A stretch of DNA of 64,000 nt from positions 1 to 64,000 of the forward strand of contig JAPVXR010000007.1 of the NCBI GenBank assembly GCA_027214385.1. Direction: 5' to 3'. Shown here piece after piece: positions 1-64,000 of the stretch. The translations under genes were made by a program, and so were the position numbers. How positions within the stretch are numbered: position 1 is the stretch's first letter; the number at the start of each line of letters is the position of its first letter. The notes under the pieces were generated by a model. The model worked only from the letters and a program-made list of their open reading frames with translations, ran no database searches and was not told where the DNA came from. The stretch is from Cryomorphaceae bacterium 1068. GTDB lineage: Bacteria; Bacteroidota; Bacteroidia; Flavobacteriales_D; Cryomorphaceae.

Positions 1-495
1 TGGGAAACAGCTACTGAGATCAATAATGATTATTTCGTCGTTGAAAGGGCGAGTGAAGATTTGGATTGGAGGCCGATATTGACGGTGACGGGAGCTGGTA
101 ATTCGAATAGTTTACTGACCTATAGTGAGAAGGACCGAGAGCCTTTGAAGGGATTGTCTTATTACCGTTTGAAGCAGGTAGATTACGACGGACAGTTTAG
201 CTATAGCGAGCCTGTAGCGATTTTCAATAATCAAGTTGAGAACTCCGAGGATGTCTTTATGTATCCGAATCCGTCCAGTTTGGGATCCGTATTTTTGAGA
301 ATACCTGAGGGACTTAATGGTTTCCGAACGGAGCTCAGGCTTTTCGATCTGTCGGGTAAGCTATTGCAGACGGAGCTTTACGATGCCAACTCGGATGTGT
401 ACGAAATGAAGTATGGGGATTTGATACCGGGGATTTATTTGATTCAGATCAATTCAGAGATGCTGAACGATACGAAGAAGTTGGTTGTGAAATAG
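1..495 (+). CDS. T9SS type A sorting domain protein, C-terminal fragment
   Basis: The frame is open from base 1, so the gene starts outside the window and only about 164 residues are visible. They show the usual tail of a secreted Bacteroidota protein: a fibronectin/beta-sandwich-like segment ending in YYRLKQVDYDG, then a type IX secretion type A sorting domain that begins at MYPNPSS, contains the FDLSGKLL strand and GIYLIQI, and ends in KKLVVK. The domain directs export across the outer membrane and is normally cleaved off. The catalytic or binding part is not in the window, so the function of the protein cannot be told. A strong terminator follows about 50 bp downstream. Confidence 0.85.
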   Translation, partial: WETATEINNDYFVVERASEDLDWRPILTVTGAGNSNSLLTYSEKDREPLKGLSYYRLKQVDYDGQFSYSEPVAIFNNQVENSEDVFMYPNPSSLGSVFLRIPEGLNGFRTELRLFDLSGKLLQTELYDANSDVYEMKYGDLIPGIYLIQINSEMLNDTKKLVVK

Positions 496-543
496 ACAGA
501 AGATTTTAAATATCACGATTTAGAACAAATACAACGAGTTAGG

Positions 544-574
544 GAGGGGCCATTTTGGAGCCTCTCTTTTTTTT
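544..574 (+). terminator. Rho-independent terminator after the T9SS protein
   Basis: A stem GAGGGGC (544-550) pairs with GCCTCTC (560-566), with one G-U pair and a 9-nt loop. Eight T residues follow at 567-574. It ends the transcript of the preceding gene and isolates the next one. Confidence 0.8.
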
Positions 575-632
575 ATATATTAAATTAGCCAAGTAGTTTT
601 TTGTATTTTCGCATAACACCCATCTACTATTC

Positions 633-2150
633 ATGTCCAAACAGGATAGATTTTCTGAATTGGTTTCTATCTATTCCGCCTTGAGTCGGAATGAAAAAGA
701 AACCGTATCGATATACACCAAGGCTTTTGAGAACAGATCTCACAAGGACTTTAAAGAAATCGGAGGTTTAATAGATCTGATTGATGCCAATCCGGATATT
801 AGCCGTGTTAAGGCCGCCAAGGCGCTTAAGATCGACAAGATGCCCAAGCTTCAGCAAAATTCGTTGATTCTAAGAACAAAGGATATTGTATTGGAGTGCT
901 TGACGCTGACTCAAAATATTGATCGACCGGGAGAGTATAGCAATCAGTTTCGGAACAGGTCTTTGAATCAGAAGCGCCTGGAGCAATCGAAAATATTTTT
1001 GTCCAGAGGAGAGCAGGAAATTGCCGAAAAGCTACTTCAAGAAATAGAAAACAGAGCGGAAAAATACGAGTTGTTTGATCAAGTTGTGGAGGCCAAAGAA
1101 TTGTTGAAGTTTTCTTATTCGACTTATCGGGCATCTCGAACCATCATCCGGTATGAGTCTGAAATAAAGCGCGCCAATGAGTTGAATCACCATCTCCACG
1201 AGGCTAGAAATATCTATGCAGATTTTTTGTTCCACTTGAGACGTGATGAGAATAATCTCGAAGAACAGAAGGAGCGATTAAGCAGGTTAAAAGAACTTGA
1301 GACCACATCAAGATCTGCAACAATCGGATTTTTACGCGCTATGGGGGAAGTATCTCTTATGCAGAGAGCTGAGGAGTATGAATCGGCTATAAAGTTGATG
1401 GAGGCACTAGTGGAAATAAGGTTATACAGTCCACCGCTTCAATCCAACCAAGGTGTAAGTGAACTGAAAACGGAAATAGGAGAAACCCAAGTGGCTCTCA
1501 GGAATTTCAGGACGGCGCGAAACAGTTTTATCGCTGCGGATCAGCTGGTAAAAAACGATACCTACGAGAGTTATCGGAATCGGAAGAATCTAATGTTACT
1601 CGATTTTTACGAGTCAAACTTGTATGGGCTCGATGAAGAAATCGAAAAGAAAATTTCGTCATTCTATACATCGAGAATTCCCTATGCCTCGGCTTTTTAT
1701 CACTTCTTAAAGGCGCTATATCTCCTCTCCGAAAAGAACTATTCCAAGGCGGCAGAAATATTAAGTGCAGAAATTGAAGCGATCAAGGACACTTCTGACG
1801 AGGAGCGATTTTATCGAAACGTTTATTTGTTCGTTGCAGGTTTTGGCTTGCAAAAAACAAAGAAACGGACAGGAAAGAGTCACTGCGCACAAGCTCTCGT
1901 GAATCTGTCAAAGATGAAAAAGACCAAGCTCAGCGATAGAGAGCTATTGATCATCACGATTTTCAGTCAGATCAAATCGGCCGGATACGATATGAAACGG
2001 TTTTTGACCCTGAACGCCAAACAATTAGAAAGGCTAGAGAGCAATCGCCCCGGATTGAGATGGGTTCCTCTTTCAGACGAGGTTATTCCACTTCAGAATT
2101 GGATTCACCATCAGATTGACAGGCGAAAGAAACTCAATAAGATCTCCTAG
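633..2150 (+). CDS. Helical (TPR-like) protein of unknown function, 505 aa
   Basis: I do not recognise this protein as a named family. There is no signal peptide or membrane segment, and the composition is highly charged and almost all alpha-helical. Residues from about 110 to 420 contain repeated helix pairs such as FLSRGEQEIAEKLLQEIENRA and FYHFLKALYLLSEKNYSKAAEIL, which look like degenerate tetratricopeptide repeats, so a cytoplasmic scaffold role is plausible. The ATG at 633 is the first in the frame. A weak -7-like box (TATTTTCG, 604-611) lies about 22 bp upstream. The gene stands alone between a terminator and a convergent operon, overlapping the end of the DUF3299-like gene by 4 bp. 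Proteins of this size and style are common, uncharacterised, in Flavobacteriales. Confidence 0.7.
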   Translation: MSKQDRFSELVSIYSALSRNEKETVSIYTKAFENRSHKDFKEIGGLIDLIDANPDISRVKAAKALKIDKMPKLQQNSLILRTKDIVLECLTLTQNIDRPGEYSNQFRNRSLNQKRLEQSKIFLSRGEQEIAEKLLQEIENRAEKYELFDQVVEAKELLKFSYSTYRASRTIIRYESEIKRANELNHHLHEARNIYADFLFHLRRDENNLEEQKERLSRLKELETTSRSATIGFLRAMGEVSLMQRAEEYESAIKLMEALVEIRLYSPPLQSNQGVSELKTEIGETQVALRNFRTARNSFIAADQLVKNDTYESYRNRKNLMLLDFYESNLYGLDEEIEKKISSFYTSRIPYASAFYHFLKALYLLSEKNYSKAAEILSAEIEAIKDTSDEERFYRNVYLFVAGFGLQKTKKRTGKSHCAQALVNLSKMKKTKLSDRELLIITIFSQIKSAGYDMKRFLTLNAKQLERLESNRPGLRWVPLSDEVIPLQNWIHHQIDRRKKLNKIS

Positions 2151-2584
2151 TCTTTTGCCTTTGCATTCCGCAGGACGTAAACCAATTCATCGACATTGGT
2201 ATCGTTCAATTCGAGAGTCCCTGTCAGAGTAATTCTCTGATCGGTTTTAAAGGTTTGATCGGGCTGAGCAAAGTAAACCGCCATGACTGATTCGGGCCCT
2301 GCGTTTCCGCAAAAGAAGCAAGCGCTGAAGGGAAAAGCGGATAATACGTATTGGTTCAATTCAACATCGACAGGGATGATGTAGCCTGTGATTGCGATTT
2401 CTTGTCCATCGAGGGACTTTTGCTTTTCCTTAAAGAGGGGATAATACACGTACATATCATCAGACTCCAGGTAGACATCTTTGAAGGTGATGTCCATTAA
2501 ATTGGTCCATGAGGTTTCCGTTTGTGCTTTCAGCGAAAGCATGGAGAAGAGGGCAATAATAATGAGCAGAGTCTTATTTGACAT
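2147..2584 (-). CDS. DUF3299-like secreted protein with a CxxCG motif
   Basis: A protein of about 145 residues with a signal peptide (MSNKTLLIIIALFSMLSLKAQ). The body resembles the DUF3299 family, with the pattern 'LDGQEIAITGYIIPVD ... L.PFSACFFCG ... V.AVYF ... LTGTLELN', which looks like a small OB-like barrel. The internal ATG at 2584 is preferred over an upstream one at 2611 because it starts exactly at a signal peptide. The gene overlaps the upstream permease stop by 11 bp, so the two are translationally coupled. In several bacteria DUF3299-type proteins are encoded beside MacB/LolE-type ABC exporters, some in metal-regulated operons. The adjacent Cys pair could bind a metal, but that is inference. 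Confidence 0.65.
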   Translation of the reverse strand: MSNKTLLIIIALFSMLSLKAQTETSWTNLMDITFKDVYLESDDMYVYYPLFKEKQKSLDGQEIAITGYIIPVDVELNQYVLSAFPFSACFFCGNAGPESVMAVYFAQPDQTFKTDQRITLTGTLELNDTNVDELVYVLRNAKAKD

Positions 2585-3755
2585 CGGATGAAAGTACTTT
2601 AGAAACATCAATTTTAACTGTTCTCAAGGCGGGCAATAATGCTGCCAAAAGCGATAGCAATAGGGTAATTCCAACGATAATCCACTCGCTCGGAGAAACG
2701 TTTAGGAAGGAGATAGTGATTCCAAATTGATCTCCTGCATAGTCATTCAAAGCAAGAATTCCCGTATGCGAAACGAGGAGGCCAAGAACGATTCCGACGA
2801 GGCTGAGCAGGAGAGCCTCGATCATGATCATGAGGAAAACCTGAGCACGTGTAGCTCCCATGGAGCGAATAAGGGCCAATTCAAATACACGGTCTTTCAG
2901 TGAATTAACCATAGATACGAAGATACTTACGGCACCGAGGAAGAGCACCGATAGCGCTACGATGCGTAAAGTCGAAATTCCAATGGCAAATAATTCGAAG
3001 AGTCTGTTCACTTCTATGGATGGAAGAGCCGCTTGCATGGAGGTTTTGTCGTTCACCATTCGCGGGAGGCTAATCATGCCCATTTTATTTTTGAACTTCA
3101 CCAGCATGGCGGTAATTTCCTTTTCGGCTGAGTCTCCCTCATGAGCATGAACCTCCCAGATACTCTCCGGTTCGGTTAGGATCAATTTGTCCAAGACAGA
3201 ACCCGAAGGTTTGAGTATTCCCTTGACGGTAAAAGGGTGATCTTCGTGGGTTTCGGCTCCCTCATCGGCGCCGTGAGCACTGTAGAAGTTATCGCCCACT
3301 TTCAAGCTATTCTCGGTAGCTACGATGGAGCCAACCACCGCTTCAAAGGGAGCTTGATAGAGTTGACCATCAAGGATTTCAGCATCGTAGAGCTGGATGT
3401 AGTCATGAGACGTACCGATAATTCTTCTGCCCTTGTAGCTATCGCCATAGGAGAGCTGAATGGTAGATTCGACGAGTCGATTCTTTGCGAGTTGCTCAGC
3501 TTCCGCCAATGGGATATTGCCCGTGGGATTATCTATTTGGTAAACTGCTGAGAGGATGAGTTGGAGGGGGCTGCCCTTTGCTCCCACTACCATATCCACG
3601 CCGCGGATATTCTTTTTGAAGCCCTCATCTAAGGCTCCTCCGACCAGCACGAGCAAAGAAGCGAGAGCCACACCCATGGTGAGCATGATGAGGGTGAGGA
3701 TGGCCGGGTAGGGCTTGCTCGTAATATTCTTCAAGCTTATTTTGACCAAATTCAT
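2574..3755 (-). CDS. FtsX/MacB-family ABC transporter permease
   Basis: A 393-residue inner-membrane permease. It has one N-terminal membrane helix (about residues 18-42), a long periplasmic MacB-like domain (about 45-260, beginning MVVGAKGSPLQLILSAVY) and three C-terminal helices (about 270-390) of the FtsX fold, with the typical LIRSMGATRAQVFLMIM segment between them. Such permeases do not form a channel; they use cytoplasmic ATP hydrolysis to move periplasmic or lipid-attached substrates. It overlaps the ATPase gene by 4 bp and the DUF3299-like gene by 11 bp, so the three form one operon. The substrate is unknown; lipoprotein release (LolCE) is less likely because this subfamily travels with DUF3299 proteins. 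Confidence 0.85.
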   Translation of the reverse strand: MNLVKISLKNITSKPYPAILTLIMLTMGVALASLLVLVGGALDEGFKKNIRGVDMVVGAKGSPLQLILSAVYQIDNPTGNIPLAEAEQLAKNRLVESTIQLSYGDSYKGRRIIGTSHDYIQLYDAEILDGQLYQAPFEAVVGSIVATENSLKVGDNFYSAHGADEGAETHEDHPFTVKGILKPSGSVLDKLILTEPESIWEVHAHEGDSAEKEITAMLVKFKNKMGMISLPRMVNDKTSMQAALPSIEVNRLFELFAIGISTLRIVALSVLFLGAVSIFVSMVNSLKDRVFELALIRSMGATRAQVFLMIMIEALLLSLVGIVLGLLVSHTGILALNDYAGDQFGITISFLNVSPSEWIIVGITLLLSLLAALLPALRTVKIDVSKVLSSDVK

Positions 3756-4396
3756 AGTTCCACTTGGTTTTCAAATTTGGGCTTGAGTCGATTATCATGG
3801 GTCACGATGACCAAAGTGGCTCCATTTTTTTCGGCTTCATTGACCAATAAGTCCAAGACTTTCATGGCATTCACATCGTCGAGGCTTGAAGTTGGCTCAT
3901 CGGCTAGAACTATATCGGGCGAGGTAGACATAGCTCTGGCAATGGCTAAGCGCTGACGCTCCCCACCACTGAGTTCGTTGGTTTTCTTTTTGGCGTATTT
4001 GTCAATCCCCAATTCCGTCAAGAGATCCATGGCAAAAGATGTATTTACTTTCTTGGCACCGAAATACTGGGCAGCCATCACATTTTCCAAAACATTCAAG
4101 GATTGAATAAAGGAGGCTTGCTGAAAGATAAAGCCGATGTGCTTCCCTCGAAAGGCATCTCTTTGACTTTTAGTCATGGCGGACATTTCCTCATCTTGAA
4201 TCCAAATCTCACCCGATTGGATCGAAGTGAGACCACCTAGGAGATGGAGCAAGGTGGTTTTCCCCACACCCGATTTTCCTGATATCAAAAGGTGTTGGCC
4301 TTCACGACAAAGAATATCGGGAAAGTTGATTTTTTCATCGGAAGCATAGCGATGTGAAAGCTGTGAGGTTCTTAAGACAATGCTTTTTTCGTCCAT
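3752..4396 (-). CDS. LolD/MacB-type ABC transporter ATP-binding protein
   Basis: A 214-residue nucleotide-binding subunit with a complete motif set: Walker A GKSGVGKTT (about residues 40-48), a Q-loop in GFIFQQASF, the signature LSGGERQR (about 141), Walker B IVLADEPTSSLD and a switch histidine in IVTHD. The short length and the LADEPTSSLD sequence place it with the LolD/MacB group of three-gene exporters. It is the first gene of the operon with the FtsX-like permease and the DUF3299-like protein, overlapping the permease start by 4 bp. Confidence 0.88.
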   Translation of the reverse strand: MDEKSIVLRTSQLSHRYASDEKINFPDILCREGQHLLISGKSGVGKTTLLHLLGGLTSIQSGEIWIQDEEMSAMTKSQRDAFRGKHIGFIFQQASFIQSLNVLENVMAAQYFGAKKVNTSFAMDLLTELGIDKYAKKKTNELSGGERQRLAIARAMSTSPDIVLADEPTSSLDDVNAMKVLDLLVNEAEKNGATLVIVTHDNRLKPKFENQVEL

Positions 4397-4730
4397 AGAT
4401 GCTTTCGCAAAGTTAACGATAAGAAAACGTATGGGTTTGACAATTGTGTAAATCGGAAGTAACCTTTTCCATCGGATGATGACCCATTTAGTAGCAGGTA
4501 GTCCTACTACTCATTAGATTGACTTTTTTTATCTTCCTTTTGCGTTATTGATGCCTGTTAGCTTAAACAGTAATTCGTGAGCTCAGCCGCTTACTGCGTC
4601 TTCGGTTGACGCAAAGTGCAGCAAAAGTCAAGAACCAAAAAATGCTTCTGCCTGCTCTGCAATTGATGCAAAAAATCATGAAACAAGTCATCTCTCACAT
4701 AGATTGAAGGCTTTTCCTTTTCTTAGGGAA
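4397..4730. other. 334-bp divergent intergenic region with two hairpins
   Basis: No gene is supported here. A hairpin at 4490-4511 (AGTAGCAGG / CCTACTACT, one mismatch) is followed by a T-rich stretch, and a second at 4595-4613 (TGCGTC-TTCGGTT-GACGCA) is strong. The part from about 4580 to 4700 is an open frame in phase with the downstream GSCFA gene but has no ATG and a serine/alanine-rich, low-information translation. The composition resembles the short dispersed repeats often seen between genes in Bacteroidota, but no second copy exists in this window, so that is only a suggestion. The promoters for both flanking genes must lie here. Confidence 0.35.
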
Positions 4731-5708
4731 ATGAATTTGTTCACTCAGGTACCATTTCCCGATGCGAAGAAAATGATCGATTACCAATCACGATTGGTTT
4801 TTATCGGGAGTTGTTTTACCGAGGAAATCGGAAGGTGGTTAAGTGATTTAAAGTTCACGAGTCATATCAACCCCTATGGAATCACTTACAATCCCATCAG
4901 TATGGCCAATCAAATCAAGGACTCACTAGAGGGGAGAGATTTAAAGCGAAAGGATATTCAGGAAAAAGACGGGTCTTTTTTTCACCCCGATTTTCACAGT
5001 TCGATGAATCGATCGTCCATTGATGATTTTCAAAAGAATGCGAGAGAGAGCGGAGAGGTTTTGCGAAAGGAGTTGAAATCTGCTGATTTTCTCTTTCTCA
5101 CCTTTGGCACCTCCATTGCCTTTGAATGGAAAAAGTCAAATCAGGTAGTCAATAACTGCCACCGGTTGCCTTCGGGTGATTTCAAGAAAGTGATGCTTTC
5201 TGAAAAAAGGATGACTGAAGAATTGGTCACTGCGATTGAGCAAATCAAGGCAGTCAATCCAAAAGTTGGAATTGTTCTAACCGTCTCCCCTATTCGTCAT
5301 TTGCGACATGGAGCCGTGCAAAACCAGCGTTCGAAGGCGCGGCTATTGAAATTATGCGAAAGCCTAGAAGCTCAATTCAATAGTTGCACCTATCTTCCCA
5401 TCTACGAGTTGGTCATGGACGAATTGAGAGACTACCGCTATTACCGTCAGGATGATTTGATTCACCTTAATGAAGGAGGTTTGGAGGTGATCAAAGATCG
5501 TTTTATGACGAGTATGATTGATTCGGCGAGTTTCCCAACGATTCGTAAAGTCGAGAAATGGCAGAGGTCGATAACTCACCGCATTCAAAATGAGGAAAGC
5601 GAAGGGGCTAAGAAGTTTAAGCAGCAGCTGATTGAGTTGACCGAAGGGTTGAATAAGGAATTGCGCGGACGTTTTAGTGAGGAACTGACTCGACTTAAAT
5701 CATCGTAA
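4731..5708 (+). CDS. GSCFA family protein
   Basis: A protein of about 325 residues belonging to the GSCFA family, named for the motif that appears here as FIGSCFTEEIG (about residues 22-32), followed by INPYGITYNPISM and FLTFGTSIAFE. The fold is related to SGNH hydrolases: GSCF would hold the serine block, and HLNEGG near residue 250 is the position of the D/N-x-x-H-like block. The enzymatic activity of the family is not established. The ATG at 4731 is chosen because GSCFA proteins start about 20 residues before the GSCF motif; a TTG at 4704 would add nine unlikely residues. The 3' end overlaps the convergent Rossmann-fold gene by 14 bp. Confidence 0.85.
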   Translation: MNLFTQVPFPDAKKMIDYQSRLVFIGSCFTEEIGRWLSDLKFTSHINPYGITYNPISMANQIKDSLEGRDLKRKDIQEKDGSFFHPDFHSSMNRSSIDDFQKNARESGEVLRKELKSADFLFLTFGTSIAFEWKKSNQVVNNCHRLPSGDFKKVMLSEKRMTEELVTAIEQIKAVNPKVGIVLTVSPIRHLRHGAVQNQRSKARLLKLCESLEAQFNSCTYLPIYELVMDELRDYRYYRQDDLIHLNEGGLEVIKDRFMTSMIDSASFPTIRKVEKWQRSITHRIQNEESEGAKKFKQQLIELTEGLNKELRGRFSEELTRLKSS

Positions 5709-6501
5709 AAGGATCTTCGAACTTGAATTTCACTCCCAATTTTTCTTTGGACCATTGGGCTTCTATTTTTTTCCCAGTGGAATTATCATTTTGATCGAAG
5801 GAGGGGATTTCCAGATTCATTTTAGCCGCCATGGTTCGGTAGTATTCTTCTTTGTTTGGATGCCAGGCTGCCGCAGCATGAAAAACTCTGCCAGATACAT
5901 TTTCTGCGGAGAGAATAGCAGAAGTCATTGCAATCAAGTCTTCGCGGTGAACGAGATTGACGGGGTTCATTGGTCCCGAGACGCCTTTCCTACCCGCCAG
6001 AAACTTGGCAGGATGTCGGTTGCCCCCCACTAAGCCCGCAGGTCTCAAGATCAAGGTTTCACAAGAAGAAATCGAAAGGAATCGTTTCTCGGCATCGAAT
6101 AGAATGTGCCCACCCGTGGTTGAAGGAATAGGAAGCGTTTCTTCATCCACACGTCCTTCATTTTCACCAAACACTCCTGTGGAAGAAACGAATAAGGCGC
6201 GTTTGATGGGTGATAATGCTATGCCGTCAAGAACGACATCCATGATTTTTCGGTAGTTGCTTTCAGCGTTTTGACTTCTCGAATTGGGTGGGATATTTAA
6301 AACGAGGAGTTCTGCATCGAATACATCAGACAAAGGAGTACCTAAGGGCTCCGGATTGAAGGTGAGCGGTAAAGTCTTTATACGGGTTTGTTGATCAGAG
6401 ACATCTCTCTTGGTTCCAAAAACGTCGTATTCATTGTTCAATGCCTTTGCAAGTTCCAGCCCGAACCAGCCCAATCCGACTATGCTCAATCGTTTTTTCA
6501 T
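5695..6501 (-). CDS. NAD(P)-binding Rossmann-fold protein, SDR/YeeZ-like
   Basis: A 268-residue protein with an N-terminal dinucleotide-binding motif (IVGLGWFGLELAKAL, GxGxxG type) and later segments typical of atypical short-chain dehydrogenases of the YeeZ group: LFVSSTGVFGENEGRVDEET, LILRPAGLVGGNRHP and NLVHREDL. The substrate is unknown; the family includes nucleoside-sugar epimerase-like proteins. Its start overlaps the stop of the ABC ATPase gene by 4 bp, so it is the last gene of the iron/B12-type importer operon. That linkage suggests either a link to metal-chelate handling or simple co-transcription. Confidence 0.75.
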   Translation of the reverse strand: MKKRLSIVGLGWFGLELAKALNNEYDVFGTKRDVSDQQTRIKTLPLTFNPEPLGTPLSDVFDAELLVLNIPPNSRSQNAESNYRKIMDVVLDGIALSPIKRALFVSSTGVFGENEGRVDEETLPIPSTTGGHILFDAEKRFLSISSCETLILRPAGLVGGNRHPAKFLAGRKGVSGPMNPVNLVHREDLIAMTSAILSAENVSGRVFHAAAAWHPNKEEYYRTMAAKMNLEIPSFDQNDNSTGKKIEAQWSKEKLGVKFKFEDPFTMI

Positions 6502-7250
6502 ATGTCAAAGAGAAGGTTGCCGTTTTCTACTCTGATTTTATCCGTTTTCAGGAATCCGCAGAGCAATTCATGGTTCATCATCCGTTCGGCATTGCCAAAA
6601 GCGGCTTTTCCATTTCCATCAAAAAGCAAAATATGATCCGCCATCTTGAAGGCCAAGGCCAAATGGTGGGTAGACATTACAATGGTCTTTCCTTGGATGG
6701 CAAGGTTTTTTAATACTTGGACAAAATCCAAAGCTGCGGGTAAGTCAAGGTGGGTTGTAGGTTCGTCGAGAAAAAGAATATCAGTATCCTGTGCCAAGAG
6801 TTTTGCGAGCATGGCTTTGCGAAATTCGCCATCGCTGAGCGTGGTGAGTTCCTTTTCTTTTAAGGAAGTGATGCCAACTGTTTCGATAACCTCATCAATT
6901 TTGTCATGATCCTGAGCGCTCAATTTCCCGAAAAATCCGGTGAAGTTGCTTCGGCCAAGGGCGACCAGTTCTGCTACGGTAAAGCCTTCCACTCTGGCGA
7001 AATTGCTGTAAAGCGAAGCAGCGACTTTCGCTTTTTCTTTCCGATCAAAGTCAGAAAGATTCCTTCCATCCCAAGATACTTTTCCAGATAAGGGTTCTTG
7101 AAGGCCATTCAAGACGCGCATTAAACTGGACTTTCCGCTACCGTTTGAGCCAATGAATGCTGTTACCGAGCCTTTTGGTAAAAGCAGATCGAGTTCTTTT
7201 ACCAGAATTTTAGCACCGTAGCCTACCGATATTTTTTCCGTTTGGATCAT
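6498..7250 (-). CDS. FecE/HmuV-type ABC transporter ATP-binding protein
   Basis: A 250-residue nucleotide-binding subunit: Walker A GSNGSGKSS (about residues 34-42), the family-specific ELVALGRSNFTGFFG segment, signature LSDGEFRKAMLAKLLAQ, Walker B ILFLDEPTTHLD and a switch histidine in VMSTHHLALA. The signature is LSDGE rather than LSGGE, which is common in the siderophore/heme/cobalamin subfamily. It overlaps the permease gene by 4 bp upstream and the Rossmann-fold gene by 4 bp downstream. Confidence 0.88.
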   Translation of the reverse strand: MIQTEKISVGYGAKILVKELDLLLPKGSVTAFIGSNGSGKSSLMRVLNGLQEPLSGKVSWDGRNLSDFDRKEKAKVAASLYSNFARVEGFTVAELVALGRSNFTGFFGKLSAQDHDKIDEVIETVGITSLKEKELTTLSDGEFRKAMLAKLLAQDTDILFLDEPTTHLDLPAALDFVQVLKNLAIQGKTIVMSTHHLALAFKMADHILLFDGNGKAAFGNAERMMNHELLCGFLKTDKIRVENGNLLFDI

Positions 7251-8233
7251 GTCAGTATGCGGCTTTTTCGTCCTTTAAAGACGAGGTAGATTACCACAGG
7301 TGCACCCATAAAGGCACAAACAGTGTTTAGAGGAACGGCGTACTCACTGAAGGGCAATCTTGCAATGAGATCACAGAGAACGGCCAAACCACCCCCTAAA
7401 ATGAGCGTAGCAGGAAGCACAGTGCGGTGATTGGGCGTAGAGAATAGCATTCGCGCCAAATGGGGAGCAGCCAGTCCGATAAAGGCGATAGGGCCGCAAA
7501 AAGCGGTGATTATTCCCACCATAAGTCCCGTTGCAATAACCAACGTGAGTTGGAGTTTTTTGACGTTCACTCCCATGGTCTTGGCGTGGAGCTCTCCGGG
7601 CAGAAGGTGATTGAGCGGTTTGATAAAAAAAGGAGAGATGAAAAAAATGAGTAGGAGCGGGATCAATAAAATCGGGAGTTGGTTAAAGGCGATGTTGGAG
7701 AAACTACCGAAACCCCAGAAGACGAATGTTTTTAAAGAAGTTTCATCGGCATAAGCTTGGAGCAGACTGACCATTGCCGAAGTAAAAAAACCGAGCATGA
7801 GGCCAACGATGAGCACTGATGCAATGTTGGCAAATCGATGGGCGACGGCCAGAATGACGAAAAGCACGGCTATGGAGCCGATCGCTGCGGCAGATACCAC
7901 AGCCAATTGCGATGTGGCTAAGATACCGCCACCAAGGGTGAGAATCCCAACGGCGAGGGAAGAACCGCTAGAAAGACCCAAAACTGAAGGACCCGCCAGA
8001 GGATTTCGAAAAAGAGTTTGCATAAAAAGTCCGCCCAAAGCCAATCCTGCGCCACCTGCAAGCGCGGCGAATGTGCGTGGTATGCGCGACTCGCGAATGA
8101 TGATATTCTGGAGTTCATCTCCACCTCCAAAAAATGCTGAAAAGGGAATGTCGACCGACCCCAATAAAAGGGATGCGGGCACCAGCACGATTAGAATCAG
8201 GAAGCAGAATATCCACTTGACCGCTTTGGACAT
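7247..8233 (-). CDS. FecCD-family ABC transporter permease
   Basis: A 328-residue integral membrane protein of the FecCD/BtuC family with about ten hydrophobic segments. Diagnostic blocks are RIPRTFAALAGGAGLALGGLFMQTLFRNPLAGP near residue 50 (shown in part: RNPLAGPSVLGLSSG), GELHAKTMGVNV near 215, and GPIAFIGLAAPHLAR near 245, the coupling region contacting the ATPase. It carries iron-siderophore, heme or cobalamin across the inner membrane. It follows the binding-protein gene by 27 bp and overlaps the ATPase by 4 bp. Confidence 0.9.
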   Translation of the reverse strand: MSKAVKWIFCFLILIVLVPASLLLGSVDIPFSAFFGGGDELQNIIIRESRIPRTFAALAGGAGLALGGLFMQTLFRNPLAGPSVLGLSSGSSLAVGILTLGGGILATSQLAVVSAAAIGSIAVLFVILAVAHRFANIASVLIVGLMLGFFTSAMVSLLQAYADETSLKTFVFWGFGSFSNIAFNQLPILLIPLLLIFFISPFFIKPLNHLLPGELHAKTMGVNVKKLQLTLVIATGLMVGIITAFCGPIAFIGLAAPHLARMLFSTPNHRTVLPATLILGGGLAVLCDLIARLPFSEYAVPLNTVCAFMGAPVVIYLVFKGRKSRILT

Positions 8234-8260
8234 GGGCCAAAGATAAGCGTAGTAGTCAGA

Positions 8261-9355
8261 TTAGTGGATCGGTTCGAAATAATGGAAGGTCGAGTCGGAT
8301 TCGACATTCGGGTGGAAGATGTGGTAAAGGTCTGATAGAATCAGATGAGGCTCCATGATGGCATCACCGAAATAGTCTTTTTCAGCCGTATTACAGATAA
8401 AAATATTACCGTCTTCGAAAGCTTTCAGATTCTCATAGAGCGGACTCATTTCCAGAATATCTGCTGAGGTAAACGGGTCCTCCGACGATACGACCAAACC
8501 CCAATAGTCGGCTTCAGAGATGGTGACCAATGCCTGTTCAAAATCCAATTCGGCACTTTCTTGACCTTCGATATGATCGAAAGTGTATTGCGCTCCCGCG
8601 TCTCTGATGAACTTGGCAATGTAGCTATCGCGGCCGGGGGCGTACCAAAAATCTCCGTAGCGGCTGCCCGTAAATGCCGAAGGTATCGTGGAATGATACA
8701 TTGCTTGACTTTTTACTTTCAAGTACTCCTTTTCCACTTCATTAAAAATTTCAGCCGCTTCATCATATTTGCCGATAAGGCATCCTACCACTTTGATCCA
8801 CTCGGCTCTACCAAGGGGATGTGACTCTTTGTAATCCATGAGCAGAACTATGGGAATTCCCAGCTCTTCGTATCGGGAAAAGTCGGCTTCGCCAAAGCTG
8901 TAGGCAAAAACTACATCGGGGTTTAGTTCCAATAATCGTTCAAAGTCGAGACCGTCACCCGAGATCATTTCAACAATTCTTTCTGATTCAATCAAGTCGA
9001 GAATGCGCCGGTTCTTGACACGGTCCGTATAAGTCATTCCCTTCACGGTGGTCAGAGCATCAAGGTGATCGAAAAAAGCACCGAAGGTGGTGCTGTTCAG
9101 AACAGCTGTTTCGATGGGAATGGAAATTCCACTTGTGTCTGATTTAGTCAGCGAATAGGTTCCCAGAATATCGGTCGTGTCTTGTGGATTTCGAACTGTT
9201 ATGTCGTACCCATCGTCTGTCGCATTTATCGTAAACCCCGAGGCAAACTTAACTTGAAGTGCAGTGGTGTTATCGTTGACTACTTTCTTTTGCTCGTTTT
9301 CAGTAGCTGTGCAACTGAAAAGAAAAAGACAGATAAAGGGAAGATATTTAATCAT
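8261..9355 (-). CDS. Periplasmic binding lipoprotein of the FecB/BtuF type
   Basis: A 364-residue lipoprotein (lipobox FLFSC, Cys about residue 15). From about residue 110 it shows the class III periplasmic binding protein pattern: RNRRILDLIESERIVEMISGDG, LELNPDVVFAYSFGEADF, then a long connecting helix and SRYGDFWYAPGRDSY. It should capture an iron chelate, heme or cobalamin and hand it to the adjacent FecCD permease. No cobalamin riboswitch motif was seen in the leader, so iron or heme is slightly favoured. An imperfect palindrome (9371-9400) lies just upstream of the ATG and may be the operator. Confidence 0.85.
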   Translation of the reverse strand: MIKYLPFICLFLFSCTATENEQKKVVNDNTTALQVKFASGFTINATDDGYDITVRNPQDTTDILGTYSLTKSDTSGISIPIETAVLNSTTFGAFFDHLDALTTVKGMTYTDRVKNRRILDLIESERIVEMISGDGLDFERLLELNPDVVFAYSFGEADFSRYEELGIPIVLLMDYKESHPLGRAEWIKVVGCLIGKYDEAAEIFNEVEKEYLKVKSQAMYHSTIPSAFTGSRYGDFWYAPGRDSYIAKFIRDAGAQYTFDHIEGQESAELDFEQALVTISEADYWGLVVSSEDPFTSADILEMSPLYENLKAFEDGNIFICNTAEKDYFGDAIMEPHLILSDLYHIFHPNVESDSTFHYFEPIH

Positions 9356-9370
9356 CTTAAGGTTGATCTA

Positions 9371-9400
9371 TTAGAATCTTATGCTAAAGTATAAGTCTAA
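9371..9400. promoter_or_regulatory. Imperfect palindrome upstream of the metal-chelate importer operon
   Basis: The arms TTAGA-at-CTTAT (9371-9382) and ATAAGTCTAA (9391-9400) are complementary apart from a 2-nt bulge, with an 8-nt spacer. It lies 16-45 bp upstream of the binding-protein ATG, where a Fur- or DtxR-type metal repressor would act. The sequence is not a textbook Fur box, so assignment is tentative. Confidence 0.35.
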
Positions 9401-9450
9401 TCGGTTTATGACCACATTGGGTTTTAAGGATAGACTTAGAAAACGGGTAG

Positions 9451-9483
9451 AAAAAAAGCCCGACTTGAAATTTCAAGTCGGGC
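9451..9483 (-). terminator. Terminator of the susCD operon
   Basis: A perfect 13-bp inverted repeat, GCCCGACTTGAAA / TTTCAAGTCGGGC (9458-9483), is preceded on the plus strand by seven A residues (9451-9457), giving a T-tract on the minus strand. It closes the susC-susD-lipoprotein-SusE-like transcript. Confidence 0.88.
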
Positions 9484-9510
9484 GGAATATCAATTTCAAA
9501 TAGTTACTGA

Positions 9511-10365
9511 CTAATCAGGACAGCCAGGGAATAGGGAAACCGCTGTACTAAAAGGGGCTTGAGTGAGTGGAGGCAGTGTAAAAGAGACCCGAATTTCATC
9601 AAGGATGTCGTTTTCATTTAGTTCGAAAAACTCTTCGGGAATCATGGTCAACGAGAATATCCCATCACCTTCAGGTACCATTTCAACCTTGGACTCATCG
9701 GTTACTTCCAGTATCTGATAAGGTCCACCGTTCACTTTATACTGGAATCTCGCGAAATAAGCGTCACCACCTTGGAGCCCGGGATTGGCTTCCTTGTTTG
9801 TATCATAAGAGATTGCAAAAAAATCGTTTTGAAAGAATGTCGTTGGAAAAGGACAAACTTTATCAAAGCAACCGACGGGTTCGGGAATAATGTTGAGGTC
9901 AGGAGATTTCTGCTCAGGAAGATCTGCAGGGGCTCCATTCTGTTCTTTGATCAGGAAATCAATACCACTTTCGTAGAATTGTGCTGCAGGCACCCCATAG
10001 AATTGCACCATAGAAGCTCCAAGAAAATCGAAGTACCAGAGGTTCGGGTCAGATTCATCTTGAGTCAACTTTAAGTTTTCATTTGAAGCTCCCCAGTCAC
10101 CGTTTTTGGTATCAAAAGTTTCCCCTCCGATTGTGAGGTCGGGTCTTGCTTCATTTGGATTCCAGGCCCAGATATAGAGTGGGTTGGTCTCTTGATCTCC
10201 ATCCAATAATTCGGGGCAATCGCAGTCTGAGGAAGACACGTCTATGTAGAGTCTTGCGGGTGCGGTAACATCCGTAGGTGCGGGATCAAAATAAATGCCT
10301 TGGGCTGTAGCTAGTGAACTCCATCCTATGGCGAGAGCAATGAGTATGATTGATCTAAGTTTCAT
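9511..10365 (-). CDS. Secreted protein in SusE/SusF position
   Basis: A 284-residue protein with a signal peptide (MKLRSIILIALAIGWSSLATAQ) and no lipobox. The mature part has two beta-rich segments: one with IWAWNPNEARPDLTIGGETF and NGDWGASNENLKL, recalling the carbohydrate-binding folds of SusE/SusF-type glycan-binding proteins, and one resembling an Ig-like domain (about 185-280). Aromatic residues (IWAWNP, NLWYFDF) could stack on sugar. I do not recognise a named family, but its place directly behind SusC, SusD and a lipoprotein, before a strong terminator, argues for an accessory alpha-glucan-binding role. Confidence 0.6.
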   Translation of the reverse strand: MKLRSIILIALAIGWSSLATAQGIYFDPAPTDVTAPARLYIDVSSSDCDCPELLDGDQETNPLYIWAWNPNEARPDLTIGGETFDTKNGDWGASNENLKLTQDESDPNLWYFDFLGASMVQFYGVPAAQFYESGIDFLIKEQNGAPADLPEQKSPDLNIIPEPVGCFDKVCPFPTTFFQNDFFAISYDTNKEANPGLQGGDAYFARFQYKVNGGPYQILEVTDESKVEMVPEGDGIFSLTMIPEEFFELNENDILDEIRVSFTLPPLTQAPFSTAVSLFPGCPD

Positions 10366-10375
10366 TTCTTTTGCT

Positions 10376-10879
10376 TTATGACTTTCTTACAAATACCAGT
10401 CTATAACCGAGAACGGCTTTTTCTTCACCGTCGATGTTACAAAATCTTTGAACATTCATTTTAAGTTCTGAGTCCACTATTCGAGTTGGACCTCCCAAAG
10501 GTGAATTGATCGTTTGATCGTCAGAAACCAGTGTAATGCTCGATGGAGTCAATGGATCATTAAAAGACCAGGTACCTGCATCAGGGAAAAAATTAACTCC
10601 GTCACCCGAAAAGCTTTCAAAAGTGCCATCAGCTTCAAACTTGATTTCGAGTAGATCTGTACCTGACGTGTAATACTCTGAAATATCTCTTTCAGGTTTA
10701 GCCGGATTTCCTTCATCGACCAAAAACACTTGACTCACTACCCAGCCTGTAGCTACCAAACCATCTGTTTTGCCAAATGGCTCTCCAATTTCGGGGTCAT
10801 CCTCTTTACATCCCACAATAGCTACTGCGAAGAAAAGGATGAGATATAAATAACGTGCTTTACTTTTCATTTTTCTCAT
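10376..10879 (-). CDS. Lipoprotein, lipocalin-like/DUF5004-like
   Basis: A 167-residue lipoprotein with lipobox AIVGC (Cys about residue 24), acidic after the cysteine (KEDDPEIGEP), as in surface-exposed Bacteroidota lipoproteins. The pattern 'W.VSQVFL', 'LEIKFEADGTFESFSG', 'DAGTWSFND' and a closing 'LGYRLVFVRKS' resembles small lipocalin-like domains (DUF5004 group). It starts one base after the susD stop and lies 10 bp from the next gene, so it is co-transcribed with susCD. Probably a surface accessory of the SusCD complex; the ligand is unknown. Confidence 0.6.
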   Translation of the reverse strand: MRKMKSKARYLYLILFFAVAIVGCKEDDPEIGEPFGKTDGLVATGWVVSQVFLVDEGNPAKPERDISEYYTSGTDLLEIKFEADGTFESFSGDGVNFFPDAGTWSFNDPLTPSSITLVSDDQTINSPLGGPTRIVDSELKMNVQRFCNIDGEEKAVLGYRLVFVRKS

Positions 10880-10880
10880 T

Positions 10881-12302
10881 TTAATTACAGCCCCCTCCCG
10901 GGTTTAGCGAAAATAAATCTGTTCGTTCAGTAGAAGGGAACTGAAGGATCATTCCATTACAGTCATATGGAACTCCTCTTACAATAACCTCTTCACCTTG
11001 AGAGCCGATTCTCTTTAAATCGTGATATCTCTGACCAGTCGTAGGAAATTCCAACCATCTTTCCAGTCGGGCTGCTTCGATTATATCCTCGGGAGTAGCA
11101 GATGCGATAAGATCGTATACATTGCTTCCGTAGGCTCTTTCGCGAATGTCATTCACATCTTGAATGGCTTGCGAAAGGTTTGTTCCCAATTCAGCGGCTG
11201 ATTCAGCTCTGATCAATTTCATTTGAGTAATGGTTAAAAGCGGAATATGGAAGAATTCTGCTTCAAACATATCCGTTACATAGAACACACTCTCTTCTTG
11301 ATCAACTGATTGGTACAGCAACGGCCGCGGACCGATATCTCCATTCACCTTTTGAGCGTTGTAATAATCCTCGCTAAAGTTGAGTGTAGTCACTTGGTCA
11401 GGACCTGAATAGTAGTTCCCTCTCAAGCCTCCGTTTCTAGAATCAACCGTTCCATCAGAAGGTCTGGTTCCCGAGAAAATGTAAAATATAGCCTCAGGTG
11501 AAACCTGTGGGTACTGATATCGATTAACATCGCTGTCTAGATCATAAGGAGACTGACTGACAACTTCGTTTGCCAACTCATAGGCGAGATCGTATTCATG
11601 CATTTGAAATCTCACTTCTGCCTCCAATGCCAGGGCCGCCCATCTGGTGGCATACACCGATGGAACATCATCCAGATTGGCTTTAGCAAAACTGAGGTCC
11701 GAGAGGACCTGAGCATAAACATCTGCCACAGACGCTCTGGGTAGGTTTTGAATTTGAGATTGTAGTCTGATAGCAACACCCGGATGAGAATTATCAGCAG
11801 TCCAATCATAAGGATGAGCCCAGCCTCTTACAATATCAAAGTGACACATTGCTCTAATAAATCTCGCTTCGGCTATTAACTTATCGGGATTAATACTAGA
11901 ATTTGTATAGTCAACTAAATCTACATTCTCGATCACTGTGTTTGCTCTCAATGGGCCGCGATAAAGATCTGTGAAAATGTCGCCGACGTTTCCGTTAAAA
12001 ATACTCGTATTGCGCAACCATACTGAAGTGTAATCATCCTGCTGAAATGGTCGTTCAAGATTATCGCTCAATAGAGTAAATAGATTCTGTGCATTTCCAT
12101 TGTATGTATTTCCCATCACATCGTAAGCTGAAATCAATACTTCACGCACATCTTCGGGAGTTTCAATGGCATTTTCGGGTAGTACGTCATTACCGTCTTC
12201 AGGGGGTGTCTGCTCTAGCAAATCTTCACAAGAAGCCAGAACCATGAACAGAGCGAAAATGGCTACGATCGAAGGTTTTCTCTTATTTATAGAATAGGTC
12301 AT
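10881..12302 (-). CDS. susD: SusD/RagB-family outer-membrane glycan-binding lipoprotein
   Basis: A 473-residue lipoprotein (lipobox VLASC, Cys about 25) of the SusD/RagB family. It has the N-terminal helical region with ADVYAQVLSDLSFAKANL, a TPR-like part with WAALALEAEVRFQMHEYDLAYELA, and the conserved C-terminal segments LIRAESAAELG, LERWLEFPTTGQRYHDLKRIG. SusD acts as a lid over the SusC barrel and binds the glycan at the cell surface. It lies 4 bp downstream of susC. Given four GH13 enzymes, a maltose phosphorylase and a maltose permease nearby, the likely ligand is a starch- or glycogen-like alpha-glucan or maltooligosaccharide. Confidence 0.9.
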   Translation of the reverse strand: MTYSINKRKPSIVAIFALFMVLASCEDLLEQTPPEDGNDVLPENAIETPEDVREVLISAYDVMGNTYNGNAQNLFTLLSDNLERPFQQDDYTSVWLRNTSIFNGNVGDIFTDLYRGPLRANTVIENVDLVDYTNSSINPDKLIAEARFIRAMCHFDIVRGWAHPYDWTADNSHPGVAIRLQSQIQNLPRASVADVYAQVLSDLSFAKANLDDVPSVYATRWAALALEAEVRFQMHEYDLAYELANEVVSQSPYDLDSDVNRYQYPQVSPEAIFYIFSGTRPSDGTVDSRNGGLRGNYYSGPDQVTTLNFSEDYYNAQKVNGDIGPRPLLYQSVDQEESVFYVTDMFEAEFFHIPLLTITQMKLIRAESAAELGTNLSQAIQDVNDIRERAYGSNVYDLIASATPEDIIEAARLERWLEFPTTGQRYHDLKRIGSQGEEVIVRGVPYDCNGMILQFPSTERTDLFSLNPGGGCN

Positions 12303-12306
12303 TTTC

Positions 12307-15300
12307 TTAGAATCTAAGGTTTAATGCAAGATTGAAGCTCATTTCCTGTGGAGGAGTGAGGTATGTAATATTCGGACTTAGGTTCATGTCCGCTGCGTTC
12401 TCAAAGTCACGGGCAATCTCCGGATCCAGACCGTCGAAGTTTGTAAATGTCAAGAAGTTAGAAGCGCTAGCTGTAATTGAAGCACCTTTGAAATTTGCTG
12501 TACCCACATTGAAAGCAGGAACATTGTAAGTAACACTGAGTCTTCTTACGCGCAAGTAATCTCCGTCTTTGAGCCATTGTGTAGTGTTATTGTTAAAGGC
12601 ATTGTCCAATCCATAGTTTTCAACTCTTTGAGAAAGTCTCGCAAATTCGGCTTCATCACCTTCTTGCCTCCAGCGATCAAATACCTCAGTTCTCATGTTC
12701 CAGTTTGTAACAACTCCATTTTGTCTTTTGCTTGATGAGTCATAGATGTCACTACCAATGCTGAACACCATGACTAAACCTACGCTCCATCTGCCAAATT
12801 CAAATGTATTGGTAAGTCCACCTACTGCAACGGGTAGAACTCTTCCTACCGCTCTTCTGTCTGCCGGATCCCAGGTGTTGGTTGGATTTCCATTGATATC
12901 CTGGTAAACATTTCTTCCCGTTGTAGGATCAACACCTAAGAAAGGTACCAAGAAGTTGGTTCCGACAGGTTCACCAACCACTACGCGCGTATCGTTCGTT
13001 CCTCCGCTAATGGCATCTTCGCTGTAGCTTCCAATGTCTACAATTTCGTTGTAGTTATAGGCTATGTTGAAGTCTGTTCTCCATGTAAAACTTTCTCTAT
13101 CCATCATTACAGCTCCTAGTTCAAACTCAATACCTCTATTCACAATTTCACCTAGGTTATCCCACCAACCTTCGATTCCTGTGCTCGGTTGCGGAGTTAT
13201 TTCCAAGAGGACATCCGTAGTTTGTTTGTTGTAAAATGAAAGTGTTGTTGTGATTCGATCATCAAGGAATCCCATCTCTACGGCCACGTCAATTACGTTG
13301 GCTGTTTCCCATTTCAGATCAGGATTACCCAATACGTTCAAGAATAGAATATCTTCCCCGTTATAGCCTTCATTCTGTTGTGTGTAAAAACCATACTGAC
13401 GATAATTAGGAATATTTGCATTTCCTGTTATTCCCCATCCAGCGCGCAGTTTCATGAATGAAATTGTCTCATTTCCTTTGAGGAAATCTTCTTCTGACAT
13501 GATCCATCCGGCCGAAGCACTTGGGAAAAAGCCGAAACGATTGTTCTCTCCAAATCGCGATGATCCGTCCGCTCTAAGAGAGGCTTGAGCAAAGTACTTA
13601 TTGCTTCGAGAATAGTTCACACGAGCAAACCCTGAAATGAAATTGTAGACGCTTTTCGTATCATTCGGATTATCTCTTCTAAGACCACCATCTTCTTCTT
13701 CAGAGAATCCTCCATCAAGAAGCTCATCATTGTCATAAAAAGGACCATCGACCTCTACCCCTTCTCTGGATATTCTGGGCTTGAAAATAGTTCTTGATTC
13801 CTGATATTCGAACCCGGCCATGTAGGTAAACGAGTTCTTTTCATCCAAATCGTGAATGTAAGAAGTCGTAAAATTAGTGTTCCAATTGTTGGTATAGTTC
13901 TCCCAGCGTTCTGCCAGATTCTGCCGATCAGAATTACGCTCACCGTTCAGAAGCAATCTGTCTTGATACTTGTCGTCGGTAACGTTCATGTAGTCATATC
14001 CAAAGTAGGCTTTAACAAACATGTTTTTGATAGGACGGTACTCGAATGAGATGTTATTGATAGATCTAAATTCTCTGGTTCTCCAATCAGTCAATTCGCG
14101 TTGTCTAACCGGGTTAGAACCATCATCCCAGTAGTCACCCGGAAGATGGAGAATTTCTCCTTCTCCATTGAAAATAGTATCGGAGTGGAAGATCGGATAA
14201 ATAGGCAATGCCTCAGACATGGCAGCTCCTAGCCCACCGCTCCACGCGGCATCAACACGGTTATTAATCCCTTGACTCAGGCTTATGTTAGCACCAATAT
14301 CGAGTTGATCATTAATTTTGTAAGACGCATTTGTTCTGAGTGATGTTCTTTCGTAAGAGTTCCCAATAAGGTAGGAACCATTGTCATCATAACCTAGAGA
14401 GGCAAAAAGCTTCAGCTTCTTCGTTCCGTAATTCGTCGAAAAGTTATAGGCCTGTTTAAATCCGACTCCAATTGTTTCATCCACCCAATCGGTATCTGTT
14501 TGACGAGCTTGATCCCAAGAAATATTACCGGGAAGAGGAGCTGCTAATCCTACGTTGCCATCGTTTTCCCAAGCCTCTTGGTTGAGCTGCAGCCATTCTG
14601 ATGAATTAAGCATGTTGGGTCTCGCTGTAGGTAAGGAAATACCATGGCGTGTGTTCAAATTAAAATCCCAGCCACTACCTGAGCCAGACTTAGTTGTTAT
14701 CAAAATCACCCCATTAGCACCTCTGGAACCATAGATACCTGTAGCTGCAGCATCCTTAAGAATTTCGACGCTTTCTATGTCATTGGGGTTAATGGTGGCA
14801 AGAGGATTATTGTTCATACCACCTCTGTTTCCATTCAGGAAGTAATCTTGGGTAATGGGAATTCCATCAACCACATATAGTGGGTCTCCGGAGGCTGAGA
14901 TAGACGCTACCCCTCTAACGCGAATCACCGAAGCCGAACCGGCAAGGCCACTACCTTGTGTTACCTGAACACCAGCTGCTTTTCCCTGAAGGGCTGCCTC
15001 GAAACTCGGTGTCGGTATGTCCGTTAGTTCTTTGGAACCCACTTTCTCAATGGATCCCGTTACCTCTCGTTTTCTCTGCACACCATAACCGACAACGACG
15101 AACTCTTCAAGCGTTTCAGAGTCTACCTCCATATCTCTATTTATGGTAACTGTTCCAGTCGGAGGAACGTTAATCGTTTCTCTTGCCTCGGTATAACCGA
15201 TAAAGGAAAACACCAAGATCTGCTCTCCCACGGGAGCGTTTTTGATTTCATACTTTCCATCGAGGTCAGTAGCATCTCCTTGAGTGGTTCCGTCAATTCT

Positions 15301-15432
15301 TACCGTCACACCTGGCATTGGAATTCCGTTTTCATCGTTCACAACACCGGCTATATTCTGCGCTTGAAGCACAGCGGTAGAAATGAGAAGGAAGAAAAGC
15401 GCCCATAGATAACGGGACATTTGCATCTTCAT
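12307..15432 (-). CDS. susC: SusC/RagA-family TonB-dependent outer-membrane transporter
   Basis: About 1041 residues. After a signal peptide (MKMQMSRYLWALFFLLISTA) comes a carboxypeptidase-regulatory-like domain (IAGVVNDENGIPMPGVTV...), a TonB-box-like VVVGYGVQRK segment, a plug domain (about 120-240, with DPLYVVDGIPI and ILKDAAATGIYGSRGANGVI) and a 22-strand-type barrel ending in LALNLRF. It imports oligosaccharides across the outer membrane using TonB energy. The ATG at 15432 starts exactly at the signal peptide; an upstream in-frame ATG at 15516 would add 28 non-signal residues. A candidate operator and a -7-like box lie 36-59 bp upstream. Confidence 0.93.
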   Translation of the reverse strand: MKMQMSRYLWALFFLLISTAVLQAQNIAGVVNDENGIPMPGVTVRIDGTTQGDATDLDGKYEIKNAPVGEQILVFSFIGYTEARETINVPPTGTVTINRDMEVDSETLEEFVVVGYGVQRKREVTGSIEKVGSKELTDIPTPSFEAALQGKAAGVQVTQGSGLAGSASVIRVRGVASISASGDPLYVVDGIPITQDYFLNGNRGGMNNNPLATINPNDIESVEILKDAAATGIYGSRGANGVILITTKSGSGSGWDFNLNTRHGISLPTARPNMLNSSEWLQLNQEAWENDGNVGLAAPLPGNISWDQARQTDTDWVDETIGVGFKQAYNFSTNYGTKKLKLFASLGYDDNGSYLIGNSYERTSLRTNASYKINDQLDIGANISLSQGINNRVDAAWSGGLGAAMSEALPIYPIFHSDTIFNGEGEILHLPGDYWDDGSNPVRQRELTDWRTREFRSINNISFEYRPIKNMFVKAYFGYDYMNVTDDKYQDRLLLNGERNSDRQNLAERWENYTNNWNTNFTTSYIHDLDEKNSFTYMAGFEYQESRTIFKPRISREGVEVDGPFYDNDELLDGGFSEEEDGGLRRDNPNDTKSVYNFISGFARVNYSRSNKYFAQASLRADGSSRFGENNRFGFFPSASAGWIMSEEDFLKGNETISFMKLRAGWGITGNANIPNYRQYGFYTQQNEGYNGEDILFLNVLGNPDLKWETANVIDVAVEMGFLDDRITTTLSFYNKQTTDVLLEITPQPSTGIEGWWDNLGEIVNRGIEFELGAVMMDRESFTWRTDFNIAYNYNEIVDIGSYSEDAISGGTNDTRVVVGEPVGTNFLVPFLGVDPTTGRNVYQDINGNPTNTWDPADRRAVGRVLPVAVGGLTNTFEFGRWSVGLVMVFSIGSDIYDSSSKRQNGVVTNWNMRTEVFDRWRQEGDEAEFARLSQRVENYGLDNAFNNNTTQWLKDGDYLRVRRLSVTYNVPAFNVGTANFKGASITASASNFLTFTNFDGLDPEIARDFENAADMNLSPNITYLTPPQEMSFNLALNLRF

Positions 15433-15476
15433 AGTTGAGCAGTTAAAATGAGTGGTTAAATCTAAAAAAAATCTAT

Positions 15477-15491
15477 GTGTCACTTGTACAC
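15477..15491. promoter_or_regulatory. Candidate alpha-glucan operator upstream of susC
   Basis: On the gene strand the site reads GTGT-ACAAG-TGACAC, 45 bp before the susC ATG and directly in front of a -7-like box (TAGATTTT, minus strand 15475-15468). Its position inside the promoter suits a repressor. It matches GTGT-N5-TKACAC, also found at 18387, 27205 and 40644. Confidence 0.6.
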
Positions 15492-15515
15492 GTTTGTTCA
15501 AACTGATAAAAATCA

Positions 15516-18353
15516 TTATTTGGAATCGACCATAACCTTCGCTGTGGCTACGCCCTTTTCAGTGCGAAGCTGCATAAGGTATAATCCACTTGCAACTTTA
15601 GCGCCTGCATTGTCTCTTCCGTTCCATCGCTGCATGTGATTTCCCTGAGCAAAATTGCCCGACGCTAAGTTTCTCACAACACGTCCCTGAAGGTCAACTA
15701 CAGCCATATCTACTTGAGCAGACTGGTCAAGAGTGAAAGACAATTGAGTGAAATCTGAAAATGGATTTGGATAAGGAACGTCCAAAGAGCCCCCAACAAA
15801 GTCAGCCTCTTCTATACCTAATGACAGATCGGGAGTTTCAAGCTCTACGGTCGTATAAATTCGGTATTCTCCGGGCTCGAGCAAGAATGGGTTATTCAAA
15901 TCATTCTCCACAATGGATTCCCCCGTGAAGTAGTCGTACCAGGTTCCCGTTTGCGTAAAGCCGGGAACAATACTTATCGGCGTCACTTCAAAATTTGCAA
16001 TGATCACCACATCCATTTCAGGGTGTTGAATAATCAAGCGCTTACCTAGTCCGCTGACATCCCAAGTGTAATTATCACTTCGGAAAGCTTCATTCTCTAA
16101 TTTCAATTTGATCAAAGCGGCAGTTACTTTGAAGAGTCTTTCACGCGCGGGCACCTCTTGGTAATCCCAGCGGATAGGTTTAGGATTGGTTCGACATCCT
16201 TCTTCAATTGTGACACCATCTTCACATAAGTTGATGCTGAACTCATACCCCAGCTCACCGAATTGCCAGATCATTTTGGGTCCGCGGTGCGGGTATAGAA
16301 AAGCAGCTACAGCTTCTTGACGTGCAAGCGCAGTATTCAAGTCGGTGACATTATAATCTCCGCTGCTATTTCCGAAAGCGAGATTCTTGAACATTAATCG
16401 TTCTTCGTCATGGCTTTCAGCATAGCTCACCAGGTTTGGCTGCCCCCATCCTCTCACTTGGTAATCGGCCCAATTTAAGTTGGCATTGCTAGAGTACCCC
16501 ATTGAGTTCTGGTTGTACTGCTCGGTCATTTTACCCCAGAGCATAAAGTCGTTATTGGCTAAAACCGTTTCTTCGGGATTATCTCCAAGATGCTCCAGAA
16601 TGAGGTAAACCTCATCGTCGTATGAGTAAATTTCATCTCGGATTCGCGTCCAATGATCCACTCGATCTTGATCGTATTGGTTCCATTGCCCCACGTTACT
16701 ACTGAAGTTTTGGGTAAACCCTTTGCTCAAGTCGAATCGGAAACCGTCAAATTTGTACTCTTCAATCCAGAAGCGGAGATTTCGATTGACGAATGCCTGC
16801 GTATGAGGAGAGTCGTGGTTGTAATCGTAACCCACGTTGAAAGGGTGCTGTGCTTGAACATTAAACCAAGGATTCTCAGCAGTCGGAGGTCCCGCCGCAC
16901 CATTTTCAGAATACATTCTCACCTGAGGATTCTGACCAAAAGAGTGGTTAAATACCTGATCCAGAATCACGGCAATTCCTCTTTGGTGACACTCGTCAAT
17001 AAACTCTTTCAGCTTATCGGCAGTTCCGTAGTACTTGTCAGGAGCGAAATAAAACATCGGGTTGTAGCCCCAACTAATGTTTCCTTCGAATTCCATGATG
17101 GGCATAAGTTGGATCGCATTGACACCCAATCTTTCGAAGTACGTTAAGGTATCAATAAGGCTTTGGTAGGAGTGGTCTTCCACGAAGTCTCTAACCAAGA
17201 GTTCGTAGATCACTAATTGATCAGATGGCGGGCGCTGAAAATCTTCCACCTGCCAATCGTATGGCTCTTGAGCAGTTTGCAGCACCCCCACGATTTCAGA
17301 GGTGAGGCCCTCAGGATATTCAATTAAACCAGGGTAGGTTTCTTCAGAGATAAACGGATCATTCCATGGATCGAGAATTTTCTCGCAATAAACATCAGCT
17401 ACTCGGAGATCTTCCTGATCGATGCTATATTGAAAACGATATTCCTGGCCTGCGACCAGGTTTGGTATTTCCAACCAGTATCGATCACCTTCAGGAGTAA
17501 CATTCATAAAGTAATCAGGATTGAACTCCCAATTGTTAAAGTCTCCAAGTACGTAAACGAAATCTTTATTTGGCGCAAAGAGCTGCAGCACAACGGTATT
17601 GTCATCAATGTAATTGATACCGTCTATTACGCCCGGAGGAGGCGCAGACACAACGGGATCAGATTGAATGATCACATATACTGAATCGGTAAGGGTTTCA
17701 ATTCCATTGTCAGCTTCCATCCACAACCATTGCTGGCCGGTGGGCAGCACGGTCAAATCAATCGAAGTCTCTATAGAAGAAACGCCGGATTCAGAAGCTA
17801 CTATGTCGTCATTGAGATAGAGTGTAAGGTCAGCATTGGCATTCGACTCCCCTAAAAAAGTATAATCAGTTACCGGGTCTAGAAAAATTTCAGGTGCGGA
17901 TGGAGTAGTAATTCCTGCTGAGAACTCACCTGCGGGATACACATCAATGAATATATCTGAGCCGTCAGCATTCTTGCCTTCGAGCGAACCATTCGTATTT
18001 CGAAATACGAAAGACAACTGTTCGATATTTTCATCGCCAGTGAGGCCATAAAAATCAATGATATTGTAACTGATCTGATGGGTGTTTGGCCCTACAAAAG
18101 TCATAACCACATTGGGATCGGCCGTACCCCAATTCCCTTGGACATTCTGCCATCCATTCAATCCCTCGATGATCACTCCCGTGTGTGCGTATACAGGGAC
18201 AACACCCACGAGCTGACCATTTCCTTCTGTGGCATGAAATGTCACGGTGACATCATCATTAATGGTCGGGAAAGGTGGGTCAATAGTTACAACCTGAGCA
18301 AAAACTCCTAGATTAAAAACAAAAAACCCAAATGCGTAAATCCACTTCTTCAT
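15516..18353 (-). CDS. Secreted GH13 alpha-amylase-family enzyme with CBM48-like and T9SS domains
   Basis: A 945-residue modular protein: signal peptide, two N-terminal beta-sandwich segments (about 20-235), a CBM48/E-set-like domain (about 240-340, VYVLGDFNNWEF), a GH13 barrel (about 370-770) and a C-terminal T9SS type A sorting domain (VPYPNPFSDF onward). All four GH13 regions are visible: DQVFNH, GFRFDLSKG (nucleophile Asp), LILEHLG (acid Glu) and AESHDEE. CBM48 plus the ESHDEE form suggests a branching-enzyme or pullulanase-like subfamily rather than a plain amylase. It is exported and probably surface-attached, cutting alpha-glucan outside the cell. It lies upstream of susC but has its own candidate operator and promoter. 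Confidence 0.88.
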   Translation of the reverse strand: MKKWIYAFGFFVFNLGVFAQVVTIDPPFPTINDDVTVTFHATEGNGQLVGVVPVYAHTGVIIEGLNGWQNVQGNWGTADPNVVMTFVGPNTHQISYNIIDFYGLTGDENIEQLSFVFRNTNGSLEGKNADGSDIFIDVYPAGEFSAGITTPSAPEIFLDPVTDYTFLGESNANADLTLYLNDDIVASESGVSSIETSIDLTVLPTGQQWLWMEADNGIETLTDSVYVIIQSDPVVSAPPPGVIDGINYIDDNTVVLQLFAPNKDFVYVLGDFNNWEFNPDYFMNVTPEGDRYWLEIPNLVAGQEYRFQYSIDQEDLRVADVYCEKILDPWNDPFISEETYPGLIEYPEGLTSEIVGVLQTAQEPYDWQVEDFQRPPSDQLVIYELLVRDFVEDHSYQSLIDTLTYFERLGVNAIQLMPIMEFEGNISWGYNPMFYFAPDKYYGTADKLKEFIDECHQRGIAVILDQVFNHSFGQNPQVRMYSENGAAGPPTAENPWFNVQAQHPFNVGYDYNHDSPHTQAFVNRNLRFWIEEYKFDGFRFDLSKGFTQNFSSNVGQWNQYDQDRVDHWTRIRDEIYSYDDEVYLILEHLGDNPEETVLANNDFMLWGKMTEQYNQNSMGYSSNANLNWADYQVRGWGQPNLVSYAESHDEERLMFKNLAFGNSSGDYNVTDLNTALARQEAVAAFLYPHRGPKMIWQFGELGYEFSINLCEDGVTIEEGCRTNPKPIRWDYQEVPARERLFKVTAALIKLKLENEAFRSDNYTWDVSGLGKRLIIQHPEMDVVIIANFEVTPISIVPGFTQTGTWYDYFTGESIVENDLNNPFLLEPGEYRIYTTVELETPDLSLGIEEADFVGGSLDVPYPNPFSDFTQLSFTLDQSAQVDMAVVDLQGRVVRNLASGNFAQGNHMQRWNGRDNAGAKVASGLYLMQLRTEKGVATAKVMVDSK

Positions 18354-18386
18354 ATCCTGATCGATTGTATCTGTTTTTAGTAATTA

Positions 18387-18401
18387 GTGTCAAAAATACA
18401 C
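18387..18401. promoter_or_regulatory. Candidate alpha-glucan operator overlapping the GH13 promoter
   Basis: On the gene strand: GTGT-ATTTT-TGACAC, 34 bp before the ATG. A perfect Bacteroidota -7 box, TATTTTTG (minus strand, 18398-18391), lies inside the palindrome, and a TTG occurs 21 bp upstream of it. A protein bound here would block RNA polymerase directly. Confidence 0.65.
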
Positions 18402-18479
18402 TTTAGGATGTTAACTCAGCAATTCCAACGAAAAAAAATTTCACCAAATGAGAATCCTATGATGTAGTATTAATTGTGG

Positions 18480-20696
18480 TTACTGTTTCACAAACCGCTG
18501 AACGCGGTTGTTAAAATGAACCATATAGACGCCATTCGGGAGAGGAGTGGTATCGAAAAACTCACCTGTACCGCGGGCTAGGCTTTTGCCTTCTATCGAT
18601 GTTATTCTATAACTCACCTTGGTTCCAAAGAAAAGAAGTGTGGATACCGGATTGGGATAAACCGGGTTTTCACTAAGGTCTAAATCAGAAATACTGAGCA
18701 ATTCCGAATTGGAGGCTCCCGGGGTCGAAGTCGAAAAAAGAATCCACGGGATTTCCGCGTCGTCTTCTCGGCCATAACTGAAGTCTGTTGGAAGCGTTGG
18801 GAAATTTACCCCATCTACCCATCGGACTCCATCTGCTTCAGCTTTAAAAAGAAGGACTTCTTCGCCTCCGGCACTCAATCGAAAGTTGGCATGAAATGGT
18901 CCGTCATCTAAATCCCTATCGGCCCAAACCAGAAGAAACTCTCCGGGCTGCAAGGTGTATTCAGGGAAGTGCCATTTGGCGGTAGAACTTGAGTTATCGC
19001 TCAAAAAGTAATCTCCCAATTCCACTGTGACACTCGTCGGATTATAGATCTCAATCCAGTCTTCAAAGTCTCCTACCTCATCGGAAATGGTTAAGTCATT
19101 GGAGCTCATTAGCTCATTGATCACGAGGCTCGAAGGCTCAGAATTGTAGATATGCCGCGCATCACAATAGACGGTTCTATTCGCTCCTGATCCTGTGGAC
19201 AAACTCACATTATAAGACAGTTCGTCGAAATCCATGGGCAGTTCTATTTCAAAAACTACGGAGTTCATCGGGGTTGAGACAGACTGGGTTTCCTGCTGGA
19301 TTCCGTTCACCGTAGAGTTCAATTCAGCTGAAAGACAGTCAGGTCCTTCAAGAAAAACCTCAATTCTGAAAAGGGAAGGAAATTGATCAAAGTCCTCCTT
19401 TACTCTGCTTGGAATAGGAGCGATGTTTACAAACTCCAATTGATCAAGAGCAGAGTTTTTCCTAATCTCTGCAAACTCTAAGACGCCGTAATCGACATGG
19501 CCACCGGCACCATCATCCAGTGCGTTTAAAAAGTCACTAGCATCAAATCCCCAGTCCAAGGGACGATAAGGGTCTGCCAGAGCCGAAGCTTCAATAAACC
19601 CCTGCAGGCTTTCGATGTAGGTTTGATGTAGCGGTGTGAAGTAGTGATTCTGCAATAAATCGTCAATGTGGTAGGAGAATATATCTCGAAACTGATCGAT
19701 ATCCATGAGTCGATTGAACAATGGTCGGGTGGCCCCCGTTTGGCTCCAGGTATAAAGATTTCTATTCGACCAATTACGGTCTAGCCAATCTATCCCCCAT
19801 GTATTATCGGTATCATAAGGAATGTACTCAAATTGATCGGTGGTGGGGTTGTGGTACAGATAGAAGTTATTCTGATTGTAAATGTAGCCGTCCCAATTTC
19901 CCGTCAATACATCTATGGCCGCCACTTTGAGGTAACTGTATACATTGAAATAGTTATTGAGTCCGCACTCAAGGTCTTGGTTTGATGATTGGTTCAAGAA
20001 TCCGATGAACTCCGCCAAATCGGAATAATCGTCCAATTCGGTATTGGTCTTCAATTCATAGGTTCGGGTTCCCCAAGGAGCTACTTTGTAGTTGTCGGGA
20101 TTAGTTCCTAAATAACCCAAATCGGCAGGGTAACTGCATTTATACAGGTTCCCGCCTTGGCTTCCGAAGCGCAATTCCGCAAATTCCTCGTCGATATGCT
20201 CGGTGTTGAGGTAAAGTCCATAATACTCGTCATTGATATAAACCTCCACGTGATTTGATCGAGGAGCAGGCACTCCAAGATCATGGAATAGATCCCAACA
20301 GAGTCTGGATCGCATCATGGCGGGATCATTCGTCTCAGCATTCAGGTTGAGCTTTTCCAAGCCAAAGTATTTCTGGCCTTGCACAAATGTGTTGAAGGAT
20401 ACTTTAAAGGATTTCTTGATTTTGTCACGAGATGTATTTCCGCGAAAGCGAAAACCCACCAAGGAAATCACATCGGTTTGCCCCTCTGCCTCGAAGGCAA
20501 ATGAGGCGGGGTATTCATGATCGGAGTACCAGTTGTCTTCGAGGTAGAGATCCTCTAAGCTGTCAACGTCGATGGTAATATAGACCTTCGGGATTTCACT
20601 GGAAGTGTAGACATGTCCGTTCTCAGGCAGGTTTGGCTGAGCCAGAATCTGCAAAGCGGAAAGAAGGTATAGGCTAAAAATGAAAAGTCTTTTCAA
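18480..20696 (-). CDS. Secreted CotH-kinase protein with lamin-tail and T9SS domains
   Basis: A 738-residue protein: signal peptide (ending ILAQ), a CotH kinase domain (about 30-360), a lamin-tail domain (about 525-640, INELMSSNDLTISDEVGDF..WIEIYNP) and a short T9SS sorting tail (ENPVYPNPVSTLLFFG). CotH landmarks are FRFRGNTSRDKIKKSFKV, EKLNLNAETNDPAMMRSRL, YGLYLNTEHIDE and the metal-binding YDTDNTWGID. CotH proteins are atypical kinases that phosphorylate spore-coat proteins in Bacillus; secreted Bacteroidota versions have no proven substrate. Its start overlaps the esterase stop by 4 bp, so it is co-transcribed with the esterase. Confidence 0.88.
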   Translation of the reverse strand: MKRLFIFSLYLLSALQILAQPNLPENGHVYTSSEIPKVYITIDVDSLEDLYLEDNWYSDHEYPASFAFEAEGQTDVISLVGFRFRGNTSRDKIKKSFKVSFNTFVQGQKYFGLEKLNLNAETNDPAMMRSRLCWDLFHDLGVPAPRSNHVEVYINDEYYGLYLNTEHIDEEFAELRFGSQGGNLYKCSYPADLGYLGTNPDNYKVAPWGTRTYELKTNTELDDYSDLAEFIGFLNQSSNQDLECGLNNYFNVYSYLKVAAIDVLTGNWDGYIYNQNNFYLYHNPTTDQFEYIPYDTDNTWGIDWLDRNWSNRNLYTWSQTGATRPLFNRLMDIDQFRDIFSYHIDDLLQNHYFTPLHQTYIESLQGFIEASALADPYRPLDWGFDASDFLNALDDGAGGHVDYGVLEFAEIRKNSALDQLEFVNIAPIPSRVKEDFDQFPSLFRIEVFLEGPDCLSAELNSTVNGIQQETQSVSTPMNSVVFEIELPMDFDELSYNVSLSTGSGANRTVYCDARHIYNSEPSSLVINELMSSNDLTISDEVGDFEDWIEIYNPTSVTVELGDYFLSDNSSSTAKWHFPEYTLQPGEFLLVWADRDLDDGPFHANFRLSAGGEEVLLFKAEADGVRWVDGVNFPTLPTDFSYGREDDAEIPWILFSTSTPGASNSELLSISDLDLSENPVYPNPVSTLLFFGTKVSYRITSIEGKSLARGTGEFFDTTPLPNGVYMVHFNNRVQRFVKQ

Positions 20697-22063
20697 AGCT
20701 TAATGAACTTTTCTAAAAATTGCTGACCACTGCTCTGTGCATTCAAATAATACATTCCTGCCGGCAATGGACGAACATCAATCTTACCACGCTCAGAAAT
20801 GCCCGAATGTAATTTCCGACCTGACAAATCAAAAATGGAAAAAGAAACCGTTTCATTGATACCCGAATAGTGAATAAAATCGTCGGATGGATTGGGGTAC
20901 AATTCGATACTTGGCTGCTCGATATTCCCCGACGAGAGTGGGTTAAAAAGGTAGAGCCAATCGAAAGCATCGGGATATTCTTGGGCCCAAAACCACTCAC
21001 TATGCTGTCCGTTTGAGACAAATTGAAAATTGATTTCCTCTTCTTGAAAACCATCGGCTTCCAGTGTCGCAATCATATTTTCCACATCAGCTTCAAGTCC
21101 CCCACTCTCTTGGCCACCTGCTAAGAAATAAAACTTCATATCAGCTTGCTTGCCCATTTCATCGGCAAAATCGTAGATGGCATCATTGAACCAAAACGAG
21201 GGTGAGAAAATCCCCACTTTTGAAAATACATCTTGGTACTTCATTGCCGTGTAAAAGGAGATCAGCCCACCAAGTGAGCTTCCCATGATGCCCGTGTGTT
21301 CCCTTTCGGGCAGGGTACGGTATTCCAGATCGATGGCAGGCTTCAGAGTATTTGATACAAAATCGGCGTAAGCATCACCCTCTCCTCCGCCATATTCGGG
21401 GTGAGGATAAGGTGTATACTCATCTATACGGAGAGAACCTCCGTTATCTATGGCGACGATGATAGCACCATTGTATCCATCTTCTTCAAAAGCCAGCATG
21501 GCCTCATCTATTTCCCACTCTCCGGCAAAAGACTCTTGATCGGAGAAGAGATTTTGACCGTCGTGCATGTAAAGCACAGGATAGTTTAGCTCTGTTTCTT
21601 CGTAGTCTATTGGTAACAATACACGAACTCGTCGCGAGCGATCGAGCTCGGGCATAAAAAAGGCTTCATCAAATACGACAAGGTTTTCGGGCAGATCATC
21701 GGGAACAAATTCGCCCTCCCAAGAAAGTACTTCGATGAAAACGGTATCGGTATTGGAGAAGGAGAATGTGCGATCGGGCAAGAACCCACCTGTCTCATTT
21801 CCTTCGACGGTTTGCCAAGAACCCCTTGTGATCTTGCCGTCAAAACTCGTTGCCGTGCTCTCCGGCAAATCCAGAACCCATTGGTCGGTAGTTTCAGAAA
21901 ATATCCATTCAGCATCTCCGGGATTCCAGCCATTCGGTTCTCCTGCGAAATAGATTTGATCATCCACAGGAGTATTGGATGGAATGGATGTGATGACAAT
22001 GGCTCTCTGAGCTACTGATACCAAACAAGCCATTGAGAAGATGAAAAGACCGACTAAACGCAT
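20693..22063 (-). CDS. Secreted esterase (PF00756-type) with starch-binding-like N terminus and T9SS domain
   Basis: A 456-residue protein with a signal peptide, a CBM20-like N-terminal module (about 20-125, 'PVDDQIYFAGEPNGWNPGD'), an esterase-D/IroE-type alpha/beta hydrolase (about 125-370) and a T9SS tail (ELYPNPSDDF). Hydrolase features are VLYMHDGQNLF, the nucleophile elbow GIMGSSLGG, and a likely catalytic His in QHSEWFW. It may remove acyl groups from modified glucans or act on another ester; activity is not known. The ATG lies only 14 bp beyond the T-tract of the preceding terminator, leaving no room for its own promoter, so expression needs readthrough from the gene upstream. Confidence 0.82.
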   Translation of the reverse strand: MRLVGLFIFSMACLVSVAQRAIVITSIPSNTPVDDQIYFAGEPNGWNPGDAEWIFSETTDQWVLDLPESTATSFDGKITRGSWQTVEGNETGGFLPDRTFSFSNTDTVFIEVLSWEGEFVPDDLPENLVVFDEAFFMPELDRSRRVRVLLPIDYEETELNYPVLYMHDGQNLFSDQESFAGEWEIDEAMLAFEEDGYNGAIIVAIDNGGSLRIDEYTPYPHPEYGGGEGDAYADFVSNTLKPAIDLEYRTLPEREHTGIMGSSLGGLISFYTAMKYQDVFSKVGIFSPSFWFNDAIYDFADEMGKQADMKFYFLAGGQESGGLEADVENMIATLEADGFQEEEINFQFVSNGQHSEWFWAQEYPDAFDWLYLFNPLSSGNIEQPSIELYPNPSDDFIHYSGINETVSFSIFDLSGRKLHSGISERGKIDVRPLPAGMYYLNAQSSGQQFLEKFIKL

Positions 22064-22076
22064 ATTGCCTAAAGAT

Positions 22077-22107
22077 AAAAAAGGGCATCCGTAAATGTCG
22101 GATGCCC
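22077..22107 (-). terminator. Leaky or attenuating terminator between binding protein and esterase
   Basis: A perfect 9-bp stem GGGCATCCG (22083-22091) / CGGATGCCC (22099-22107) with a 7-nt loop is followed, on the minus strand, by six T residues. It follows the four-module binding protein and sits immediately before the esterase start. Confidence 0.85.
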
Positions 22108-22132
22108 TTTAATGTAATAATCAATACCCGAT

Positions 22133-23824
22133 TTACTGTACCATCAACTTGTAAACGGCAGTCTGGCTGCGCTCGTTTACAATGTTTAGGAAGTAAAGAC
22201 CGGGATTCAAATCAGTTGTGTTGACTTCGTAACGCGTCGTGTTTAAAACAGCATTCTCACGAACCGTTTTTCCAGTAATGTCTACGATGTTCATTCTCAA
22301 AGTGTATCCATTCGGGTTAGGAACATCGATGTAAGAAACGCCATTTGAAGGATTCGGGAAAATAGATACCGAACCGATCTCTAAATCATTCGAGTTAAGT
22401 GGGCCGCAAGAATTGAAAGGCACAACAACTATTACTTCCTCCTCACCTGAACGAGTATGAGTTCTATTCCAACCTCCGATACCGTTAGCAGTTCCGCATC
22501 CGCCTGCTTCAAAGTCAGCAGACTCTTCATTGTCTACAACGTTTGGATCTCCATTCGTGTACTTGTATTGCAAATCAGGTGAACCTGAAACTTCGTAAGT
22601 AACTTCATAGATACCATCCGAATTGTCGTCAGTCATTGTTAATGCACCTGCTTGGAACACAGGATCAGTGAAACTTCCGATCAAGAAAACTCCTTCGGGA
22701 GAAACTGTCTCAGCATTCATATCTACTTGGAATGTAATGTTGGCAGGGTCAGGATTAGGAACGCATACTTCACTACACTGATTAATACACGCATTAGCTG
22801 TAACTGGATCAGGGCCTACAACAAGCTCCCTATTACCGTTAACTGCACATGTGGCAGGAACTGCTTCCCAGCCTCCAAGACCATTTTGGAATTTAAATTC
22901 ATAAGTACCTTCGCCTAAGGCAAGGGCCAAACTATATGTTCCGTCGCCATTGTCATTCATAGGTTGTCCAGAGAAACCATTGAATGAACCGGCAAGAAAT
23001 CCACCGTTATCGACATCTTCATTAGAAAGATCAACCGTGAAAGTAACGTTAGGGTCTGAGCACGTGTCGCAGCTACCATAGCAGTATGACTCGGTAACAA
23101 CCGTAGCACTTCCTACCGCAATTTGACGGTTACCTGTTCCATCGCTACAGTCACCTGATACAGATTCATCCGGATCAACTCCGAAAGTAGTACCATTTAC
23201 GAATTTGTATTGGTAAGTAGCATCAGCATCAACGTAAGTTACATATCCCCATTCATTCAAACCGAAAGGAGTACATGAACCGTACTCAGGTGTCCAGTTT
23301 GGCTCGATGATCGTACCTGCAACGTGAACTCCTGCTTCAGAGGTAGTTTCATTCGACATGTTCACATTCAATCTCACGGCTACTTTTCCTGCCGGTGCGG
23401 TTCCGTTGTAAGGAATTGCAGGCAAAACGAATCCATCAGGCTGATTTAAAGCATCTGCATGCCAATCAGTAACGGTAAAGAATCGGTTCCCATCAATAGC
23501 AACTTCACCAGGAACTCCTTCGTTCCCTAAATTGGTTCCGTCAGGATTCCAGTCGCTACCGTTGATAAATTTAAATTGGTAAGACCCTGCAGGAAGATCA
23601 ACAGTGAGCTCATAGATACCGTCAGAATCATCGTCAGTCATCATTGACTCGCCCGGTTGCCAGTCTGCAGAAAAACCAGCCTCTTCTTGCCAGTTCCCAG
23701 CTGCATGAACGCCGTTAGCCGAAACTGTTTCGCCGTTCATATCCACTTGAAAAGTAACACTTACCTGAGCCATCGAAGCTGATCCGAAAAGCGCGGCTAG
23801 TGCCATTAAGTAAACTTTTTTCAT
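22133..23824 (-). CDS. Four-module carbohydrate-binding-like protein with T9SS domain
   Basis: A 563-residue protein: signal peptide, four repeated beta-sandwich modules starting near residues 20, 147, 261 and 363, and a T9SS type A tail (SIFPNPSNG). Each module opens with a version of VTFQVDMNxETVSxxGVxxAG and contains (F/Y)xFK(F/Y)xNG plus an acidic MTDDxSDGIY loop. They resemble starch-binding E-set/CBM20- or CBM26-like domains. Modules 2 and 3 carry cysteine pairs (CYGSCDTC, CINQCSEVC). There is no catalytic domain, so the protein probably holds glucan at the cell surface, replacing SusE/SusF. It is divergent from the susA-like gene with symmetric -7 boxes, and a strong terminator follows. 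Confidence 0.8.
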   Translation of the reverse strand: MKKVYLMALAALFGSASMAQVSVTFQVDMNGETVSANGVHAAGNWQEEAGFSADWQPGESMMTDDDSDGIYELTVDLPAGSYQFKFINGSDWNPDGTNLGNEGVPGEVAIDGNRFFTVTDWHADALNQPDGFVLPAIPYNGTAPAGKVAVRLNVNMSNETTSEAGVHVAGTIIEPNWTPEYGSCTPFGLNEWGYVTYVDADATYQYKFVNGTTFGVDPDESVSGDCSDGTGNRQIAVGSATVVTESYCYGSCDTCSDPNVTFTVDLSNEDVDNGGFLAGSFNGFSGQPMNDNGDGTYSLALALGEGTYEFKFQNGLGGWEAVPATCAVNGNRELVVGPDPVTANACINQCSEVCVPNPDPANITFQVDMNAETVSPEGVFLIGSFTDPVFQAGALTMTDDNSDGIYEVTYEVSGSPDLQYKYTNGDPNVVDNEESADFEAGGCGTANGIGGWNRTHTRSGEEEVIVVVPFNSCGPLNSNDLEIGSVSIFPNPSNGVSYIDVPNPNGYTLRMNIVDITGKTVRENAVLNTTRYEVNTTDLNPGLYFLNIVNERSQTAVYKLMVQ

Positions 23825-23873
23825 AATCGTAAATTTTAAGGTTTGAATAGAGTTATTGTTCTTTTTACACTAA

Positions 23874-23892
23874 CAAAATTAGCTTAATTTTG
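23874..23892. promoter_or_regulatory. Symmetric divergent promoter between the binding protein and susA-like gene
   Basis: The sequence CAAAATTAGCTTAATTTTG is a perfect 8+3+8 inverted repeat. Read on either strand it gives TAATTTTG, an exact TAnnTTTG -7 box. The plus copy is 62 bp before the GH13 start and the minus copy 50 bp before the binding-protein start, with T-rich -33 regions about 19 bp further out. It could also be an operator. Confidence 0.55.
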
Positions 23893-23954
23893 ACAACCTT
23901 GAAAAAACAGAAACTGATTTTCATCAGGTTTAAACACTATTATCTGATTATCAA

Positions 23955-25823
23955 ATGATTAAAATTATTCTCATACTTGGATTCACAGCTTGCACATCGA
24001 CGATTGGATTTGCATACAGCGTAGAGTCTGAATTGCTCCAATCCAATAAAAAGACTGAGTTCACCTTAGAGCCACCGCATTGGTGGGTAGGTATGCCAGA
24101 TGAAAATCTGGAAATTTTGGTTCACAAAGAAAACATCGGAGGCAATGAATTTATGCTTAAAAAATCAGGTGATGGTGTAAGTCTAACAAATACGACTCAG
24201 CTGTCTAACCCAAACTACATTATCTTGAATTTGGAGATTGGGAAGAATGCGCCTGCTCAGACATTGCAATTCACTTCTAAAGGTGAGGCAGGTAAATTTT
24301 CTTTTGAATACGAGTTGGAGGCGCGCCAAGAAGCAAAAAGAGGACTTTCGGGAAAAGACCTTATTTATTTGGTTACTCCCGATCGATTCGCAAATGGAGA
24401 TGAGTCCAACGACAGTGTTGAAGGAATGACACAAGTCGGCATTGACCGCAGTGAGCCTTACGACCGACACGGTGGTGATATCCAAGGAATCATCGATCAT
24501 CTGGATTTTATCCAAGACCTGGGTACTACGGCCATTTGGCCTAATCCTCTTTTGGAGAACGATCAGCCGCACGAGTCGTATCACGGTTATGCCATAACCG
24601 ATCATTACAAAATCGATCCACGATTCGGAACTAACGCACTTTTTCAAACACTGATGGACTCGCTTAGAGGCAGGGATATGAAGATGGTGATGGACGTAAT
24701 CTACAACCATATCGGCAATGAGCACCATCTTTACACAGACATACCAGATAGCAATTGGTTTCATTTTCACGATGGGTTTAACAAGACGAATTACCGCGCT
24801 CCCGCATTGATGGATCCATATGCCTCGGATTTCGATCGGGATAAAATGAGTGATGGTTGGTTTGACAAGCACATGCCCGACTTGAATCAGAAAAATGAGC
24901 ACGTAGCTGCGTACTTGATTCAACAGACGATTTGGTGGGTAGAAGAGTTCGGCATTGAGGCCTTGCGTATCGATACCTATGCCTACCCCGATCAAGCCTT
25001 TATGAGAGCTTGGGGAAAAGCCATGAAAGAGGCCTTTCCCGATTTGTTCCTTTTTGCAGAGACATGGGTGCACGGTATTCCCGTTCAAGCATGGTTTTTG
25101 GGAGATGCGTTAGGACCAGAGCCAAATTATTTAGACGGTCTCACCGACTTTCAACTGCACTATGCTGTGAATGAAGCGATGAATCAAGGTCAGAGCTGGA
25201 CGGGAGGAATTGCCAAAGTGTACTACACATTGGCGAAAGACTACGTTTACGGCCATCCCGAAAATATGGTCACGTTTTTGGATAACCACGATTTGGCCAG
25301 GTTCAACGGTGTGGTCGGGAAAGATTTTAAAAAGTTCAAAATGGGTATCGGTATGCTCATGACGATGAGAGGCATCCCGAGTCTTTACTACGGCACTGAG
25401 CTACTCATGAGTGAAACAGATGGTCACGGAAAAATCCGAGAAGATGTAATGGGCGGATGGGCTACGGATAGTTTGGACAAGTTCAAACCTGAAGGTAGGT
25501 CGGACTTAGAAAATGAAGCCTTTGATTACATCAAAAACTTAGCTGCTTTGCGACAATCCAACGAGGCATTGCATTCGGGGAAAACAACTCAATACGTTCC
25601 TATCGATGGATTGTACGTGTATTTCCGTTACGCGGATGATCAAGTCTTTATGGTTGCGGTGAATACGTCTGATAAAGAAGTGTCCACACCCAGAACGAAA
25701 TACGATCAGTTTTTGGCAGGAAAAAAATACGTTACCGACGCGATCACATCAGAACAAATGCCCATCGGAGAAAAAGAGATGGTTTTTCAGCCTAAGTCAT
25801 TTTCCATCTACCAGCTTCCTTAA
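23955..25823 (+). CDS. susA: SusA-like GH13 neopullulanase/cyclomaltodextrinase
   Basis: A 622-residue periplasmic enzyme with a signal peptide (ending AYS), an N-terminal Ig-like domain (about 30-125, PPHWWVGM typical of SusA-type enzymes), a GH13 barrel (about 130-530) and a C-terminal beta domain. Conserved regions: DVIYNH, EALRIDTYAYPD (nucleophile Asp), LFAETWV (acid Glu) and TFLDNHD. PDRFANGD and HGGDIQGI are typical of the neopullulanase group. It should cut imported maltooligosaccharides to glucose, maltose and short products. It is the only plus-strand gene of the alpha-glucan locus and is convergent with the MFS permease gene. Confidence 0.88.
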   Translation: MIKIILILGFTACTSTIGFAYSVESELLQSNKKTEFTLEPPHWWVGMPDENLEILVHKENIGGNEFMLKKSGDGVSLTNTTQLSNPNYIILNLEIGKNAPAQTLQFTSKGEAGKFSFEYELEARQEAKRGLSGKDLIYLVTPDRFANGDESNDSVEGMTQVGIDRSEPYDRHGGDIQGIIDHLDFIQDLGTTAIWPNPLLENDQPHESYHGYAITDHYKIDPRFGTNALFQTLMDSLRGRDMKMVMDVIYNHIGNEHHLYTDIPDSNWFHFHDGFNKTNYRAPALMDPYASDFDRDKMSDGWFDKHMPDLNQKNEHVAAYLIQQTIWWVEEFGIEALRIDTYAYPDQAFMRAWGKAMKEAFPDLFLFAETWVHGIPVQAWFLGDALGPEPNYLDGLTDFQLHYAVNEAMNQGQSWTGGIAKVYYTLAKDYVYGHPENMVTFLDNHDLARFNGVVGKDFKKFKMGIGMLMTMRGIPSLYYGTELLMSETDGHGKIREDVMGGWATDSLDKFKPEGRSDLENEAFDYIKNLAALRQSNEALHSGKTTQYVPIDGLYVYFRYADDQVFMVAVNTSDKEVSTPRTKYDQFLAGKKYVTDAITSEQMPIGEKEMVFQPKSFSIYQLP

Positions 25824-25831
25824 AAGAAAAC

Positions 25832-27163
25832 TCAAGACGATATTTCGACGTTTTTTATTCTGAAGGTTAAGATTCCTGCCAAAATCATAAAAGCACCACC
25901 TAGCATCAATGCATATATCGGGTTGCCGCCGAAAGCATATTTTACAATCAAACCACCGAAAATAGCGTTGATAATCTGCGGAAGGACAATAAAGAAATTG
26001 AAGATTCCCATGTAGACTCCCATCTTATTTGCAGGAATGGAACCTGCCAACATAGCATAAGGCATGGCCAGAATACTGGCCCAAGCAATTCCAACCAAGA
26101 TCATGGAGAACAACAGAAAGTTGGGCGAAGGCGCAATATAAATTGACAATAATCCTATACCTCCTGCAAAGAGAGAGATCATGTGGGTTTTTCGACGTCC
26201 GATGGCTTTCGCAATTGAAGGAAGCATGAATGCGTAAATAGCCGATACCAGATTATAGACCCCAAAGATTACTCCTACCCAATCTGCCGCGTCAGAATAC
26301 ATTTGCGATGAACTATCATCTAAGGCAGTTCCGTAGACATGATGTGCAATGGCAGGGGTTGTAAAAACCCACATACTGAAAAGACCAAACCACGAAAAGA
26401 ACTGAACTAAACCCAGCTGCTTCATGGTAGTAGGCATATTTTTAAAATCCTTTGGCAAATCTTTGAGTCCGCCCGATTCCTCTATAATCTCTTCACCCGC
26501 AAACTCTTGCAGCTCTTCAGGGCTATACTCCTTCGTTGTGAATATGGTAATCAGAATGGTCACCATTAAAACGCCTGCACCGACAATGAATGAAAAAACC
26601 ACGTTATCGGGAATTTCACCGTCAGGAGCCGTATTTGAAATGCCAAACCAATTGGCAAGTACGTATGGAAGCCAAGAGCCAATCACCGCACCAATTCCAA
26701 TTAGTACGGTCTGAATACTGAATCCTGAATTTCTCTGTTCGTCTGATAGCTTATCGGCCACCAAAGCTCTAAATGGCTCCATGGCCACATTAAAAGACGC
26801 GTCCATAATGGCTAAGAACCCAGCCCCTACCCACAAGGCTGGCAGGAAAGCGATAAACAGGTCAGCCTGTGGCATTAAGATCAAACCTGCAGAGGCCAAA
26901 ATTGCTCCAGCCAGAAAGAATGGGCGTCTTCTTCCCAATGGGGTCCAGGTTTTATCGCTCAAGGCGCCGATGATTGGCTGAACAATTAATCCTGTTAAGG
27001 GAGCAACAATCCAAAACCAAGAAAGCTCATGTACATCCGCTCCAAAGACTTGCAAAATCCTGCTTGCATTCCCATTCTGAAGCGCAAACCCCATTTGAAT
27101 TCCGAGAAATCCGAAACTCATATTCCAGATGGAGGCAACACTAAGTCTTGGTTTTTGCTTCAT
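25832..27163 (-). CDS. MFS permease, SLC45-like maltose/sugar transporter
   Basis: About 443 residues with twelve predicted membrane helices. SLC45-type features are WNMSFGFLGIQMGFALQNG at the N terminus, VQPIIGALSDKTWTPLGRRRPFFLAGA between helices 2 and 3, and EPFRALVADKLSDEQR. Relatives in Bacteroidota alpha-glucan loci import maltose or maltooligosaccharides by proton symport. The ATG at 27163 is chosen because it starts the conserved KPRLS-WNMSFGF region; the ATG at 27226 lies inside the upstream terminator. The gene has its own short upstream region with a candidate operator. It would feed the cytoplasmic maltose phosphorylase encoded about 9 kb away. Confidence 0.87.
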   Translation of the reverse strand: MKQKPRLSVASIWNMSFGFLGIQMGFALQNGNASRILQVFGADVHELSWFWIVAPLTGLIVQPIIGALSDKTWTPLGRRRPFFLAGAILASAGLILMPQADLFIAFLPALWVGAGFLAIMDASFNVAMEPFRALVADKLSDEQRNSGFSIQTVLIGIGAVIGSWLPYVLANWFGISNTAPDGEIPDNVVFSFIVGAGVLMVTILITIFTTKEYSPEELQEFAGEEIIEESGGLKDLPKDFKNMPTTMKQLGLVQFFSWFGLFSMWVFTTPAIAHHVYGTALDDSSSQMYSDAADWVGVIFGVYNLVSAIYAFMLPSIAKAIGRRKTHMISLFAGGIGLLSIYIAPSPNFLLFSMILVGIAWASILAMPYAMLAGSIPANKMGVYMGIFNFFIVLPQIINAIFGGLIVKYAFGGNPIYALMLGGAFMILAGILTFRIKNVEISS

Positions 27164-27204
27164 GATCTTTTGGTTTTGAAGCGAGAAATATAGAAAAAAC
27201 ATTG

Positions 27205-27219
27205 GTGTCAGGATAACAC
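27205..27219. promoter_or_regulatory. Candidate alpha-glucan operator upstream of the MFS permease
   Basis: On the gene strand: GTGT-TATCC-TGACAC, 42 bp before the chosen ATG and between the preceding terminator and the gene. A near-match -7 box (TATATTTC) follows on the same strand. It matches the sites upstream of susC, the large GH13 gene and pfkA. Confidence 0.6.
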
Positions 27220-27220
27220 T

Positions 27221-27255
27221 AAACAAAAAAGGCGGTACCCTTTTCGGATACCGCC
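27221..27255 (-). terminator. Terminator after the 482-aa T9SS protein
   Basis: Stem GGCGGTA (27231-27237) / TACCGCC (27249-27255), extended by a CC/GG pair after one mismatch, with a TTTTTTGTTT tract on the minus strand (27230-27221). It separates the T9SS protein from the MFS permease. Confidence 0.82.
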
Positions 27256-27276
27256 TTGTTCTATTGGTTGTTTAAT

Positions 27277-28725
27277 CTAGTTCTTAATCACACGTGCAAT
27301 TCTAGTCCCGTTTTCATGATAAAAGCGGAAAGTATATTGACCTGAAGGCATTCCAAAAAGATCATAAGTTACTTTCTGCTTTTGCTTAAAGCTCACCATA
27401 TCGATTTGAAATCCTTGTGTATTGTAAACTCTGTAAAATCCGGTTTTCACACCTTGCATGTCAAGGGTTACCCTTCCTACTGTCGGATTTGGATATGCAA
27501 TGATTTGGTAAGGTTCAAAATGCTTGACAATTGTTGACGCCCTCAGCGTACCGGAGATGTCGACATTATCAAGAAGGAGCAAACTATTCGGCTCAGGATT
27601 ACCGCTTTCCTTACTCGAAACAAATTCAATGGATACTTTATTCGCAGTTACGAAATTTTCTTCCAGCTCATCCAAAAACGGATATTCAACGGACTCATAA
27701 ACATCAGTTGGCTCAAGGTCTATCACTTTTCCATATACGGGAATCAGAGATTCTCCTGATTGCTGGTAAAAGGTGATAACAGCTTCAGCGATATCATCGT
27801 CGGCTAAATATTTGTAATCAAAACTCAACATCGAGTGTTCTTCGATTAAGTCAATCGTAGGGATTCCTCCTTCTGTTTCTGCAGTTCCAATCATAGCTTT
27901 GGATGGCTCCGCAAAACCATCAAAATCGCGAGTAACCAATCCGAGAGCATTCTGCCCATCTGCCGCATCGAAAGATTGAATATAAGTCGGGTTAAGCAGA
28001 TCTATTTCAACATCAACTTTTACCGGGTAAAAAACCGCCGGAACTTGTGCCCACACGTCAAAACTACCATTGGGAATTTCGTCAGATGAGTTGATAAAAG
28101 ACAAATTGTCAATTTCCATCCACGATCCCACAGGGAAATCACTATCGCTTCCGATCAGATCTGCCGTAGCAAATCCAAAAACGACCTGGTTGTACTGTGC
28201 ATCGAGAGTTGTTCCGAAATCGAATACTTCAGTTTCCCAATCTTGCTGTCCGCTAACAGGGAAGAAGAAAGTACCTACCCCCATATTTCCCGTTCCTACC
28301 GGTGTCCCGTTCATTTTAAACTGAACGATGACGAATCCCGAAGCTTCACCCGGGAAGTCGTAGCTCATATCTACTGAGAAACCCGTTACGTTGGGATCTG
28401 AAGCAGGTATACCACCTGGGAAAACAAGGTCTTCACCTACTTGGTCAGGAGTGCCTCCCAAAATATAAAAAGCAGGTGTTACCTCATCTCCTATTTCGAT
28501 ATTCTCTAGTCTGATGGCAGACCCATCTTCGTGCTCAACTTGCACAACATTGGTCTCGCCAGTTTCGACAAATATTTCATAATTTGAACTGATCGCATCG
28601 AACGACATAAAAGGTTGTTCGAATAGAATAAGTTTGTTCCAATTCTCAAAGTCGCCATTTTCGACTTGAGCAGATGCGGCGGTTCCCAGCGCCAAAAATG
28701 CTAAAGGGAGTAAAGATTTTTTCAT
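27277..28725 (-). CDS. Secreted two-domain T9SS protein, putative carbohydrate-binding
   Basis: A 482-residue protein with a signal peptide (MKKSLLPLAFLALGTAASAQ), two related beta-sandwich domains and a T9SS type A tail (IAYPNPTVGRV). Both domains open in the same way (VENGDFENWN near residue 21, and IPNGSFDVWAQ near 217), typical of PCMD/CBM-like jelly rolls in Bacteroidota, and contain SMLSFDYKYLADD-like strands. No catalytic residues are recognisable. Its place between the maltose permease and glycolytic genes suggests a surface role in alpha-glucan binding, which is inference. It ends with a good terminator and probably has its own promoter in the 85 bp upstream. Confidence 0.7.
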   Translation of the reverse strand: MKKSLLPLAFLALGTAASAQVENGDFENWNKLILFEQPFMSFDAISSNYEIFVETGETNVVQVEHEDGSAIRLENIEIGDEVTPAFYILGGTPDQVGEDLVFPGGIPASDPNVTGFSVDMSYDFPGEASGFVIVQFKMNGTPVGTGNMGVGTFFFPVSGQQDWETEVFDFGTTLDAQYNQVVFGFATADLIGSDSDFPVGSWMEIDNLSFINSSDEIPNGSFDVWAQVPAVFYPVKVDVEIDLLNPTYIQSFDAADGQNALGLVTRDFDGFAEPSKAMIGTAETEGGIPTIDLIEEHSMLSFDYKYLADDDIAEAVITFYQQSGESLIPVYGKVIDLEPTDVYESVEYPFLDELEENFVTANKVSIEFVSSKESGNPEPNSLLLLDNVDISGTLRASTIVKHFEPYQIIAYPNPTVGRVTLDMQGVKTGFYRVYNTQGFQIDMVSFKQKQKVTYDLFGMPSGQYTFRFYHENGTRIARVIKN

Positions 28726-28810
28726 AGTAAAACAAGTTTATTAATGCCTCAAGGGCAAACTGCTTTACGGGTTGAAAAAACTTTTGGTTACGATAGATTC
28801 AATTGAACCC

Positions 28811-30590
<1,780 letters not shown>

Positions 30591-30607
30591 TCTATAAAGG
30601 AACCTTC

Positions 30608-31672
30608 TTAGTTTCTATTGAGGCAGTTCAAGTCATCAAAAGCCTGAGTCAAGCGCGTCACGAAACTTTGCTCACCTTTTCTCAACCAATTTCTTGGATC
30701 GTAGTGCTTCTTATTCGGCTTGTCAGCGCCGTCTGGGTTTCCGATTTGCGTTTGTAAGTAGCCCTCATTCGCCTGGTAGTAATTCTTGATTCCATCCCAG
30801 AATGCCCACTGCATATCTGTATCGATATTCATCTTGATAGCTCCGTAAGAAATGGCTTCGCGAATTTCGGCTTGAGAAGAACCCGATCCACCGTGGAAGA
30901 CAAAGTTCACCGGTTGTGCACCAGTATTGAATTTCTTTTGAATGTATTCCTGAGAATTCTTCAATATAATTGGCTTAAGCGAAACATTACCGGGCTTGTA
31001 AACACCGTGAACATTACCAAAAGCTGCTGCCACAGTAAAGTTTGGCGATATTTGCTTGAGCCTTTCATAAGAGTATGCTACCTCTTCAGGCTGCGTGTAA
31101 AGCTTTGAGCTATCTACGTCAGTATTGTCTACTCCATCTTCTTCACCTCCTGTTACACCCAGTTCGATTTCGATAGTCATTCCCATCTTGTTCATTCGCT
31201 CGAAGTACTTCGATGATGTTTCAATGTTCTCTTCGATTGGCTCTTCACTCAAATCGAGCATGTGAGAGCTGTATAGTGGTTGGCCGTTCTTTTCGAAATA
31301 CTTTTCTCCCGCATCGAGTAATCCATCAATCCAAGGGAGTAGCTTCTTGGCGCAGTGGTCTGTATGAAGAATCACCGGAACTCCGTATGCCTTGGCCATT
31401 TCGTGCACGTGAAGTGCTCCGCTGATTCCACCGGCAATTGCTCCTGCTTGACCTTCGGAGGTAATTCCTTTTCCGGCAAAAAAATGAGCTCCTCCATTTG
31501 AGAATTGGATGATCACAGGAGAGTTGACCTCTCTGGCAGTTTCCAAAACGGCATTCACCGAATTTGTCCCGATTACGTTTACCGCAGGAAGGGCAAAATC
31601 GTTTTCGTTGGCGTAGTTAAAAAGGTCGGTTACTTCTTGTCCGTGAAGGACTCCTGCTCTGAATTTACTCAT
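30608..31672 (-). CDS. fbaA: Class II fructose-bisphosphate aldolase
   Basis: A 354-residue zinc-dependent aldolase of the class IIA (E. coli FbaA) type. It splits fructose-1,6-bisphosphate into dihydroxyacetone phosphate and glyceraldehyde-3-phosphate. Zinc and active-site motifs are VILHTDHCAKKLLPW (about residue 106), SSHMLDLSEEP, IEIELGVTGGEEDGVDN, AFGNVHGVY and VFHGGSGSS. Class IIA is indicated by the insertion around IETSSKYFERM and the length. It lies 12 bp downstream of mgsA in the pfkA-pgi run. Confidence 0.95.
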   Translation of the reverse strand: MSKFRAGVLHGQEVTDLFNYANENDFALPAVNVIGTNSVNAVLETAREVNSPVIIQFSNGGAHFFAGKGITSEGQAGAIAGGISGALHVHEMAKAYGVPVILHTDHCAKKLLPWIDGLLDAGEKYFEKNGQPLYSSHMLDLSEEPIEENIETSSKYFERMNKMGMTIEIELGVTGGEEDGVDNTDVDSSKLYTQPEEVAYSYERLKQISPNFTVAAAFGNVHGVYKPGNVSLKPIILKNSQEYIQKKFNTGAQPVNFVFHGGSGSSQAEIREAISYGAIKMNIDTDMQWAFWDGIKNYYQANEGYLQTQIGNPDGADKPNKKHYDPRNWLRKGEQSFVTRLTQAFDDLNCLNRN

Positions 31673-31684
31673 GATTAATATTTT

Positions 31685-32050
31685 TTATGTTAGTCCGTTA
31701 ATTATCATTTTGGCCGTAGCCTGATTGGTGGCTAAAGGTACATTGTGCACGTCACATATCCTCATCAACATGGCTATATCCGGCTCGTGTGGATGACGGT
31801 CAAGAGGATCGCGAAAGAAAATAACAGCGTTGATTTTACCTTCCGTCACCATTGCAGCTATTTGGGCATCCCCGCCTAAAGGACCTGAGGCGACCTTTTG
31901 AACATCAAGGCCAGCGCGCTCCACGTGAGTTCCCGTTGTACCCGTTGCCACTAGGTCGACTGATTGTTGCAACAAGAACTCTTTGTGTTCTTGCAGAAAA
32001 GCGACCATATCGGCCTTTTTTCCATCGTGCGCTATAATGGCTAATTTCAT
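31685..32050 (-). CDS. mgsA: Methylglyoxal synthase
   Basis: A 121-residue single MGS-domain protein, shorter than the 152-residue E. coli enzyme but with the core complete: IAHDGKKADM (phosphate site), VATGTTGTHVE, GPLGGDAQIAAMV with the catalytic Asp region, FFRDPLDRHPHEPDI and NVPLATNQATA. It converts dihydroxyacetone phosphate to methylglyoxal, a bypass that releases phosphate when sugar phosphates pile up. It overlaps the GH13 lipoprotein gene by 4 bp and lies 12 bp before fbaA, which makes its substrate. Confidence 0.93.
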   Translation of the reverse strand: MKLAIIAHDGKKADMVAFLQEHKEFLLQQSVDLVATGTTGTHVERAGLDVQKVASGPLGGDAQIAAMVTEGKINAVIFFRDPLDRHPHEPDIAMLMRICDVHNVPLATNQATAKMIINGLT

Positions 32051-33426
32051 GGAGTATGGAAAACGTGGTAAGCGAATGGAGCTAAATCAACTCCTTCCGA
32101 AAGAATCGTGTAGTCTACTTCGTCGAAAAGACTTTTCATATTCATTTCAGGGAGTGAACCATCAAAACTCACATCCACGGTCTCATTAGAAAAATTCAAA
32201 ACGACGATTACAGCATCATCACCTTTTTGACGCTTGAAGGCATAGACCTTATCGTCAGCATTGGTGGATAGTCGGTCAAAATTTCCGCCGTACTCACCAT
32301 TCCAAAGGGCTTCATTCTCTCGTTTGAGCATTAAGAGCTTGGTGTAGAAATCTTGCAATTCGTAATCGCCCCAATCGATGGTGTCTTTTTCGAAAAAAGC
32401 CAAAGACTCATCCATTCCCGCTTCCTGACCGCTGTATAGTAGCGGCATTCCTGCAATGGTGTATGCCAAAACAGCGTAGGTCTTGTGCCCTTCTTCGCCG
32501 TAGCGCTCCATCACCGTTCCATTCCACGAATTCTCGTCGTGATTGGTGGTGAAGTACATTCGGTAAGCTTCTTTTGGAAAGAGCGTATCCTGCTTGGCCA
32601 TGTATTCGTCAAACGCAGCCAGTGTCTTCTCGCCTTTAGCGACACCATTTATTACATGGAGAAATTCCCAACCGTAACTCATTTCAAAGGCTTTCTCGTG
32701 ATGCTCGGGGTCTTCCCATTCGGCTAGCATGAAGATGTCGGGGCGAACTGCCTCTAGCGAATCTCTGGCTGCCTCCCAAAAATCAGTTGGAACAAAACCT
32801 GCCACATCACAGCGGTAACCATCTACACCTGTTTCTTCTACCCAAAACTGCAAGGCGTCGATCATAGCCAAGCGCAAATCGGGATTGTCGTAATTCAAAT
32901 CTGCCACATCGCTCCAATCGGTGCCTTCAGGCATTTGAAGGTTACCGAGGGAGTCGAGGTTGTAATAATCCTTGTGGTCTTCTACCCAAACATTGTCGAA
33001 AGACGAATGATTGGCCACCCAATCCAAGATAACTTTCATATCGAGATCGTGCGCCTTCTCCACAAGGGCCTTAAAGTCAGCCATTGTTCCAAACTCAGGA
33101 TTCACTGCTTTGTAATCTAGAATGGAATAATAGCTTCCCTTCCCACCTTTGCGGTTCAACTCGCCTATAGGATAGATCGGCATCAGCCAAATAATCTTAA
33201 TGCCCATGTCCTTTATTCTGGACAAGTCTTCGGTTACCGCATTCAAGGTTCCTTCAGGAGAATATTGACGCACATTGACTTCGTAGATGGTTGCGTTCTT
33301 TGACCAATCATCGTGACTGGTCGGTGCGGCGGTTTCTTCAGTGGCTTCCGAATCTTGAGATTTCGGTGCTTCTTGACAGGCTGTCAAACCAATTGCAAAA
33401 GCGAAAAATAAAGCTGAGCACTTCAT
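32047..33426 (-). CDS. GH13 alpha-amylase-family lipoprotein, 459 aa
   Basis: Lipobox GLTAC (Cys about residue 17) followed by a linker and a compact GH13 barrel. Regions: DWVANHSS, GYRCDVAGFVP (nucleophile Asp), MLAEWEDPEH (acid Glu) and FTTNHDENSW. A short C-terminal beta domain ends VFHTP. There is no CBM. It is anchored to a membrane facing the periplasm or surface and should cleave short alpha-1,4-glucans. It overlaps mgsA by 4 bp and follows another GH13 lipoprotein gene by 2 bp, so it belongs to the operon that also encodes cytoplasmic maltose metabolism. Confidence 0.9.
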   Translation of the reverse strand: MKCSALFFAFAIGLTACQEAPKSQDSEATEETAAPTSHDDWSKNATIYEVNVRQYSPEGTLNAVTEDLSRIKDMGIKIIWLMPIYPIGELNRKGGKGSYYSILDYKAVNPEFGTMADFKALVEKAHDLDMKVILDWVANHSSFDNVWVEDHKDYYNLDSLGNLQMPEGTDWSDVADLNYDNPDLRLAMIDALQFWVEETGVDGYRCDVAGFVPTDFWEAARDSLEAVRPDIFMLAEWEDPEHHEKAFEMSYGWEFLHVINGVAKGEKTLAAFDEYMAKQDTLFPKEAYRMYFTTNHDENSWNGTVMERYGEEGHKTYAVLAYTIAGMPLLYSGQEAGMDESLAFFEKDTIDWGDYELQDFYTKLLMLKRENEALWNGEYGGNFDRLSTNADDKVYAFKRQKGDDAVIVVLNFSNETVDVSFDGSLPEMNMKSLFDEVDYTILSEGVDLAPFAYHVFHTP

Positions 33427-33428
33427 AG

Positions 33429-35807
33429 TTAAAGGGTAAGAATTTCAAATGAGACAGCAGGAAGCGCAATTGTGATCGTTTTTCCGTCGAGGGTAAATTG
33501 ATTTCCAAAATTGGCTTTGAATCCCTCAATATTGTAGTGAACGGGAACTTCAACGGTCACTGTTTTTTCTTGTCGAGAGCTATTGATGAACAGAACAGCC
33601 GTTTGATCAAAGTAATTTCGGAGCACGGCCATTTCCTTATTGGAAATACTGAGTACTTCGGTGTCTCCGTAAAGCAATGCCATATTGCCCTTGCGCAGGT
33701 TTGCCAACGTAGTCACCTCCTGAAGCATGGCTTGCTCCCTTTCGGTCAGGTCGTCGCCAAACTGCATCATGCGGCGGTTATCGGGATCGCCCGCTCCAAT
33801 CATTCCGTACTCGTCGCCGTAGTAAATTACGGGAATGCCAGGAGAGAAAAAGTTAAACGCTTGTAGCAAACCGAGTCGATTGAAACCGATGGTATCTCCA
33901 CGAGTAATGTCGCGGGTCCAGCCTGCCAATTTCGGGTCTTCGCCAAAATCAACCGTTCCATCCGCGTAAGAGATAAAGCGCGTGCGGTCTTGGTTTCCGG
34001 AGATGTTTCCCATCAGATGATGATCGCCGTAACCCAGTAAGCTCTGACCAAATACTCGATTCAAATCTTCGAGACTCCCATTGTCTTTTCCGAAAGCTGA
34101 TACCTCAGCGTCGTAGAGGTTAAAGTCGAATTGTGCATCGAGCATTCCCGAACTGATATAGCTTCCGATCAAATCGGGATTCCCATAGGTCTCCCCAATT
34201 TGGTAGATATTTCGGTCTTCGGGAACCACCACGCGGTACTTTAGTTTTCGCGTAAGCTCACGCCAAAAGCTCAGCGGAATGTGCTTGGTGGCATCGTGAC
34301 GGAAACCGTCAATCGGAAATTCTTCGAACCAGTAAAGCGCGCTATCAGTCATGGCGGCTGTCACATCATCGCGACGCAAATCCAGCGTTGGCATAAAAGT
34401 ATCGAACCAAGTGGTGAGGCGGTACTCGTCCCAGCGCTCAGTATTCAGGGATCCGTCGGGAAGATATAGCTCTGTTGCCCAATCAGGGTGTAGCTGATAA
34501 ACGGGATGTTCTTGATGAACGTGATTGGCCACGTAGTCGAGAATCACATTCATGTCTTCCTTATGGGCCTCGTCGATCAGCGAATGGAGCACGGAGTCAT
34601 TGCCAAATCGCATATCTACCGCCGAGGAAGAGATGGGCCAATACCCATGGTATCCCGAAAATTTCGTTCTGACTCCACCTTTGTCCCAAAGACCGTAGGC
34701 GCCGAGCGGATTCTGCACAATTGGCGAAAGCCAAACGGTGTTCATTCCCAATTTTTGAAAATAACCTTCTTCAATTTTTTGATTCACACCCGCTAAGTCG
34801 CCCCCGTAGTAATTGGCAATCGGTAAAATCTCTGGATCATCGACAGGGATATCGTTGGATGCTTGGGCATTCACGAAACGGTCGACCATCATGAAATACA
34901 TGGAATAGGTATGCTTATCCGTGCGATTCAAAGCACTGGCCTCCATAACGGGCATGCCCTTTTCGAGGGGAATGAGTACATCGTTGGAACGCTGCTCACC
35001 GTCTGAAGCAAAAACGCGAATATAGCTTCGCGCCGATTCAGCCGCTGCATCGGGAATTGGAAAGCTTAGTCGATCTCCGCGTCGAGCATACCAGCTATCG
35101 CCGAGTACTTGGTTCTCCCATAAAATCAAAGGAGGGGTGAGTTCTTCAGGAAAATGTAAAACAATGCTATCTCCCAAATATCCGTAAGTCGAAATATGGG
35201 GGCGATCAGCTGTGGCTCCAACTCTAAAGGCGGAGTTGAACCCACCTGAACCATTATCCTTTTTATCAGGATTGGTCGGGTCGAGCATTTCCACGCCATC
35301 TTGAACGACTTGGTACTCGTACAAACCCGGATTCAAAATGAGCGTGTCGTACCACACTCCATTTTGTTCTGAAAGCATTCCGGCCTTGTAGTTCCAGCCG
35401 TTGAAATTTCCTTTCAGACCTATTTCCTGCGGATTTCCGGTAGGAGGATCGTAGGTAAAAACGTGAGCTTGTTTGCGGCTTTTGAAAACGGGGATTTCAT
35501 ACTCCACTCCTTCGTAGGAGGCAGAAAGAAACGTGACAGGATCGTCTGAATTGAAATTCTCGACCGTCAAGATTCCTTCATTGAGATCGAAGTCTACGGC
35601 TACTCCGAAGCTTACCGAATCTACTTTTTCAGGATTCTCGAAATAGTCGCCCAAGTGGATTTCGGTTTGACCAAAATCCAGCCGAATAGGGCTAGCTATG
35701 CCAACAATGGCTTTGCCGTTCTCAACGGTTGGCTTTACATCTTTTTGAGAAGCACAGCCAAATGCAGCAGCTCCCACGAGCAGAATCAGACACTTTATTT
35801 TATTCAT
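33429..35807 (-). CDS. GH13 alpha-amylase-family lipoprotein with E-set/CBM48-like domain, 792 aa
   Basis: Lipobox AAFGC (Cys about residue 18). Residues about 30-110 are Ig-like, about 110-195 a glycogen-binding E-set (YDPPTGNPQEIGLKGNFNGWNY), about 300-690 the GH13 barrel, then a C-terminal beta domain. Catalytic regions: DYVANHVHQEHP, GFRHDATKHIP (nucleophile Asp), QIGETYGN (acid Glu) and SGNQDRTRF. Region IV has Gln in place of the usual His of the NHD motif, which is unusual and may mark a distinct specificity. Its start overlaps the maltose phosphorylase gene by 4 bp. Confidence 0.88.
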   Translation of the reverse strand: MNKIKCLILLVGAAAFGCASQKDVKPTVENGKAIVGIASPIRLDFGQTEIHLGDYFENPEKVDSVSFGVAVDFDLNEGILTVENFNSDDPVTFLSASYEGVEYEIPVFKSRKQAHVFTYDPPTGNPQEIGLKGNFNGWNYKAGMLSEQNGVWYDTLILNPGLYEYQVVQDGVEMLDPTNPDKKDNGSGGFNSAFRVGATADRPHISTYGYLGDSIVLHFPEELTPPLILWENQVLGDSWYARRGDRLSFPIPDAAAESARSYIRVFASDGEQRSNDVLIPLEKGMPVMEASALNRTDKHTYSMYFMMVDRFVNAQASNDIPVDDPEILPIANYYGGDLAGVNQKIEEGYFQKLGMNTVWLSPIVQNPLGAYGLWDKGGVRTKFSGYHGYWPISSSAVDMRFGNDSVLHSLIDEAHKEDMNVILDYVANHVHQEHPVYQLHPDWATELYLPDGSLNTERWDEYRLTTWFDTFMPTLDLRRDDVTAAMTDSALYWFEEFPIDGFRHDATKHIPLSFWRELTRKLKYRVVVPEDRNIYQIGETYGNPDLIGSYISSGMLDAQFDFNLYDAEVSAFGKDNGSLEDLNRVFGQSLLGYGDHHLMGNISGNQDRTRFISYADGTVDFGEDPKLAGWTRDITRGDTIGFNRLGLLQAFNFFSPGIPVIYYGDEYGMIGAGDPDNRRMMQFGDDLTEREQAMLQEVTTLANLRKGNMALLYGDTEVLSISNKEMAVLRNYFDQTAVLFINSSRQEKTVTVEVPVHYNIEGFKANFGNQFTLDGKTITIALPAVSFEILTL

Positions 35808-38107
35808 CTTCCGATGGAAATGGTTTCATTTTCAGGAACGGAAACTGATTTACCGTAAACCAAAATGTCCAAACTACCACCTGATACATTCTTCACACTC
35901 ACTTCTTCGGGCTTCACCGTAATGCTAAGAACCGTTTCACGATACACGAGATTAAAGCGGTAGGCATTCCAATTTTTTGGGATCATTGGATCAAGGCTCA
36001 AGATACCGTCTTTCACTCTTTTTCCACCAAAACCTTCAACTACGGCCATCCAGGTACCCGCCATTGATGTAATGTGAAGTCCTTCATCCGCTTCGTGGTT
36101 GTAGTCGTCTAAGTCGAGACGAGCGGTACGCAAGTACATCTCGTAAGCCTTGTCTTCCATACCCAGCTTAGAGGCGAGTACTACGTGAACGCAAGGTGAA
36201 AGCGAGCTTTCATGAACCGTTCGCGGTTCGTAGTACAAGAAGTTTTCGCGGATGGTGGCTTCGTCGAAGTCTTCTTCGAAAAAGTACATTCCTTGTAGTA
36301 CATCGGCTTGTTTGATGAAAACAGATCTTAGGATTCTATCCCAAGACCAGTGCTGATTGATGGGTCTTTCGGATTTATCCAAGTCATCAGCTACGCGGTC
36401 TTCTTTGTCCAAGAATCCGTCTTGCTGAAGATAGAGTTTGGTTCCTTCTTTCTTGGGCTCGTACATCTTTTCGCAGATGTCTGACCACTTCTCGAGTTCT
36501 TTATCATCGAAGGAAGTTTTGGAAACAAAATCACTCCAGTACGAGGCATCTTGGCGAGCGTATGCTATGCTTTCTGAAGCATAGCTCATTGCCCATTTAG
36601 CGATGTAATTTGTGTACCAGTTGTTGTTGACGTTGTTTTCGTATTCGTTTGGACCGGTAACGCCGAGCATCACGTATTGATTCTTGGATTTGCTCCAGTT
36701 GACGCGCTGCGCCCAGAATCGAGCGATTCCAACAAGTACTTCCAAACCACCCTCTTTGAGGTAGTCGCGGTCGCCAGTGTGGCGGATGTAATTGTAAATG
36801 GCGTAAGCAATCGCACCGTTTCGGTGAATTTCTTCAAAAGTGATTTCCCACTCATTGTGGCACTCTTCACCATTCATGGTTACCATTGGGTAAAGGGCAG
36901 CTCCTTTTGAAAAACCTAATTTTTCGGCGTTTTCAATGGCCTTTTCCAGCTGACGGTAGCGGTAAAGCAGCAATTGCTTGGCTACTTCACTTCCAGATGT
37001 GAGCATGTAAAAAGGCAGACAGTATGCTTCTGTATCCCAATAAGTAGACCCACCGTATTTCTCTCCTGTGAATCCTTTCGGGCCAATGTTCAGTCGCGGA
37101 TCTTCGCCAGTGTAGGTTTGATTGAGCTGGAAGATGTTGAAGCGAATGGCTTGTTGCGCAGATACATCCCCATCGATTACGATGTCGTTCATCTCCCATC
37201 GCTTCTCCCAGGCATCTTTTTGCTCTTGAAGCATTTTCTCATAGCCCTTATCAGCGGCTTGAGCCAATGCTTCTTTCGCTCGTTCAGTCAGTTTAGTCTT
37301 GGGGTGATTTTCTGAAGAGATATTGCAAGCAAATTTATAAACCACAATCTCCTCACCTTGATTGGCTTCGAGACTCAAAAGGTTTTCGACATACTTGGCT
37401 CTTTCTACTTGATTGCTCGTAAAATCTACATTCCCACCATCTTTCGTGACAAAAATCTTCTGTCCCGTACAAACCTGAAAATCCAGTTTTTTAGTGGCCA
37501 AAGTGACGTATGCTTCGGAGTTTGAAGTGCTTTTGTCAACTTCAGCCCAAAACTTTTCGTCGTAGTTGGAATCTTGGTTGATAATGTCTCCATCGATGTA
37601 GACACGGAAATCAATTTTCCCTGAAAAGTTGAGTGGAGTCAAACTGTAGCGGATTACAGCTACCTCATCATCTACCATGCTGAGAAAGCGTTTCGCATCG
37701 ACTTGTACTTCGGCGCCATTTTTCAATTTGGCTTTAAAGCTTCTGTGCAAAGTACCTTCCTGCATATTGAGTTCGCGACGAAAGTCGCTCACCTCAGCCA
37801 CGTTTAGGTCTAAAGCCTCGCCTTTTACAATAGGACAAAGCCCAATCCAATTGGCAGCATTAAGGACTTTAGCGAAGTATTCAGGGTATCCGTTTTTCCA
37901 CCAACCTACTCGGGTTTTATCGGGATAGTAGACTCCTGCCACGTAATTTCCCTGTAGGGTTTCTCCTGTGTAATCTTCTTCAAAATTGGCCCTTTGGCCC
38001 ATTCGACCGTTTCCTAAACTAAAGATGCTTTCTGATGATTGTTGCATCTCAGGGTGAAAACCTTCTTCAACGATTAGCCAAGGATTTTCTTCGTAATGTT
38101 TTTTCAT
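35804..38107 (-). CDS. GH65 maltose phosphorylase
   Basis: A 767-residue cytoplasmic enzyme (no signal peptide) with the GH65 order: N-terminal beta-sandwich (about 1-270), linker helices, an (alpha/alpha)6 barrel (about 310-680) and a small C-terminal sheet. The catalytic acid lies in VTGPNEYENNVNNNWYTN; other landmarks are GGSTYWDTEAYCLPFY, EECHNEWEITFEEIHRNGA and TVHESSLSPCVH. It splits maltose with phosphate into glucose and beta-glucose-1-phosphate. Kojibiose or trehalose phosphorylase is possible from sequence alone, but adjacent pgmB and the amylases favour maltose. It lies 2 bp after pgmB. Confidence 0.9.
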   Translation of the reverse strand: MKKHYEENPWLIVEEGFHPEMQQSSESIFSLGNGRMGQRANFEEDYTGETLQGNYVAGVYYPDKTRVGWWKNGYPEYFAKVLNAANWIGLCPIVKGEALDLNVAEVSDFRRELNMQEGTLHRSFKAKLKNGAEVQVDAKRFLSMVDDEVAVIRYSLTPLNFSGKIDFRVYIDGDIINQDSNYDEKFWAEVDKSTSNSEAYVTLATKKLDFQVCTGQKIFVTKDGGNVDFTSNQVERAKYVENLLSLEANQGEEIVVYKFACNISSENHPKTKLTERAKEALAQAADKGYEKMLQEQKDAWEKRWEMNDIVIDGDVSAQQAIRFNIFQLNQTYTGEDPRLNIGPKGFTGEKYGGSTYWDTEAYCLPFYMLTSGSEVAKQLLLYRYRQLEKAIENAEKLGFSKGAALYPMVTMNGEECHNEWEITFEEIHRNGAIAYAIYNYIRHTGDRDYLKEGGLEVLVGIARFWAQRVNWSKSKNQYVMLGVTGPNEYENNVNNNWYTNYIAKWAMSYASESIAYARQDASYWSDFVSKTSFDDKELEKWSDICEKMYEPKKEGTKLYLQQDGFLDKEDRVADDLDKSERPINQHWSWDRILRSVFIKQADVLQGMYFFEEDFDEATIRENFLYYEPRTVHESSLSPCVHVVLASKLGMEDKAYEMYLRTARLDLDDYNHEADEGLHITSMAGTWMAVVEGFGGKRVKDGILSLDPMIPKNWNAYRFNLVYRETVLSITVKPEEVSVKNVSGGSLDILVYGKSVSVPENETISIGR

Positions 38108-38109
38108 GA

Positions 38110-38760
38110 TTAAAGTTTATCGAATAGTTCGATTCCCACGTTTTCAAAACCGGGGATTACAAGGTTTGCTCGGTTTAGGGTTTGCTCATCTCCCACTCCG
38201 ACTATGAACATTCCACCGGCCAGAGCGGCTTCAACTCCTGCTTGAGCGTCTTCAAAAACGACGCAATTGCAAGGATGAGTTTTTAATGCTTCAGCACCGA
38301 GCTGAAAAGTTTGAGGATCAGGCTTGCCTCTTGAGACTTTGGTTCCATCGATGACTGCATCGAAAAGATCAAGAATATTGAGCGCTTCAAGAATCTTAAG
38401 CGCATTTTTACTTGAAGATCCTAAAGCCGTTTTTATACCCGATTCACGAACCAATTTAAGAAAATCAATGGCTCCCGGGAGGGCCTCGTCCATTGTCATT
38501 TTATTGACATCCTCGAGATACCATCCATTCTTCCGAATCATCAATTCTTCTTTCTTTTTATCAGAAAGAGAAACCTTTCCTTTTTTCAAAAGGATGTCGA
38601 GAGACTCTGCTCTGCTTATTCCTTTCAAGGATTCATTCTCTTCTTCAGTAAGATCGAATCCAAGCTCATTGCACAGTCGCTTCCAAGCGTGATAATGGTA
38701 CTTGGCAGTGTCAACAATCACACCGTCAAGATCAAAAAGGCATGCTTTAATATCGGCCAT
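38110..38760 (-). CDS. pgmB: Beta-phosphoglucomutase
   Basis: A 216-residue HAD-superfamily enzyme. The nucleophile motif CLFDLDGVIVDTAKYHYHAW contains the Asp pair, with GISRAESL in the cap, then LGSSSKNA, GKPDPQ and CVVFEDAQAGVEAA. The cap and length match beta-phosphoglucomutases that convert beta-glucose-1-phosphate to glucose-6-phosphate. It sits between the sugar kinase gene (stop at 38761, no gap) and GH65 (2 bp), exactly where the phosphorylase product is handled. Confidence 0.92.
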   Translation of the reverse strand: MADIKACLFDLDGVIVDTAKYHYHAWKRLCNELGFDLTEEENESLKGISRAESLDILLKKGKVSLSDKKKEELMIRKNGWYLEDVNKMTMDEALPGAIDFLKLVRESGIKTALGSSSKNALKILEALNILDLFDAVIDGTKVSRGKPDPQTFQLGAEALKTHPCNCVVFEDAQAGVEAALAGGMFIVGVGDEQTLNRANLVIPGFENVGIELFDKL

Positions 38761-39624
38761 CTAAAATGAAATGTGTTCGAAATAGTTTTTGATATGGTAA
38801 TCATATAAACCGTCAATTGGCTTCTTTATGATCTTACCTATTTGAATATTTCTCATTTCGGCAGCTTGTCGAAGGATATCTTCGTGGTAATAAGCTACAG
38901 AACCAATAAAATGTGTTTTGACTTTTTCGAAATCACGGTAGCAGGTAACGTGGATATCCAAAAATCTTCCGATACCTTCCAAGATCATGTCTTGCACATA
39001 CGGTTCTGACTTGAATCCCGTAATGAATTTCATAAAAGAAGCAAGGTACACGTTGGCATGCGGCTGCATGTAGACCCGGTCGATTATGATGTCTTTGGTC
39101 AAGCCAAATTTATCAACGAGGCCATCATGAATGTTTTGAGGCAGTCGCTTGTATAGAAAATCAGACAGCAATTTCTTACCGAAATAACTCCCGCTCCCCT
39201 CATCACCCAGAATATAGGCAAGAGCGGGAACCTCTTCGCGAACGATGTCACCGTCAAAATGGCAACTATTCGAACCTGTTCCGAGAATACAAGCTATGCA
39301 TGGATCGTCTTCATACACTGCAAATGCTGCAGCGACCAAATCATGGTCAACATATATTTCGGCATGGGGAAAGATCCGATTCAAGCCTTGCTCTGCGGTT
39401 CGTTTTAGTTCTGTAGAAGAGCAACCTGCTCCGTAGAAGAACAATGCTTTGACTTCGTTGGCCACTCGCATCAATTGTTCATTGTTGCGCAATTCAGCCT
39501 CAATTACATCGGCATCATGAAAATACGGATTGATACCCATTGTGGCACAATCGATATATGTCTTGTCTTCAGCGACTATTCTCCAATCGCATTTTGTTGA
39601 GCCACTATCTGCTATTACTAACAT
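38761..39624 (-). CDS. BadF/BadG-type ATPase, putative sugar (glucose or GlcNAc) kinase
   Basis: A 287-residue protein of the ASKHA fold in the N-acetylglucosamine-kinase-like BadF/BadG/BcrA/BcrD group. Features are the phosphate-1 motif VIADSGSTKCDWRI, an IACILGTGSNSCHFDG phosphate-2/adenosine region near residue 113, and LGDEGSGSYFGKKLL near 143. GlcNAc kinases of this type phosphorylate amino sugars, and some accept glucose. No other hexokinase occurs in the window, and maltose phosphorylase releases free glucose, so this enzyme is a candidate glucose kinase. It lies 17 bp after pfkA. Confidence 0.8.
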   Translation of the reverse strand: MLVIADSGSTKCDWRIVAEDKTYIDCATMGINPYFHDADVIEAELRNNEQLMRVANEVKALFFYGAGCSSTELKRTAEQGLNRIFPHAEIYVDHDLVAAAFAVYEDDPCIACILGTGSNSCHFDGDIVREEVPALAYILGDEGSGSYFGKKLLSDFLYKRLPQNIHDGLVDKFGLTKDIIIDRVYMQPHANVYLASFMKFITGFKSEPYVQDMILEGIGRFLDIHVTCYRDFEKVKTHFIGSVAYYHEDILRQAAEMRNIQIGKIIKKPIDGLYDYHIKNYFEHISF

Positions 39625-39641
39625 GTCTTTTTGTATTTATA

Positions 39642-40622
39642 TCAAATCGAGAGTATATCTGCGATTCGAATCAATTCAGGGTCAATGGTTAATTTGTCGC
39701 TTATCGCCGTAGCAAAGGGAGTGAGAACGACCTCGTGATTCATAATTCCCACCATGCAATCTCTTTCACCTTTCAGGAGGTGTTCAACGGCAGCCACTCC
39801 TAAGCGACTTGCGAGGTTTCTGTCAAAGCATGAAGGACTTCCACCGCGCTGGATATGCCCTAAGATGGTCACCTTGGTATCGTAATAGGGAGCCTTTTCA
39901 GAGACTTGGCGAGCGAGCTCGGTGGCGTTACCACTTTTTCCACCTTCCGCTACTATAATTACACTCGAAGATTTGTTTTTTCTTCTAGCCTCATCCAGTT
40001 TTTCAACGATACTGTCGATGGTTGTTTCCCGTTCGGGAATGAGCGTGGCAAGTGCACCGCTGGCGACACCGGCATGAGCAGCAATAAAACCTGCATCTCT
40101 TCCCATCACTTCCACAAAAAAGAGCCGGCTATGAGATGCAGCGGTATCTCTGATTTTATCCACCGCGTCTATGACTGTGTTGAGTGCAGTATCGAAGCCA
40201 ATGGTATAATCGGTACCGTCCAAATCGTTATCGATAGTACCAGGAATCCCAATGAATGGAAAATCGAATTCTTTATTAAAGATATGGGCTCCTGTAAATG
40301 TACCATCACCACCAATGGCAACAACGGCGTCAATACCCTTATTAATGAGCTTTTGATAGGCTTTTTCACGGCCTTCTTTTGTCATAAACTCTTTGCTTCT
40401 GGCGGACTTCAGAAAAGTCCCACCACGCTGGAGAATATGATTAACGGAGCGAACATCAAGTTCCTCAATATCCCCTTCGACCATTCCTTCGTAACCTCGA
40501 TATATACCGGCTATCTGCAAGTCATAATACACGGCAGTCCGCACGACCGCACGCACAGCGGCGTTCATACCAGGAGAATCTCCTCCGGAAGTGAATACCG
40601 CAATTTTTTTGATTGAACCCAT
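39642..40622 (-). CDS. pfkA: ATP-dependent 6-phosphofructokinase
   Basis: A 326-residue enzyme of the bacterial PfkA type that phosphorylates fructose-6-phosphate to fructose-1,6-bisphosphate. Motifs: TSGGDSPGMNAAVRA at the N terminus, AIGGDGTFTGA (GGDGT marks ATP rather than pyrophosphate use), the catalytic PGTIDNDLDGTD and the effector/substrate region VEVMGRDAGFIA. It is the first gene of the nine-gene minus-strand run ending at pgi. A candidate operator lies 22 bp upstream of its ATG, shared with the divergent regulator gene. Confidence 0.95.
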   Translation of the reverse strand: MGSIKKIAVFTSGGDSPGMNAAVRAVVRTAVYYDLQIAGIYRGYEGMVEGDIEELDVRSVNHILQRGGTFLKSARSKEFMTKEGREKAYQKLINKGIDAVVAIGGDGTFTGAHIFNKEFDFPFIGIPGTIDNDLDGTDYTIGFDTALNTVIDAVDKIRDTAASHSRLFFVEVMGRDAGFIAAHAGVASGALATLIPERETTIDSIVEKLDEARRKNKSSSVIIVAEGGKSGNATELARQVSEKAPYYDTKVTILGHIQRGGSPSCFDRNLASRLGVAAVEHLLKGERDCMVGIMNHEVVLTPFATAISDKLTIDPELIRIADILSI

Positions 40623-40643
40623 AAATGGAGTTTTGTTTTTAAA

Positions 40644-40658
40644 GTGTAATTTTCACAC
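40644..40658. promoter_or_regulatory. Candidate alpha-glucan operator between pfkA operon and regulator
   Basis: The plus strand reads AAGTGTAATTTTCACACTT (40642-40660), a palindrome with a 7-nt centre. On the pfkA strand it is GTGT-GAAAA-TTACAC. It is 22 bp from the pfkA ATG and about 80 bp from the regulator ATG, so it could control both. It fits GTGT-N5-TKACAC with T at the K position. Confidence 0.6.
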
Positions 40659-40696
40659 TTAGCCTACGATAACGCAAATAAACGAGAATTTATTGA

Positions 40697-40704
40697 TATT
40701 TTTG
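40697..40704 (+). promoter_or_regulatory. -7 box of the Nudix-type regulator gene
   Basis: TATTTTTG is an exact match to the Bacteroidota TAnnTTTG -7 element, 35 bp before the ATG at 40739. No clear -33 TTTG is seen at the usual 19-21 bp spacing. Confidence 0.45.
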
Positions 40705-40738
40705 ACCCCTACTCGACTAAAAACGACAGTTATTGAAC

Positions 40739-41497
40739 ATGCGAAATGGTGATGCTGCTGAGGTTAAGTTTAACCCCAACGTATCCGTAGATTGTGTAAT
40801 CTTCGGTTTTGACGGTGAAAAACTCAAAGTCCTTCTTATAGACAGAGGTCAGATGATCAATGGAAAAGGATCTGATGACAAGATATATGCCCTCCCGGGA
40901 AACCTAATCAGAGAAGATGAAAATCTTGATGAGGCGGCGGAAAGGGTATTGGACGAACTTACCGGCCTGTCAGAAATATTCCTAGAGCAATTTGGCTCTT
41001 TTGGTGCACCTGATCGGCTCACTAAAGAACATGATTTGGCTTGGCTTAAGTCTATTAGAGCGCAACCCGACGCACGCGTAATCACGGTAGCCTACTATTC
41101 TTTGATTCGAGCGGATCAATATGAAATTCACGCTAGTGGATTTGCCAAAGAAGCTTTTTGGCATGACATTGATAATTTGCCGAAATTGGGATTTGACCAC
41201 AAAGAAATCATTGAAGGTGCTTTAGGCGAACTGAAATTCAAGAGTAAATATCAGCCATTGGGCTTTGAGCTACTACCTGAAAAATTTACACTTGGCCAGC
41301 TACAAAAGCTTTACGAGGCTATTTTAAAGACTGAGTTGGACAAGAGAAATTTTCGAAGAAAAATTCTCAAGATGAGTTTCTTAGTTCCGCTGAAGGAAAA
41401 GCAAAAAGGGGTTCCGCATAAACCCGCACGGTATTACATGTTTGACAAAGAGATGTACCAAAACTACAAGTCAAACGACTTTTACTTTACTCTTTAG
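40739..41497 (+). CDS. NrtR/AraR-like Nudix-winged-helix transcriptional regulator
   Basis: About 252 residues: an N-terminal Nudix-fold domain (about 10-145) and a C-terminal winged helix (about 155-250, 'FTLGQLQKLYEAILKTELDKRNFRRKIL'). The Nudix box is degenerate: after ALPGNLI the catalytic REUxEE pattern is replaced by ERVLDELTGL, so hydrolase activity is unlikely and the domain probably senses a ligand. In Bacteroidota, such regulators control sugar genes (for example the AraR type) rather than NAD synthesis. It diverges from the pfkA operon with a shared palindrome. The ATG at 40739 is preferred to a TTG at 40733. The 3' end overlaps the DnaJ-like gene by 11 bp. Confidence 0.85.
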   Translation: MRNGDAAEVKFNPNVSVDCVIFGFDGEKLKVLLIDRGQMINGKGSDDKIYALPGNLIREDENLDEAAERVLDELTGLSEIFLEQFGSFGAPDRLTKEHDLAWLKSIRAQPDARVITVAYYSLIRADQYEIHASGFAKEAFWHDIDNLPKLGFDHKEIIEGALGELKFKSKYQPLGFELLPEKFTLGQLQKLYEAILKTELDKRNFRRKILKMSFLVPLKEKQKGVPHKPARYYMFDKEMYQNYKSNDFYFTL

Positions 41498-42383
41498 CAC
41501 CTCTCAATTGCCTTAGTTCTTCGAGTAATTCTTTTTCTTTTGAGCTAAGATTGGTGGGAACGGAAATCTTTATCTCCCCAATAAAATCACCATAGACGCC
41601 CTTCTTACCATATTCAGGCATTCCCTTCCCTTTTAGCCGCAATTTCTTACCGCTATTGGTTCCCGGAGCAATTCCCAGAGACATAACGCCATGCGGAGTC
41701 TTAACTTTCGCTTTACCGCCGAGGGCTGCCGTATAAAAGTCTATATCAACCTTTCCCAATATATTTAGTCCATCGAGCTGATAGGCTGCACTTTTTCCAA
41801 CTTTCAACTCAATAATCAAGTCTCCACCCTGCGGCCCCTTGCCGGTTACTTTCAACTTTTGACCAGCTTTCGCGCCCGGCGCAATATTTAGTCTAATCTT
41901 ATTGCCATTTACCTGCAGTGTTTTGCTAACACCTTGAAATGCTTCTTCAAAGCTCAAACTCAAATTACCTCTGACCGTTGCAGGCCTTCTTGCTTTAGAC
42001 TGTTGCCCAAAAGGGGAACCGCCCCCGCCAAAGAAGGAGTTGAAAAAATCCGAAAATCCTCCCCCACGAGATCCACCAAAGAAATCGCCATACTCTCCAC
42101 TGTATTGATAATTTCCAGCTCGTCTGCCTTGTTGGGCGTTCTTATACTGATCGAAATGCTTCCAGTTCGAACCTAGTTCGTCATACTTTTTTCGCTTATC
42201 AGCATCGCCCAATACTTCATATGCCTCATTGACCTCCTTGAACTTGTTCTCCGCCCTGCTATCATCCGGATTTTTATCGGGATGATATTGGATGGCCAAC
42301 TTTCTAAACTTCTTCTTTATCTCGGCTTGCGAAGCTTTTTTATCGATACCTAGAATTTTGTAATAGTCCTTGTAATCCATCAT
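41487..42383 (-). CDS. cbpA: DnaJ-like co-chaperone, CbpA type
   Basis: A 298-residue J-domain protein: J domain (about 4-70) with the HPD motif in YHPDKNPDD, a glycine/phenylalanine-rich linker (about 95-135, GGSRGGGFSDFFNSFFGGG) and a substrate-binding C-terminal domain, with no cysteine-rich zinc region. This matches CbpA/type II DnaJ. It stimulates DnaK ATPase and delivers substrates. It lies 80 bp downstream of hsp20 behind a terminator and may be reached by readthrough, a sensible arrangement for heat-shock genes. Confidence 0.9.
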   Translation of the reverse strand: MMDYKDYYKILGIDKKASQAEIKKKFRKLAIQYHPDKNPDDSRAENKFKEVNEAYEVLGDADKRKKYDELGSNWKHFDQYKNAQQGRRAGNYQYSGEYGDFFGGSRGGGFSDFFNSFFGGGGSPFGQQSKARRPATVRGNLSLSFEEAFQGVSKTLQVNGNKIRLNIAPGAKAGQKLKVTGKGPQGGDLIIELKVGKSAAYQLDGLNILGKVDIDFYTAALGGKAKVKTPHGVMSLGIAPGTNSGKKLRLKGKGMPEYGKKGVYGDFIGEIKISVPTNLSSKEKELLEELRQLRGAKE

Positions 42384-42394
42384 TCGTTTTTAGA

Positions 42395-42428
42395 CAAAAA
42401 AGAAAGTGCGAACTAAAAGTCCGCACTT
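42395..42428 (-). terminator. Terminator after hsp20
   Basis: Stem AAGTGCGaACT (42404-42414) / AGTcCGCACTT (42418-42428) with one mismatch and a 3-nt loop; a TTTCTTTTTT tract follows on the minus strand. It lies between hsp20 and the DnaJ-like gene, whose ATG is 12 bp beyond, so it probably acts as an attenuator for the second gene. Confidence 0.8.
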
Positions 42429-42463
42429 CCCACCATTTAACCAAAATTTAAATCAATTAGCAA

Positions 42464-42904
42464 TCACTTGACGGCAATCTGACGAACTTTGGATTTCTCT
42501 TCCAGTTCAGCCTTGGGAATATCTAAAGTGAGAATTCCGTTCTCGTATTGCGCATTAATTTTTTCAAAATCTACGTTTTCAGGCAGTCTGAAAGACCGAA
42601 CGAAAGACGCGTAGTTGAACTCGCGTTTGGTGAATTTTTCATTCTCCTCGACTTTCTCTTCCGACTTATCCGTTCTGATCGACAATAGATCATCATTAAG
42701 TTCGATTTTGAAATCATCTTTTTTCATTCCCGGAGCAGCCAATTCAACGTGAAATGCATTCTCTGTTTCCTTCACATTGGCGGCAGGTACAGAAGTTGTC
42801 CTAGCAATATGCCTTGGATTGAATTCGCCTTCAAAAAAGTCATTGAAGAGATTATCAAAATCATTCCAAGCCGGCGCGTTGTTTCTAAATTTTATGAGTG
42901 ACAT
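42464..42904 (-). CDS. Hsp20/alpha-crystallin small heat-shock protein
   Basis: About 146 residues. The N terminus (MSLIKFRNNAPAWNDFDNLF) is typical of Bacteroidota Hsp20. The alpha-crystallin domain (about 38-140) includes VKETENAFHVELAAPGMKKDDFKIEL, the FNYASFVRSFRLPENVD stretch and the closing YENGILTLDIPK, with the A-x-x-x-NGILT signature. It binds unfolding proteins without ATP. The ATG at 42904 is chosen because it begins the conserved start; an upstream ATG at 42937 would add 11 residues. A control element shared with dnaK lies about 88-117 bp upstream. Confidence 0.92.
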   Translation of the reverse strand: MSLIKFRNNAPAWNDFDNLFNDFFEGEFNPRHIARTTSVPAANVKETENAFHVELAAPGMKKDDFKIELNDDLLSIRTDKSEEKVEENEKFTKREFNYASFVRSFRLPENVDFEKINAQYENGILTLDIPKAELEEKSKVRQIAVK

Positions 42905-42984
42905 AGTTTTAAATTTATTGTTTGACATCAATTTCACATCTCATTGGACAAATAGAATACCATCTCATAATCAAGGTCTTTTAT

Positions 42985-43021
42985 GCGCCAAATTGACACA
43001 ATCCACTCATTAATAGTGACA
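42985..43021 (-). promoter_or_regulatory. Candidate heat-shock control element of hsp20
   Basis: On the gene strand: TGTCAC (43021-43016), 14 nt, TTGTGTCAAT (43001-42992), 3 nt, GCGC, then an A-rich run. The same arrangement occurs before dnaK. The centre also holds an imperfect palindrome CACTCATTAATAGTG (43004-43018). Confidence 0.5.
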
Positions 43022-43041
43022 TATTGACGCGAAAATATAAT

Positions 43042-43743
43042 CTAGCCTGCTAAATTGTCGGCTAAAGAGTTCCAAACAGGGTCGTTTGGGAATGGAGCAG
43101 TAATCATCAGAGGTTCTTTTTTAACGGGATGAATGAATTCAATCGCCCTAGCATGCAAATGAATGGAGCCGTCTTTATTGGTTCGAGCTGCACCGTACTT
43201 CACATCACCTTTTATCGAGCAGCCAATTTCTGAAAGCTGCACTCTGATTTGATGATGCCTCCCCGTCTTTGGCTTAACTTTCAGAAAGAAGTATCGATCA
43301 GATGAGAAAACATGTTGGTAATCCAATATGGCCTCTTTGGCTCCTTTTTTTGGTGTTTGAGATGCTCTGGATTTATTCTTTGAACTATCCTTAATGAGGA
43401 AGTTGGTCAGCGTGCCTGAAGAATTATGCGGTTTCGCGCACACGGCAGCATAATAGGTCTTCCGGATCTCTTTGGTTTTGAACAACTCGTTAAGCCTTGA
43501 GAGCGCTTTTCCCGTTTTTGCGAAAACGACAACTCCGCTTACGGGCCTGTCAATTCTGTGAACGACTCCCGTGAAGACATTGCCCGGTTTTCTATATTTA
43601 TTGCGAATCCACTCCTTGACGATTTCACTGAGGGGAGCATCGCCGGTATGGTCTCCTTGCACCAAATCACCACTTCGCTTATTTACGGCGATGATGTGAT
43701 TATCCTCGTAGAGTACTTCCAGATTCTTTGCGGTTGAATGCAC
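43042..43743 (-). CDS. RluA-family pseudouridine synthase
   Basis: A 233-residue RNA pseudouridine synthase without an S4 domain. The catalytic motif is VHRIDRPVSGVVVFAKT (Asp in HRID, where most RluA proteins have HRLD), followed by YYAAVCAKP and a C-terminal LKPKTGRHHQIRVQLSEIG-type block (seen as VKPKTGRHHQIRVQLS). It converts uridine to pseudouridine in rRNA or tRNA; the exact site cannot be told. It begins 6 bp after panB and is probably co-transcribed with it. Confidence 0.92.
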   Translation of the reverse strand: MHSTAKNLEVLYEDNHIIAVNKRSGDLVQGDHTGDAPLSEIVKEWIRNKYRKPGNVFTGVVHRIDRPVSGVVVFAKTGKALSRLNELFKTKEIRKTYYAAVCAKPHNSSGTLTNFLIKDSSKNKSRASQTPKKGAKEAILDYQHVFSSDRYFFLKVKPKTGRHHQIRVQLSEIGCSIKGDVKYGAARTNKDGSIHLHARAIEFIHPVKKEPLMITAPFPNDPVWNSLADNLAG

Positions 43744-43749
43744 TTATGG

Positions 43750-44565
43750 CTAGTATTGCTCTGAATCATTTGGAAAGTCCCGAGATCGAACATCGGTGAC
43801 ATAATTTCCAACTGCTCCTTTTATATCCTCATACAGATTGAGATACCTTCTGAGAAATCGCGGATTAAATTCATGAGTAATTCCCAGCATATCATGGACA
43901 ACGAGAACTTGTCCATCTGCATCACCACCCGCACCTATTCCTATGGTTGGTATAGTGAGTTGTTTTGAAACCTTTTCTGTCAGTTTGGCCGGAATCTTTT
44001 CCAAAACAATACTAAAACAACCTGCCTCCTCAAGTGCAAGTGCATCTCGCACAAGTGTCTCGGCCTCTTCTTCTTCCTTAGCTCGAACGGTATAGGTTCC
44101 AAACTTGTAGATACTCTGTGGAGTCAGGCCCAAGTGGCCCATAACAGGAATCCCCGCAGAAAGAATACGCAAGACGCTCTCTTTAATCTCCAAGCCACCC
44201 TCCATTTTAACAGCATGAGCGCCACTCTCCTTCATAATTCTGATAGATGATGTCAAAGCTTCTTTACTATTTCCTTGGTATGCTCCAAATGGTAGATCAA
44301 CCACGACCAAAGCTCGGTTGACTGCTCTAACCACAGAAGCCGCATGATAAATCATTTGATCCAGCGTAATGGGCAGTGTCGTTTCGTGTCCTGCCATCAC
44401 ATTGGAGGCAGAGTCTCCCACCAAGATGACATCGACTCCTGCCTCATCCACAATTCTCGCCATCGAATAATCGTACGAAGTGAGCATGGCGATTTTTTCG
44501 CCTTTGCTTTTCATCTCTTGCAAGGTGTGCGTGGTAACACGTTTTACATTTGAGTGTACTGACAT
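43750..44565 (-). CDS. panB: 3-methyl-2-oxobutanoate hydroxymethyltransferase
   Basis: About 271 residues; the first committed enzyme of pantothenate synthesis, making ketopantoate from 2-oxoisovalerate and 5,10-methylene-tetrahydrofolate. Signature blocks are [39 protein letters not shown] (Mg-binding Asp), [16 protein letters not shown] and LVVHDMLGI with the catalytic region [12 protein letters not shown]. The ATG at 44565 ([11 protein letters not shown]) fits the family start better than the one at 44577. It is followed directly by the pseudouridine synthase gene. Confidence 0.95.
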
Positions 44566-44702
44566 AATTAGGACCAAATTTAGTTTTCAAACGTACTGTT
44601 TTTCTCCATGGTGAAAAAATGCCATTTAAGATTGGATTCCCTTCCACACATCAATTTCATACCGTTTATTAAACGAGTACGACAGGATACATCCATAAGC
44701 GC

Positions 44703-44710
44703 TACATTTG
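44703..44710 (+). promoter_or_regulatory. -7 box of the DUF4249 lipoprotein gene
   Basis: TACATTTG is an exact TAnnTTTG element 20 bp upstream of the ATG at 44731. No good -33 box was found. Confidence 0.4.
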
Positions 44711-44730
44711 GCAAATAATTTTAAACACCC

Positions 44731-45828
44731 ATGATTAAAAGATCGTCCGACCTTTTTCTTCTTTTTTCTGCAGTCACCATCATTTTTCTTTCGTCTTGCG
44801 AAACTGATGTAGAGCTTTTGGCTCCATACGACGAAACACCTGTAATTTATGGAATTCTGGATTATACGGCAGACACTCAGTTTGTGAGAATCAACAAGAC
44901 ATTTCTCGGAACGGGCGACCCGAATCAGTATGCAGCTATCAAAGATTCGGTGGAGTACGACCCGGCTGATGTGATCGCTAAAATCATCAAATACGACGAT
45001 GATGGAGATTTTTTAAGTGAGATAACTCTTGAGCCCATTGATATCCCAAGTAGAGATCCAGGCGTTTTTTATTCGGAAGACGTGCGTTTTTACTACACCA
45101 CTCAGCAGCTTCTCACGGAAGAGCAGCAAGCGAATCAGGAAGAGTATATTTTTGAACTAAACGTTACCATTAAAGATGAGGAGTACAAAGCCGAAACCCG
45201 CTTTCCAGGGTTGTCTACGAGCACAATCGAACTCCCTTTTTTAACCTCAGGTGATCCACAACGTCTGTTTTTTGTACTGCCCAGTGGAACCATGAATTTC
45301 GTCTCTGAAACCTTCAGGTTTACCACTGATCGGTTTACCGCGTCATATTCTGCTTCTTTTCGAATGAATTTTGACTACGAGCAGAATGACGGAACAGTTG
45401 TGGAAGATGCATTCATTGATTACGACATGGGAGATTTTGGAAATGAAGAACTGGTTTCCCAGCGAGATATAACCATCTCTCTTTTTGGAGAAAACCTCTA
45501 CACTTTCTGGGGTAATCAATTGGATCTTATCCCTGATTTGAACGAGGTTCGAATCCAAGATTTTGAATTTAGAGTGACAGGTGCAACACCTGAATTGAAC
45601 ACGTACATTGAAGTATCTCAACCCGTGAGTCAATTCACTCCGGTATTGAATTCTTTCACCAATATTTCAAACGGAGCCATTGGCCTTTTTAGTTCGGTAG
45701 CCACACGATCAAGAAGAGCATACATTTCCGAACCATCCCTTCTCAAATTAAATGAGAGCCCTCTGACAGGTTCATATTCCTACTGCGTGCAAGGCTGGAG
45801 TGGAAGCGAATACCTCTGCACAGAATAA
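44731..45828 (+). CDS. DUF4249 outer-membrane lipoprotein
   Basis: A 365-residue lipoprotein (lipobox FLSSC, Cys about residue 23). The opening ETDVELLAPYDETPVIYGILDY and the 'FVRINKTFLGTGDPNQYAAIKDSV' segment are characteristic of DUF4249, a Bacteroidota family usually encoded next to TonB-dependent receptors. Here there is no receptor neighbour, so it is an isolated copy. The body is beta-rich, ends in YCVQGWSGSEYLCTE with two cysteines, and has no known enzymatic motif. Confidence 0.82.
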   Translation: MIKRSSDLFLLFSAVTIIFLSSCETDVELLAPYDETPVIYGILDYTADTQFVRINKTFLGTGDPNQYAAIKDSVEYDPADVIAKIIKYDDDGDFLSEITLEPIDIPSRDPGVFYSEDVRFYYTTQQLLTEEQQANQEEYIFELNVTIKDEEYKAETRFPGLSTSTIELPFLTSGDPQRLFFVLPSGTMNFVSETFRFTTDRFTASYSASFRMNFDYEQNDGTVVEDAFIDYDMGDFGNEELVSQRDITISLFGENLYTFWGNQLDLIPDLNEVRIQDFEFRVTGATPELNTYIEVSQPVSQFTPVLNSFTNISNGAIGLFSSVATRSRRAYISEPSLLKLNESPLTGSYSYCVQGWSGSEYLCTE

Positions 45829-45843
45829 ACTCTTCTGTCTTTT

Positions 45844-45881
45844 TGTCACATTTCTTGACAGTATTTGTGTCAATACTGCAC
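45844..45881 (+). promoter_or_regulatory. Candidate heat-shock control element of dnaK
   Basis: TGTCAC (45844-45849), 15 nt, TTGTGTCAAT (45865-45874), 3 nt, GCAC, then an A-rich run, 73 bp before the dnaK ATG. An inverted repeat CAGTATT-N6-AATACTG (45859-45878) overlaps it. It is not a CIRCE element. Confidence 0.5.
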
Positions 45882-45946
45882 GAAAATCAAAATAAATACG
45901 TCCGGTACACCTATTGCTCATTGCGAATCAAACATAATTGAAAACA

Positions 45947-47854
45947 ATGAGTAAAGTAATAGGAATAGATCTCGGTACCACCAACTCGTGTGTATCGGTA
46001 ATGGAGGGTAACGAACCTGTTGTTATCGCGAATAGCGAGGGTAAACGAACTACTCCATCAATTGTAGCCTTCACAGAAGGAGGCGAGCGAAAAGTGGGTG
46101 ACCCTGCAAAAAGACAGGCCATCACAAACCCTACTAAGACGATCTCATCAATCAAGCGATTTATGGGTAACTCTTTCGACGAAGTAAAAAATGAAGCGGG
46201 AAGGGTTCCTTATAAAGTTGTAAAAGGAGACAACAACACTCCGCGTGTTGAGATCGACGATAGAAAATATACTCCACAAGAGATTTCTGCCATCATCTTA
46301 CAAAAGATGAAGAAAACAGCAGAAGACTACTTGGGTACTACTGTATCAGAAGCGGTAATTACCGTTCCTGCTTACTTTAATGACTCTCAGCGTCAAGCTA
46401 CCAAAGAAGCAGGTGAAATTGCAGGTTTGAAAGTTCGAAGAATCATCAACGAACCGACTGCAGCAGCATTAGCCTACGGACTTGACAAAAAGAGCGAAGA
46501 CGTAAAAGTTGTGGTATTCGACCTTGGTGGTGGAACACATGACGTATCGATCTTGGAATTGGGAGACGGCGTATTCGAAGTATTATCAACTGATGGTGAT
46601 ACACACCTAGGTGGAGATGACTTTGACCAAGTAATCATCGATTGGTTGGTTCAAGAATTTAAAGGAGAATACAGCACGGATCTCACGCAAGATCCAATGG
46701 CTTTGCAGCGTTTGAAAGAAGCTGCTGAAAAAGCAAAAATTGAATTGTCAAGTGGAACTTCTACTGAAATCAACTTGCCATATATCATGCCTGTAGATGG
46801 CGTTCCGCGTCACTTGGTGAAAACTTTGACACGCGCCAAATTCGAGCAGCTTGCCCATGACTTGATCCAGAGAACGATCGATCCTTGTGAGAAAGCGATG
46901 AAATCGGCGGGTTTGAGCAAGTCAGACATTGATGAAGTAATCTTGGTAGGAGGATCTACACGAATTCCGGCAGTAGTCGAAAACGTGAAGAAATTCTTCG
47001 GCAAGGAGCCTTCAAAAGGAGTAAATCCGGATGAGGTAGTTTCTATCGGAGCGGCTATCCAAGGTGGTGTGCTTACAGGAGAGGTGAAAGATGTTCTTTT
47101 GCTAGACGTAACTCCACTTTCTTTGGGTATCGAAACGATGGGTGGAGTCTTCACCAAATTGATCGAAGCGAATACCACGATTCCTACAAAGAAATCGGAA
47201 GTATTCTCTACCGCATCAGACAATCAGCCATCAGTAGACATTCACGTGTTGCAAGGTGAGCGCCCGATGGCGGCAGGAAACAGATCGATTGGTCGATTCC
47301 AATTGTCAGACATTCCACCATCGCCTAGAGGTGTGCCTCAAATCGAAGTGACGTTTGACATCGATGCCAACGGTATTTTGAATGTGTCTGCTAAAGATAA
47401 AGCGACAGGTAAAGAGCAAAGCATCAGAATCGAAGCTTCCAGTGGACTTTCCGATGAGGAAATCGACAAAATGAAGAAAGAGGCTGAAGCCAATGCTGAA
47501 TCTGACCGAAAAGCTAAAGAAGAAGTTGACACTGTCAACAAAGCGGACTCGCTGATTTTCCAAACAGAGAAACAGTTGAGCGAATTCGGAGATAAGATTC
47601 CTGCGGACAAAAAGCAGCCTATCGAAGATGCTTTGGCGGAGCTTAAGAAAGCTCACGAAGCTAAAGATATCGACGCGATGAATTCAGGTATGGAAAAACT
47701 AAACACCGTTTTCCAAGCCGCATCACAAGAGATGTACAGCGCACAGCAAGAAGCTCAGGGTAGCGGAGCCGAAAACGCTGAATCAAGTGCTTCTGACGGT
47801 GACGAAGAAGTAACTGATGTTGACTTCGAAGAAGTAAGTGAAGAGCAGAAATAA
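45947..47854 (+). CDS. dnaK: Chaperone DnaK (Hsp70)
   Basis: About 635 residues, full length. The nucleotide-binding domain (about 1-380) has [60 protein letters not shown] and [10 protein letters not shown]; the substrate-binding domain and helical lid follow, ending in the DnaJ/GrpE-related tail [12 protein letters not shown]. It refolds proteins using ATP with DnaJ and GrpE. The ATG at 45947 gives the canonical [10 protein letters not shown] start; a TTG at 45938 is less likely. The gene is monocistronic, with a strong terminator 27 bp after the stop. No grpE or canonical dnaJ lies beside it. Confidence 0.97.
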
Positions 47855-47881
47855 TTCTGATCTGAATAAATAAAAAGTAAA

Positions 47882-47911
47882 CGCCCTCTCGGTTTCGAGA
47901 GGGCGTTTTTT
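47882..47911 (+). terminator. Terminator of dnaK
   Basis: A perfect 10-bp stem CGCCCTCTCG (47882-47891) / CGAGAGGGCG (47896-47905) with a GTTT loop, followed by six T residues. The T-tract touches the stop codon of the convergent peroxidase gene, so it may stop transcripts from both sides. Confidence 0.92.
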
Positions 47912-48968
47912 ATTCAACTTGATAACTTGCTGAACGGTAGAGAGGGTTTTCAACAAAAGTCGAATCTGTAAGTGTCATTAAAAATGCCAGTATATTGTGC
48001 TTTTCTTCTTCAGAAAATAGCGGTTTATTTTTTGTGAAGTAATTCATTTTAGCGTCGAGATTGACATGCGACTCGACACCTCTGCTGTAAAAATCAAGAA
48101 CTTCTTCTAGTGATGAAAATCTACCATCGTGCATGTAGGGAGCTGTAAAAACCAGATTTCTCAAACTTGGAATCTTAAAGAGCCCCAGATCATTTTCATC
48201 GGAGGTCACATCATACTTACCCCAGTCAAGCGAATCAATGATTGGCAAGCCATTATTGGCTAGTCCTCCATTCGTACCTAAGGCATGTGCATCAGTGGTA
48301 TGACAATGAAGACAATTGCCCATGCTTTGATCATTTACAAATACGAATCCTTTGTACTCTTCCTCCGTGAAATGATCCTCACCTCTTAGTACTCTGTCGT
48401 ACTTTGAGTTATTGGAAATCAATGTGGATTGAAATTGTGCCAAAGCGTCAGCTACAAGCAAACTGTCTATTTCTCTTCCCGGAAATGCCTGATCAAACAA
48501 GCTCAAGTAAGTTTCATCGGATGATAATCTGGAAACCGCTTCTTGCCATGACAAGTCCATTTCGGTATGTCCTGACACAACCTCGATGGCTTGGCTTTCA
48601 AGACTCGTCACTCTCCCATCCCAAAAGAAAGAGTCACTCCATAGCAAATTAAAGAGAGCAGGTGTATTGCGTCTTTGCCGTTTTCCACTTACACCCTTAC
48701 TACTTATTTCTCCTGAATCGGAAAAGGCATTCTCAGGCTTATGACAAGAAGCGCACGATATCGAGAAATCCCTGCTTAAAATAGTATCGTAAAACAATGA
48801 CCGCCCTAGTAGAACACCCTCTTTTGTGAGGTTCTCAGCATTATTCTGAATGAAGGGAGGAAAATTATCCGGTCGTTTCAAAGTATAACGGGTAGGGTTT
48901 TGAGATAGACCTGTACACAAGACTATCAAACCACTTATGACCAGCAAAACTATCTTCGAAAGACTCAT
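47910..48968 (-). CDS. Di-heme cytochrome c peroxidase (MauG/CcpA family)
   Basis: A 352-residue secreted protein with an N-terminal hydrophobic signal (about 1-20). Two heme-c motifs are present, SCASCHKPE (about residue 75) and NCLHCHTTD (about 218), and the distal Met/His regions of the family lie in MHDGRFSSLEEVLDFYSRG. The RNTPALFNLLWSDSFFWDGRV segment is the fixed family pattern. It reduces hydrogen peroxide in the periplasm with electrons from cytochromes. It lies 2 bp after the next upstream gene, a T9SS protein, so the two form an operon. Confidence 0.9.
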   Translation of the reverse strand: MSLSKIVLLVISGLIVLCTGLSQNPTRYTLKRPDNFPPFIQNNAENLTKEGVLLGRSLFYDTILSRDFSISCASCHKPENAFSDSGEISSKGVSGKRQRRNTPALFNLLWSDSFFWDGRVTSLESQAIEVVSGHTEMDLSWQEAVSRLSSDETYLSLFDQAFPGREIDSLLVADALAQFQSTLISNNSKYDRVLRGEDHFTEEEYKGFVFVNDQSMGNCLHCHTTDAHALGTNGGLANNGLPIIDSLDWGKYDVTSDENDLGLFKIPSLRNLVFTAPYMHDGRFSSLEEVLDFYSRGVESHVNLDAKMNYFTKNKPLFSEEEKHNILAFLMTLTDSTFVENPLYRSASYQVE

Positions 48969-48970
48969 GA

Positions 48971-49900
48971 CTATCTGGCAACTACGACTTGATGCATTTC
49001 TGTTTTGAGATTTGATCTAATCATAACTTGATAACTCCCCTGTGGGAAATCTGACATATCGACGAAAAAGTTTGTCGGAATCTTTTCATAAGATCTCATC
49101 AGGCGCCCCATTTCAGAATAAATCTTCAATTCCTCAATTATGTGAAATTCATTCGATTTTTTCAGCTTGATGTTAAGCCTTTCTGCAACAGGGTTAGGAT
49201 AAAGCGTCACATAAGATTGTTCTCCTTTGGTTTCTCCAACCGTGTGAACAATAGTTGGCTCTAAGAGCAAATTGTCAATCATCCAACCGTCACCATCACC
49301 TTGAATGGAATCGCTAAAAAAAGTAAAACGTATTGACAGCGTATCATCAAGCGTTGAAAGCCATCCGTATTCGTAGCAGAGCCAAATCTCTCTCCATAAA
49401 GAATCCGTACCTGCGAAGGCTATTGTACCATCGGCCAAGGTATCAAGGTTAGTATCATCCCACCCATACCAGTTATACACGTAAGGACTGGTAAAAGCAT
49501 TTTCCCAATTTTCACCGCCATCAATAGAAAAATCTACCGTACCGCCGTCTAAAGAATCTATATCGAGTTTTTGGACCCACTTGAAAGCCGCAATCCCGTA
49601 GTAATAATTCATGAATTCCTCGTCCATGGGTACGTGAAGATAAAAAATGGCAGTATCCGATGCACCATAGGCATTTACGGTATCGGTAATTAAGGCGTTG
49701 GGCGGAGAAGAAGCTTCATCAAATAGTAATTTCTGTGGAACTCCGATTTGCCAAAGGGTAGAAGCGGAATCAATCACCACGTGCAGCGTATCCATCCAAG
49801 GATCGATTTCGCCATTGTCAAAATCTTGAGTATAGTATTGTGAACGAACTGAAAAAGTACAAGCTAAAAACAGGGAAAGAAATAGTAGAATTTTTATCAT
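48971..49900 (-). CDS. Secreted T9SS protein, jelly-roll-like
   Basis: About 309 residues with a signal peptide (MIKILLFLSLFLACTFSVRSQ), a beta-sandwich with FDNGEIDPW, VDFSIDGGENWENAF and DGWMIDNLLLEP (a MAM/jelly-roll pattern of surface proteins) and a T9SS type A tail (TLYPNPVAERLNIKL). The internal ATG at 49900 starts the signal peptide; the one at 49942 would add 14 residues. No enzymatic motif is visible. It is followed by the di-heme peroxidase gene after 2 bp; why the two are linked is unknown. Confidence 0.75.
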   Translation of the reverse strand: MIKILLFLSLFLACTFSVRSQYYTQDFDNGEIDPWMDTLHVVIDSASTLWQIGVPQKLLFDEASSPPNALITDTVNAYGASDTAIFYLHVPMDEEFMNYYYGIAAFKWVQKLDIDSLDGGTVDFSIDGGENWENAFTSPYVYNWYGWDDTNLDTLADGTIAFAGTDSLWREIWLCYEYGWLSTLDDTLSIRFTFFSDSIQGDGDGWMIDNLLLEPTIVHTVGETKGEQSYVTLYPNPVAERLNIKLKKSNEFHIIEELKIYSEMGRLMRSYEKIPTNFFVDMSDFPQGSYQVMIRSNLKTEMHQVVVAR

Positions 49901-50146
49901 CGGGTTTGATTTTGAATTGGTTAATCCTGAATGTAGAAACAATTTTCAAAGGAAGATTTCTCAATTGAACTCATTCTTTAATTCCAATTAACCTGACTTC
50001 TCTCCTTTTATCTATGGGTGGGCTTAATCAAACAGCCATCTTTTCACGTAAAAAAGTCAAACACTATCCGGAAGAATTCAGCCATTCTTCTGAGCCTCCT
50101 TTTTTTTAGAACAAACCATAAATATCGGCGTTCTTTGGAGAGTCAA

Positions 50147-52393
50147 ATGATCAATAATCGAAACTCTGTAATCGCCCTGATTCTGCTTTTGGCAGTTTCT
50201 GTTTTTTTCGGTTCTACCCTTCCTGATACAGGGTTTGATTACAATTTCGATAAGTTCTTCAAGCCCGACGATCAGGCCACTCAATATTTTCAAGTTCACC
50301 GCGACACCTTCAGCACCGACAATGATTTCATCCTGGTCGGCGTAGTCAATGAAGGCGGCGTTTTTGAATCGGACTTTTTGACAAAAGTCGAGGAGTTAAC
50401 ATCAGATCTGGAGGGTATGCCCTATGTCACTTCGGTGATCTCTCCTACCAATGCAAAAGTCAGAGTGAGAGAGCCCCTGACGGGAACGGTATTTCAGCGA
50501 CCACTCCTTTCGGGAAAAAGAGAATTGGATTCGACACGAGTATTTACGGACCCGTCCGTAGTCGGAAATCTATTTTCGGCAGATACATCAGCCATCTCTA
50601 TCGTGGCTATGACAAAGGAATTCCTAAACAAGGATGAGAGTGATGAGTTGGCAGAATCATTGAATACTATTTTATCTGAATACGACTTTGATGGAGTTCA
50701 TCTTTCAGGTCGTGCCATAGGCCAAGTGGTTTTTATCGAAAAGATTCAAACGGAGTTTGTACTATTCATGAGCCTTGCCATGGCCTTCGTGGTAGTCCTT
50801 TTGTTTATCATGTTCAGAAGTACCAGAGGAATTATTTTGCCAATGGTTACCGTTCTATTAGCTGTGGTCTGGAGTATTGGTATCCTTAACCTAACGGGGA
50901 AAGGCATCAGCATTTTACTTAACATGCTTCCTCCCGTGATTTTCGTAGTCGGCATGAGCGATGCCGTTCACCTCTATTCCAGATTCTTAGAAGAGTTAAA
51001 GAAAGGGCTTTCAAAAAAAGAATCGATCAAACTGATGACCACCGATACGGGATTGGCCACATTACTCACCAGTGTAACAACCTCCATCGGGTTTGCCAGC
51101 CTATGGTTTACGGGAATTCCCGCCCTTCAAGAATTCGGAGTACTGACGGCAGTCGGAGTGATGGCCGCCTTTGTTATTGCCATTGTAATGATGCCGGCTT
51201 GCCTCACGCTCTTCCCCGAGCCAAAGAGATACTTGGAGGCAGCAAATACAGCGAGATGGGATGGGTTTCTATTGACACTTTTCCATGCTGTAACTAAAAA
51301 CCGCAAGAAGGTATTCATAACGACCGGGCTGATCAGCTTAGTCATGATAGCGGTCATTACCACTATCGACCTGAACAATTACCTATTGGAAGATTTAAAA
51401 AAGAGTGAAAAACTGAGACAAGACTTCACTTTCTTCGATGAATACTTTTCGGGAGTGCGTCCGTTTGATTTGGGCTTGAAATGGAAAGACGAAGTTGATG
51501 TGGATGATCTCCAATATTTTCGATCACTTAATAAGCTGCACGTTTACCTGGAAGAGAACTACGGTGTCGGAGCCGTTATTTCGCCACTTTCGGTTTTAAA
51601 GGAGCTCAACCGAAGCAACCACGGCGGGAGGAATGAATTCTATCGACTACCCGAAAAAGAAGGCGAACTAAACCGATTGCTGAAAGATTACAAGAAGATT
51701 TTAAATACGGGAAAAATCTCCAATCTCACCACCGAAGATGGAAACTACGTAAGAGTTTTGGGAAGGGTTGGGGACTTTGGAGCAAAGCATTTTGCTTCAA
51801 AAAATGCTGAGTTAAATACATTTCTCGAAAGCGAAGGAATAGCGGAAAAAGCTTCGATTACGATCACGGGAACGGGGACTTTGATTGACAGAACCAACCA
51901 AACCCTTGTCGTAAGTCTATCGAAAGGATTGGGAGCAGCGTTCATTTTGATTTCCATCTTAATGGGGCTTATGTTCCGCTCATTGCGAATGGTGTTGATT
52001 GCATTGGTGCCGAATCTCCTTCCGCTTTTGGCAGTGGGCGCGGTGATGGCTGCAGCCGGCATCAATCTCAATATGAGTACAGGTATCATCTTTACCATCG
52101 CCTTTGGTATTGCTGTGGACGACACCATACATCTGCTGAGTAGATACAAGCTAGAGTTAATGAAAGGAATGAGTTCATTTCAGGCAATGAAAAATGCCTA
52201 CCTCCATACTGGAAAGGCGCTCATCATTACGAGTATCATTCTTTTCGGGGGCTTTATCGGCCTTTGCTTCAGCTCATTCCAAAGTACCTTTTTTATAGGC
52301 CTCTTCGTGACGCTCACTTTGGGGTTTGCCTTGGTATTCGATTTCGCACTCCTCCCTCCATTGGTGATATCTCCCAAGGAAAAAGTGGATTAG
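50147..52393 (+). CDS. MMPL/RND-family transporter
   Basis: About 748 residues with the duplicated RND plan: helix 1 (about 5-22), a periplasmic loop (about 25-195), five helices (about 200-350), helix 7, a second periplasmic loop, then five helices (about 580-740). Both halves carry conserved Asp/His pairs within helix 4: VVGMSDAVHLYSRF and GIAVDDTIHLLSRY. This is the SSD/MMPL group of hydrophobe or lipid exporters. The start at 50147 (MINNRNSVIALI) is favoured because the upstream in-frame part from a GTG at 50018 is basic and unlike the family. The 3' end overlaps the convergent nhaC gene by 4 bp. Confidence 0.85.
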   Translation: MINNRNSVIALILLLAVSVFFGSTLPDTGFDYNFDKFFKPDDQATQYFQVHRDTFSTDNDFILVGVVNEGGVFESDFLTKVEELTSDLEGMPYVTSVISPTNAKVRVREPLTGTVFQRPLLSGKRELDSTRVFTDPSVVGNLFSADTSAISIVAMTKEFLNKDESDELAESLNTILSEYDFDGVHLSGRAIGQVVFIEKIQTEFVLFMSLAMAFVVVLLFIMFRSTRGIILPMVTVLLAVVWSIGILNLTGKGISILLNMLPPVIFVVGMSDAVHLYSRFLEELKKGLSKKESIKLMTTDTGLATLLTSVTTSIGFASLWFTGIPALQEFGVLTAVGVMAAFVIAIVMMPACLTLFPEPKRYLEAANTARWDGFLLTLFHAVTKNRKKVFITTGLISLVMIAVITTIDLNNYLLEDLKKSEKLRQDFTFFDEYFSGVRPFDLGLKWKDEVDVDDLQYFRSLNKLHVYLEENYGVGAVISPLSVLKELNRSNHGGRNEFYRLPEKEGELNRLLKDYKKILNTGKISNLTTEDGNYVRVLGRVGDFGAKHFASKNAELNTFLESEGIAEKASITITGTGTLIDRTNQTLVVSLSKGLGAAFILISILMGLMFRSLRMVLIALVPNLLPLLAVGAVMAAAGINLNMSTGIIFTIAFGIAVDDTIHLLSRYKLELMKGMSSFQAMKNAYLHTGKALIITSIILFGGFIGLCFSSFQSTFFIGLFVTLTLGFALVFDFALLPPLVISPKEKVD

Positions 52394-54345
52394 TCAGCTG
52401 TTACTTTCTTCCCAAGAAGGGAAACAACGAGGTACAATAACCCCATACCAATGATGTAATTAAGGAGCCATGGTATAGAAACCAAGGCAGATAATGTAGT
52501 AAACAACACCGCCACCAGGCCGACAGTCAGGGCGTATGGCATTTGAGTCTTGACGTGTTGTAAATGATCGCATCGAGTCGCTAAGGAGCTCAAAATAGTC
52601 GTGTCGCTGATGGGCGAACAATGGTCTCCCAGAACGGCTCCGGCTAATACACAGGAAGTGGTGTTCAAGAAAATCTCCATTGCCGACGCTGCCTCCATCC
52701 CACTTTCGAGAGAAATTGCCCAAGCTAGTGGCAGCATAATGGGGTAAATAATCGCCATGGTTCCCCAAGATGATCCAGTGGAAAACGCAACCAAGGCAGA
52801 TAGTAAAAAAGTCACTGCGGGCAGAGCCCATACGGCAAGGCGTCCTTCCGCTAATCCTGCCAAATAATCGGCAGTATGCATTTGATCAGTGAGAGCGGCA
52901 AGGCTCCAGGCTAAGATCAAGATGACAATTGCGGGCACCATAGTTTTGAATCCTTCTATCGATGCCAAAATTGAATCGCCAAAAGTCAGAGTCTTTCGCG
53001 CAGTGGAAAGAAGAACAGCGACAATCAGCCCAAAGGTAGACGACCAGAGCAAAGCCTTGTAGCTGTCAGAATTTCCGATGATGGTAGATAGCTTTCTTCC
53101 AAACGGAACATCAACTGAACGCCAAGCGGCAGGATCGGCGTCTATTCCGGTATACACGAGACCTGCCACTGTACCCAATATCACAACCAAAATCGGAATA
53201 ATCGCATTCCACATATTGAGCTCAATCCCCTTCTGAGGCGCAAATTCTTCCAGATCAACGGCAGTATCACTTTCGGTCTGTGAATGGAAACCAGCCTCTC
53301 TTGCCTTCTTCTCTGCTTTGTACATTGGACCAAAATCTCTGTTTCTAAGAATGAGAATTAGCATAAAAACCAGCGCAAAAACCGGATAAAACGAATACTT
53401 CAAGGAACCGAGGAAGATGATGTAAGGACTTGCTTCGATTATGGTGGAGCCCGAATTGATCTGATCGAGGGCAGACTGTATATAACCCAATTCGGCGCCA
53501 ATCCAAGTCGTGATCAAGGCAATAGCTGCAATGGGTGCCGCAGTAGAATCGACAATATAGCTCAACTTTTCGCGAGATATTTTTAATCGATCGGTTAGAG
53601 GTCTCATCGTATTACCTACAACCAAGGTATTGGCGTAGTCATCGAAGAAAATTCCAATACCCAAAAACCAAGTGGCTAGTTGACCTGATTTGGGACTGTT
53701 AGCCTTACGGGAAATGCGGTCAACAACAGCTTGCATTCCCCCATTCTTGGAAATCACGGCAACGATACCACCGATCAGCGTTGAGAAAAGGATAACAGAT
53801 ACATGTCCAGAATCAACCATAGCTTCTACCATATAGGTATCTATAGCAGAAAGAAGCCCTGTAAAGAGGCCTTCGGAATCAAGAGAGTAGTTGGCAACAA
53901 TGATTGCTCCTGTAAAAATTCCCGCTATCAAGCTGCTGACGACCTCCTTGAATGCAAGTGCCAATGCAATAACAAGCAGAGGAGGAACTACCGATAACCA
54001 CAAGGGCATCGGCGTTACATCTTTGACCGAAGTAAAACCACCTACCTTGATAGACATGGGTTCATTTCGATCAAATGCCATGAGAAACTCAGCCTTTCCA
54101 TCTTGAAAACTGAGCGTCTTCCTTTCTCCGTTTATGACGACTTGTGCCTCATTCCCCAGAAGGTAAAGCTTATCCAAATCATTGCAAACCAAAGTCGCCG
54201 AAGACTCCAAGCCATCGACAATCAAGTGGGGAAGCTGTACTGAAAAATCATCCCTTGTAAAGATGCTCTCGTCCTGTGCCAAAGCAGAAACAGAGACTAA
54301 AACAGCGATAGCCGCAAAAAGAAGAGATTTTATCCTAGGAATCAT
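52390..54345 (-). CDS. nhaC: NhaC-family Na+/H+ antiporter with a periplasmic N-terminal domain
   Basis: A 651-residue membrane protein. Residues about 115-650 match the NhaC antiporter family, with FFDDYANTLVVGNTMRPLTDR, IVDSTAAPIAAIALITTWIGAE, AFSTGSSWGTMAIIYPIMLPLAW and GDHCSPISDTTILSSLAT. Unusually, the first 110 residues are a cleavable-type signal (ending ALAQ) and a small beta domain (SATLVCNDLDKLYLLGNEAQV...) before the first transporter helix. The family usually lacks this. It exchanges sodium for protons across the inner membrane. Confidence 0.88.
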   Translation of the reverse strand: MIPRIKSLLFAAIAVLVSVSALAQDESIFTRDDFSVQLPHLIVDGLESSATLVCNDLDKLYLLGNEAQVVINGERKTLSFQDGKAEFLMAFDRNEPMSIKVGGFTSVKDVTPMPLWLSVVPPLLVIALALAFKEVVSSLIAGIFTGAIIVANYSLDSEGLFTGLLSAIDTYMVEAMVDSGHVSVILFSTLIGGIVAVISKNGGMQAVVDRISRKANSPKSGQLATWFLGIGIFFDDYANTLVVGNTMRPLTDRLKISREKLSYIVDSTAAPIAAIALITTWIGAELGYIQSALDQINSGSTIIEASPYIIFLGSLKYSFYPVFALVFMLILILRNRDFGPMYKAEKKAREAGFHSQTESDTAVDLEEFAPQKGIELNMWNAIIPILVVILGTVAGLVYTGIDADPAAWRSVDVPFGRKLSTIIGNSDSYKALLWSSTFGLIVAVLLSTARKTLTFGDSILASIEGFKTMVPAIVILILAWSLAALTDQMHTADYLAGLAEGRLAVWALPAVTFLLSALVAFSTGSSWGTMAIIYPIMLPLAWAISLESGMEAASAMEIFLNTTSCVLAGAVLGDHCSPISDTTILSSLATRCDHLQHVKTQMPYALTVGLVAVLFTTLSALVSIPWLLNYIIGMGLLYLVVSLLGKKVTAD

Positions 54346-54409
54346 GAAGGCGCAAAATAGAAATTTTAGGATCGTTCAAGAACCGATCAGCGATTGTTAA
54401 TTTTGTGCC

Positions 54410-54970
54410 ATGCGTCGAATCACAATAATTTTGATCGTGCTCACCATAATTTCTTGCGGAACAGAATCTCCTCTTGATCAAAAATTGACAATGCTCGACA
54501 AAACTGGAGTTGTCTTGGACACGGTGTTCTCGAGTCACACAGGCACAGCATTGATCTTCTTGTCACCCGAATGTCCGCTTTGCCAGAACTACAGTGTAAC
54601 TATTGATCGCATCCAAGAAGACTTTGATGGAAAAGACATCGCGTTTTACGGTGTCGTCAGCGGAACTTACTACTCAGACGCAGACATCAAAGGCTTTCTA
54701 ATTAGGTACAAACTTGACCTACCGGTCATACTTGATCCTGAACTAGCCCTTGCAAATCATTATGAAGCTGAGATAACCCCTGAAGCATTCTTGATCGCAA
54801 AAAATGGAGAACCACAGTATCAGGGAGCGATAGACAACTGGGCAATTTCGCTGGGACAGAAGCGACAGACCATAACTGAGCGATACCTCGAAAATGCACT
54901 TACCGCCCACTTGACGGGAAGTGAAATCAATCCTAAAAAAACAAAGGCTGTAGGATGTTTTATAGAATAG
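54410..54970 (+). CDS. Redoxin-domain (thioredoxin-like) lipoprotein
   Basis: A 186-residue protein with lipobox LTIISC (Cys about 16) and a thioredoxin fold of the AhpC/TSA-redoxin type: LIFLSPECPLCQNYSVTIDRI carries CPLC in place of CxxC/CGPC, followed by LPVILDPELALANHY and the cis-Pro-like EITPEAFLIAKNGEPQYQGAID. It probably acts on disulfides or peroxides in the periplasm. The stop overlaps the start of the cytochrome/monooxygenase-like gene by 16 bp, so the two are coupled. Confidence 0.83.
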   Translation: MRRITIILIVLTIISCGTESPLDQKLTMLDKTGVVLDTVFSSHTGTALIFLSPECPLCQNYSVTIDRIQEDFDGKDIAFYGVVSGTYYSDADIKGFLIRYKLDLPVILDPELALANHYEAEITPEAFLIAKNGEPQYQGAIDNWAISLGQKRQTITERYLENALTAHLTGSEINPKKTKAVGCFIE

Positions 54971-56349
54971 CCCTTTTTCTGATCATCGGCGGATTGGTTT
55001 CATGTAGCTCAAGCACTGAAAGGACGGAGACCAATATAGCTGCAGTTGAGCCGACTGACACGATTAAGATCAGCAAAGACCTGACCTTTTGGGAAGATGC
55101 CGCACCGATAATTTTTGAGAATTGTACTCCTTGTCATCACCAAAACGGTGCAGGGCCATTTTCCTTAACCGATTTTGATGCGGTTAAAAAGAGAACGAGG
55201 ACCATTCGACAAGTAGTAGCTGATGGCTACATGCCACCATGGCCGGCTGATCCTGAGTTCAGCCGTTTCAAAGGAGAGAAAATCCTTTCCAAAAAGGAGA
55301 AATTGACTCTGGTCAATTGGATTGATCAAGGAGCTCCTGAAGGAATGAAAACTGAGGTTATTCCTCAACCAGAAATATTCACTGCAGAAAATCCCGAAAA
55401 GCCCGATGTGATCATACCCTATTCTGACACTGTGCCGATTCCGGGACAAAATCTTGATCTTTTTAGAATAGCGAAAATTCCAATTAACCTTCCGAGAGAC
55501 ACTGTTATCAAAGCTATTCACTTCAGGCCGGGAAACAAACAATTGGTGCACCATGTCAATGGTCACCTCATCAATTATGAAAAAGGGATGAAGGAAGATT
55601 CCCGACAGGGAGAGTGGATAATTGATGCTGAAAAAATGAATTCTTTGGAAGCTTACAGACTTATGAAAATTGCAAATGACGACGGTTCCTACCCGGTCAT
55701 GAGGGTTTCGGCTTTCAACTATTTACCGGGTGTAGAACCTCTGCAATATCCCGAAGGCATCGGAGGACTTTTCATTAATGAAAATGCAGCATTCTTGCTA
55801 AATACCTTGCATTACGGGCCATCACCTTTGGACACTTTCGACTTCAGTCAGATTGAAATTTATTTTGCCGAAAAGCGTCCCGAAAGACCCGTATCCGAGC
55901 TACATATGGGCACACAAGGTATCACTAAGATAGAGCCGGAATTTATTTTGCCCGCAGGTGTAGTCAGCACTTTCACCACTAAATATCGATTGCCTGATAC
56001 CATATCTGTTTTAACGGTGAATCCACACATGCACTTGCTAGGCCGCGAATTCACCGCCTATGCTTATTCGGAAGACAAGTCGGATACCATTCCATTGATC
56101 CGAATCCCTGAATGGGACTTCAGGTGGCAGTACTTTTATACTTACGAGAAAGTACAGGTTTTACCAAAAGGATACACCATTCAAGTGGTGGCCGTTTTTG
56201 ACAATACCATTGATAATCCTTTTAATCCAAATATCCCGCCTAAGACGCTAAGCGAGGCAGGGAAAAATATGAAGACAACGGATGAGATGTTTCAGTTTTT
56301 CATAAATTACATCCCCTATCAAAAAGGAGACGAAGGGATAGAACTCTAA
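54955..56349 (+). CDS. Cytochrome c fused to copper type II monooxygenase-like domain
   Basis: A 464-residue lipoprotein (lipobox GLVSC). Residues about 40-125 form a cytochrome c domain with NCTPCHHQNGAGPFSL and a Met/Pro-rich region DGYMPPWPADP. Residues about 140-450 resemble copper type II ascorbate-dependent monooxygenases (PHM-like): LVHHVNGHLINYE supplies a His pair, NPHMHLLGREF the H-x-H copper pair and TTDEMFQFFINY a Met ligand candidate. This suggests oxidation chemistry with the attached heme as electron source. The substrate is unknown. It is co-transcribed with the redoxin gene and followed after 10 bp by a small secreted protein gene. Confidence 0.8.
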   Translation: MFYRIALFLIIGGLVSCSSSTERTETNIAAVEPTDTIKISKDLTFWEDAAPIIFENCTPCHHQNGAGPFSLTDFDAVKKRTRTIRQVVADGYMPPWPADPEFSRFKGEKILSKKEKLTLVNWIDQGAPEGMKTEVIPQPEIFTAENPEKPDVIIPYSDTVPIPGQNLDLFRIAKIPINLPRDTVIKAIHFRPGNKQLVHHVNGHLINYEKGMKEDSRQGEWIIDAEKMNSLEAYRLMKIANDDGSYPVMRVSAFNYLPGVEPLQYPEGIGGLFINENAAFLLNTLHYGPSPLDTFDFSQIEIYFAEKRPERPVSELHMGTQGITKIEPEFILPAGVVSTFTTKYRLPDTISVLTVNPHMHLLGREFTAYAYSEDKSDTIPLIRIPEWDFRWQYFYTYEKVQVLPKGYTIQVVAVFDNTIDNPFNPNIPPKTLSEAGKNMKTTDEMFQFFINYIPYQKGDEGIEL

Positions 56350-56359
56350 AATACCGGAT

Positions 56360-56725
56360 ATGAAAATTAAGATATGCCTTACCCTCTTTACTCTTTGCTT
56401 TTCGCTACTAGGTTTTTCTCAAGAAGCCGATAATCGCGCGAATGCAGCGGTACAAGAGGAAATGAAAATGTACCATAAAGAGCTGAATCTTTCAGCAGAG
56501 CAGCTTTATCAAATCACCCAATTACTGGGAGAAAAGATCAAAAAGAGCGAGGTGATTGTAGCTGAAATTGAGGGGCTCAAAAGTCAACTCGACAATATTG
56601 ATGTCTCAACGGACAAGCAAATTATGAGCGTTCTGAATGAAGATCAGAGACTGATCATGCAAGAAAAGCTTGAAGAGAAATTGACCAAGCAACAAGAAGA
56701 GTTTAAGAACTCATTAACGGATTAG
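56360..56725 (+). CDS. Small secreted helical protein, Spy/CpxP-like
   Basis: A 121-residue protein with a signal peptide (MKIKICLTLFTLCFSLLGFSQ) and an all-helical, charged mature part (EEMKMYHKELNLSAEQLYQI, VLNEDQRLIMQEKLEEKL). The pattern of two L-x-x-x-Q/E-R-type helices recalls LTXXQ/Spy periplasmic chaperones, including the 'LNLSAEQLYQITQLL' and 'LNEDQRLIMQEKL' halves. Assignment is tentative. It is the third gene of the redoxin/cytochrome operon and overlaps the convergent lipoprotein gene by 4 bp. Confidence 0.6.
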   Translation: MKIKICLTLFTLCFSLLGFSQEADNRANAAVQEEMKMYHKELNLSAEQLYQITQLLGEKIKKSEVIVAEIEGLKSQLDNIDVSTDKQIMSVLNEDQRLIMQEKLEEKLTKQQEEFKNSLTD

Positions 56726-57405
56726 TCCAAGTCATTGGCTACCCAGCGCAGGTTATCGATTTCGACACCGGTACTGCGCTCACCTTCGAATTCCATTCCG
56801 CATACCACCTGAACTCGAGCCATCATAATCTGCTCAAATTCTCGTATTGTGATATTTACAGGAGTGAAGGTTGAATCATTGAATGAATGGGTTGAGATAT
56901 TCACATACTCACTTCGTCGGTAGGGCTCACAACCACCATTAGCAGCAACTTTCCCGCTGATGAAGACTTTGATAAAGTCAGGTGATCCATCCTCAGTATC
57001 AGTCACACGTGCGTCAAATTGGAGGCTACCCTCAGCGAAATCACGCGCGTCTTGTTCATTGATCAAAGTGAAATAAGAGCGATGCGTAAAACCACCGCCT
57101 GTTCCCAAGTAGAGCGTTTCGGCTACCGTAGCAGAATCCCTGGCTTCTTCCATCACCTCCGTGATCCCTTCACAAACGTTTAAGCTATAAGCTCCTTCAA
57201 CCAAATCACCATTCCATCCTCCTACTAATCCGGCTTGCCAAATCATCTGTTCTGCTTGGTTGAATTGACAAGTACCATCATCTTTTAAAGCGCTGGCATC
57301 GTAATTCACCGCAATTGGATCGGTACATCCTTCTTGTTTGGGGTCTTTGTTGCATGAAGTCAGCAACAAGAGAGCGAAAATCGGTATGTAAATTTTTAAC
57401 TGCAT
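56722..57405 (-). CDS. Lipoprotein of unknown function with CTDP-NYD motif
   Basis: A 227-residue lipoprotein (lipobox LLTSC, Cys about 18). Directly after the anchor comes GCTDPIAVNYDASALKDDGTC, a short Cys-containing motif found singly or repeated in many Bacteroidota surface proteins. The rest is beta-rich with no recognised family. It is a lone minus-strand gene between two plus-strand groups, and oxyR diverges from it 116 bp away. Confidence 0.65.
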   Translation of the reverse strand: MQLKIYIPIFALLLLTSCNKDPKQEGCTDPIAVNYDASALKDDGTCQFNQAEQMIWQAGLVGGWNGDLVEGAYSLNVCEGITEVMEEARDSATVAETLYLGTGGGFTHRSYFTLINEQDARDFAEGSLQFDARVTDTEDGSPDFIKVFISGKVAANGGCEPYRRSEYVNISTHSFNDSTFTPVNITIREFEQIMMARVQVVCGMEFEGERSTGVEIDNLRWVANDLD

Positions 57406-57480
57406 TCTAAGGGGTCTTATGCGATTTGTCCTTTTATACTTATTTGGTTCAATTTGGTTTCACAGGTATTTTGGAAGTCA

Positions 57481-57488
57481 TAGCTTTG
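57481..57488 (+). promoter_or_regulatory. -7 box of oxyR
   Basis: TAGCTTTG is an exact TAnnTTTG match 34 bp before the oxyR ATG. TTTG sequences occur 24 bp further upstream, slightly beyond the usual -33 spacing. Confidence 0.45.
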
Positions 57489-57521
57489 TCGATAAGAATT
57501 TACTCCTTATAGATATCTCCA

Positions 57522-58487
57522 ATGACACTAACCCAATTAAAATACGTTCTCGCAGTAGATACCTACCGCCATTTTGCCGCCGCTGCCGAAAGCTGCTTCG
57601 TGACTCAACCCACCCTTAGTATGCAAATTAATAAGCTCGAAAAAGAGCTGGATGTTTTGATTTTTGATCGGAATAAACATCCCGTTGAGCCGACTGTCAT
57701 TGGTGCTCAAATCATCAAGCAGGCCCGCACCACTATGCAAGAGGCGAAGAGAATAGAGGAGTTAGTCAAGGGAAGTAAAGGACAGGTATCAGGAGAATTC
57801 AGACTAGGCATTATACCTACGGTGAGTACCAATTTACTTCCTCGTTTCCTTCGAGTAGTTATGGAAAAGTACCCGGAGATTGAGCTAAAAATTGAAGAGC
57901 TACAGACCGAGCAGATTTTAGAAAAACTCGATCGTGATCAGATTGATGCGGGCATTCTTGCAACACCGTTGGACAAGACAGGAATTATCGAAAAACCACT
58001 ATACTACGAACCATTCATGGCTTATGTACCAAAGGGACATCGTTTGGAAAACGAAGACTTCGTGCTTCATTCAGAGTTAAGGTTGAGCGATATGCTACTG
58101 CTTAAAAACGGACATTGCTTCAGAGACAGTGTGATAAATCTGTGTGCATCTGCTTTTCCGGATGACCATAGCAACCACAAAACACTCGAATTTCAGAGCG
58201 GAAACTTTGAAACCCTCATTCGTCTGGCGAACAATGGATTTGGAATGACGCTACTCCCATACCTGATGGCACTGGATTTAGGTGAAGAAGAAAGGCAATT
58301 TATCAAACCAATCGAACACCCGCAGCCAACGAGAGAGATAAGTATGATCTACAGTAAAGTGCAGCTGAAAATTAGTATCATCGACTTGCTTGCAGAGGAG
58401 ATTCAGGCCCAGCTGCCTAAAAAACTTCTCTCACCTCAAGCAGAGACTGTGGTGAATCCCAAGATTGATAAAAAGTTAGCCGGCTAA
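57522..58487 (+). CDS. oxyR: OxyR-type LysR-family peroxide regulator
   Basis: A 321-residue LysR regulator: winged helix-turn-helix (about 1-60, HFAAAAESCFVTQPTLSMQI), linker helix and sensor domain (about 90-300). The redox pair of E. coli OxyR is conserved exactly in spacing and numbering: Cys199 and Cys208 in NGHCFRDSVINLCAS. This supports a true hydrogen-peroxide sensor that activates antioxidant genes. It heads a plus-strand group with small membrane proteins: the zinc-ribbon gene begins one base after the oxyR stop. No katG or ahpC is adjacent; the di-heme peroxidase gene is about 9 kb away. Confidence 0.94.
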   Translation: MTLTQLKYVLAVDTYRHFAAAAESCFVTQPTLSMQINKLEKELDVLIFDRNKHPVEPTVIGAQIIKQARTTMQEAKRIEELVKGSKGQVSGEFRLGIIPTVSTNLLPRFLRVVMEKYPEIELKIEELQTEQILEKLDRDQIDAGILATPLDKTGIIEKPLYYEPFMAYVPKGHRLENEDFVLHSELRLSDMLLLKNGHCFRDSVINLCASAFPDDHSNHKTLEFQSGNFETLIRLANNGFGMTLLPYLMALDLGEEERQFIKPIEHPQPTREISMIYSKVQLKISIIDLLAEEIQAQLPKKLLSPQAETVVNPKIDKKLAG

Positions 58488-58488
58488 A

Positions 58489-58794
58489 GTGACGAATCAA
58501 AGAAAGTGTCATGATTGTGGAAAGTGGACTGATTCAAGTGAAAACTATTGCGTTTTCTGCGATGCTACTCTTGACCCTGTTCTTCGGGCGAAAGAGGAAA
58601 AAGCTGAAAGGGATCGCATCGCAAGAGAGAAGAAGCTTCTAGCCGAGACCAAGTTTGAAAAGTACCTTCGCAGCCTACAGGAATCCGAAAAACCAGGACA
58701 TCAGATTTTCTTCAAAGTATTAAATGTGGCTTTCACTATTTACATGGGAGTTTTATCCTTTTTTATATGGCTCATAGCACTGATATCGGGATAA
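58489..58794 (+). CDS. Small zinc-ribbon membrane protein, GTG start
   Basis: A 101-residue protein with four cysteines in a zinc-ribbon pattern at the N terminus (RKCHDCGKW ... YCVFCDATLD), a charged helix (about 30-75) and one membrane helix at the C terminus (about 78-98). The frame starts with GTG at 58489, one base after the oxyR stop; no in-frame ATG precedes the ribbon. Tail-anchored zinc-ribbon proteins like this are often bound to a membrane partner, here possibly the next gene, whose start lies inside it by 28 bp. Confidence 0.75.
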   Translation: MTNQRKCHDCGKWTDSSENYCVFCDATLDPVLRAKEEKAERDRIAREKKLLAETKFEKYLRSLQESEKPGHQIFFKVLNVAFTIYMGVLSFFIWLIALISG

Positions 58795-59171
58795 GAGAGA
58801 GAAGGTTTTTCCTTCTGATGATATTTCTCTATCTGGCCATTCGCTGGATAAGAGCGATTCATTTCGGGCCTGAGTTTCTACATTTCTATGGCGGTGATAT
58901 TCTGTTTGTACCCATCCTCATGACTTCCGTCAAAATTGTAAAATGGCTTTTCAACTTTTCTTTTAATGTGAACAAGTTAGAAGTTGCCATAGCCGTTGTA
59001 TATTCATGCGTCGTCTTTGAATGGCTGTTGCCAAATGAAGGCACGAACTTTGTCAGCGATCCGCTTGATATTGCAGCTTACATATTTGGAGCGCTACTTT
59101 ATGTGTTCTTTATTTCGAAGGGTTCAGGCGATCAAGTTCAAGATAACAAACGCGTTAAGTCAATAAATTGA
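58767..59171 (+). CDS. Small integral membrane protein, VanZ-like topology
   Basis: A 134-residue protein with about four membrane helices (about 13-30, 45-62, 75-92, 105-122). The last part, GTNFVSDPLDIAAYIFGALLYVFF, resembles the D-x-x-D/N-x-x-G core of VanZ-like proteins, but the match is weak. The ATG at 58767 lies within the zinc-ribbon gene, so the two are translationally coupled. The next gene starts one base after its stop. Confidence 0.65.
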   Translation: MAHSTDIGIRERRFFLLMIFLYLAIRWIRAIHFGPEFLHFYGGDILFVPILMTSVKIVKWLFNFSFNVNKLEVAIAVVYSCVVFEWLLPNEGTNFVSDPLDIAAYIFGALLYVFFISKGSGDQVQDNKRVKSIN

Positions 59172-59172
59172 T

Positions 59173-59937
59173 ATGAAATTATTCTTGCTATTACTCTCAA
59201 GTTTATTCGTTTTTGGAATAGCCAATGCTCAGGAAGATTTGAAAAATCTATCTGCTAAAGAACGTTTTCGAATTGCCGAAAACGAGAAAATTGAAGCTGC
59301 GACCGATGTGGAATTTCAGCAGTACATGAGCACAGGCCACGACCTTTTTTCAGATCGGCACTACCTCAAGGCCATTCGCAGTTACGAAAAGGCAGCGGAA
59401 ATTCGACCCTACAATGTCTACCCAAAAGTGAAAATCTCCGACATCGAACTCTCCATGAAGGATACCTTAGAAATCCTCAGAGCTGCAGAAAAAGAAGAAA
59501 TTAAAAAGGAAAAGCCAAAACCGAAAGAACCCGAGGTAGCTGAAACCGAAGAAAAACTTCCTGAGACGCCAAAGCAAACGATGGATAGATTGGACAAATG
59601 GGAAGAAAATGAACGGCAAAAGCTAGAGGCTCAACGCGAAAGTGAAAAAACAGAGAAAGAACAGGCTCAGCCTCCTACTCAGACAACATCAGGCGACGTG
59701 CAGACCATGTCTATCGAAGACTACCGAAAGGAATTGGCAGAGACTTTTCCCAGTGGCATAACTGAAACGGTATCAGAAGAAGGAAATAAAACAATCACCA
59801 AACGAGTGGTAGTGCACAACGGAAAAGGAGACGAGTACAAGAAAGTGGTCCACAACTGGGGCGGAGTTTTCTTCTTTAAAAACGGCGATGCAGTGACGGA
59901 ACGTGTTTGGGATCAAGAAACTGTCTCTGAGAAATAG
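59173..59937 (+). CDS. Secreted TPR/coiled-coil protein
   Basis: A 254-residue protein with a signal peptide (MKLFLLLLSSLFVFGIANAQ), one TPR-like helix pair (about 40-85, GHDLFSDRHYLKAIRSYEKAAEIRPYN), a Glu/Lys/Pro-rich low-complexity linker (about 95-170) and a conserved C-terminal region (about 175-250, SIEDYRKELAETFPSGITETV ... VWDQETVSEK). The C-terminal part looks like a domain seen in motility and T9SS-associated Bacteroidota proteins, but I cannot name it. It is the last gene of the oxyR group and is convergent with the DUF1684 gene. Confidence 0.68.
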   Translation: MKLFLLLLSSLFVFGIANAQEDLKNLSAKERFRIAENEKIEAATDVEFQQYMSTGHDLFSDRHYLKAIRSYEKAAEIRPYNVYPKVKISDIELSMKDTLEILRAAEKEEIKKEKPKPKEPEVAETEEKLPETPKQTMDRLDKWEENERQKLEAQRESEKTEKEQAQPPTQTTSGDVQTMSIEDYRKELAETFPSGITETVSEEGNKTITKRVVVHNGKGDEYKKVVHNWGGVFFFKNGDAVTERVWDQETVSEK

Positions 59938-59942
59938 GGTCT

Positions 59943-60539
59943 CTATTTTGGAGACTTGGCTCCTGCCAAAATCTTTACTTCGAGATCATTCTCCCGAGGA
60001 GGTATGGGGCATGAATATCGATCTGAATAGGCGCAGTAAGGATTATAAACCAAGTTGAAATCAACAAACACAGAATCACTAGGTGGAATCTCCATCTCGA
60101 GGTATCTCCCACCTTCATAAGTTCCGAAGCCATTGGAAGCATCGGTAAAAGGAACGAAGAGCTGATTCTCATGACCTGGCATTCGCATTAGTTCCAAATT
60201 TCGATAAGCTGACAAAACGAGCTCCGTTGAGTCCACTTGAAAATGAATTGTCCCCGCTTTTTGATAGCGCTGCTTAATTGACCCGGTAGTTTGAAATGTG
60301 ATTGGCTTTTGGCGATCGAGAATTTCAAACTTCGCCATTAACGCAAAATCAGGATTATAAGGATAGCGCGCAACGCTATCAAATTCTGCTACCATCTCCT
60401 TCTTTAAAGGCGATTTTTCGGGATCGGCAAACTCTGCGTCAGTTTCAGCCCAGAATTCTATATAACGTGCTTCTTGAGCTATCATTGAAATCGAGGCAAA
60501 TGCAAAGAGGGCAAACAAAAAGGTCTTAAAAAATCTCAT
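59943..60539 (-). CDS. DUF1684 secreted protein
   Basis: A 198-residue protein with a signal peptide (ending MIAQ). The C-terminal half carries the DUF1684 signature clearly: PFTDASNGFGTYEGGRYLEMEIP, then VFVDFNLVYNPYCAYSDRYSCPIPPRENDL. The family is widespread in Bacteroidota and Actinobacteria and has no established function; the conserved Cys/Pro block suggests a metal or heme site. It is a single gene, convergent with the TPR protein gene and divergent from the HEPN-like gene. Confidence 0.88.
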   Translation of the reverse strand: MRFFKTFLFALFAFASISMIAQEARYIEFWAETDAEFADPEKSPLKKEMVAEFDSVARYPYNPDFALMAKFEILDRQKPITFQTTGSIKQRYQKAGTIHFQVDSTELVLSAYRNLELMRMPGHENQLFVPFTDASNGFGTYEGGRYLEMEIPPSDSVFVDFNLVYNPYCAYSDRYSCPIPPRENDLEVKILAGAKSPK

Positions 60540-60609
60540 TTGCCAAAGTTACGGAATCAGCAGACTGATTTTTTGGAAAGAGAAGTCATTTTTTACCATA
60601 TTGCGGGTC

Positions 60610-61380
60610 ATGGAATTAGCCCGATCCATAAAAGATGCTGAGAATGCATTGAGAGATTTCATCGAATACTCGCTGGAGAAAAATCTCGGAGCAGATTGGA
60701 CGTCCAAATGTGGAATTCCCTCAGCCAGAATTGATCTTTGGCGAGAAAGAAAGGCTCAAGGAGAAGTAGATTCCGTTCCCAATAAGGGAGAGGAACGACT
60801 CGTGTACTACGCTCCTTTTGAAGATTTGTATGACTTGATTTCCGAAAACTGGATCGGGGATTTTCAAAGTGCTTTCACGGAAAGAGATCGACTCATCACT
60901 TTCATCAAAATTTTGGAGGAGTATAGAGATCCTCAAATTCACAGACGTGAACTATTCGTTTACCAAAAACATCTGGTTTTGGGCATCACGGGCGAAATTC
61001 GCGCTAAGATCACGGCCTACCGCAGTCTGCTGGAAGTAGGTAAAGAAGGCTATCCCAGAATAGAATACATCAAGGATAGTTTGGGGAATATTTGGGTGCC
61101 CGGAAAGCCTCGGCGACTCAAAACCAACTTGACCATACATCCGGGTACTACTCTGGAATTTATTGTGCAAGCCAGCGACCCCGAGGAGAAGCCTCTTGAA
61201 TTTAAAATTCACGGACAGAAATGGCAGAGCGGCAACATCTTGTTTTTCGAAGTAGCAGATAAGCACGTTCAAAAGCAAGCGCAGATTAATATTACCATAC
61301 GCAGTTCACGAAAATTTCATGCTTACCCTTTGGGCTATGATGACCGAGTGGTTTTCGAATATCAAATTATTCCCAGATAG
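60610..61380 (+). CDS. Swt1-like HEPN-domain protein with a C-terminal Ig-like domain
   Basis: About 256 residues. The N-terminal half (about 1-135) is helical and resembles Swt1/HEPN domains: 'ELARSIKDAENALRDFIEYSLEKNLGADW', then DLISENWIGDFQSAF and LEEYRDPQIHRRELF. The last holds an R-x4-H motif (Arg106, His111), the metal-free RNase signature of HEPN proteins. From about residue 160 to the end is a beta-rich, Ig/cadherin-like domain (IHPGTTLEFIVQASDPEEKPLEF). HEPN RNases act in toxin-antitoxin and phage defence systems; no antitoxin partner is visible. The ATG at 60610 is preferred over TTG at 60601. Confidence 0.7.
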   Translation: MELARSIKDAENALRDFIEYSLEKNLGADWTSKCGIPSARIDLWRERKAQGEVDSVPNKGEERLVYYAPFEDLYDLISENWIGDFQSAFTERDRLITFIKILEEYRDPQIHRRELFVYQKHLVLGITGEIRAKITAYRSLLEVGKEGYPRIEYIKDSLGNIWVPGKPRRLKTNLTIHPGTTLEFIVQASDPEEKPLEFKIHGQKWQSGNILFFEVADKHVQKQAQINITIRSSRKFHAYPLGYDDRVVFEYQIIPR

Positions 61381-61520
61381 TAAATCCGCTTATCTCCGGT
61401 TTCGACCGAAAAAGAGTTGAGCGAGCTCTTTGATGAAAATCACGATCGAAATTCCATGAACCTCCACTACATTGGTATCAGTTAAAATCTTCTGATGGTT
61501 GCTTTGAGCAGAGCAATGAA
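61381..61520. other. Intergenic region without a supported gene
   Basis: The 140 bp between the HEPN-like stop and the terminator holds a short open stretch in the same phase (about 30 codons) without a start. I see no RNA gene in it. Confidence 0.4.
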
Positions 61521-61553
61521 AAGCGAGCTGATCCTAGATCACTCGCTTTTTTT
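61521..61553 (+). terminator. Terminator after the HEPN-like gene
   Basis: Stem AAGCGAG-c-TGATC (61521-61533) / GATCA-CTCGCTT (61537-61548) with one bulged C and a 3-nt loop, followed by five further T residues. Confidence 0.8.
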
Positions 61554-61603
61554 ATTCGGCATCGGATTGGTATTTTTCTTAAATTTCGTAGAATTTGAAC
61601 GCA

Positions 61604-61951
61604 ATGAAAATCCTACAGAAACCATTCACAGCAAAAGAAAAAGACACAATCGAAGTTACCTTCGATAAGCCCACAAAGGTCTTACTGATCGAAAGCAGTC
61701 AGTTTACGCGTTACAAAAAAGGCCTCACCTATCAGTACCGAGGTGGTAAAGCTGAGCAATCTCCGGTGACTTTCACCGTTCCGTTTGACGGCATCTGGCA
61801 TGCTGTTATTGAAAAAGGCACTTATACCAATCCTTTGGAGGTAACGGGAAATGCCAAACTCATCCCACACCGCTACGATACCTTAAATGGCTCAGAACAA
61901 ACAGGGGCTGCAAAAAGGCAAGTTGAAGAATACGACGACACCCTCGATTAA
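61604..61951 (+). CDS. DUF1883-like protein
   Basis: About 115 residues, no signal peptide. The pattern DTIEVTFDKPTKVLLIESSQFTRYKKGLTYQYRGG ... SPVTFTVPFDGIWHAVIE matches DUF1883, a small beta-sandwich domain elsewhere found fused to TIR or other signalling domains (quoted in two parts: VLLIESSQFTRYKKGL and SPVTFTVPFDGIWHAVIE). Function unknown. The start ATG at 61604 fits the domain; a TTG at 61595 is in frame. The stop overlaps the cyclophilin ATG by one base (TAATG), so the two are coupled. Confidence 0.78.
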   Translation: MKILQKPFTAKEKDTIEVTFDKPTKVLLIESSQFTRYKKGLTYQYRGGKAEQSPVTFTVPFDGIWHAVIEKGTYTNPLEVTGNAKLIPHRYDTLNGSEQTGAAKRQVEEYDDTLD

Positions 61952-62769
61952 TGTCAAAACATTTCACTTTTAATAAAGCGAACCTTTTCGGGTTCGCTTT
62001 CATCATTTTAGCTTTTATCGCCTGCGAGCCATCGCAGTCAACTCAAGAAGATGATGAGCTTAAGGTCAAGCCCTCTGCGAAAAAAGTAATTGCAAAAAAG
62101 GATAGCACAATAGCAGTCGAAAGAGAGTACCCCAAGTTGGACAGTGCCAATATCGAAAGCTTTTTAAGCGAATACTTTCGCGAAAATCCCGAGAGGAGGG
62201 TCAGAGTGATTACGCGTGTAGGAACTCTCAAGGTGAAGTTGTTTGACGATACCCCATTGCATACTGCCAACTTTCTGATGATGACAAAAAGAAATTACTT
62301 CACGGGTACGGAATTTATTCGGGTAGCCCCTAATTTTGTGGTCCAAGGTGGGAACAACGAAAGCGAAATCGAAAAAGTAAAGCGGATCTTGATAGGATCA
62401 TACACCATACCACCTGAATTTAAAGAAGAACGCTTGCATAAAAAGGGAGCCTTGTCCATGGCTCGCGATTACGAGAACAATCCCAACAAGAGGTCTTCGC
62501 CGTATTATTTTTTCTTCGTTCACGGACAGAAATTCAATGAACCACAACTAATGGCTATTGAACGAGACAGCGATATGGTCATTCCTCAATGGAAAAGAGA
62601 AATTTACAAGACCATCGGCGGCGCGCCACATCTGGATAATCAGCACACGGTTTTCGGCGAGATATATGAAGGCCTGGATGTCTTAGACAAAATGGCTGCA
62701 GTGGATACCGATGCAGGCGAATGGCCTATTACCCCTTTAATCATGCAAATTGATATTATCGATGAATAG
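61951..62769 (+). CDS. Peptidyl-prolyl cis-trans isomerase, cyclophilin-type lipoprotein
   Basis: A 272-residue lipoprotein (lipobox AFIAC, Cys about 25) with a charged linker and a cyclophilin domain (about 85-270): VGTLKVKLFDDTPLHTANFLMM, YFTGTEFIRVAPNFVVQGG (catalytic Arg in FIRV), KGALSMAR, and HTVFGEIYEGLDVLDKMA. It speeds prolyl isomerisation during envelope protein folding. It overlaps the next gene (ggt) by 8 bp and the DUF1883 gene by one base. Confidence 0.92.
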   Translation: MSKHFTFNKANLFGFAFIILAFIACEPSQSTQEDDELKVKPSAKKVIAKKDSTIAVEREYPKLDSANIESFLSEYFRENPERRVRVITRVGTLKVKLFDDTPLHTANFLMMTKRNYFTGTEFIRVAPNFVVQGGNNESEIEKVKRILIGSYTIPPEFKEERLHKKGALSMARDYENNPNKRSSPYYFFFVHGQKFNEPQLMAIERDSDMVIPQWKREIYKTIGGAPHLDNQHTVFGEIYEGLDVLDKMAAVDTDAGEWPITPLIMQIDIIDE

Positions 62770-64000
62770 AATAATGCTACTATTGGCGGTCTGTTTTTTA
62801 TGGGCTTGCCAAGAATCAGGTGAAACAAATACTTCAATCCGAGTTGACAAAAGTCTCGATTCTTTAAAGGCGGGTGTGGCTTGCGCGCATCCCGTAGCAG
62901 CCGAGATCGGAGCAAAAATTCTTGAGAGCGGAGGAAATGCGACTGACGCGGCCGTTGCCGTGCAGTGGGCTTTGGCCGTTTGTTTCCCCGAAGCAGGAAA
63001 CATCGGCGGAGGCGGATTTATGGTCGCCCGACGAAATGACGGTTTGACAACGACCTTAGACTTCCGCGAGCGAGCGCCCGGTGGTGCTTTTCCGGGGTTG
63101 TTCCTTGGCCCTGACGGGGAAGTACTTGAAGGTATCAGCACGGATACGCGAATAGCGGCAGGAGTTCCGGGATCGGTAGCAGGCATTTATGAAATGCACG
63201 ATAAGTTCGGGAGCTTGCAAATGAGTTACCTCCTGGAACCGGCCATTGAGATAGCCCGAAACGGATTTCCAATTACTGCCGATCAGGCCCAACGCCTCAA
63301 CGAGAATCGTGAAATGCTCGAAACACGAAATCGATTTCCCACCGCCTTTGTCAAAGAAACTCCATGGGTAGAAGGTGATATTCTGATTCAAGAAGATTTA
63401 GCCAATACGCTTACTCGTATTAGAGATAAAGGTCCGACGGAGTTTTATATGGGTGAAACAGCACAACTGATTTTGGAGGAGATGGGAGAAGGCAGAGGGC
63501 TCATCACTGCTGAAGATCTAAAAAAGTACCAACCGCAATGGCGGAACCCCATTAAGTTCTCATTTGATCGGTATCAAGTTATCTCAATGCCACCTCCATC
63601 GAGCGGAGGTATTGCTCTGGAACAAATGTTCAAGATGGCTAAAATGCTTGAAGTAGATTCAATTGTACACAACTCTACCGAATACCTCCATTTCAATACT
63701 GAAATTCAGAGACGCGTGTATGCCGACCGATCCATGCACTTAGGTGATCCCGATTACTACGACATTCCGTACAAAGAATTAGTTGATTCCACCTATCTCT
63801 CATCGAGACTGAGGAACTTTGAGTACCGAGCTACACCTAGCTCACGTGTAAGTCATGGGAATATGGAACAAGTCGCTGAGAGTATGGAAACCACCCATCT
63901 TTCGGTAGTGGATGAAGAAGGGAATGCCGTTTCGATCACAACAACTATCAATGGCATGTATGGAAGTCGAATCGTCGTATCCGGAGCAGGTTTCTTGCTC
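62762..64000 (+). CDS. ggt: Gamma-glutamyltransferase, partial at the 3' end
   Basis: The frame opens with ATG at 62762 and runs off the window; about 413 residues are visible. A lipobox-like LWAC near residue 16 suggests a lipoprotein. Family blocks: GVACAHPVAAEIG, ILESGGNATDAAVAVQWALAVCFPEAGNIGGGGFMVAR (in part NATDAAVA and GNIGGGGFM), DFRERAPG, SPSSGG-like PPPSSGGIALEQM and the autoprocessing site ETTHLSVVDEEGNAVS, where Thr377 would be the catalytic N-terminal nucleophile of the small subunit. It transfers or hydrolyses gamma-glutamyl groups of glutathione. The start lies 8 bp inside the cyclophilin gene. Confidence 0.92.
   Translation, partial: MNRIMLLLAVCFLWACQESGETNTSIRVDKSLDSLKAGVACAHPVAAEIGAKILESGGNATDAAVAVQWALAVCFPEAGNIGGGGFMVARRNDGLTTTLDFRERAPGGAFPGLFLGPDGEVLEGISTDTRIAAGVPGSVAGIYEMHDKFGSLQMSYLLEPAIEIARNGFPITADQAQRLNENREMLETRNRFPTAFVKETPWVEGDILIQEDLANTLTRIRDKGPTEFYMGETAQLILEEMGEGRGLITAEDLKKYQPQWRNPIKFSFDRYQVISMPPPSSGGIALEQMFKMAKMLEVDSIVHNSTEYLHFNTEIQRRVYADRSMHLGDPDYYDIPYKELVDSTYLSSRLRNFEYRATPSSRVSHGNMEQVAESMETTHLSVVDEEGNAVSITTTINGMYGSRIVVSGAGFLL

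Follow-up and report, generated by a model that had tools for sequence, protein, structure and literature searches.

A degenerate-Nudix winged-helix protein of the NrtR/AraR family as a predicted regulator of alpha-glucan genes in Cryomorphaceae bacterium 1068

The stretch of DNA analysed here (the window, 64,000 nt of Cryomorphaceae bacterium 1068, a marine member of the Flavobacteriales) carries genes for alpha-glucan digestion, import and phosphorolysis together with glycolysis genes, and their positions are given in Table 1. The gene for a Nudix-winged-helix regulator is divergent from pfkA, which is the first gene of a large operon. The preferred start of the regulator is ATG 40739, with TTG 40733 as an alternative, and the open reading frame ends at 41497.

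Table 1. Genes and predicted operators in the window, with the basis for each assignment
Feature	Position	Strand	Basis or remark
NrtR/AraR-family Nudix-winged-helix regulator	40739..41497	+	Pfam NrtR_WHD/AraR_C/NUDIX; BtAraR match; AlphaFold/Foldseek
Operator 1, AAGTGTAATTTTCACACTT, pfkA/regulator intergenic	40642..40660		0 mismatches; matrix score 23.6; conserved 60/78
pfkA, first gene of large operon	39642..40622	-	ORF; divergence from regulator; orthologues beside regulator
BadF/NagK-like sugar kinase	38761..39624	-	Pfam/NCBIfam
Beta-phosphoglucomutase-like HAD protein	38110..38760	-	Sequence; place in operon
GH65 (maltose-phosphorylase type)	35804..38107	-	Pfam
GH13	33429..35807	-	Pfam
GH13 amylase	32047..33426	-	Pfam
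Fructose-bisphosphate aldolase	30608..31672	-	Pfam, NCBIfam
Glucose-6-phosphate isomerase	28811..30454	-	Pfam, NCBIfam
Operator 2, TGGTGTCAGGATAACACTA, upstream of MFS transporter	27203..27221		Matrix score 8.7, weakest of five; also in G002
MFS/GPH-type sugar transporter	25832..27163	-	Pfam; ATG 27163 start
GH13, cyclomaltodextrinase/neopullulanase type	23955..25823	+	Pfam
Operator 3, TATTGTTCTTTTTACACTA, between divergent X25 and GH13 genes	23854..23872		Matrix score 14.9
Secreted X25/CBM48-like alpha-glucan-binding protein (T9SS)	22133..23824	-	Pfam
Operator 4, TAGTGTCAAAAATACACTT, 31 bp before T9SS amylase start	18385..18403		Matrix score 24.5; conserved in family
Secreted GH13 amylase, T9SS tail	15516..18353	-	Pfam
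Operator 5, ATGTGTCACTTGTACACGT, between amylase and SusC	15475..15493		Matrix score 15.4; same place in G002
SusC-type TonB receptor	12307..15432	-	Pfam; ATG 15432 start
SusD-type lipoprotein	10881..12302	-	Pfam

The product of the regulator gene has an N-terminal Nudix domain (NUDIX, E=1e-6) fused to an NrtR winged helix (NrtR_WHD, E=7e-28), both above the Pfam cut-offs, and it also matches AraR_C (E=2e-13). Its best match among solved structures is BtAraR (5bs6; E=3e-41). An AlphaFold model built from the window and relative sequences (pLDDT 88, pTM 0.85) gives 5bs6 as the top Foldseek match, with NrtR next (3gz5/3gz6). The open reading frame is real and these lines of evidence agree with the Nudix-wHTH identity proposed in the preliminary description. 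The Nudix box, numbered from ATG 40739, reads G54-NLIRED-E61-NLDEAAE-R69-V-L-D-E73-L-T-G76-L and does not match GX5EX7REUXEEXGU, the box of an active hydrolase. R69, E73 and G76 are kept. Of the three glutamates in REUxEE two are replaced, by V70 and L74, and the box has its first Glu shifted by one residue. The earlier statement that the catalytic residues are lacking is therefore right in substance, with one Glu remaining. The regulator is an NrtR/AraR-family protein made up of a degenerate-Nudix domain and a winged helix.

BtAraR (BT0354) is the L-arabinose repressor of Bacteroides and its published operators have the layout GTGT-N7-ACAC, for example AAGTGTAAAAAAGACACTT at BT0365 (PMC4666351). 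The regulator shares with it the Nudix-winged-helix fold (top match by both Foldseek and phmmer), a degenerate Nudix box, the recognition helix DKRNFR and the GTGT-N7-ACAC operator. The arabinose-holding residues Arg34, Arg86 and His131 of the BtAraR pocket are kept (Arg, Arg, His), whereas Phe36, Gly48 and Phe49 are replaced by Gln, Asn and Leu, and the regulator has an extra conserved loop of about 15 residues (KEHDLAWLKSIRAQP). The changed pocket and the extra loop would fit a ligand different from arabinose. The predicted targets are alpha-glucan and glycolysis genes rather than ara genes. As BtAraR branches outside the clade of the regulator, no ara genes were found among the scanned window genes and three pocket residues are replaced, we rejected AraR as an assignment.

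XylR, the NrtR-family xylose regulator of Bacteroidetes (BT0791 type), belongs to the same family, and the xylA-linked homologues share the larger clade of the regulator. Judged by these members, which have DNRNFR helices and (A/G)CGT-N7-ACG(T/C) operators, XylR is unlike the regulator. There is no xylA near the regulator gene and this candidate was also rejected. Among the loci the xylA motif occurs only in L114, L127, L129 and L132, and never beside the alpha-glucan-type members. In L114, L127 and L129 the combination of DNRNFR helix and upstream (A/G)CGT-N7-ACG(T/C) palindrome is a candidate XylR operator code. NrtR, the ADP-ribose-responsive NAD regulator, has the same fold and domain order (3gz5/3gz6). 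The regulator scores 109 bits against a cut-off of 400 for the NCBIfam NtrR equivalog and NAD genes are absent nearby, so it was not assigned to this group.

There is a 19-bp inverted repeat, AAGTGTAATTTTCACACTT, in the region between pfkA and the regulator, 19 bp from the start of pfkA. The palindrome at 40644-40658 that had been reported between the two divergent genes is the core, GTGTAATTTTCACAC, of this longer one at 40642-40660. Searching the window for AAGTGTNANNNTNACACTT with up to two mismatches gave two matches against 0.31 expected. Genome-wide sites were obtained by pattern searches: WWGTGTN7ACACWW occurs 15 times in the 4.3 Mb genome, compared with 5 for the reversed pattern. It replaced the looser AAGTGTN7ACACTT with one mismatch, for which there was no excess over the reversed control (20 against 19).

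We then compared regulator orthologues, for which 60 relatives and 80 named genome contigs were the source. In 60 of 78 the pattern GTGT-N7-ACAC is present within 350 bp upstream, while spacers of 2-6 and 8-13 bp are found in only 0-2 of the 78 promoters. The exact core is absent from this 350 bp region in the other 18, and in some of them it lies farther away. A palindromic operator in the regulator's own divergent promoter region is a trait of the NrtR family, and these 60 orthologues have it. In 80 regulator loci the strict pattern occurs almost only before regulator, pfkA, kinase, SusC, amylase, GH13 and MFS genes, and the reversed control does not occur at all. The pattern outnumbers its reversed control in the 29 genomes that have the regulator (221 against 73) and not in the 31 that lack it (94 against 113), a difference with a Fisher p=2e-11 when kinship is ignored. 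The predicted operator consensus is wAGTGT-N7-ACACTw, 19 bp in length. Short palindromes are common and the one-mismatch pattern shows no excess over its control, which would fit a chance or terminator-like repeat beside a gene for a Nudix enzyme. However, spacing and position are strictly kept over diverged promoters and the protein combines a degenerate Nudix box with a winged helix, so that we give this explanation almost no weight.

A weight matrix built from the operators of relatives only was used to scan the window. There are four sites above 14 bits (0.07 expected) and six above 8 bits (0.6 expected), five of which are at promoters. Each of the five operators is at an alpha-glucan or glycolysis promoter and every alpha-glucan promoter region of the window is covered; the preliminary description had counted four promoter fragments. 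The SusC and MFS sites seemed to be intragenic because the mechanical gene starts had been set too far upstream, and the likely starts are ATG 15432 for SusC and ATG 27163 for the MFS transporter. Sites at 14956 (within SusC) and 41916 (within a DnaJ-like gene) were judged to be due to chance. In a relative, the genome G002, which has a single NrtR-type protein that is the orthologue of the focal regulator, the five sites recur at the same five places, and the 19-mer of operator 3 is identical.

Outside the window the strict pattern is found upstream of three further genes, which encode another secreted amylase (28 bp from the start; conserved in three relatives), another X25 protein (29 bp) and GAPDH (16 bp). 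The GAPDH operator is present in 7/7 scorable genomes of the same family. In families f4 and f9 the GAPDH gene is without a separate operator and directly adjoins pfkA and the regulator. The amylase promoters of families f3, f7 and f8 have no GTGT operator, although most of these genomes have the regulator; in the Asn-type f3 clade there are AACGT-type sites at SusC and GH13 instead. The predicted regulon takes in glycolysis (pfkA and GAPDH) as well as the alpha-glucan genes to which control had originally been attributed.

Several other sites were seen. An identical operator, AAGTGTCATTTGAACACTT, lies upstream of the GAPDH gene in five f8 genomes (G014, G040, G044, G048 and G057). One of these, G014, has only another NrtR subtype, which indicates that paralogues can share the motif. 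In the genome under study (G000) there are strong operators 36 bp before the start of a giant secreted protein of at least 2727 aa with one PATR repeat (L166; C11:70219) and 6 bp before the start of a T9SS protein with an Ig-like domain (L169; C13:52362).

In the crystal structure of BtAraR with DNA, Lys179 touches the first G of GTGT (PMC4666351). We compared recognition helix and upstream operator in 108 homologues. A GTGT operator is present in 82 of the 101 with Lys in the helix and in none of the seven with Asn or Thr (p=2e-5, ignoring kinship). The xylA-linked Asn-type regulators have changed palindromes, TAACGTAAAATGTACGTTA and TAGCGTATTTTATACGTTA. An alpha-glucan-linked Asn clade has TAACGTTAAAATGACGTTA, TAACGTAGAAATGACGTAA and TAACGTCATAATAACGTTA before SusC and AAACGTCAAATAGACGTTT before GH13, so that the SusC and GH13 promoters of these loci carry sites of the AACGT-N7-ACGTT type. 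The change from Lys to Asn in the helix is thus accompanied by a change of operator at alpha-glucan promoters, which ties the regulator itself, beyond the motif alone, to these promoters.

Regulator orthologues in many lineages of Flavobacteriales adjoin genes for pfkA, a BadF-type kinase, beta-phosphoglucomutase, GH65, GH13, an MFS transporter, SusC/SusD or a T9SS amylase. Across 60 genomes the regulator is present in 23 of the 25 with GH65 and in 6 of the 35 without (both, 23; GH65 only, 2; regulator only, 6; neither, 29; p 6e-9, ignoring kinship). Taken together with the window operators, the G002 layout and the helix/operator covariation, these data support the earlier proposal that a Nudix-wHTH protein probably controls the alpha-glucan genes.

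In Marinilabiliales/Marinifilaceae, homologues precede genes for an MFS transporter and a GH94-like protein (cellobiose phosphorylase type), most of them with the same operator (L096, L097, L099, L102, L110, L112, L113, L120, L133 and L134). This suggests that they form a cellobiose branch of the NrtR family.

The most constant neighbours of the regulator are pfkA and the kinase and the GAPDH operator is conserved, which would also fit a regulator chiefly of glycolysis or glucose status, in the manner of CggR or Cra, that reads a glycolytic intermediate and includes the starch genes only as a part. The sister homologues that go with GH94 point the same way, cellobiose phosphorylase-like enzymes also yielding glucose and glucose-1-phosphate. 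Such a role is a serious but the less probable reading, as sites are also found at the secreted amylases, X25 proteins, MFS importer and SusC, and the regulator tracks GH65. It differs from a regulator devoted to alpha-glucans mainly in the effector.

LacI-type regulators control alpha-glucan genes in Bacteroidota. SusR also controls starch and maltose genes in this phylum (PMC3878776). Both types do the job proposed here for the regulator and are unrelated to it: SusR, a sensor-activator in the membrane, has direct-repeat sites, in contrast with a soluble protein and a predicted inverted-repeat operator. As the regulator is neither a membrane sensor-regulator nor a LacI head with a periplasmic-binding-like domain, it was not assigned to SusR/HTCS or LacI. 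In agreement with what had been reported, we found no SusR-like/HTCS or LacI protein in the window, and the regulator is the only transcription factor next to the locus. One other was found in the window, a LysR-type regulator at 57522-58487, 16 kb away.

A LacI or SusR homologue encoded elsewhere and binding the same sites had been named as the finding that would speak against the regulator. The genome has one LacI, but it is divergent from a TonB receptor that is followed by GH100 invertase and MFS genes (a sucrose-type locus). Y_Y_Y sensor-type proteins, on the other hand, do exist outside the window (13 in the genome, none in the window). There is also a second, very divergent NrtR paralogue (C3:141724-142380; L172), which follows a putative metalloprotease gene and precedes a PHO4 phosphate transporter. 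It has the same DKRNFR helix as the focal regulator and could share its sites; no operator was found within its 16 kb region. It is nevertheless very unlikely that one of these proteins is the true alpha-glucan regulator and that the focal protein has another job, because the LacI is at a sucrose-type locus, G002 keeps the sites without having the paralogue, and the helix/operator covariation connects the focal clade with the operator that alpha-glucan genes carry. A Y_Y_Y sensor-type protein may exert extra control on these genes.

Bacteroidota promoters have a -7 element, TAnnTTTG. The -7 element of the secreted amylase, TATTTTTG, lies within operator 4. In 26 of 54 target promoters of relatives the element overlaps or abuts the operator, compared with 3.2 when the flanks are shuffled, and there are two sharp offsets: in 13 rows the operator immediately follows the -7 element and in 10 it abuts the 5' side (offset +17). 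Given this overlap, repression by occlusion of RNA polymerase is most likely. Autoregulation is uncertain, as operator 1 lies about 37 bp upstream of the -7 element that serves the regulator gene. The 10 sites abutting the 5' side could also be used by an activator, but the 13 downstream sites and the amylase -7 element inside its operator argue against activation, as does the precedent of BtAraR, in which the apo-protein binds DNA and the sugar causes release (PMC4666351). We consider an activator improbable.

From these computed features, namely the family and fold, the conserved operator, the promoters that it marks, the covariation and the overlap with promoter elements, we infer that the regulator binds these sites, that it represses and what kind of effector acts on it. 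The regulator would bind wAGTGT-N7-ACACTw as a dimer at five places in the window, and elsewhere in the genome at three or more. The proposed regulon comprises, within the window, the pfkA-kinase-betaPGM-GH65-GH13-GH13-...-fba(-pgi) cluster together with the genes for the MFS importer, X25 protein, GH13 protein, secreted amylase and SusC-SusD and, outside it, those for the second amylase, another X25 protein and GAPDH. When bound, the regulator would cover the -33/-7/start region and block RNA polymerase. Digestion and import of alpha-glucans would supply a sugar, either free glucose, maltose or a phosphorylated form such as beta-glucose-1-phosphate, that would enter the dead Nudix pocket; the winged helices would then rotate and the DNA would be released. 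With BtAraR as precedent, a repressor that leaves the DNA when it meets a sugar derived from alpha-glucans fits the data best. In summary, the regulator is very probably an NrtR/AraR-family repressor that responds to sugar and is devoted to alpha-glucan use.

Members of the NrtR family are known for the control of NAD, L-arabinose and D-xylose genes. Within the searchable literature, which does not extend to the original 2008 NrtR paper or RegPrecise, only the AraR and B. thetaiotaomicron papers were relevant to the control of starch, maltose or glycolysis genes by a Nudix protein. We found no report of starch or maltose control by this family, as had been expected, nor of glycolysis control, and no description of how Flavobacteriales alpha-glucan loci without a linked SusR or LacI are controlled. 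In its proposed role the regulator represents a new functional branch within an established family rather than a novel type of system.

Marine Bacteroidota have a major source of carbon in starch and similar glucans. It is quite possible, although we put it forward tentatively, that in many Flavobacteriales one cytoplasmic Nudix-derived sensor unites T9SS amylases, SusCD import, maltose phosphorolysis and upper and lower glycolysis by reading a product of the phosphorylase (for example beta-glucose-1-phosphate or glucose), with an operator code that can be tuned by one residue. If this is true, a single Nudix-sensor starch regulon has taken over the role that SusR or LacI has elsewhere. The regulator, its operator and the list of targets predict joint switching of the secreted amylase, of import and of glycolysis. 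The code would be a simple one between protein and DNA that is open to test, a Lys in the helix corresponding to AGTGT and an Asn to AACGT. Beyond NAD, arabinose and xylose, the scope of the NrtR family would come to include alpha-glucans and probably, among Marinilabiliales, cellobiose.

Follow-up and report, generated by a model that had tools for sequence, protein, structure and literature searches.

How could a bacterium supply electrons to a copper monooxygenase of the type that animals reduce with ascorbate? Peptidylglycine hydroxylating monooxygenase (PHM) and dopamine beta-hydroxylase (DBH) are textbook animal enzymes that depend on ascorbate; both of their coppers are reduced before O2 is activated, with ascorbate as the donor in animals. 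The window analysed here, 64,000 nucleotides from the start of contig JAPVXR010000007.1 of Cryomorphaceae bacterium 1068, raises this question with three plus-strand ORFs (Table 1). They encode a redoxin lipoprotein, a 464-aa lipoprotein that joins a c-type cytochrome region to a PHM-like region (hereafter called the oxygenase), and a small exported protein. Signal peptides and lipoboxes were identified by eye. A divergent Na+/H+ antiporter gene flanks the ORFs on one side and a convergent lipoprotein gene on the other. The source assembly (4.3 Mb) contains one copy of the 464-aa protein.

Table 1. Features of the redoxin-oxygenase locus, in positions of the window.
Feature	Position	Strand	Basis
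Redoxin lipoprotein, 186 aa	54410..54970	+	ORF, Pfam, predicted thioredoxin fold of 2ywi/2cvb type
Redoxin Cys55 codon	54572-54574	+	
Redoxin Cys183 codon	54956-54958	+	
Redoxin/oxygenase gene overlap, 16 nt	54955..54970	+	ORF coordinates
Cytochrome c - PHM-like lipoprotein, 464 aa	54955..56349	+	ORF, Pfam, profile search, predicted fold
c-type cytochrome region, residues ~38-130	55066..55344	+	CxxCH, Met93
CxxCH (Cys57, Cys60, His61)	55123-55137	+	
Met93 of MPPW	55231-55233	+	
PHM/DBH-fold region, residues 147-459	55393..56331	+	Profile alignment, fold
His199-His200	55549-55554	+	
His286	55810-55812	+	
His358-x-His360	56026-56034	+	
Met445	56287-56289	+	
Small exported helical protein, 121 aa	56360..56725	+	ORF; optional neighbour

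The Pfam family Cu2_monoox_C matches the oxygenase marginally (23.2 bits, cut-off 23), and the cytochrome match falls below its threshold (19 bits, cut-off 27). A phmmer search with the single sequence found neither PHM nor DBH; a profile built from 13 relatives reached human DBH with E=2e-8 and PHM with E=3.7e-7. The AlphaFold2 model of the oxygenase, computed from 59 sequences (pLDDT 87.9, pTM 0.82), returned PHM or DBH at every one of ranks 1-30 in Foldseek. In VIA-align, all 26 PHM/DBH rows scored Z 14.4-17.4, including DBH 4zel (Z 17.4, 285 aligned, rmsd 3.9) and PHM 1sdw (Z 16.4, 255 aligned, rmsd 3.8), and the next unrelated row scored 7.9. According to the model, the second domain of the protein is of the two-domain PHM/DBH fold.

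Ligand conservation was followed in an alignment of 137 proteins, the window protein and 136 relatives; relatives and loci were collected by similarity to the window protein or to its relatives, so the fractions are biased. In an HMM alignment to PHM (1opm), the HH, HY and HxH motifs fall at His107/108, His172 and His242/244 (residue numbering by an offset of 44, counted by hand). The CuH ligands are kept in 136/137 (H199 and H200) and 137/137 proteins (H286), the CuM ligands in 137/137 (H358 and H360) and 136/137 (M445). Of the heme motif, C57 and C60 are kept in 135/137 and H61 in 136/137, with M93 present in 134/137. All exceptions trace to three rows cut at a contig end (L012, L101 and L131) and to L009, which has a gap inside the cytochrome. 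M445 is assigned as the putative CuM methionine, equivalent to Met314, by its invariance and position rather than by a residue-level alignment with PHM, and we infer that Met93 is the axial heme ligand. E444, W391 and Q392 are invariant in all 137 rows, and the window protein has no cysteine in its PHM part. The original prediction had described a cytochrome c fused to a PHM-like copper domain and had named two observations that would speak against this, loss of the copper ligands in homologs and a different fold for the second domain. Neither was found: all six ligands are kept wherever the sequence is complete, only PHM and DBH reach high Z, and the heme motif agrees.

The redoxin is a true partner of the oxygenase, and the pairing is conserved far beyond chance, as expected from the earlier claim that the two belong together. 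In 59 of 137 loci a redoxin ORF adjoins the oxygenase, on its upstream side in 54 and on its downstream side in 5; in 9 loci the two are fused, and in 9 more the redoxin lies elsewhere nearby (8 on the same strand, 1 on the opposite strand); 60 loci show no redoxin in the available stretch, partly owing to contig ends. The commonest other neighbour cluster occurred in just 14 of the loci collected at that stage. Full-length single-chain redoxin-cytochrome-PHM proteins were found in 9 of 199 genomes of one other family. In the fused chain the redoxin Gly-Cys motif is followed by a short linker and then the cytochrome; the 599-aa example in L149 scores above the cut-off for Pfam Redoxin and just below it for Cu2_monoox_C. 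Similar chains may also occur in Planctomycetota and Acidobacteriota. On a FastTree tree of the oxygenase, untailed redoxin-adjacent rows are clustered, requiring 17 changes where shuffles give 43.6; the fused rows need 2 changes. The redoxin is nevertheless not obligatory, because genomes without a neighbouring redoxin often have only the general CNTCP-type or no strong match: whole-genome searches of 12 such genomes gave an operon-type redoxin in 2, only a CNTCP-type protein in 8 and no strong match in 2. In G547 and G549 a single small gene separates the operon-type redoxin from a second cytochrome-PHM gene.

The oxygenase ATG arises out of frame inside the redoxin Gly182-Cys183 codons (GGATGT). 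The invariant Gly182-Cys183 tail of the redoxin thus doubles as the oxygenase start, which ties the two reading frames together. This start device is found in 22 of the 54 upstream-adjacent loci; all 22 necessarily encode this Gly as GGA, compared with 6 of the 32 others. The arrangement suggests that translation of the redoxin and oxygenase is coupled.

The redoxin matches Pfam AhpC-TSA (32 bits, cut-off 26), and its profile aligns over the whole length with 2ywi, 2cvb and 3u5r (E=6.9e-30 to 1.4e-24), including the first Cys and the C-terminal Gly-Cys. Its model (pLDDT 94.5) has 2ywi/2cvb/3u5r and 2ywo as best fold matches, followed by other thioredoxin-like proteins including ResA. Across 77 rows, Cys55 is kept in 75 and Cys183 in 76, the remainder being gaps. 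This makes Cys55 and Cys183 the conserved pair, rather than the CxxC, whose Cys58 is kept in only 49/77. Peroxiredoxins carry a Thr or Ser three residues before the peroxidatic Cys; in the redoxin alignment the position three residues before Cys55 varies instead (S, A, V, D, C and others).

The third ORF starts 10 nt after the oxygenase stop. A three-gene operon with a Spy-like third protein had been proposed, and its ORFs are as described, with the 16-nt overlap between the first two; membership of the third gene in the unit is not supported. Among the 12 nearest loci, five have a small ORF after the oxygenase, and L002, of the same genus, has none, so the gene order is not conserved, and the three-gene operon was rejected as a unit. 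Sequence similarity to the third ORF was detected in 4 of 110 loci, including the window's own copy (L001). As to the label Spy-like, there is no Spy/CpxP (LTxxQ) match in Pfam or NCBIfam for the 121-aa protein, and none in Pfam for four positional counterparts. The convergent lipoprotein gene that follows (56722-57405) is without any Pfam family and recurs at this position in 8 loci of the window's family. Beyond it, at 57522-58487, lies a LysR-type regulator (HTH_1 and LysR_substrate), whose cysteine pattern we take to resemble that of OxyR. In five close loci (L001, L002, L004, L005 and L006) a similar LysR gene is likewise one gene away from the unit.

We consider it probable that the unit is an envelope-anchored, heme-fed, ascorbate-independent dicopper oxygenase of PHM/DBH fold with a two-cysteine redoxin helper and a non-peptide substrate. 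This reading builds on the gene overlap, the predicted fold, the conservation of ligands and heme motif, and the redoxin pairing and fusion; copper and heme binding, the electron path, monooxygenase chemistry and the redoxin's role would follow from them. The covalently attached c-type heme would replace ascorbate. Electrons from the periplasmic respiratory pool would reach heme c and pass, one at a time, to CuH (His199, His200, His286) and CuM (His358, His360, Met445), and O2 activated at CuM would hydroxylate a small non-peptide substrate. Heme-to-copper electron supply, which was part of the original prediction, is reasonable because the cytochrome and the PHM-like domain share a chain, the ligands are kept and the predicted fold is correct. 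By analogy, a one-electron c-type heme in the same chain would be the natural donor to the coppers. In PMC8981238, a c-type cytochrome domain is described as reducing bacterial copper monooxygenases (LPMOs), with less H2O2 than when ascorbate is used. The redoxin (Cys55, Cys183), made in step with the oxygenase, would assemble or protect the enzyme. We infer a role in assembly, in which the redoxin would either reduce the apocytochrome CxxCH through its thiols or load Cu(I).

Positions 284, 356, 447 and 449 of the substrate pocket differ among relatives. Position 356 corresponds to Arg240 of PHM, which anchors the peptide carboxylate. It is N in 80 rows, A and F in 14 each, V in 11, L in 6, W in 5, M in 3, G in 2, and T and I in one each, and Arg in none (0/137). 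A peptidylglycine substrate is therefore unlikely, and a peptide substrate in the PHM sense is not supported; for the oxidation of hydrocarbons, proposed alongside it, the evidence speaks neither for nor against. The fold and the full set of copper ligands would suit a true peptide alpha-hydroxylase (PHM proper) acting on peptides with a C-terminal glycine, but with Arg never found at the anchoring position, and with no PAL lyase gene noticed next to the unit, we regard this as extremely unlikely. The variable pocket would also fit a lipoprotein that keeps the PHM fold and ligands for non-catalytic copper or oxygen sensing, or for copper storage. This is quite improbable: a c-type heme with a conserved CxxCH and Met would be superfluous, and the invariance of both copper sites and of E444, W391 and Q392 better suits catalysis. 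Absence of the substrate-anchoring Arg, the redoxin partner and the recurrence in five close loci of a LysR regulator with presumably OxyR-like cysteines could alternatively mean that O2, peroxide or another small oxidant is reduced at the heme-fed copper sites and no organic substrate is hydroxylated, which would make the enzyme a protective oxidase or peroxide consumer with the redoxin in the same defence. However, the LysR gene was seen near the unit only in the window's own family and lies outside the operon, the peroxiredoxin Ser/Thr before the active Cys is not conserved, and the CuM and CuH ligands are exactly those of hydroxylases, so we think this unlikely.

A further alternative concerns only the helper and is compatible with a heme-fed hydroxylase. 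The redoxin could be a general cytochrome c maturation reductase (ResA/CcmG-like), paired with the oxygenase for heme maturation and without a role in turnover. ResA structures follow the 2ywi/2cvb group among the fold matches, and, with no cysteine in the PHM part, the mature chain offers no dithiol target other than the CxxCH. Yet nine relatives keep the redoxin permanently in the same chain, and Cys183 is kept while C58 is retained in just 49/77, unlike in ResA. We see this as a real possibility that falls somewhat short of an even chance.

The cytochrome c-PHM family is widespread in Bacteroidota. PF03712 scores above its cut-off in 26 of 296 genomes across the phylum and in 0 of 14 control genomes, and a phylum-wide search with the relatives' alignment listed matches above 280 bits in 21 of the 296, the source genome included. 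The 280-bit count was used because T9SS tails in the query alignment inflated the raw tally (220/296). The best 80 loci of a genome scan are all from Bacteroidota. A plasmid search with the window protein gave no match; the same search with L018 returned one PHM-like protein, from the actinobacterium Nonomuraea gerenzanensis, without the CxxCH cytochrome motif. It lies at L111:3728-4921, in a stretch without a listed gene. No description of a bacterial cytochrome c-PHM protein was found in the open-licence literature.

In many relatives of the same order the chain is extended at its C-terminus by a segment that matches a PDB T9SS sorting domain (best named entry E=0.0014); these proteins are probably exported to the cell surface. 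L013-L030 hold cytochrome c-PHM proteins with such T9SS-like tails; a surface-exposed heme would have no obvious source of electrons, a point against the heme-fed reading. In other loci a membrane protein resembling YihY/UPF0761 (by eye) directly precedes the oxygenase (L098:5019-7317, L109:4998-7296 and L039:5374-7266); in L039 the two share a reading frame, which may reflect a fusion or an assembly error. A second cytochrome c-PHM paralogue occurs with a redoxin and a 193-196 aa protein at L188:3126-5801 and L189:2000-4664. The small protein has no Pfam match (L188 copy), and both units sit behind apparent sulfur-mobilisation genes (SufS, SufE and SufT-like).

Some loci place the oxygenase among nutrient uptake genes. 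L142 has a SusC-SusD-redoxin-oxygenase-FG-GAP/UnbV-PAP2 cluster (Pfam); L143, L144 and L147 have similar neighbours (by eye), with no redoxin found in L147, and the oxygenases of L145, L146 and L148 lie near SusC/SusD-like genes (by eye). These neighbours weakly suggest a link between oxygenase and nutrient uptake. The window's own unit has no direct SusC/SusD-type neighbours, and the starch-type SusC/SusD and amylase cluster at 10.9-18.4 kb is too distant to count as part of the oxygenase locus. The starch-type locus as a whole spans 10881-20696 and 33429-38107, with SusC, SusD, amylases (one T9SS-tailed), GH65 and a CotH protein that bears a lamin-tail domain.

We tentatively propose, as an idea that may well prove too broad, an ascorbate-free PHM-type class in which heme c, dicopper core and redoxin would form a complete O2-activating module. 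It would be anchored as a lipoprotein or exported by T9SS, and in some lineages would oxidize a nutrient handled by SusC/SusD. Such a heme-bearing bacterial branch would show that respiratory electrons can drive a copper site of this type, and it points to an oxidation, so far uncharacterised, at the envelope of Bacteroidota. Its cysteine-free copper domain could help mechanistic studies of how electrons pass between the two coppers, a long-debated question.

The redoxin has its closest counterparts in 2ywi, 2cvb and 3u5r, thioredoxin-like proteins of uncharacterised function that resemble it in sequence and fold over the whole length, including the C-terminal Gly-Cys. Unlike them, it is an exported lipoprotein coupled or fused to an oxygenase, and its family often has CPLC where they have CP[FY]V. 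The oxygenase shares with PHM and DBH the two-domain fold and the three-His CuH and His-Met type CuM ligands, but it is a bacterial lipoprotein with an attached c-type heme and would not be expected to require ascorbate. PHM contains disulfides and the anchoring Arg240, whereas the copper part here is without cysteines and the Arg is absent in 137/137 proteins. LPMOs are mononuclear copper enzymes of another fold. The CjX183 c-type cytochrome domain of Cellvibrio japonicus likewise takes the place of ascorbate in reducing a copper monooxygenase; there, CjX183, a domain of Cbp2D, is on a different protein from the LPMOs that were tested (PMC8981238), whereas here cytochrome and copper domain form one chain.
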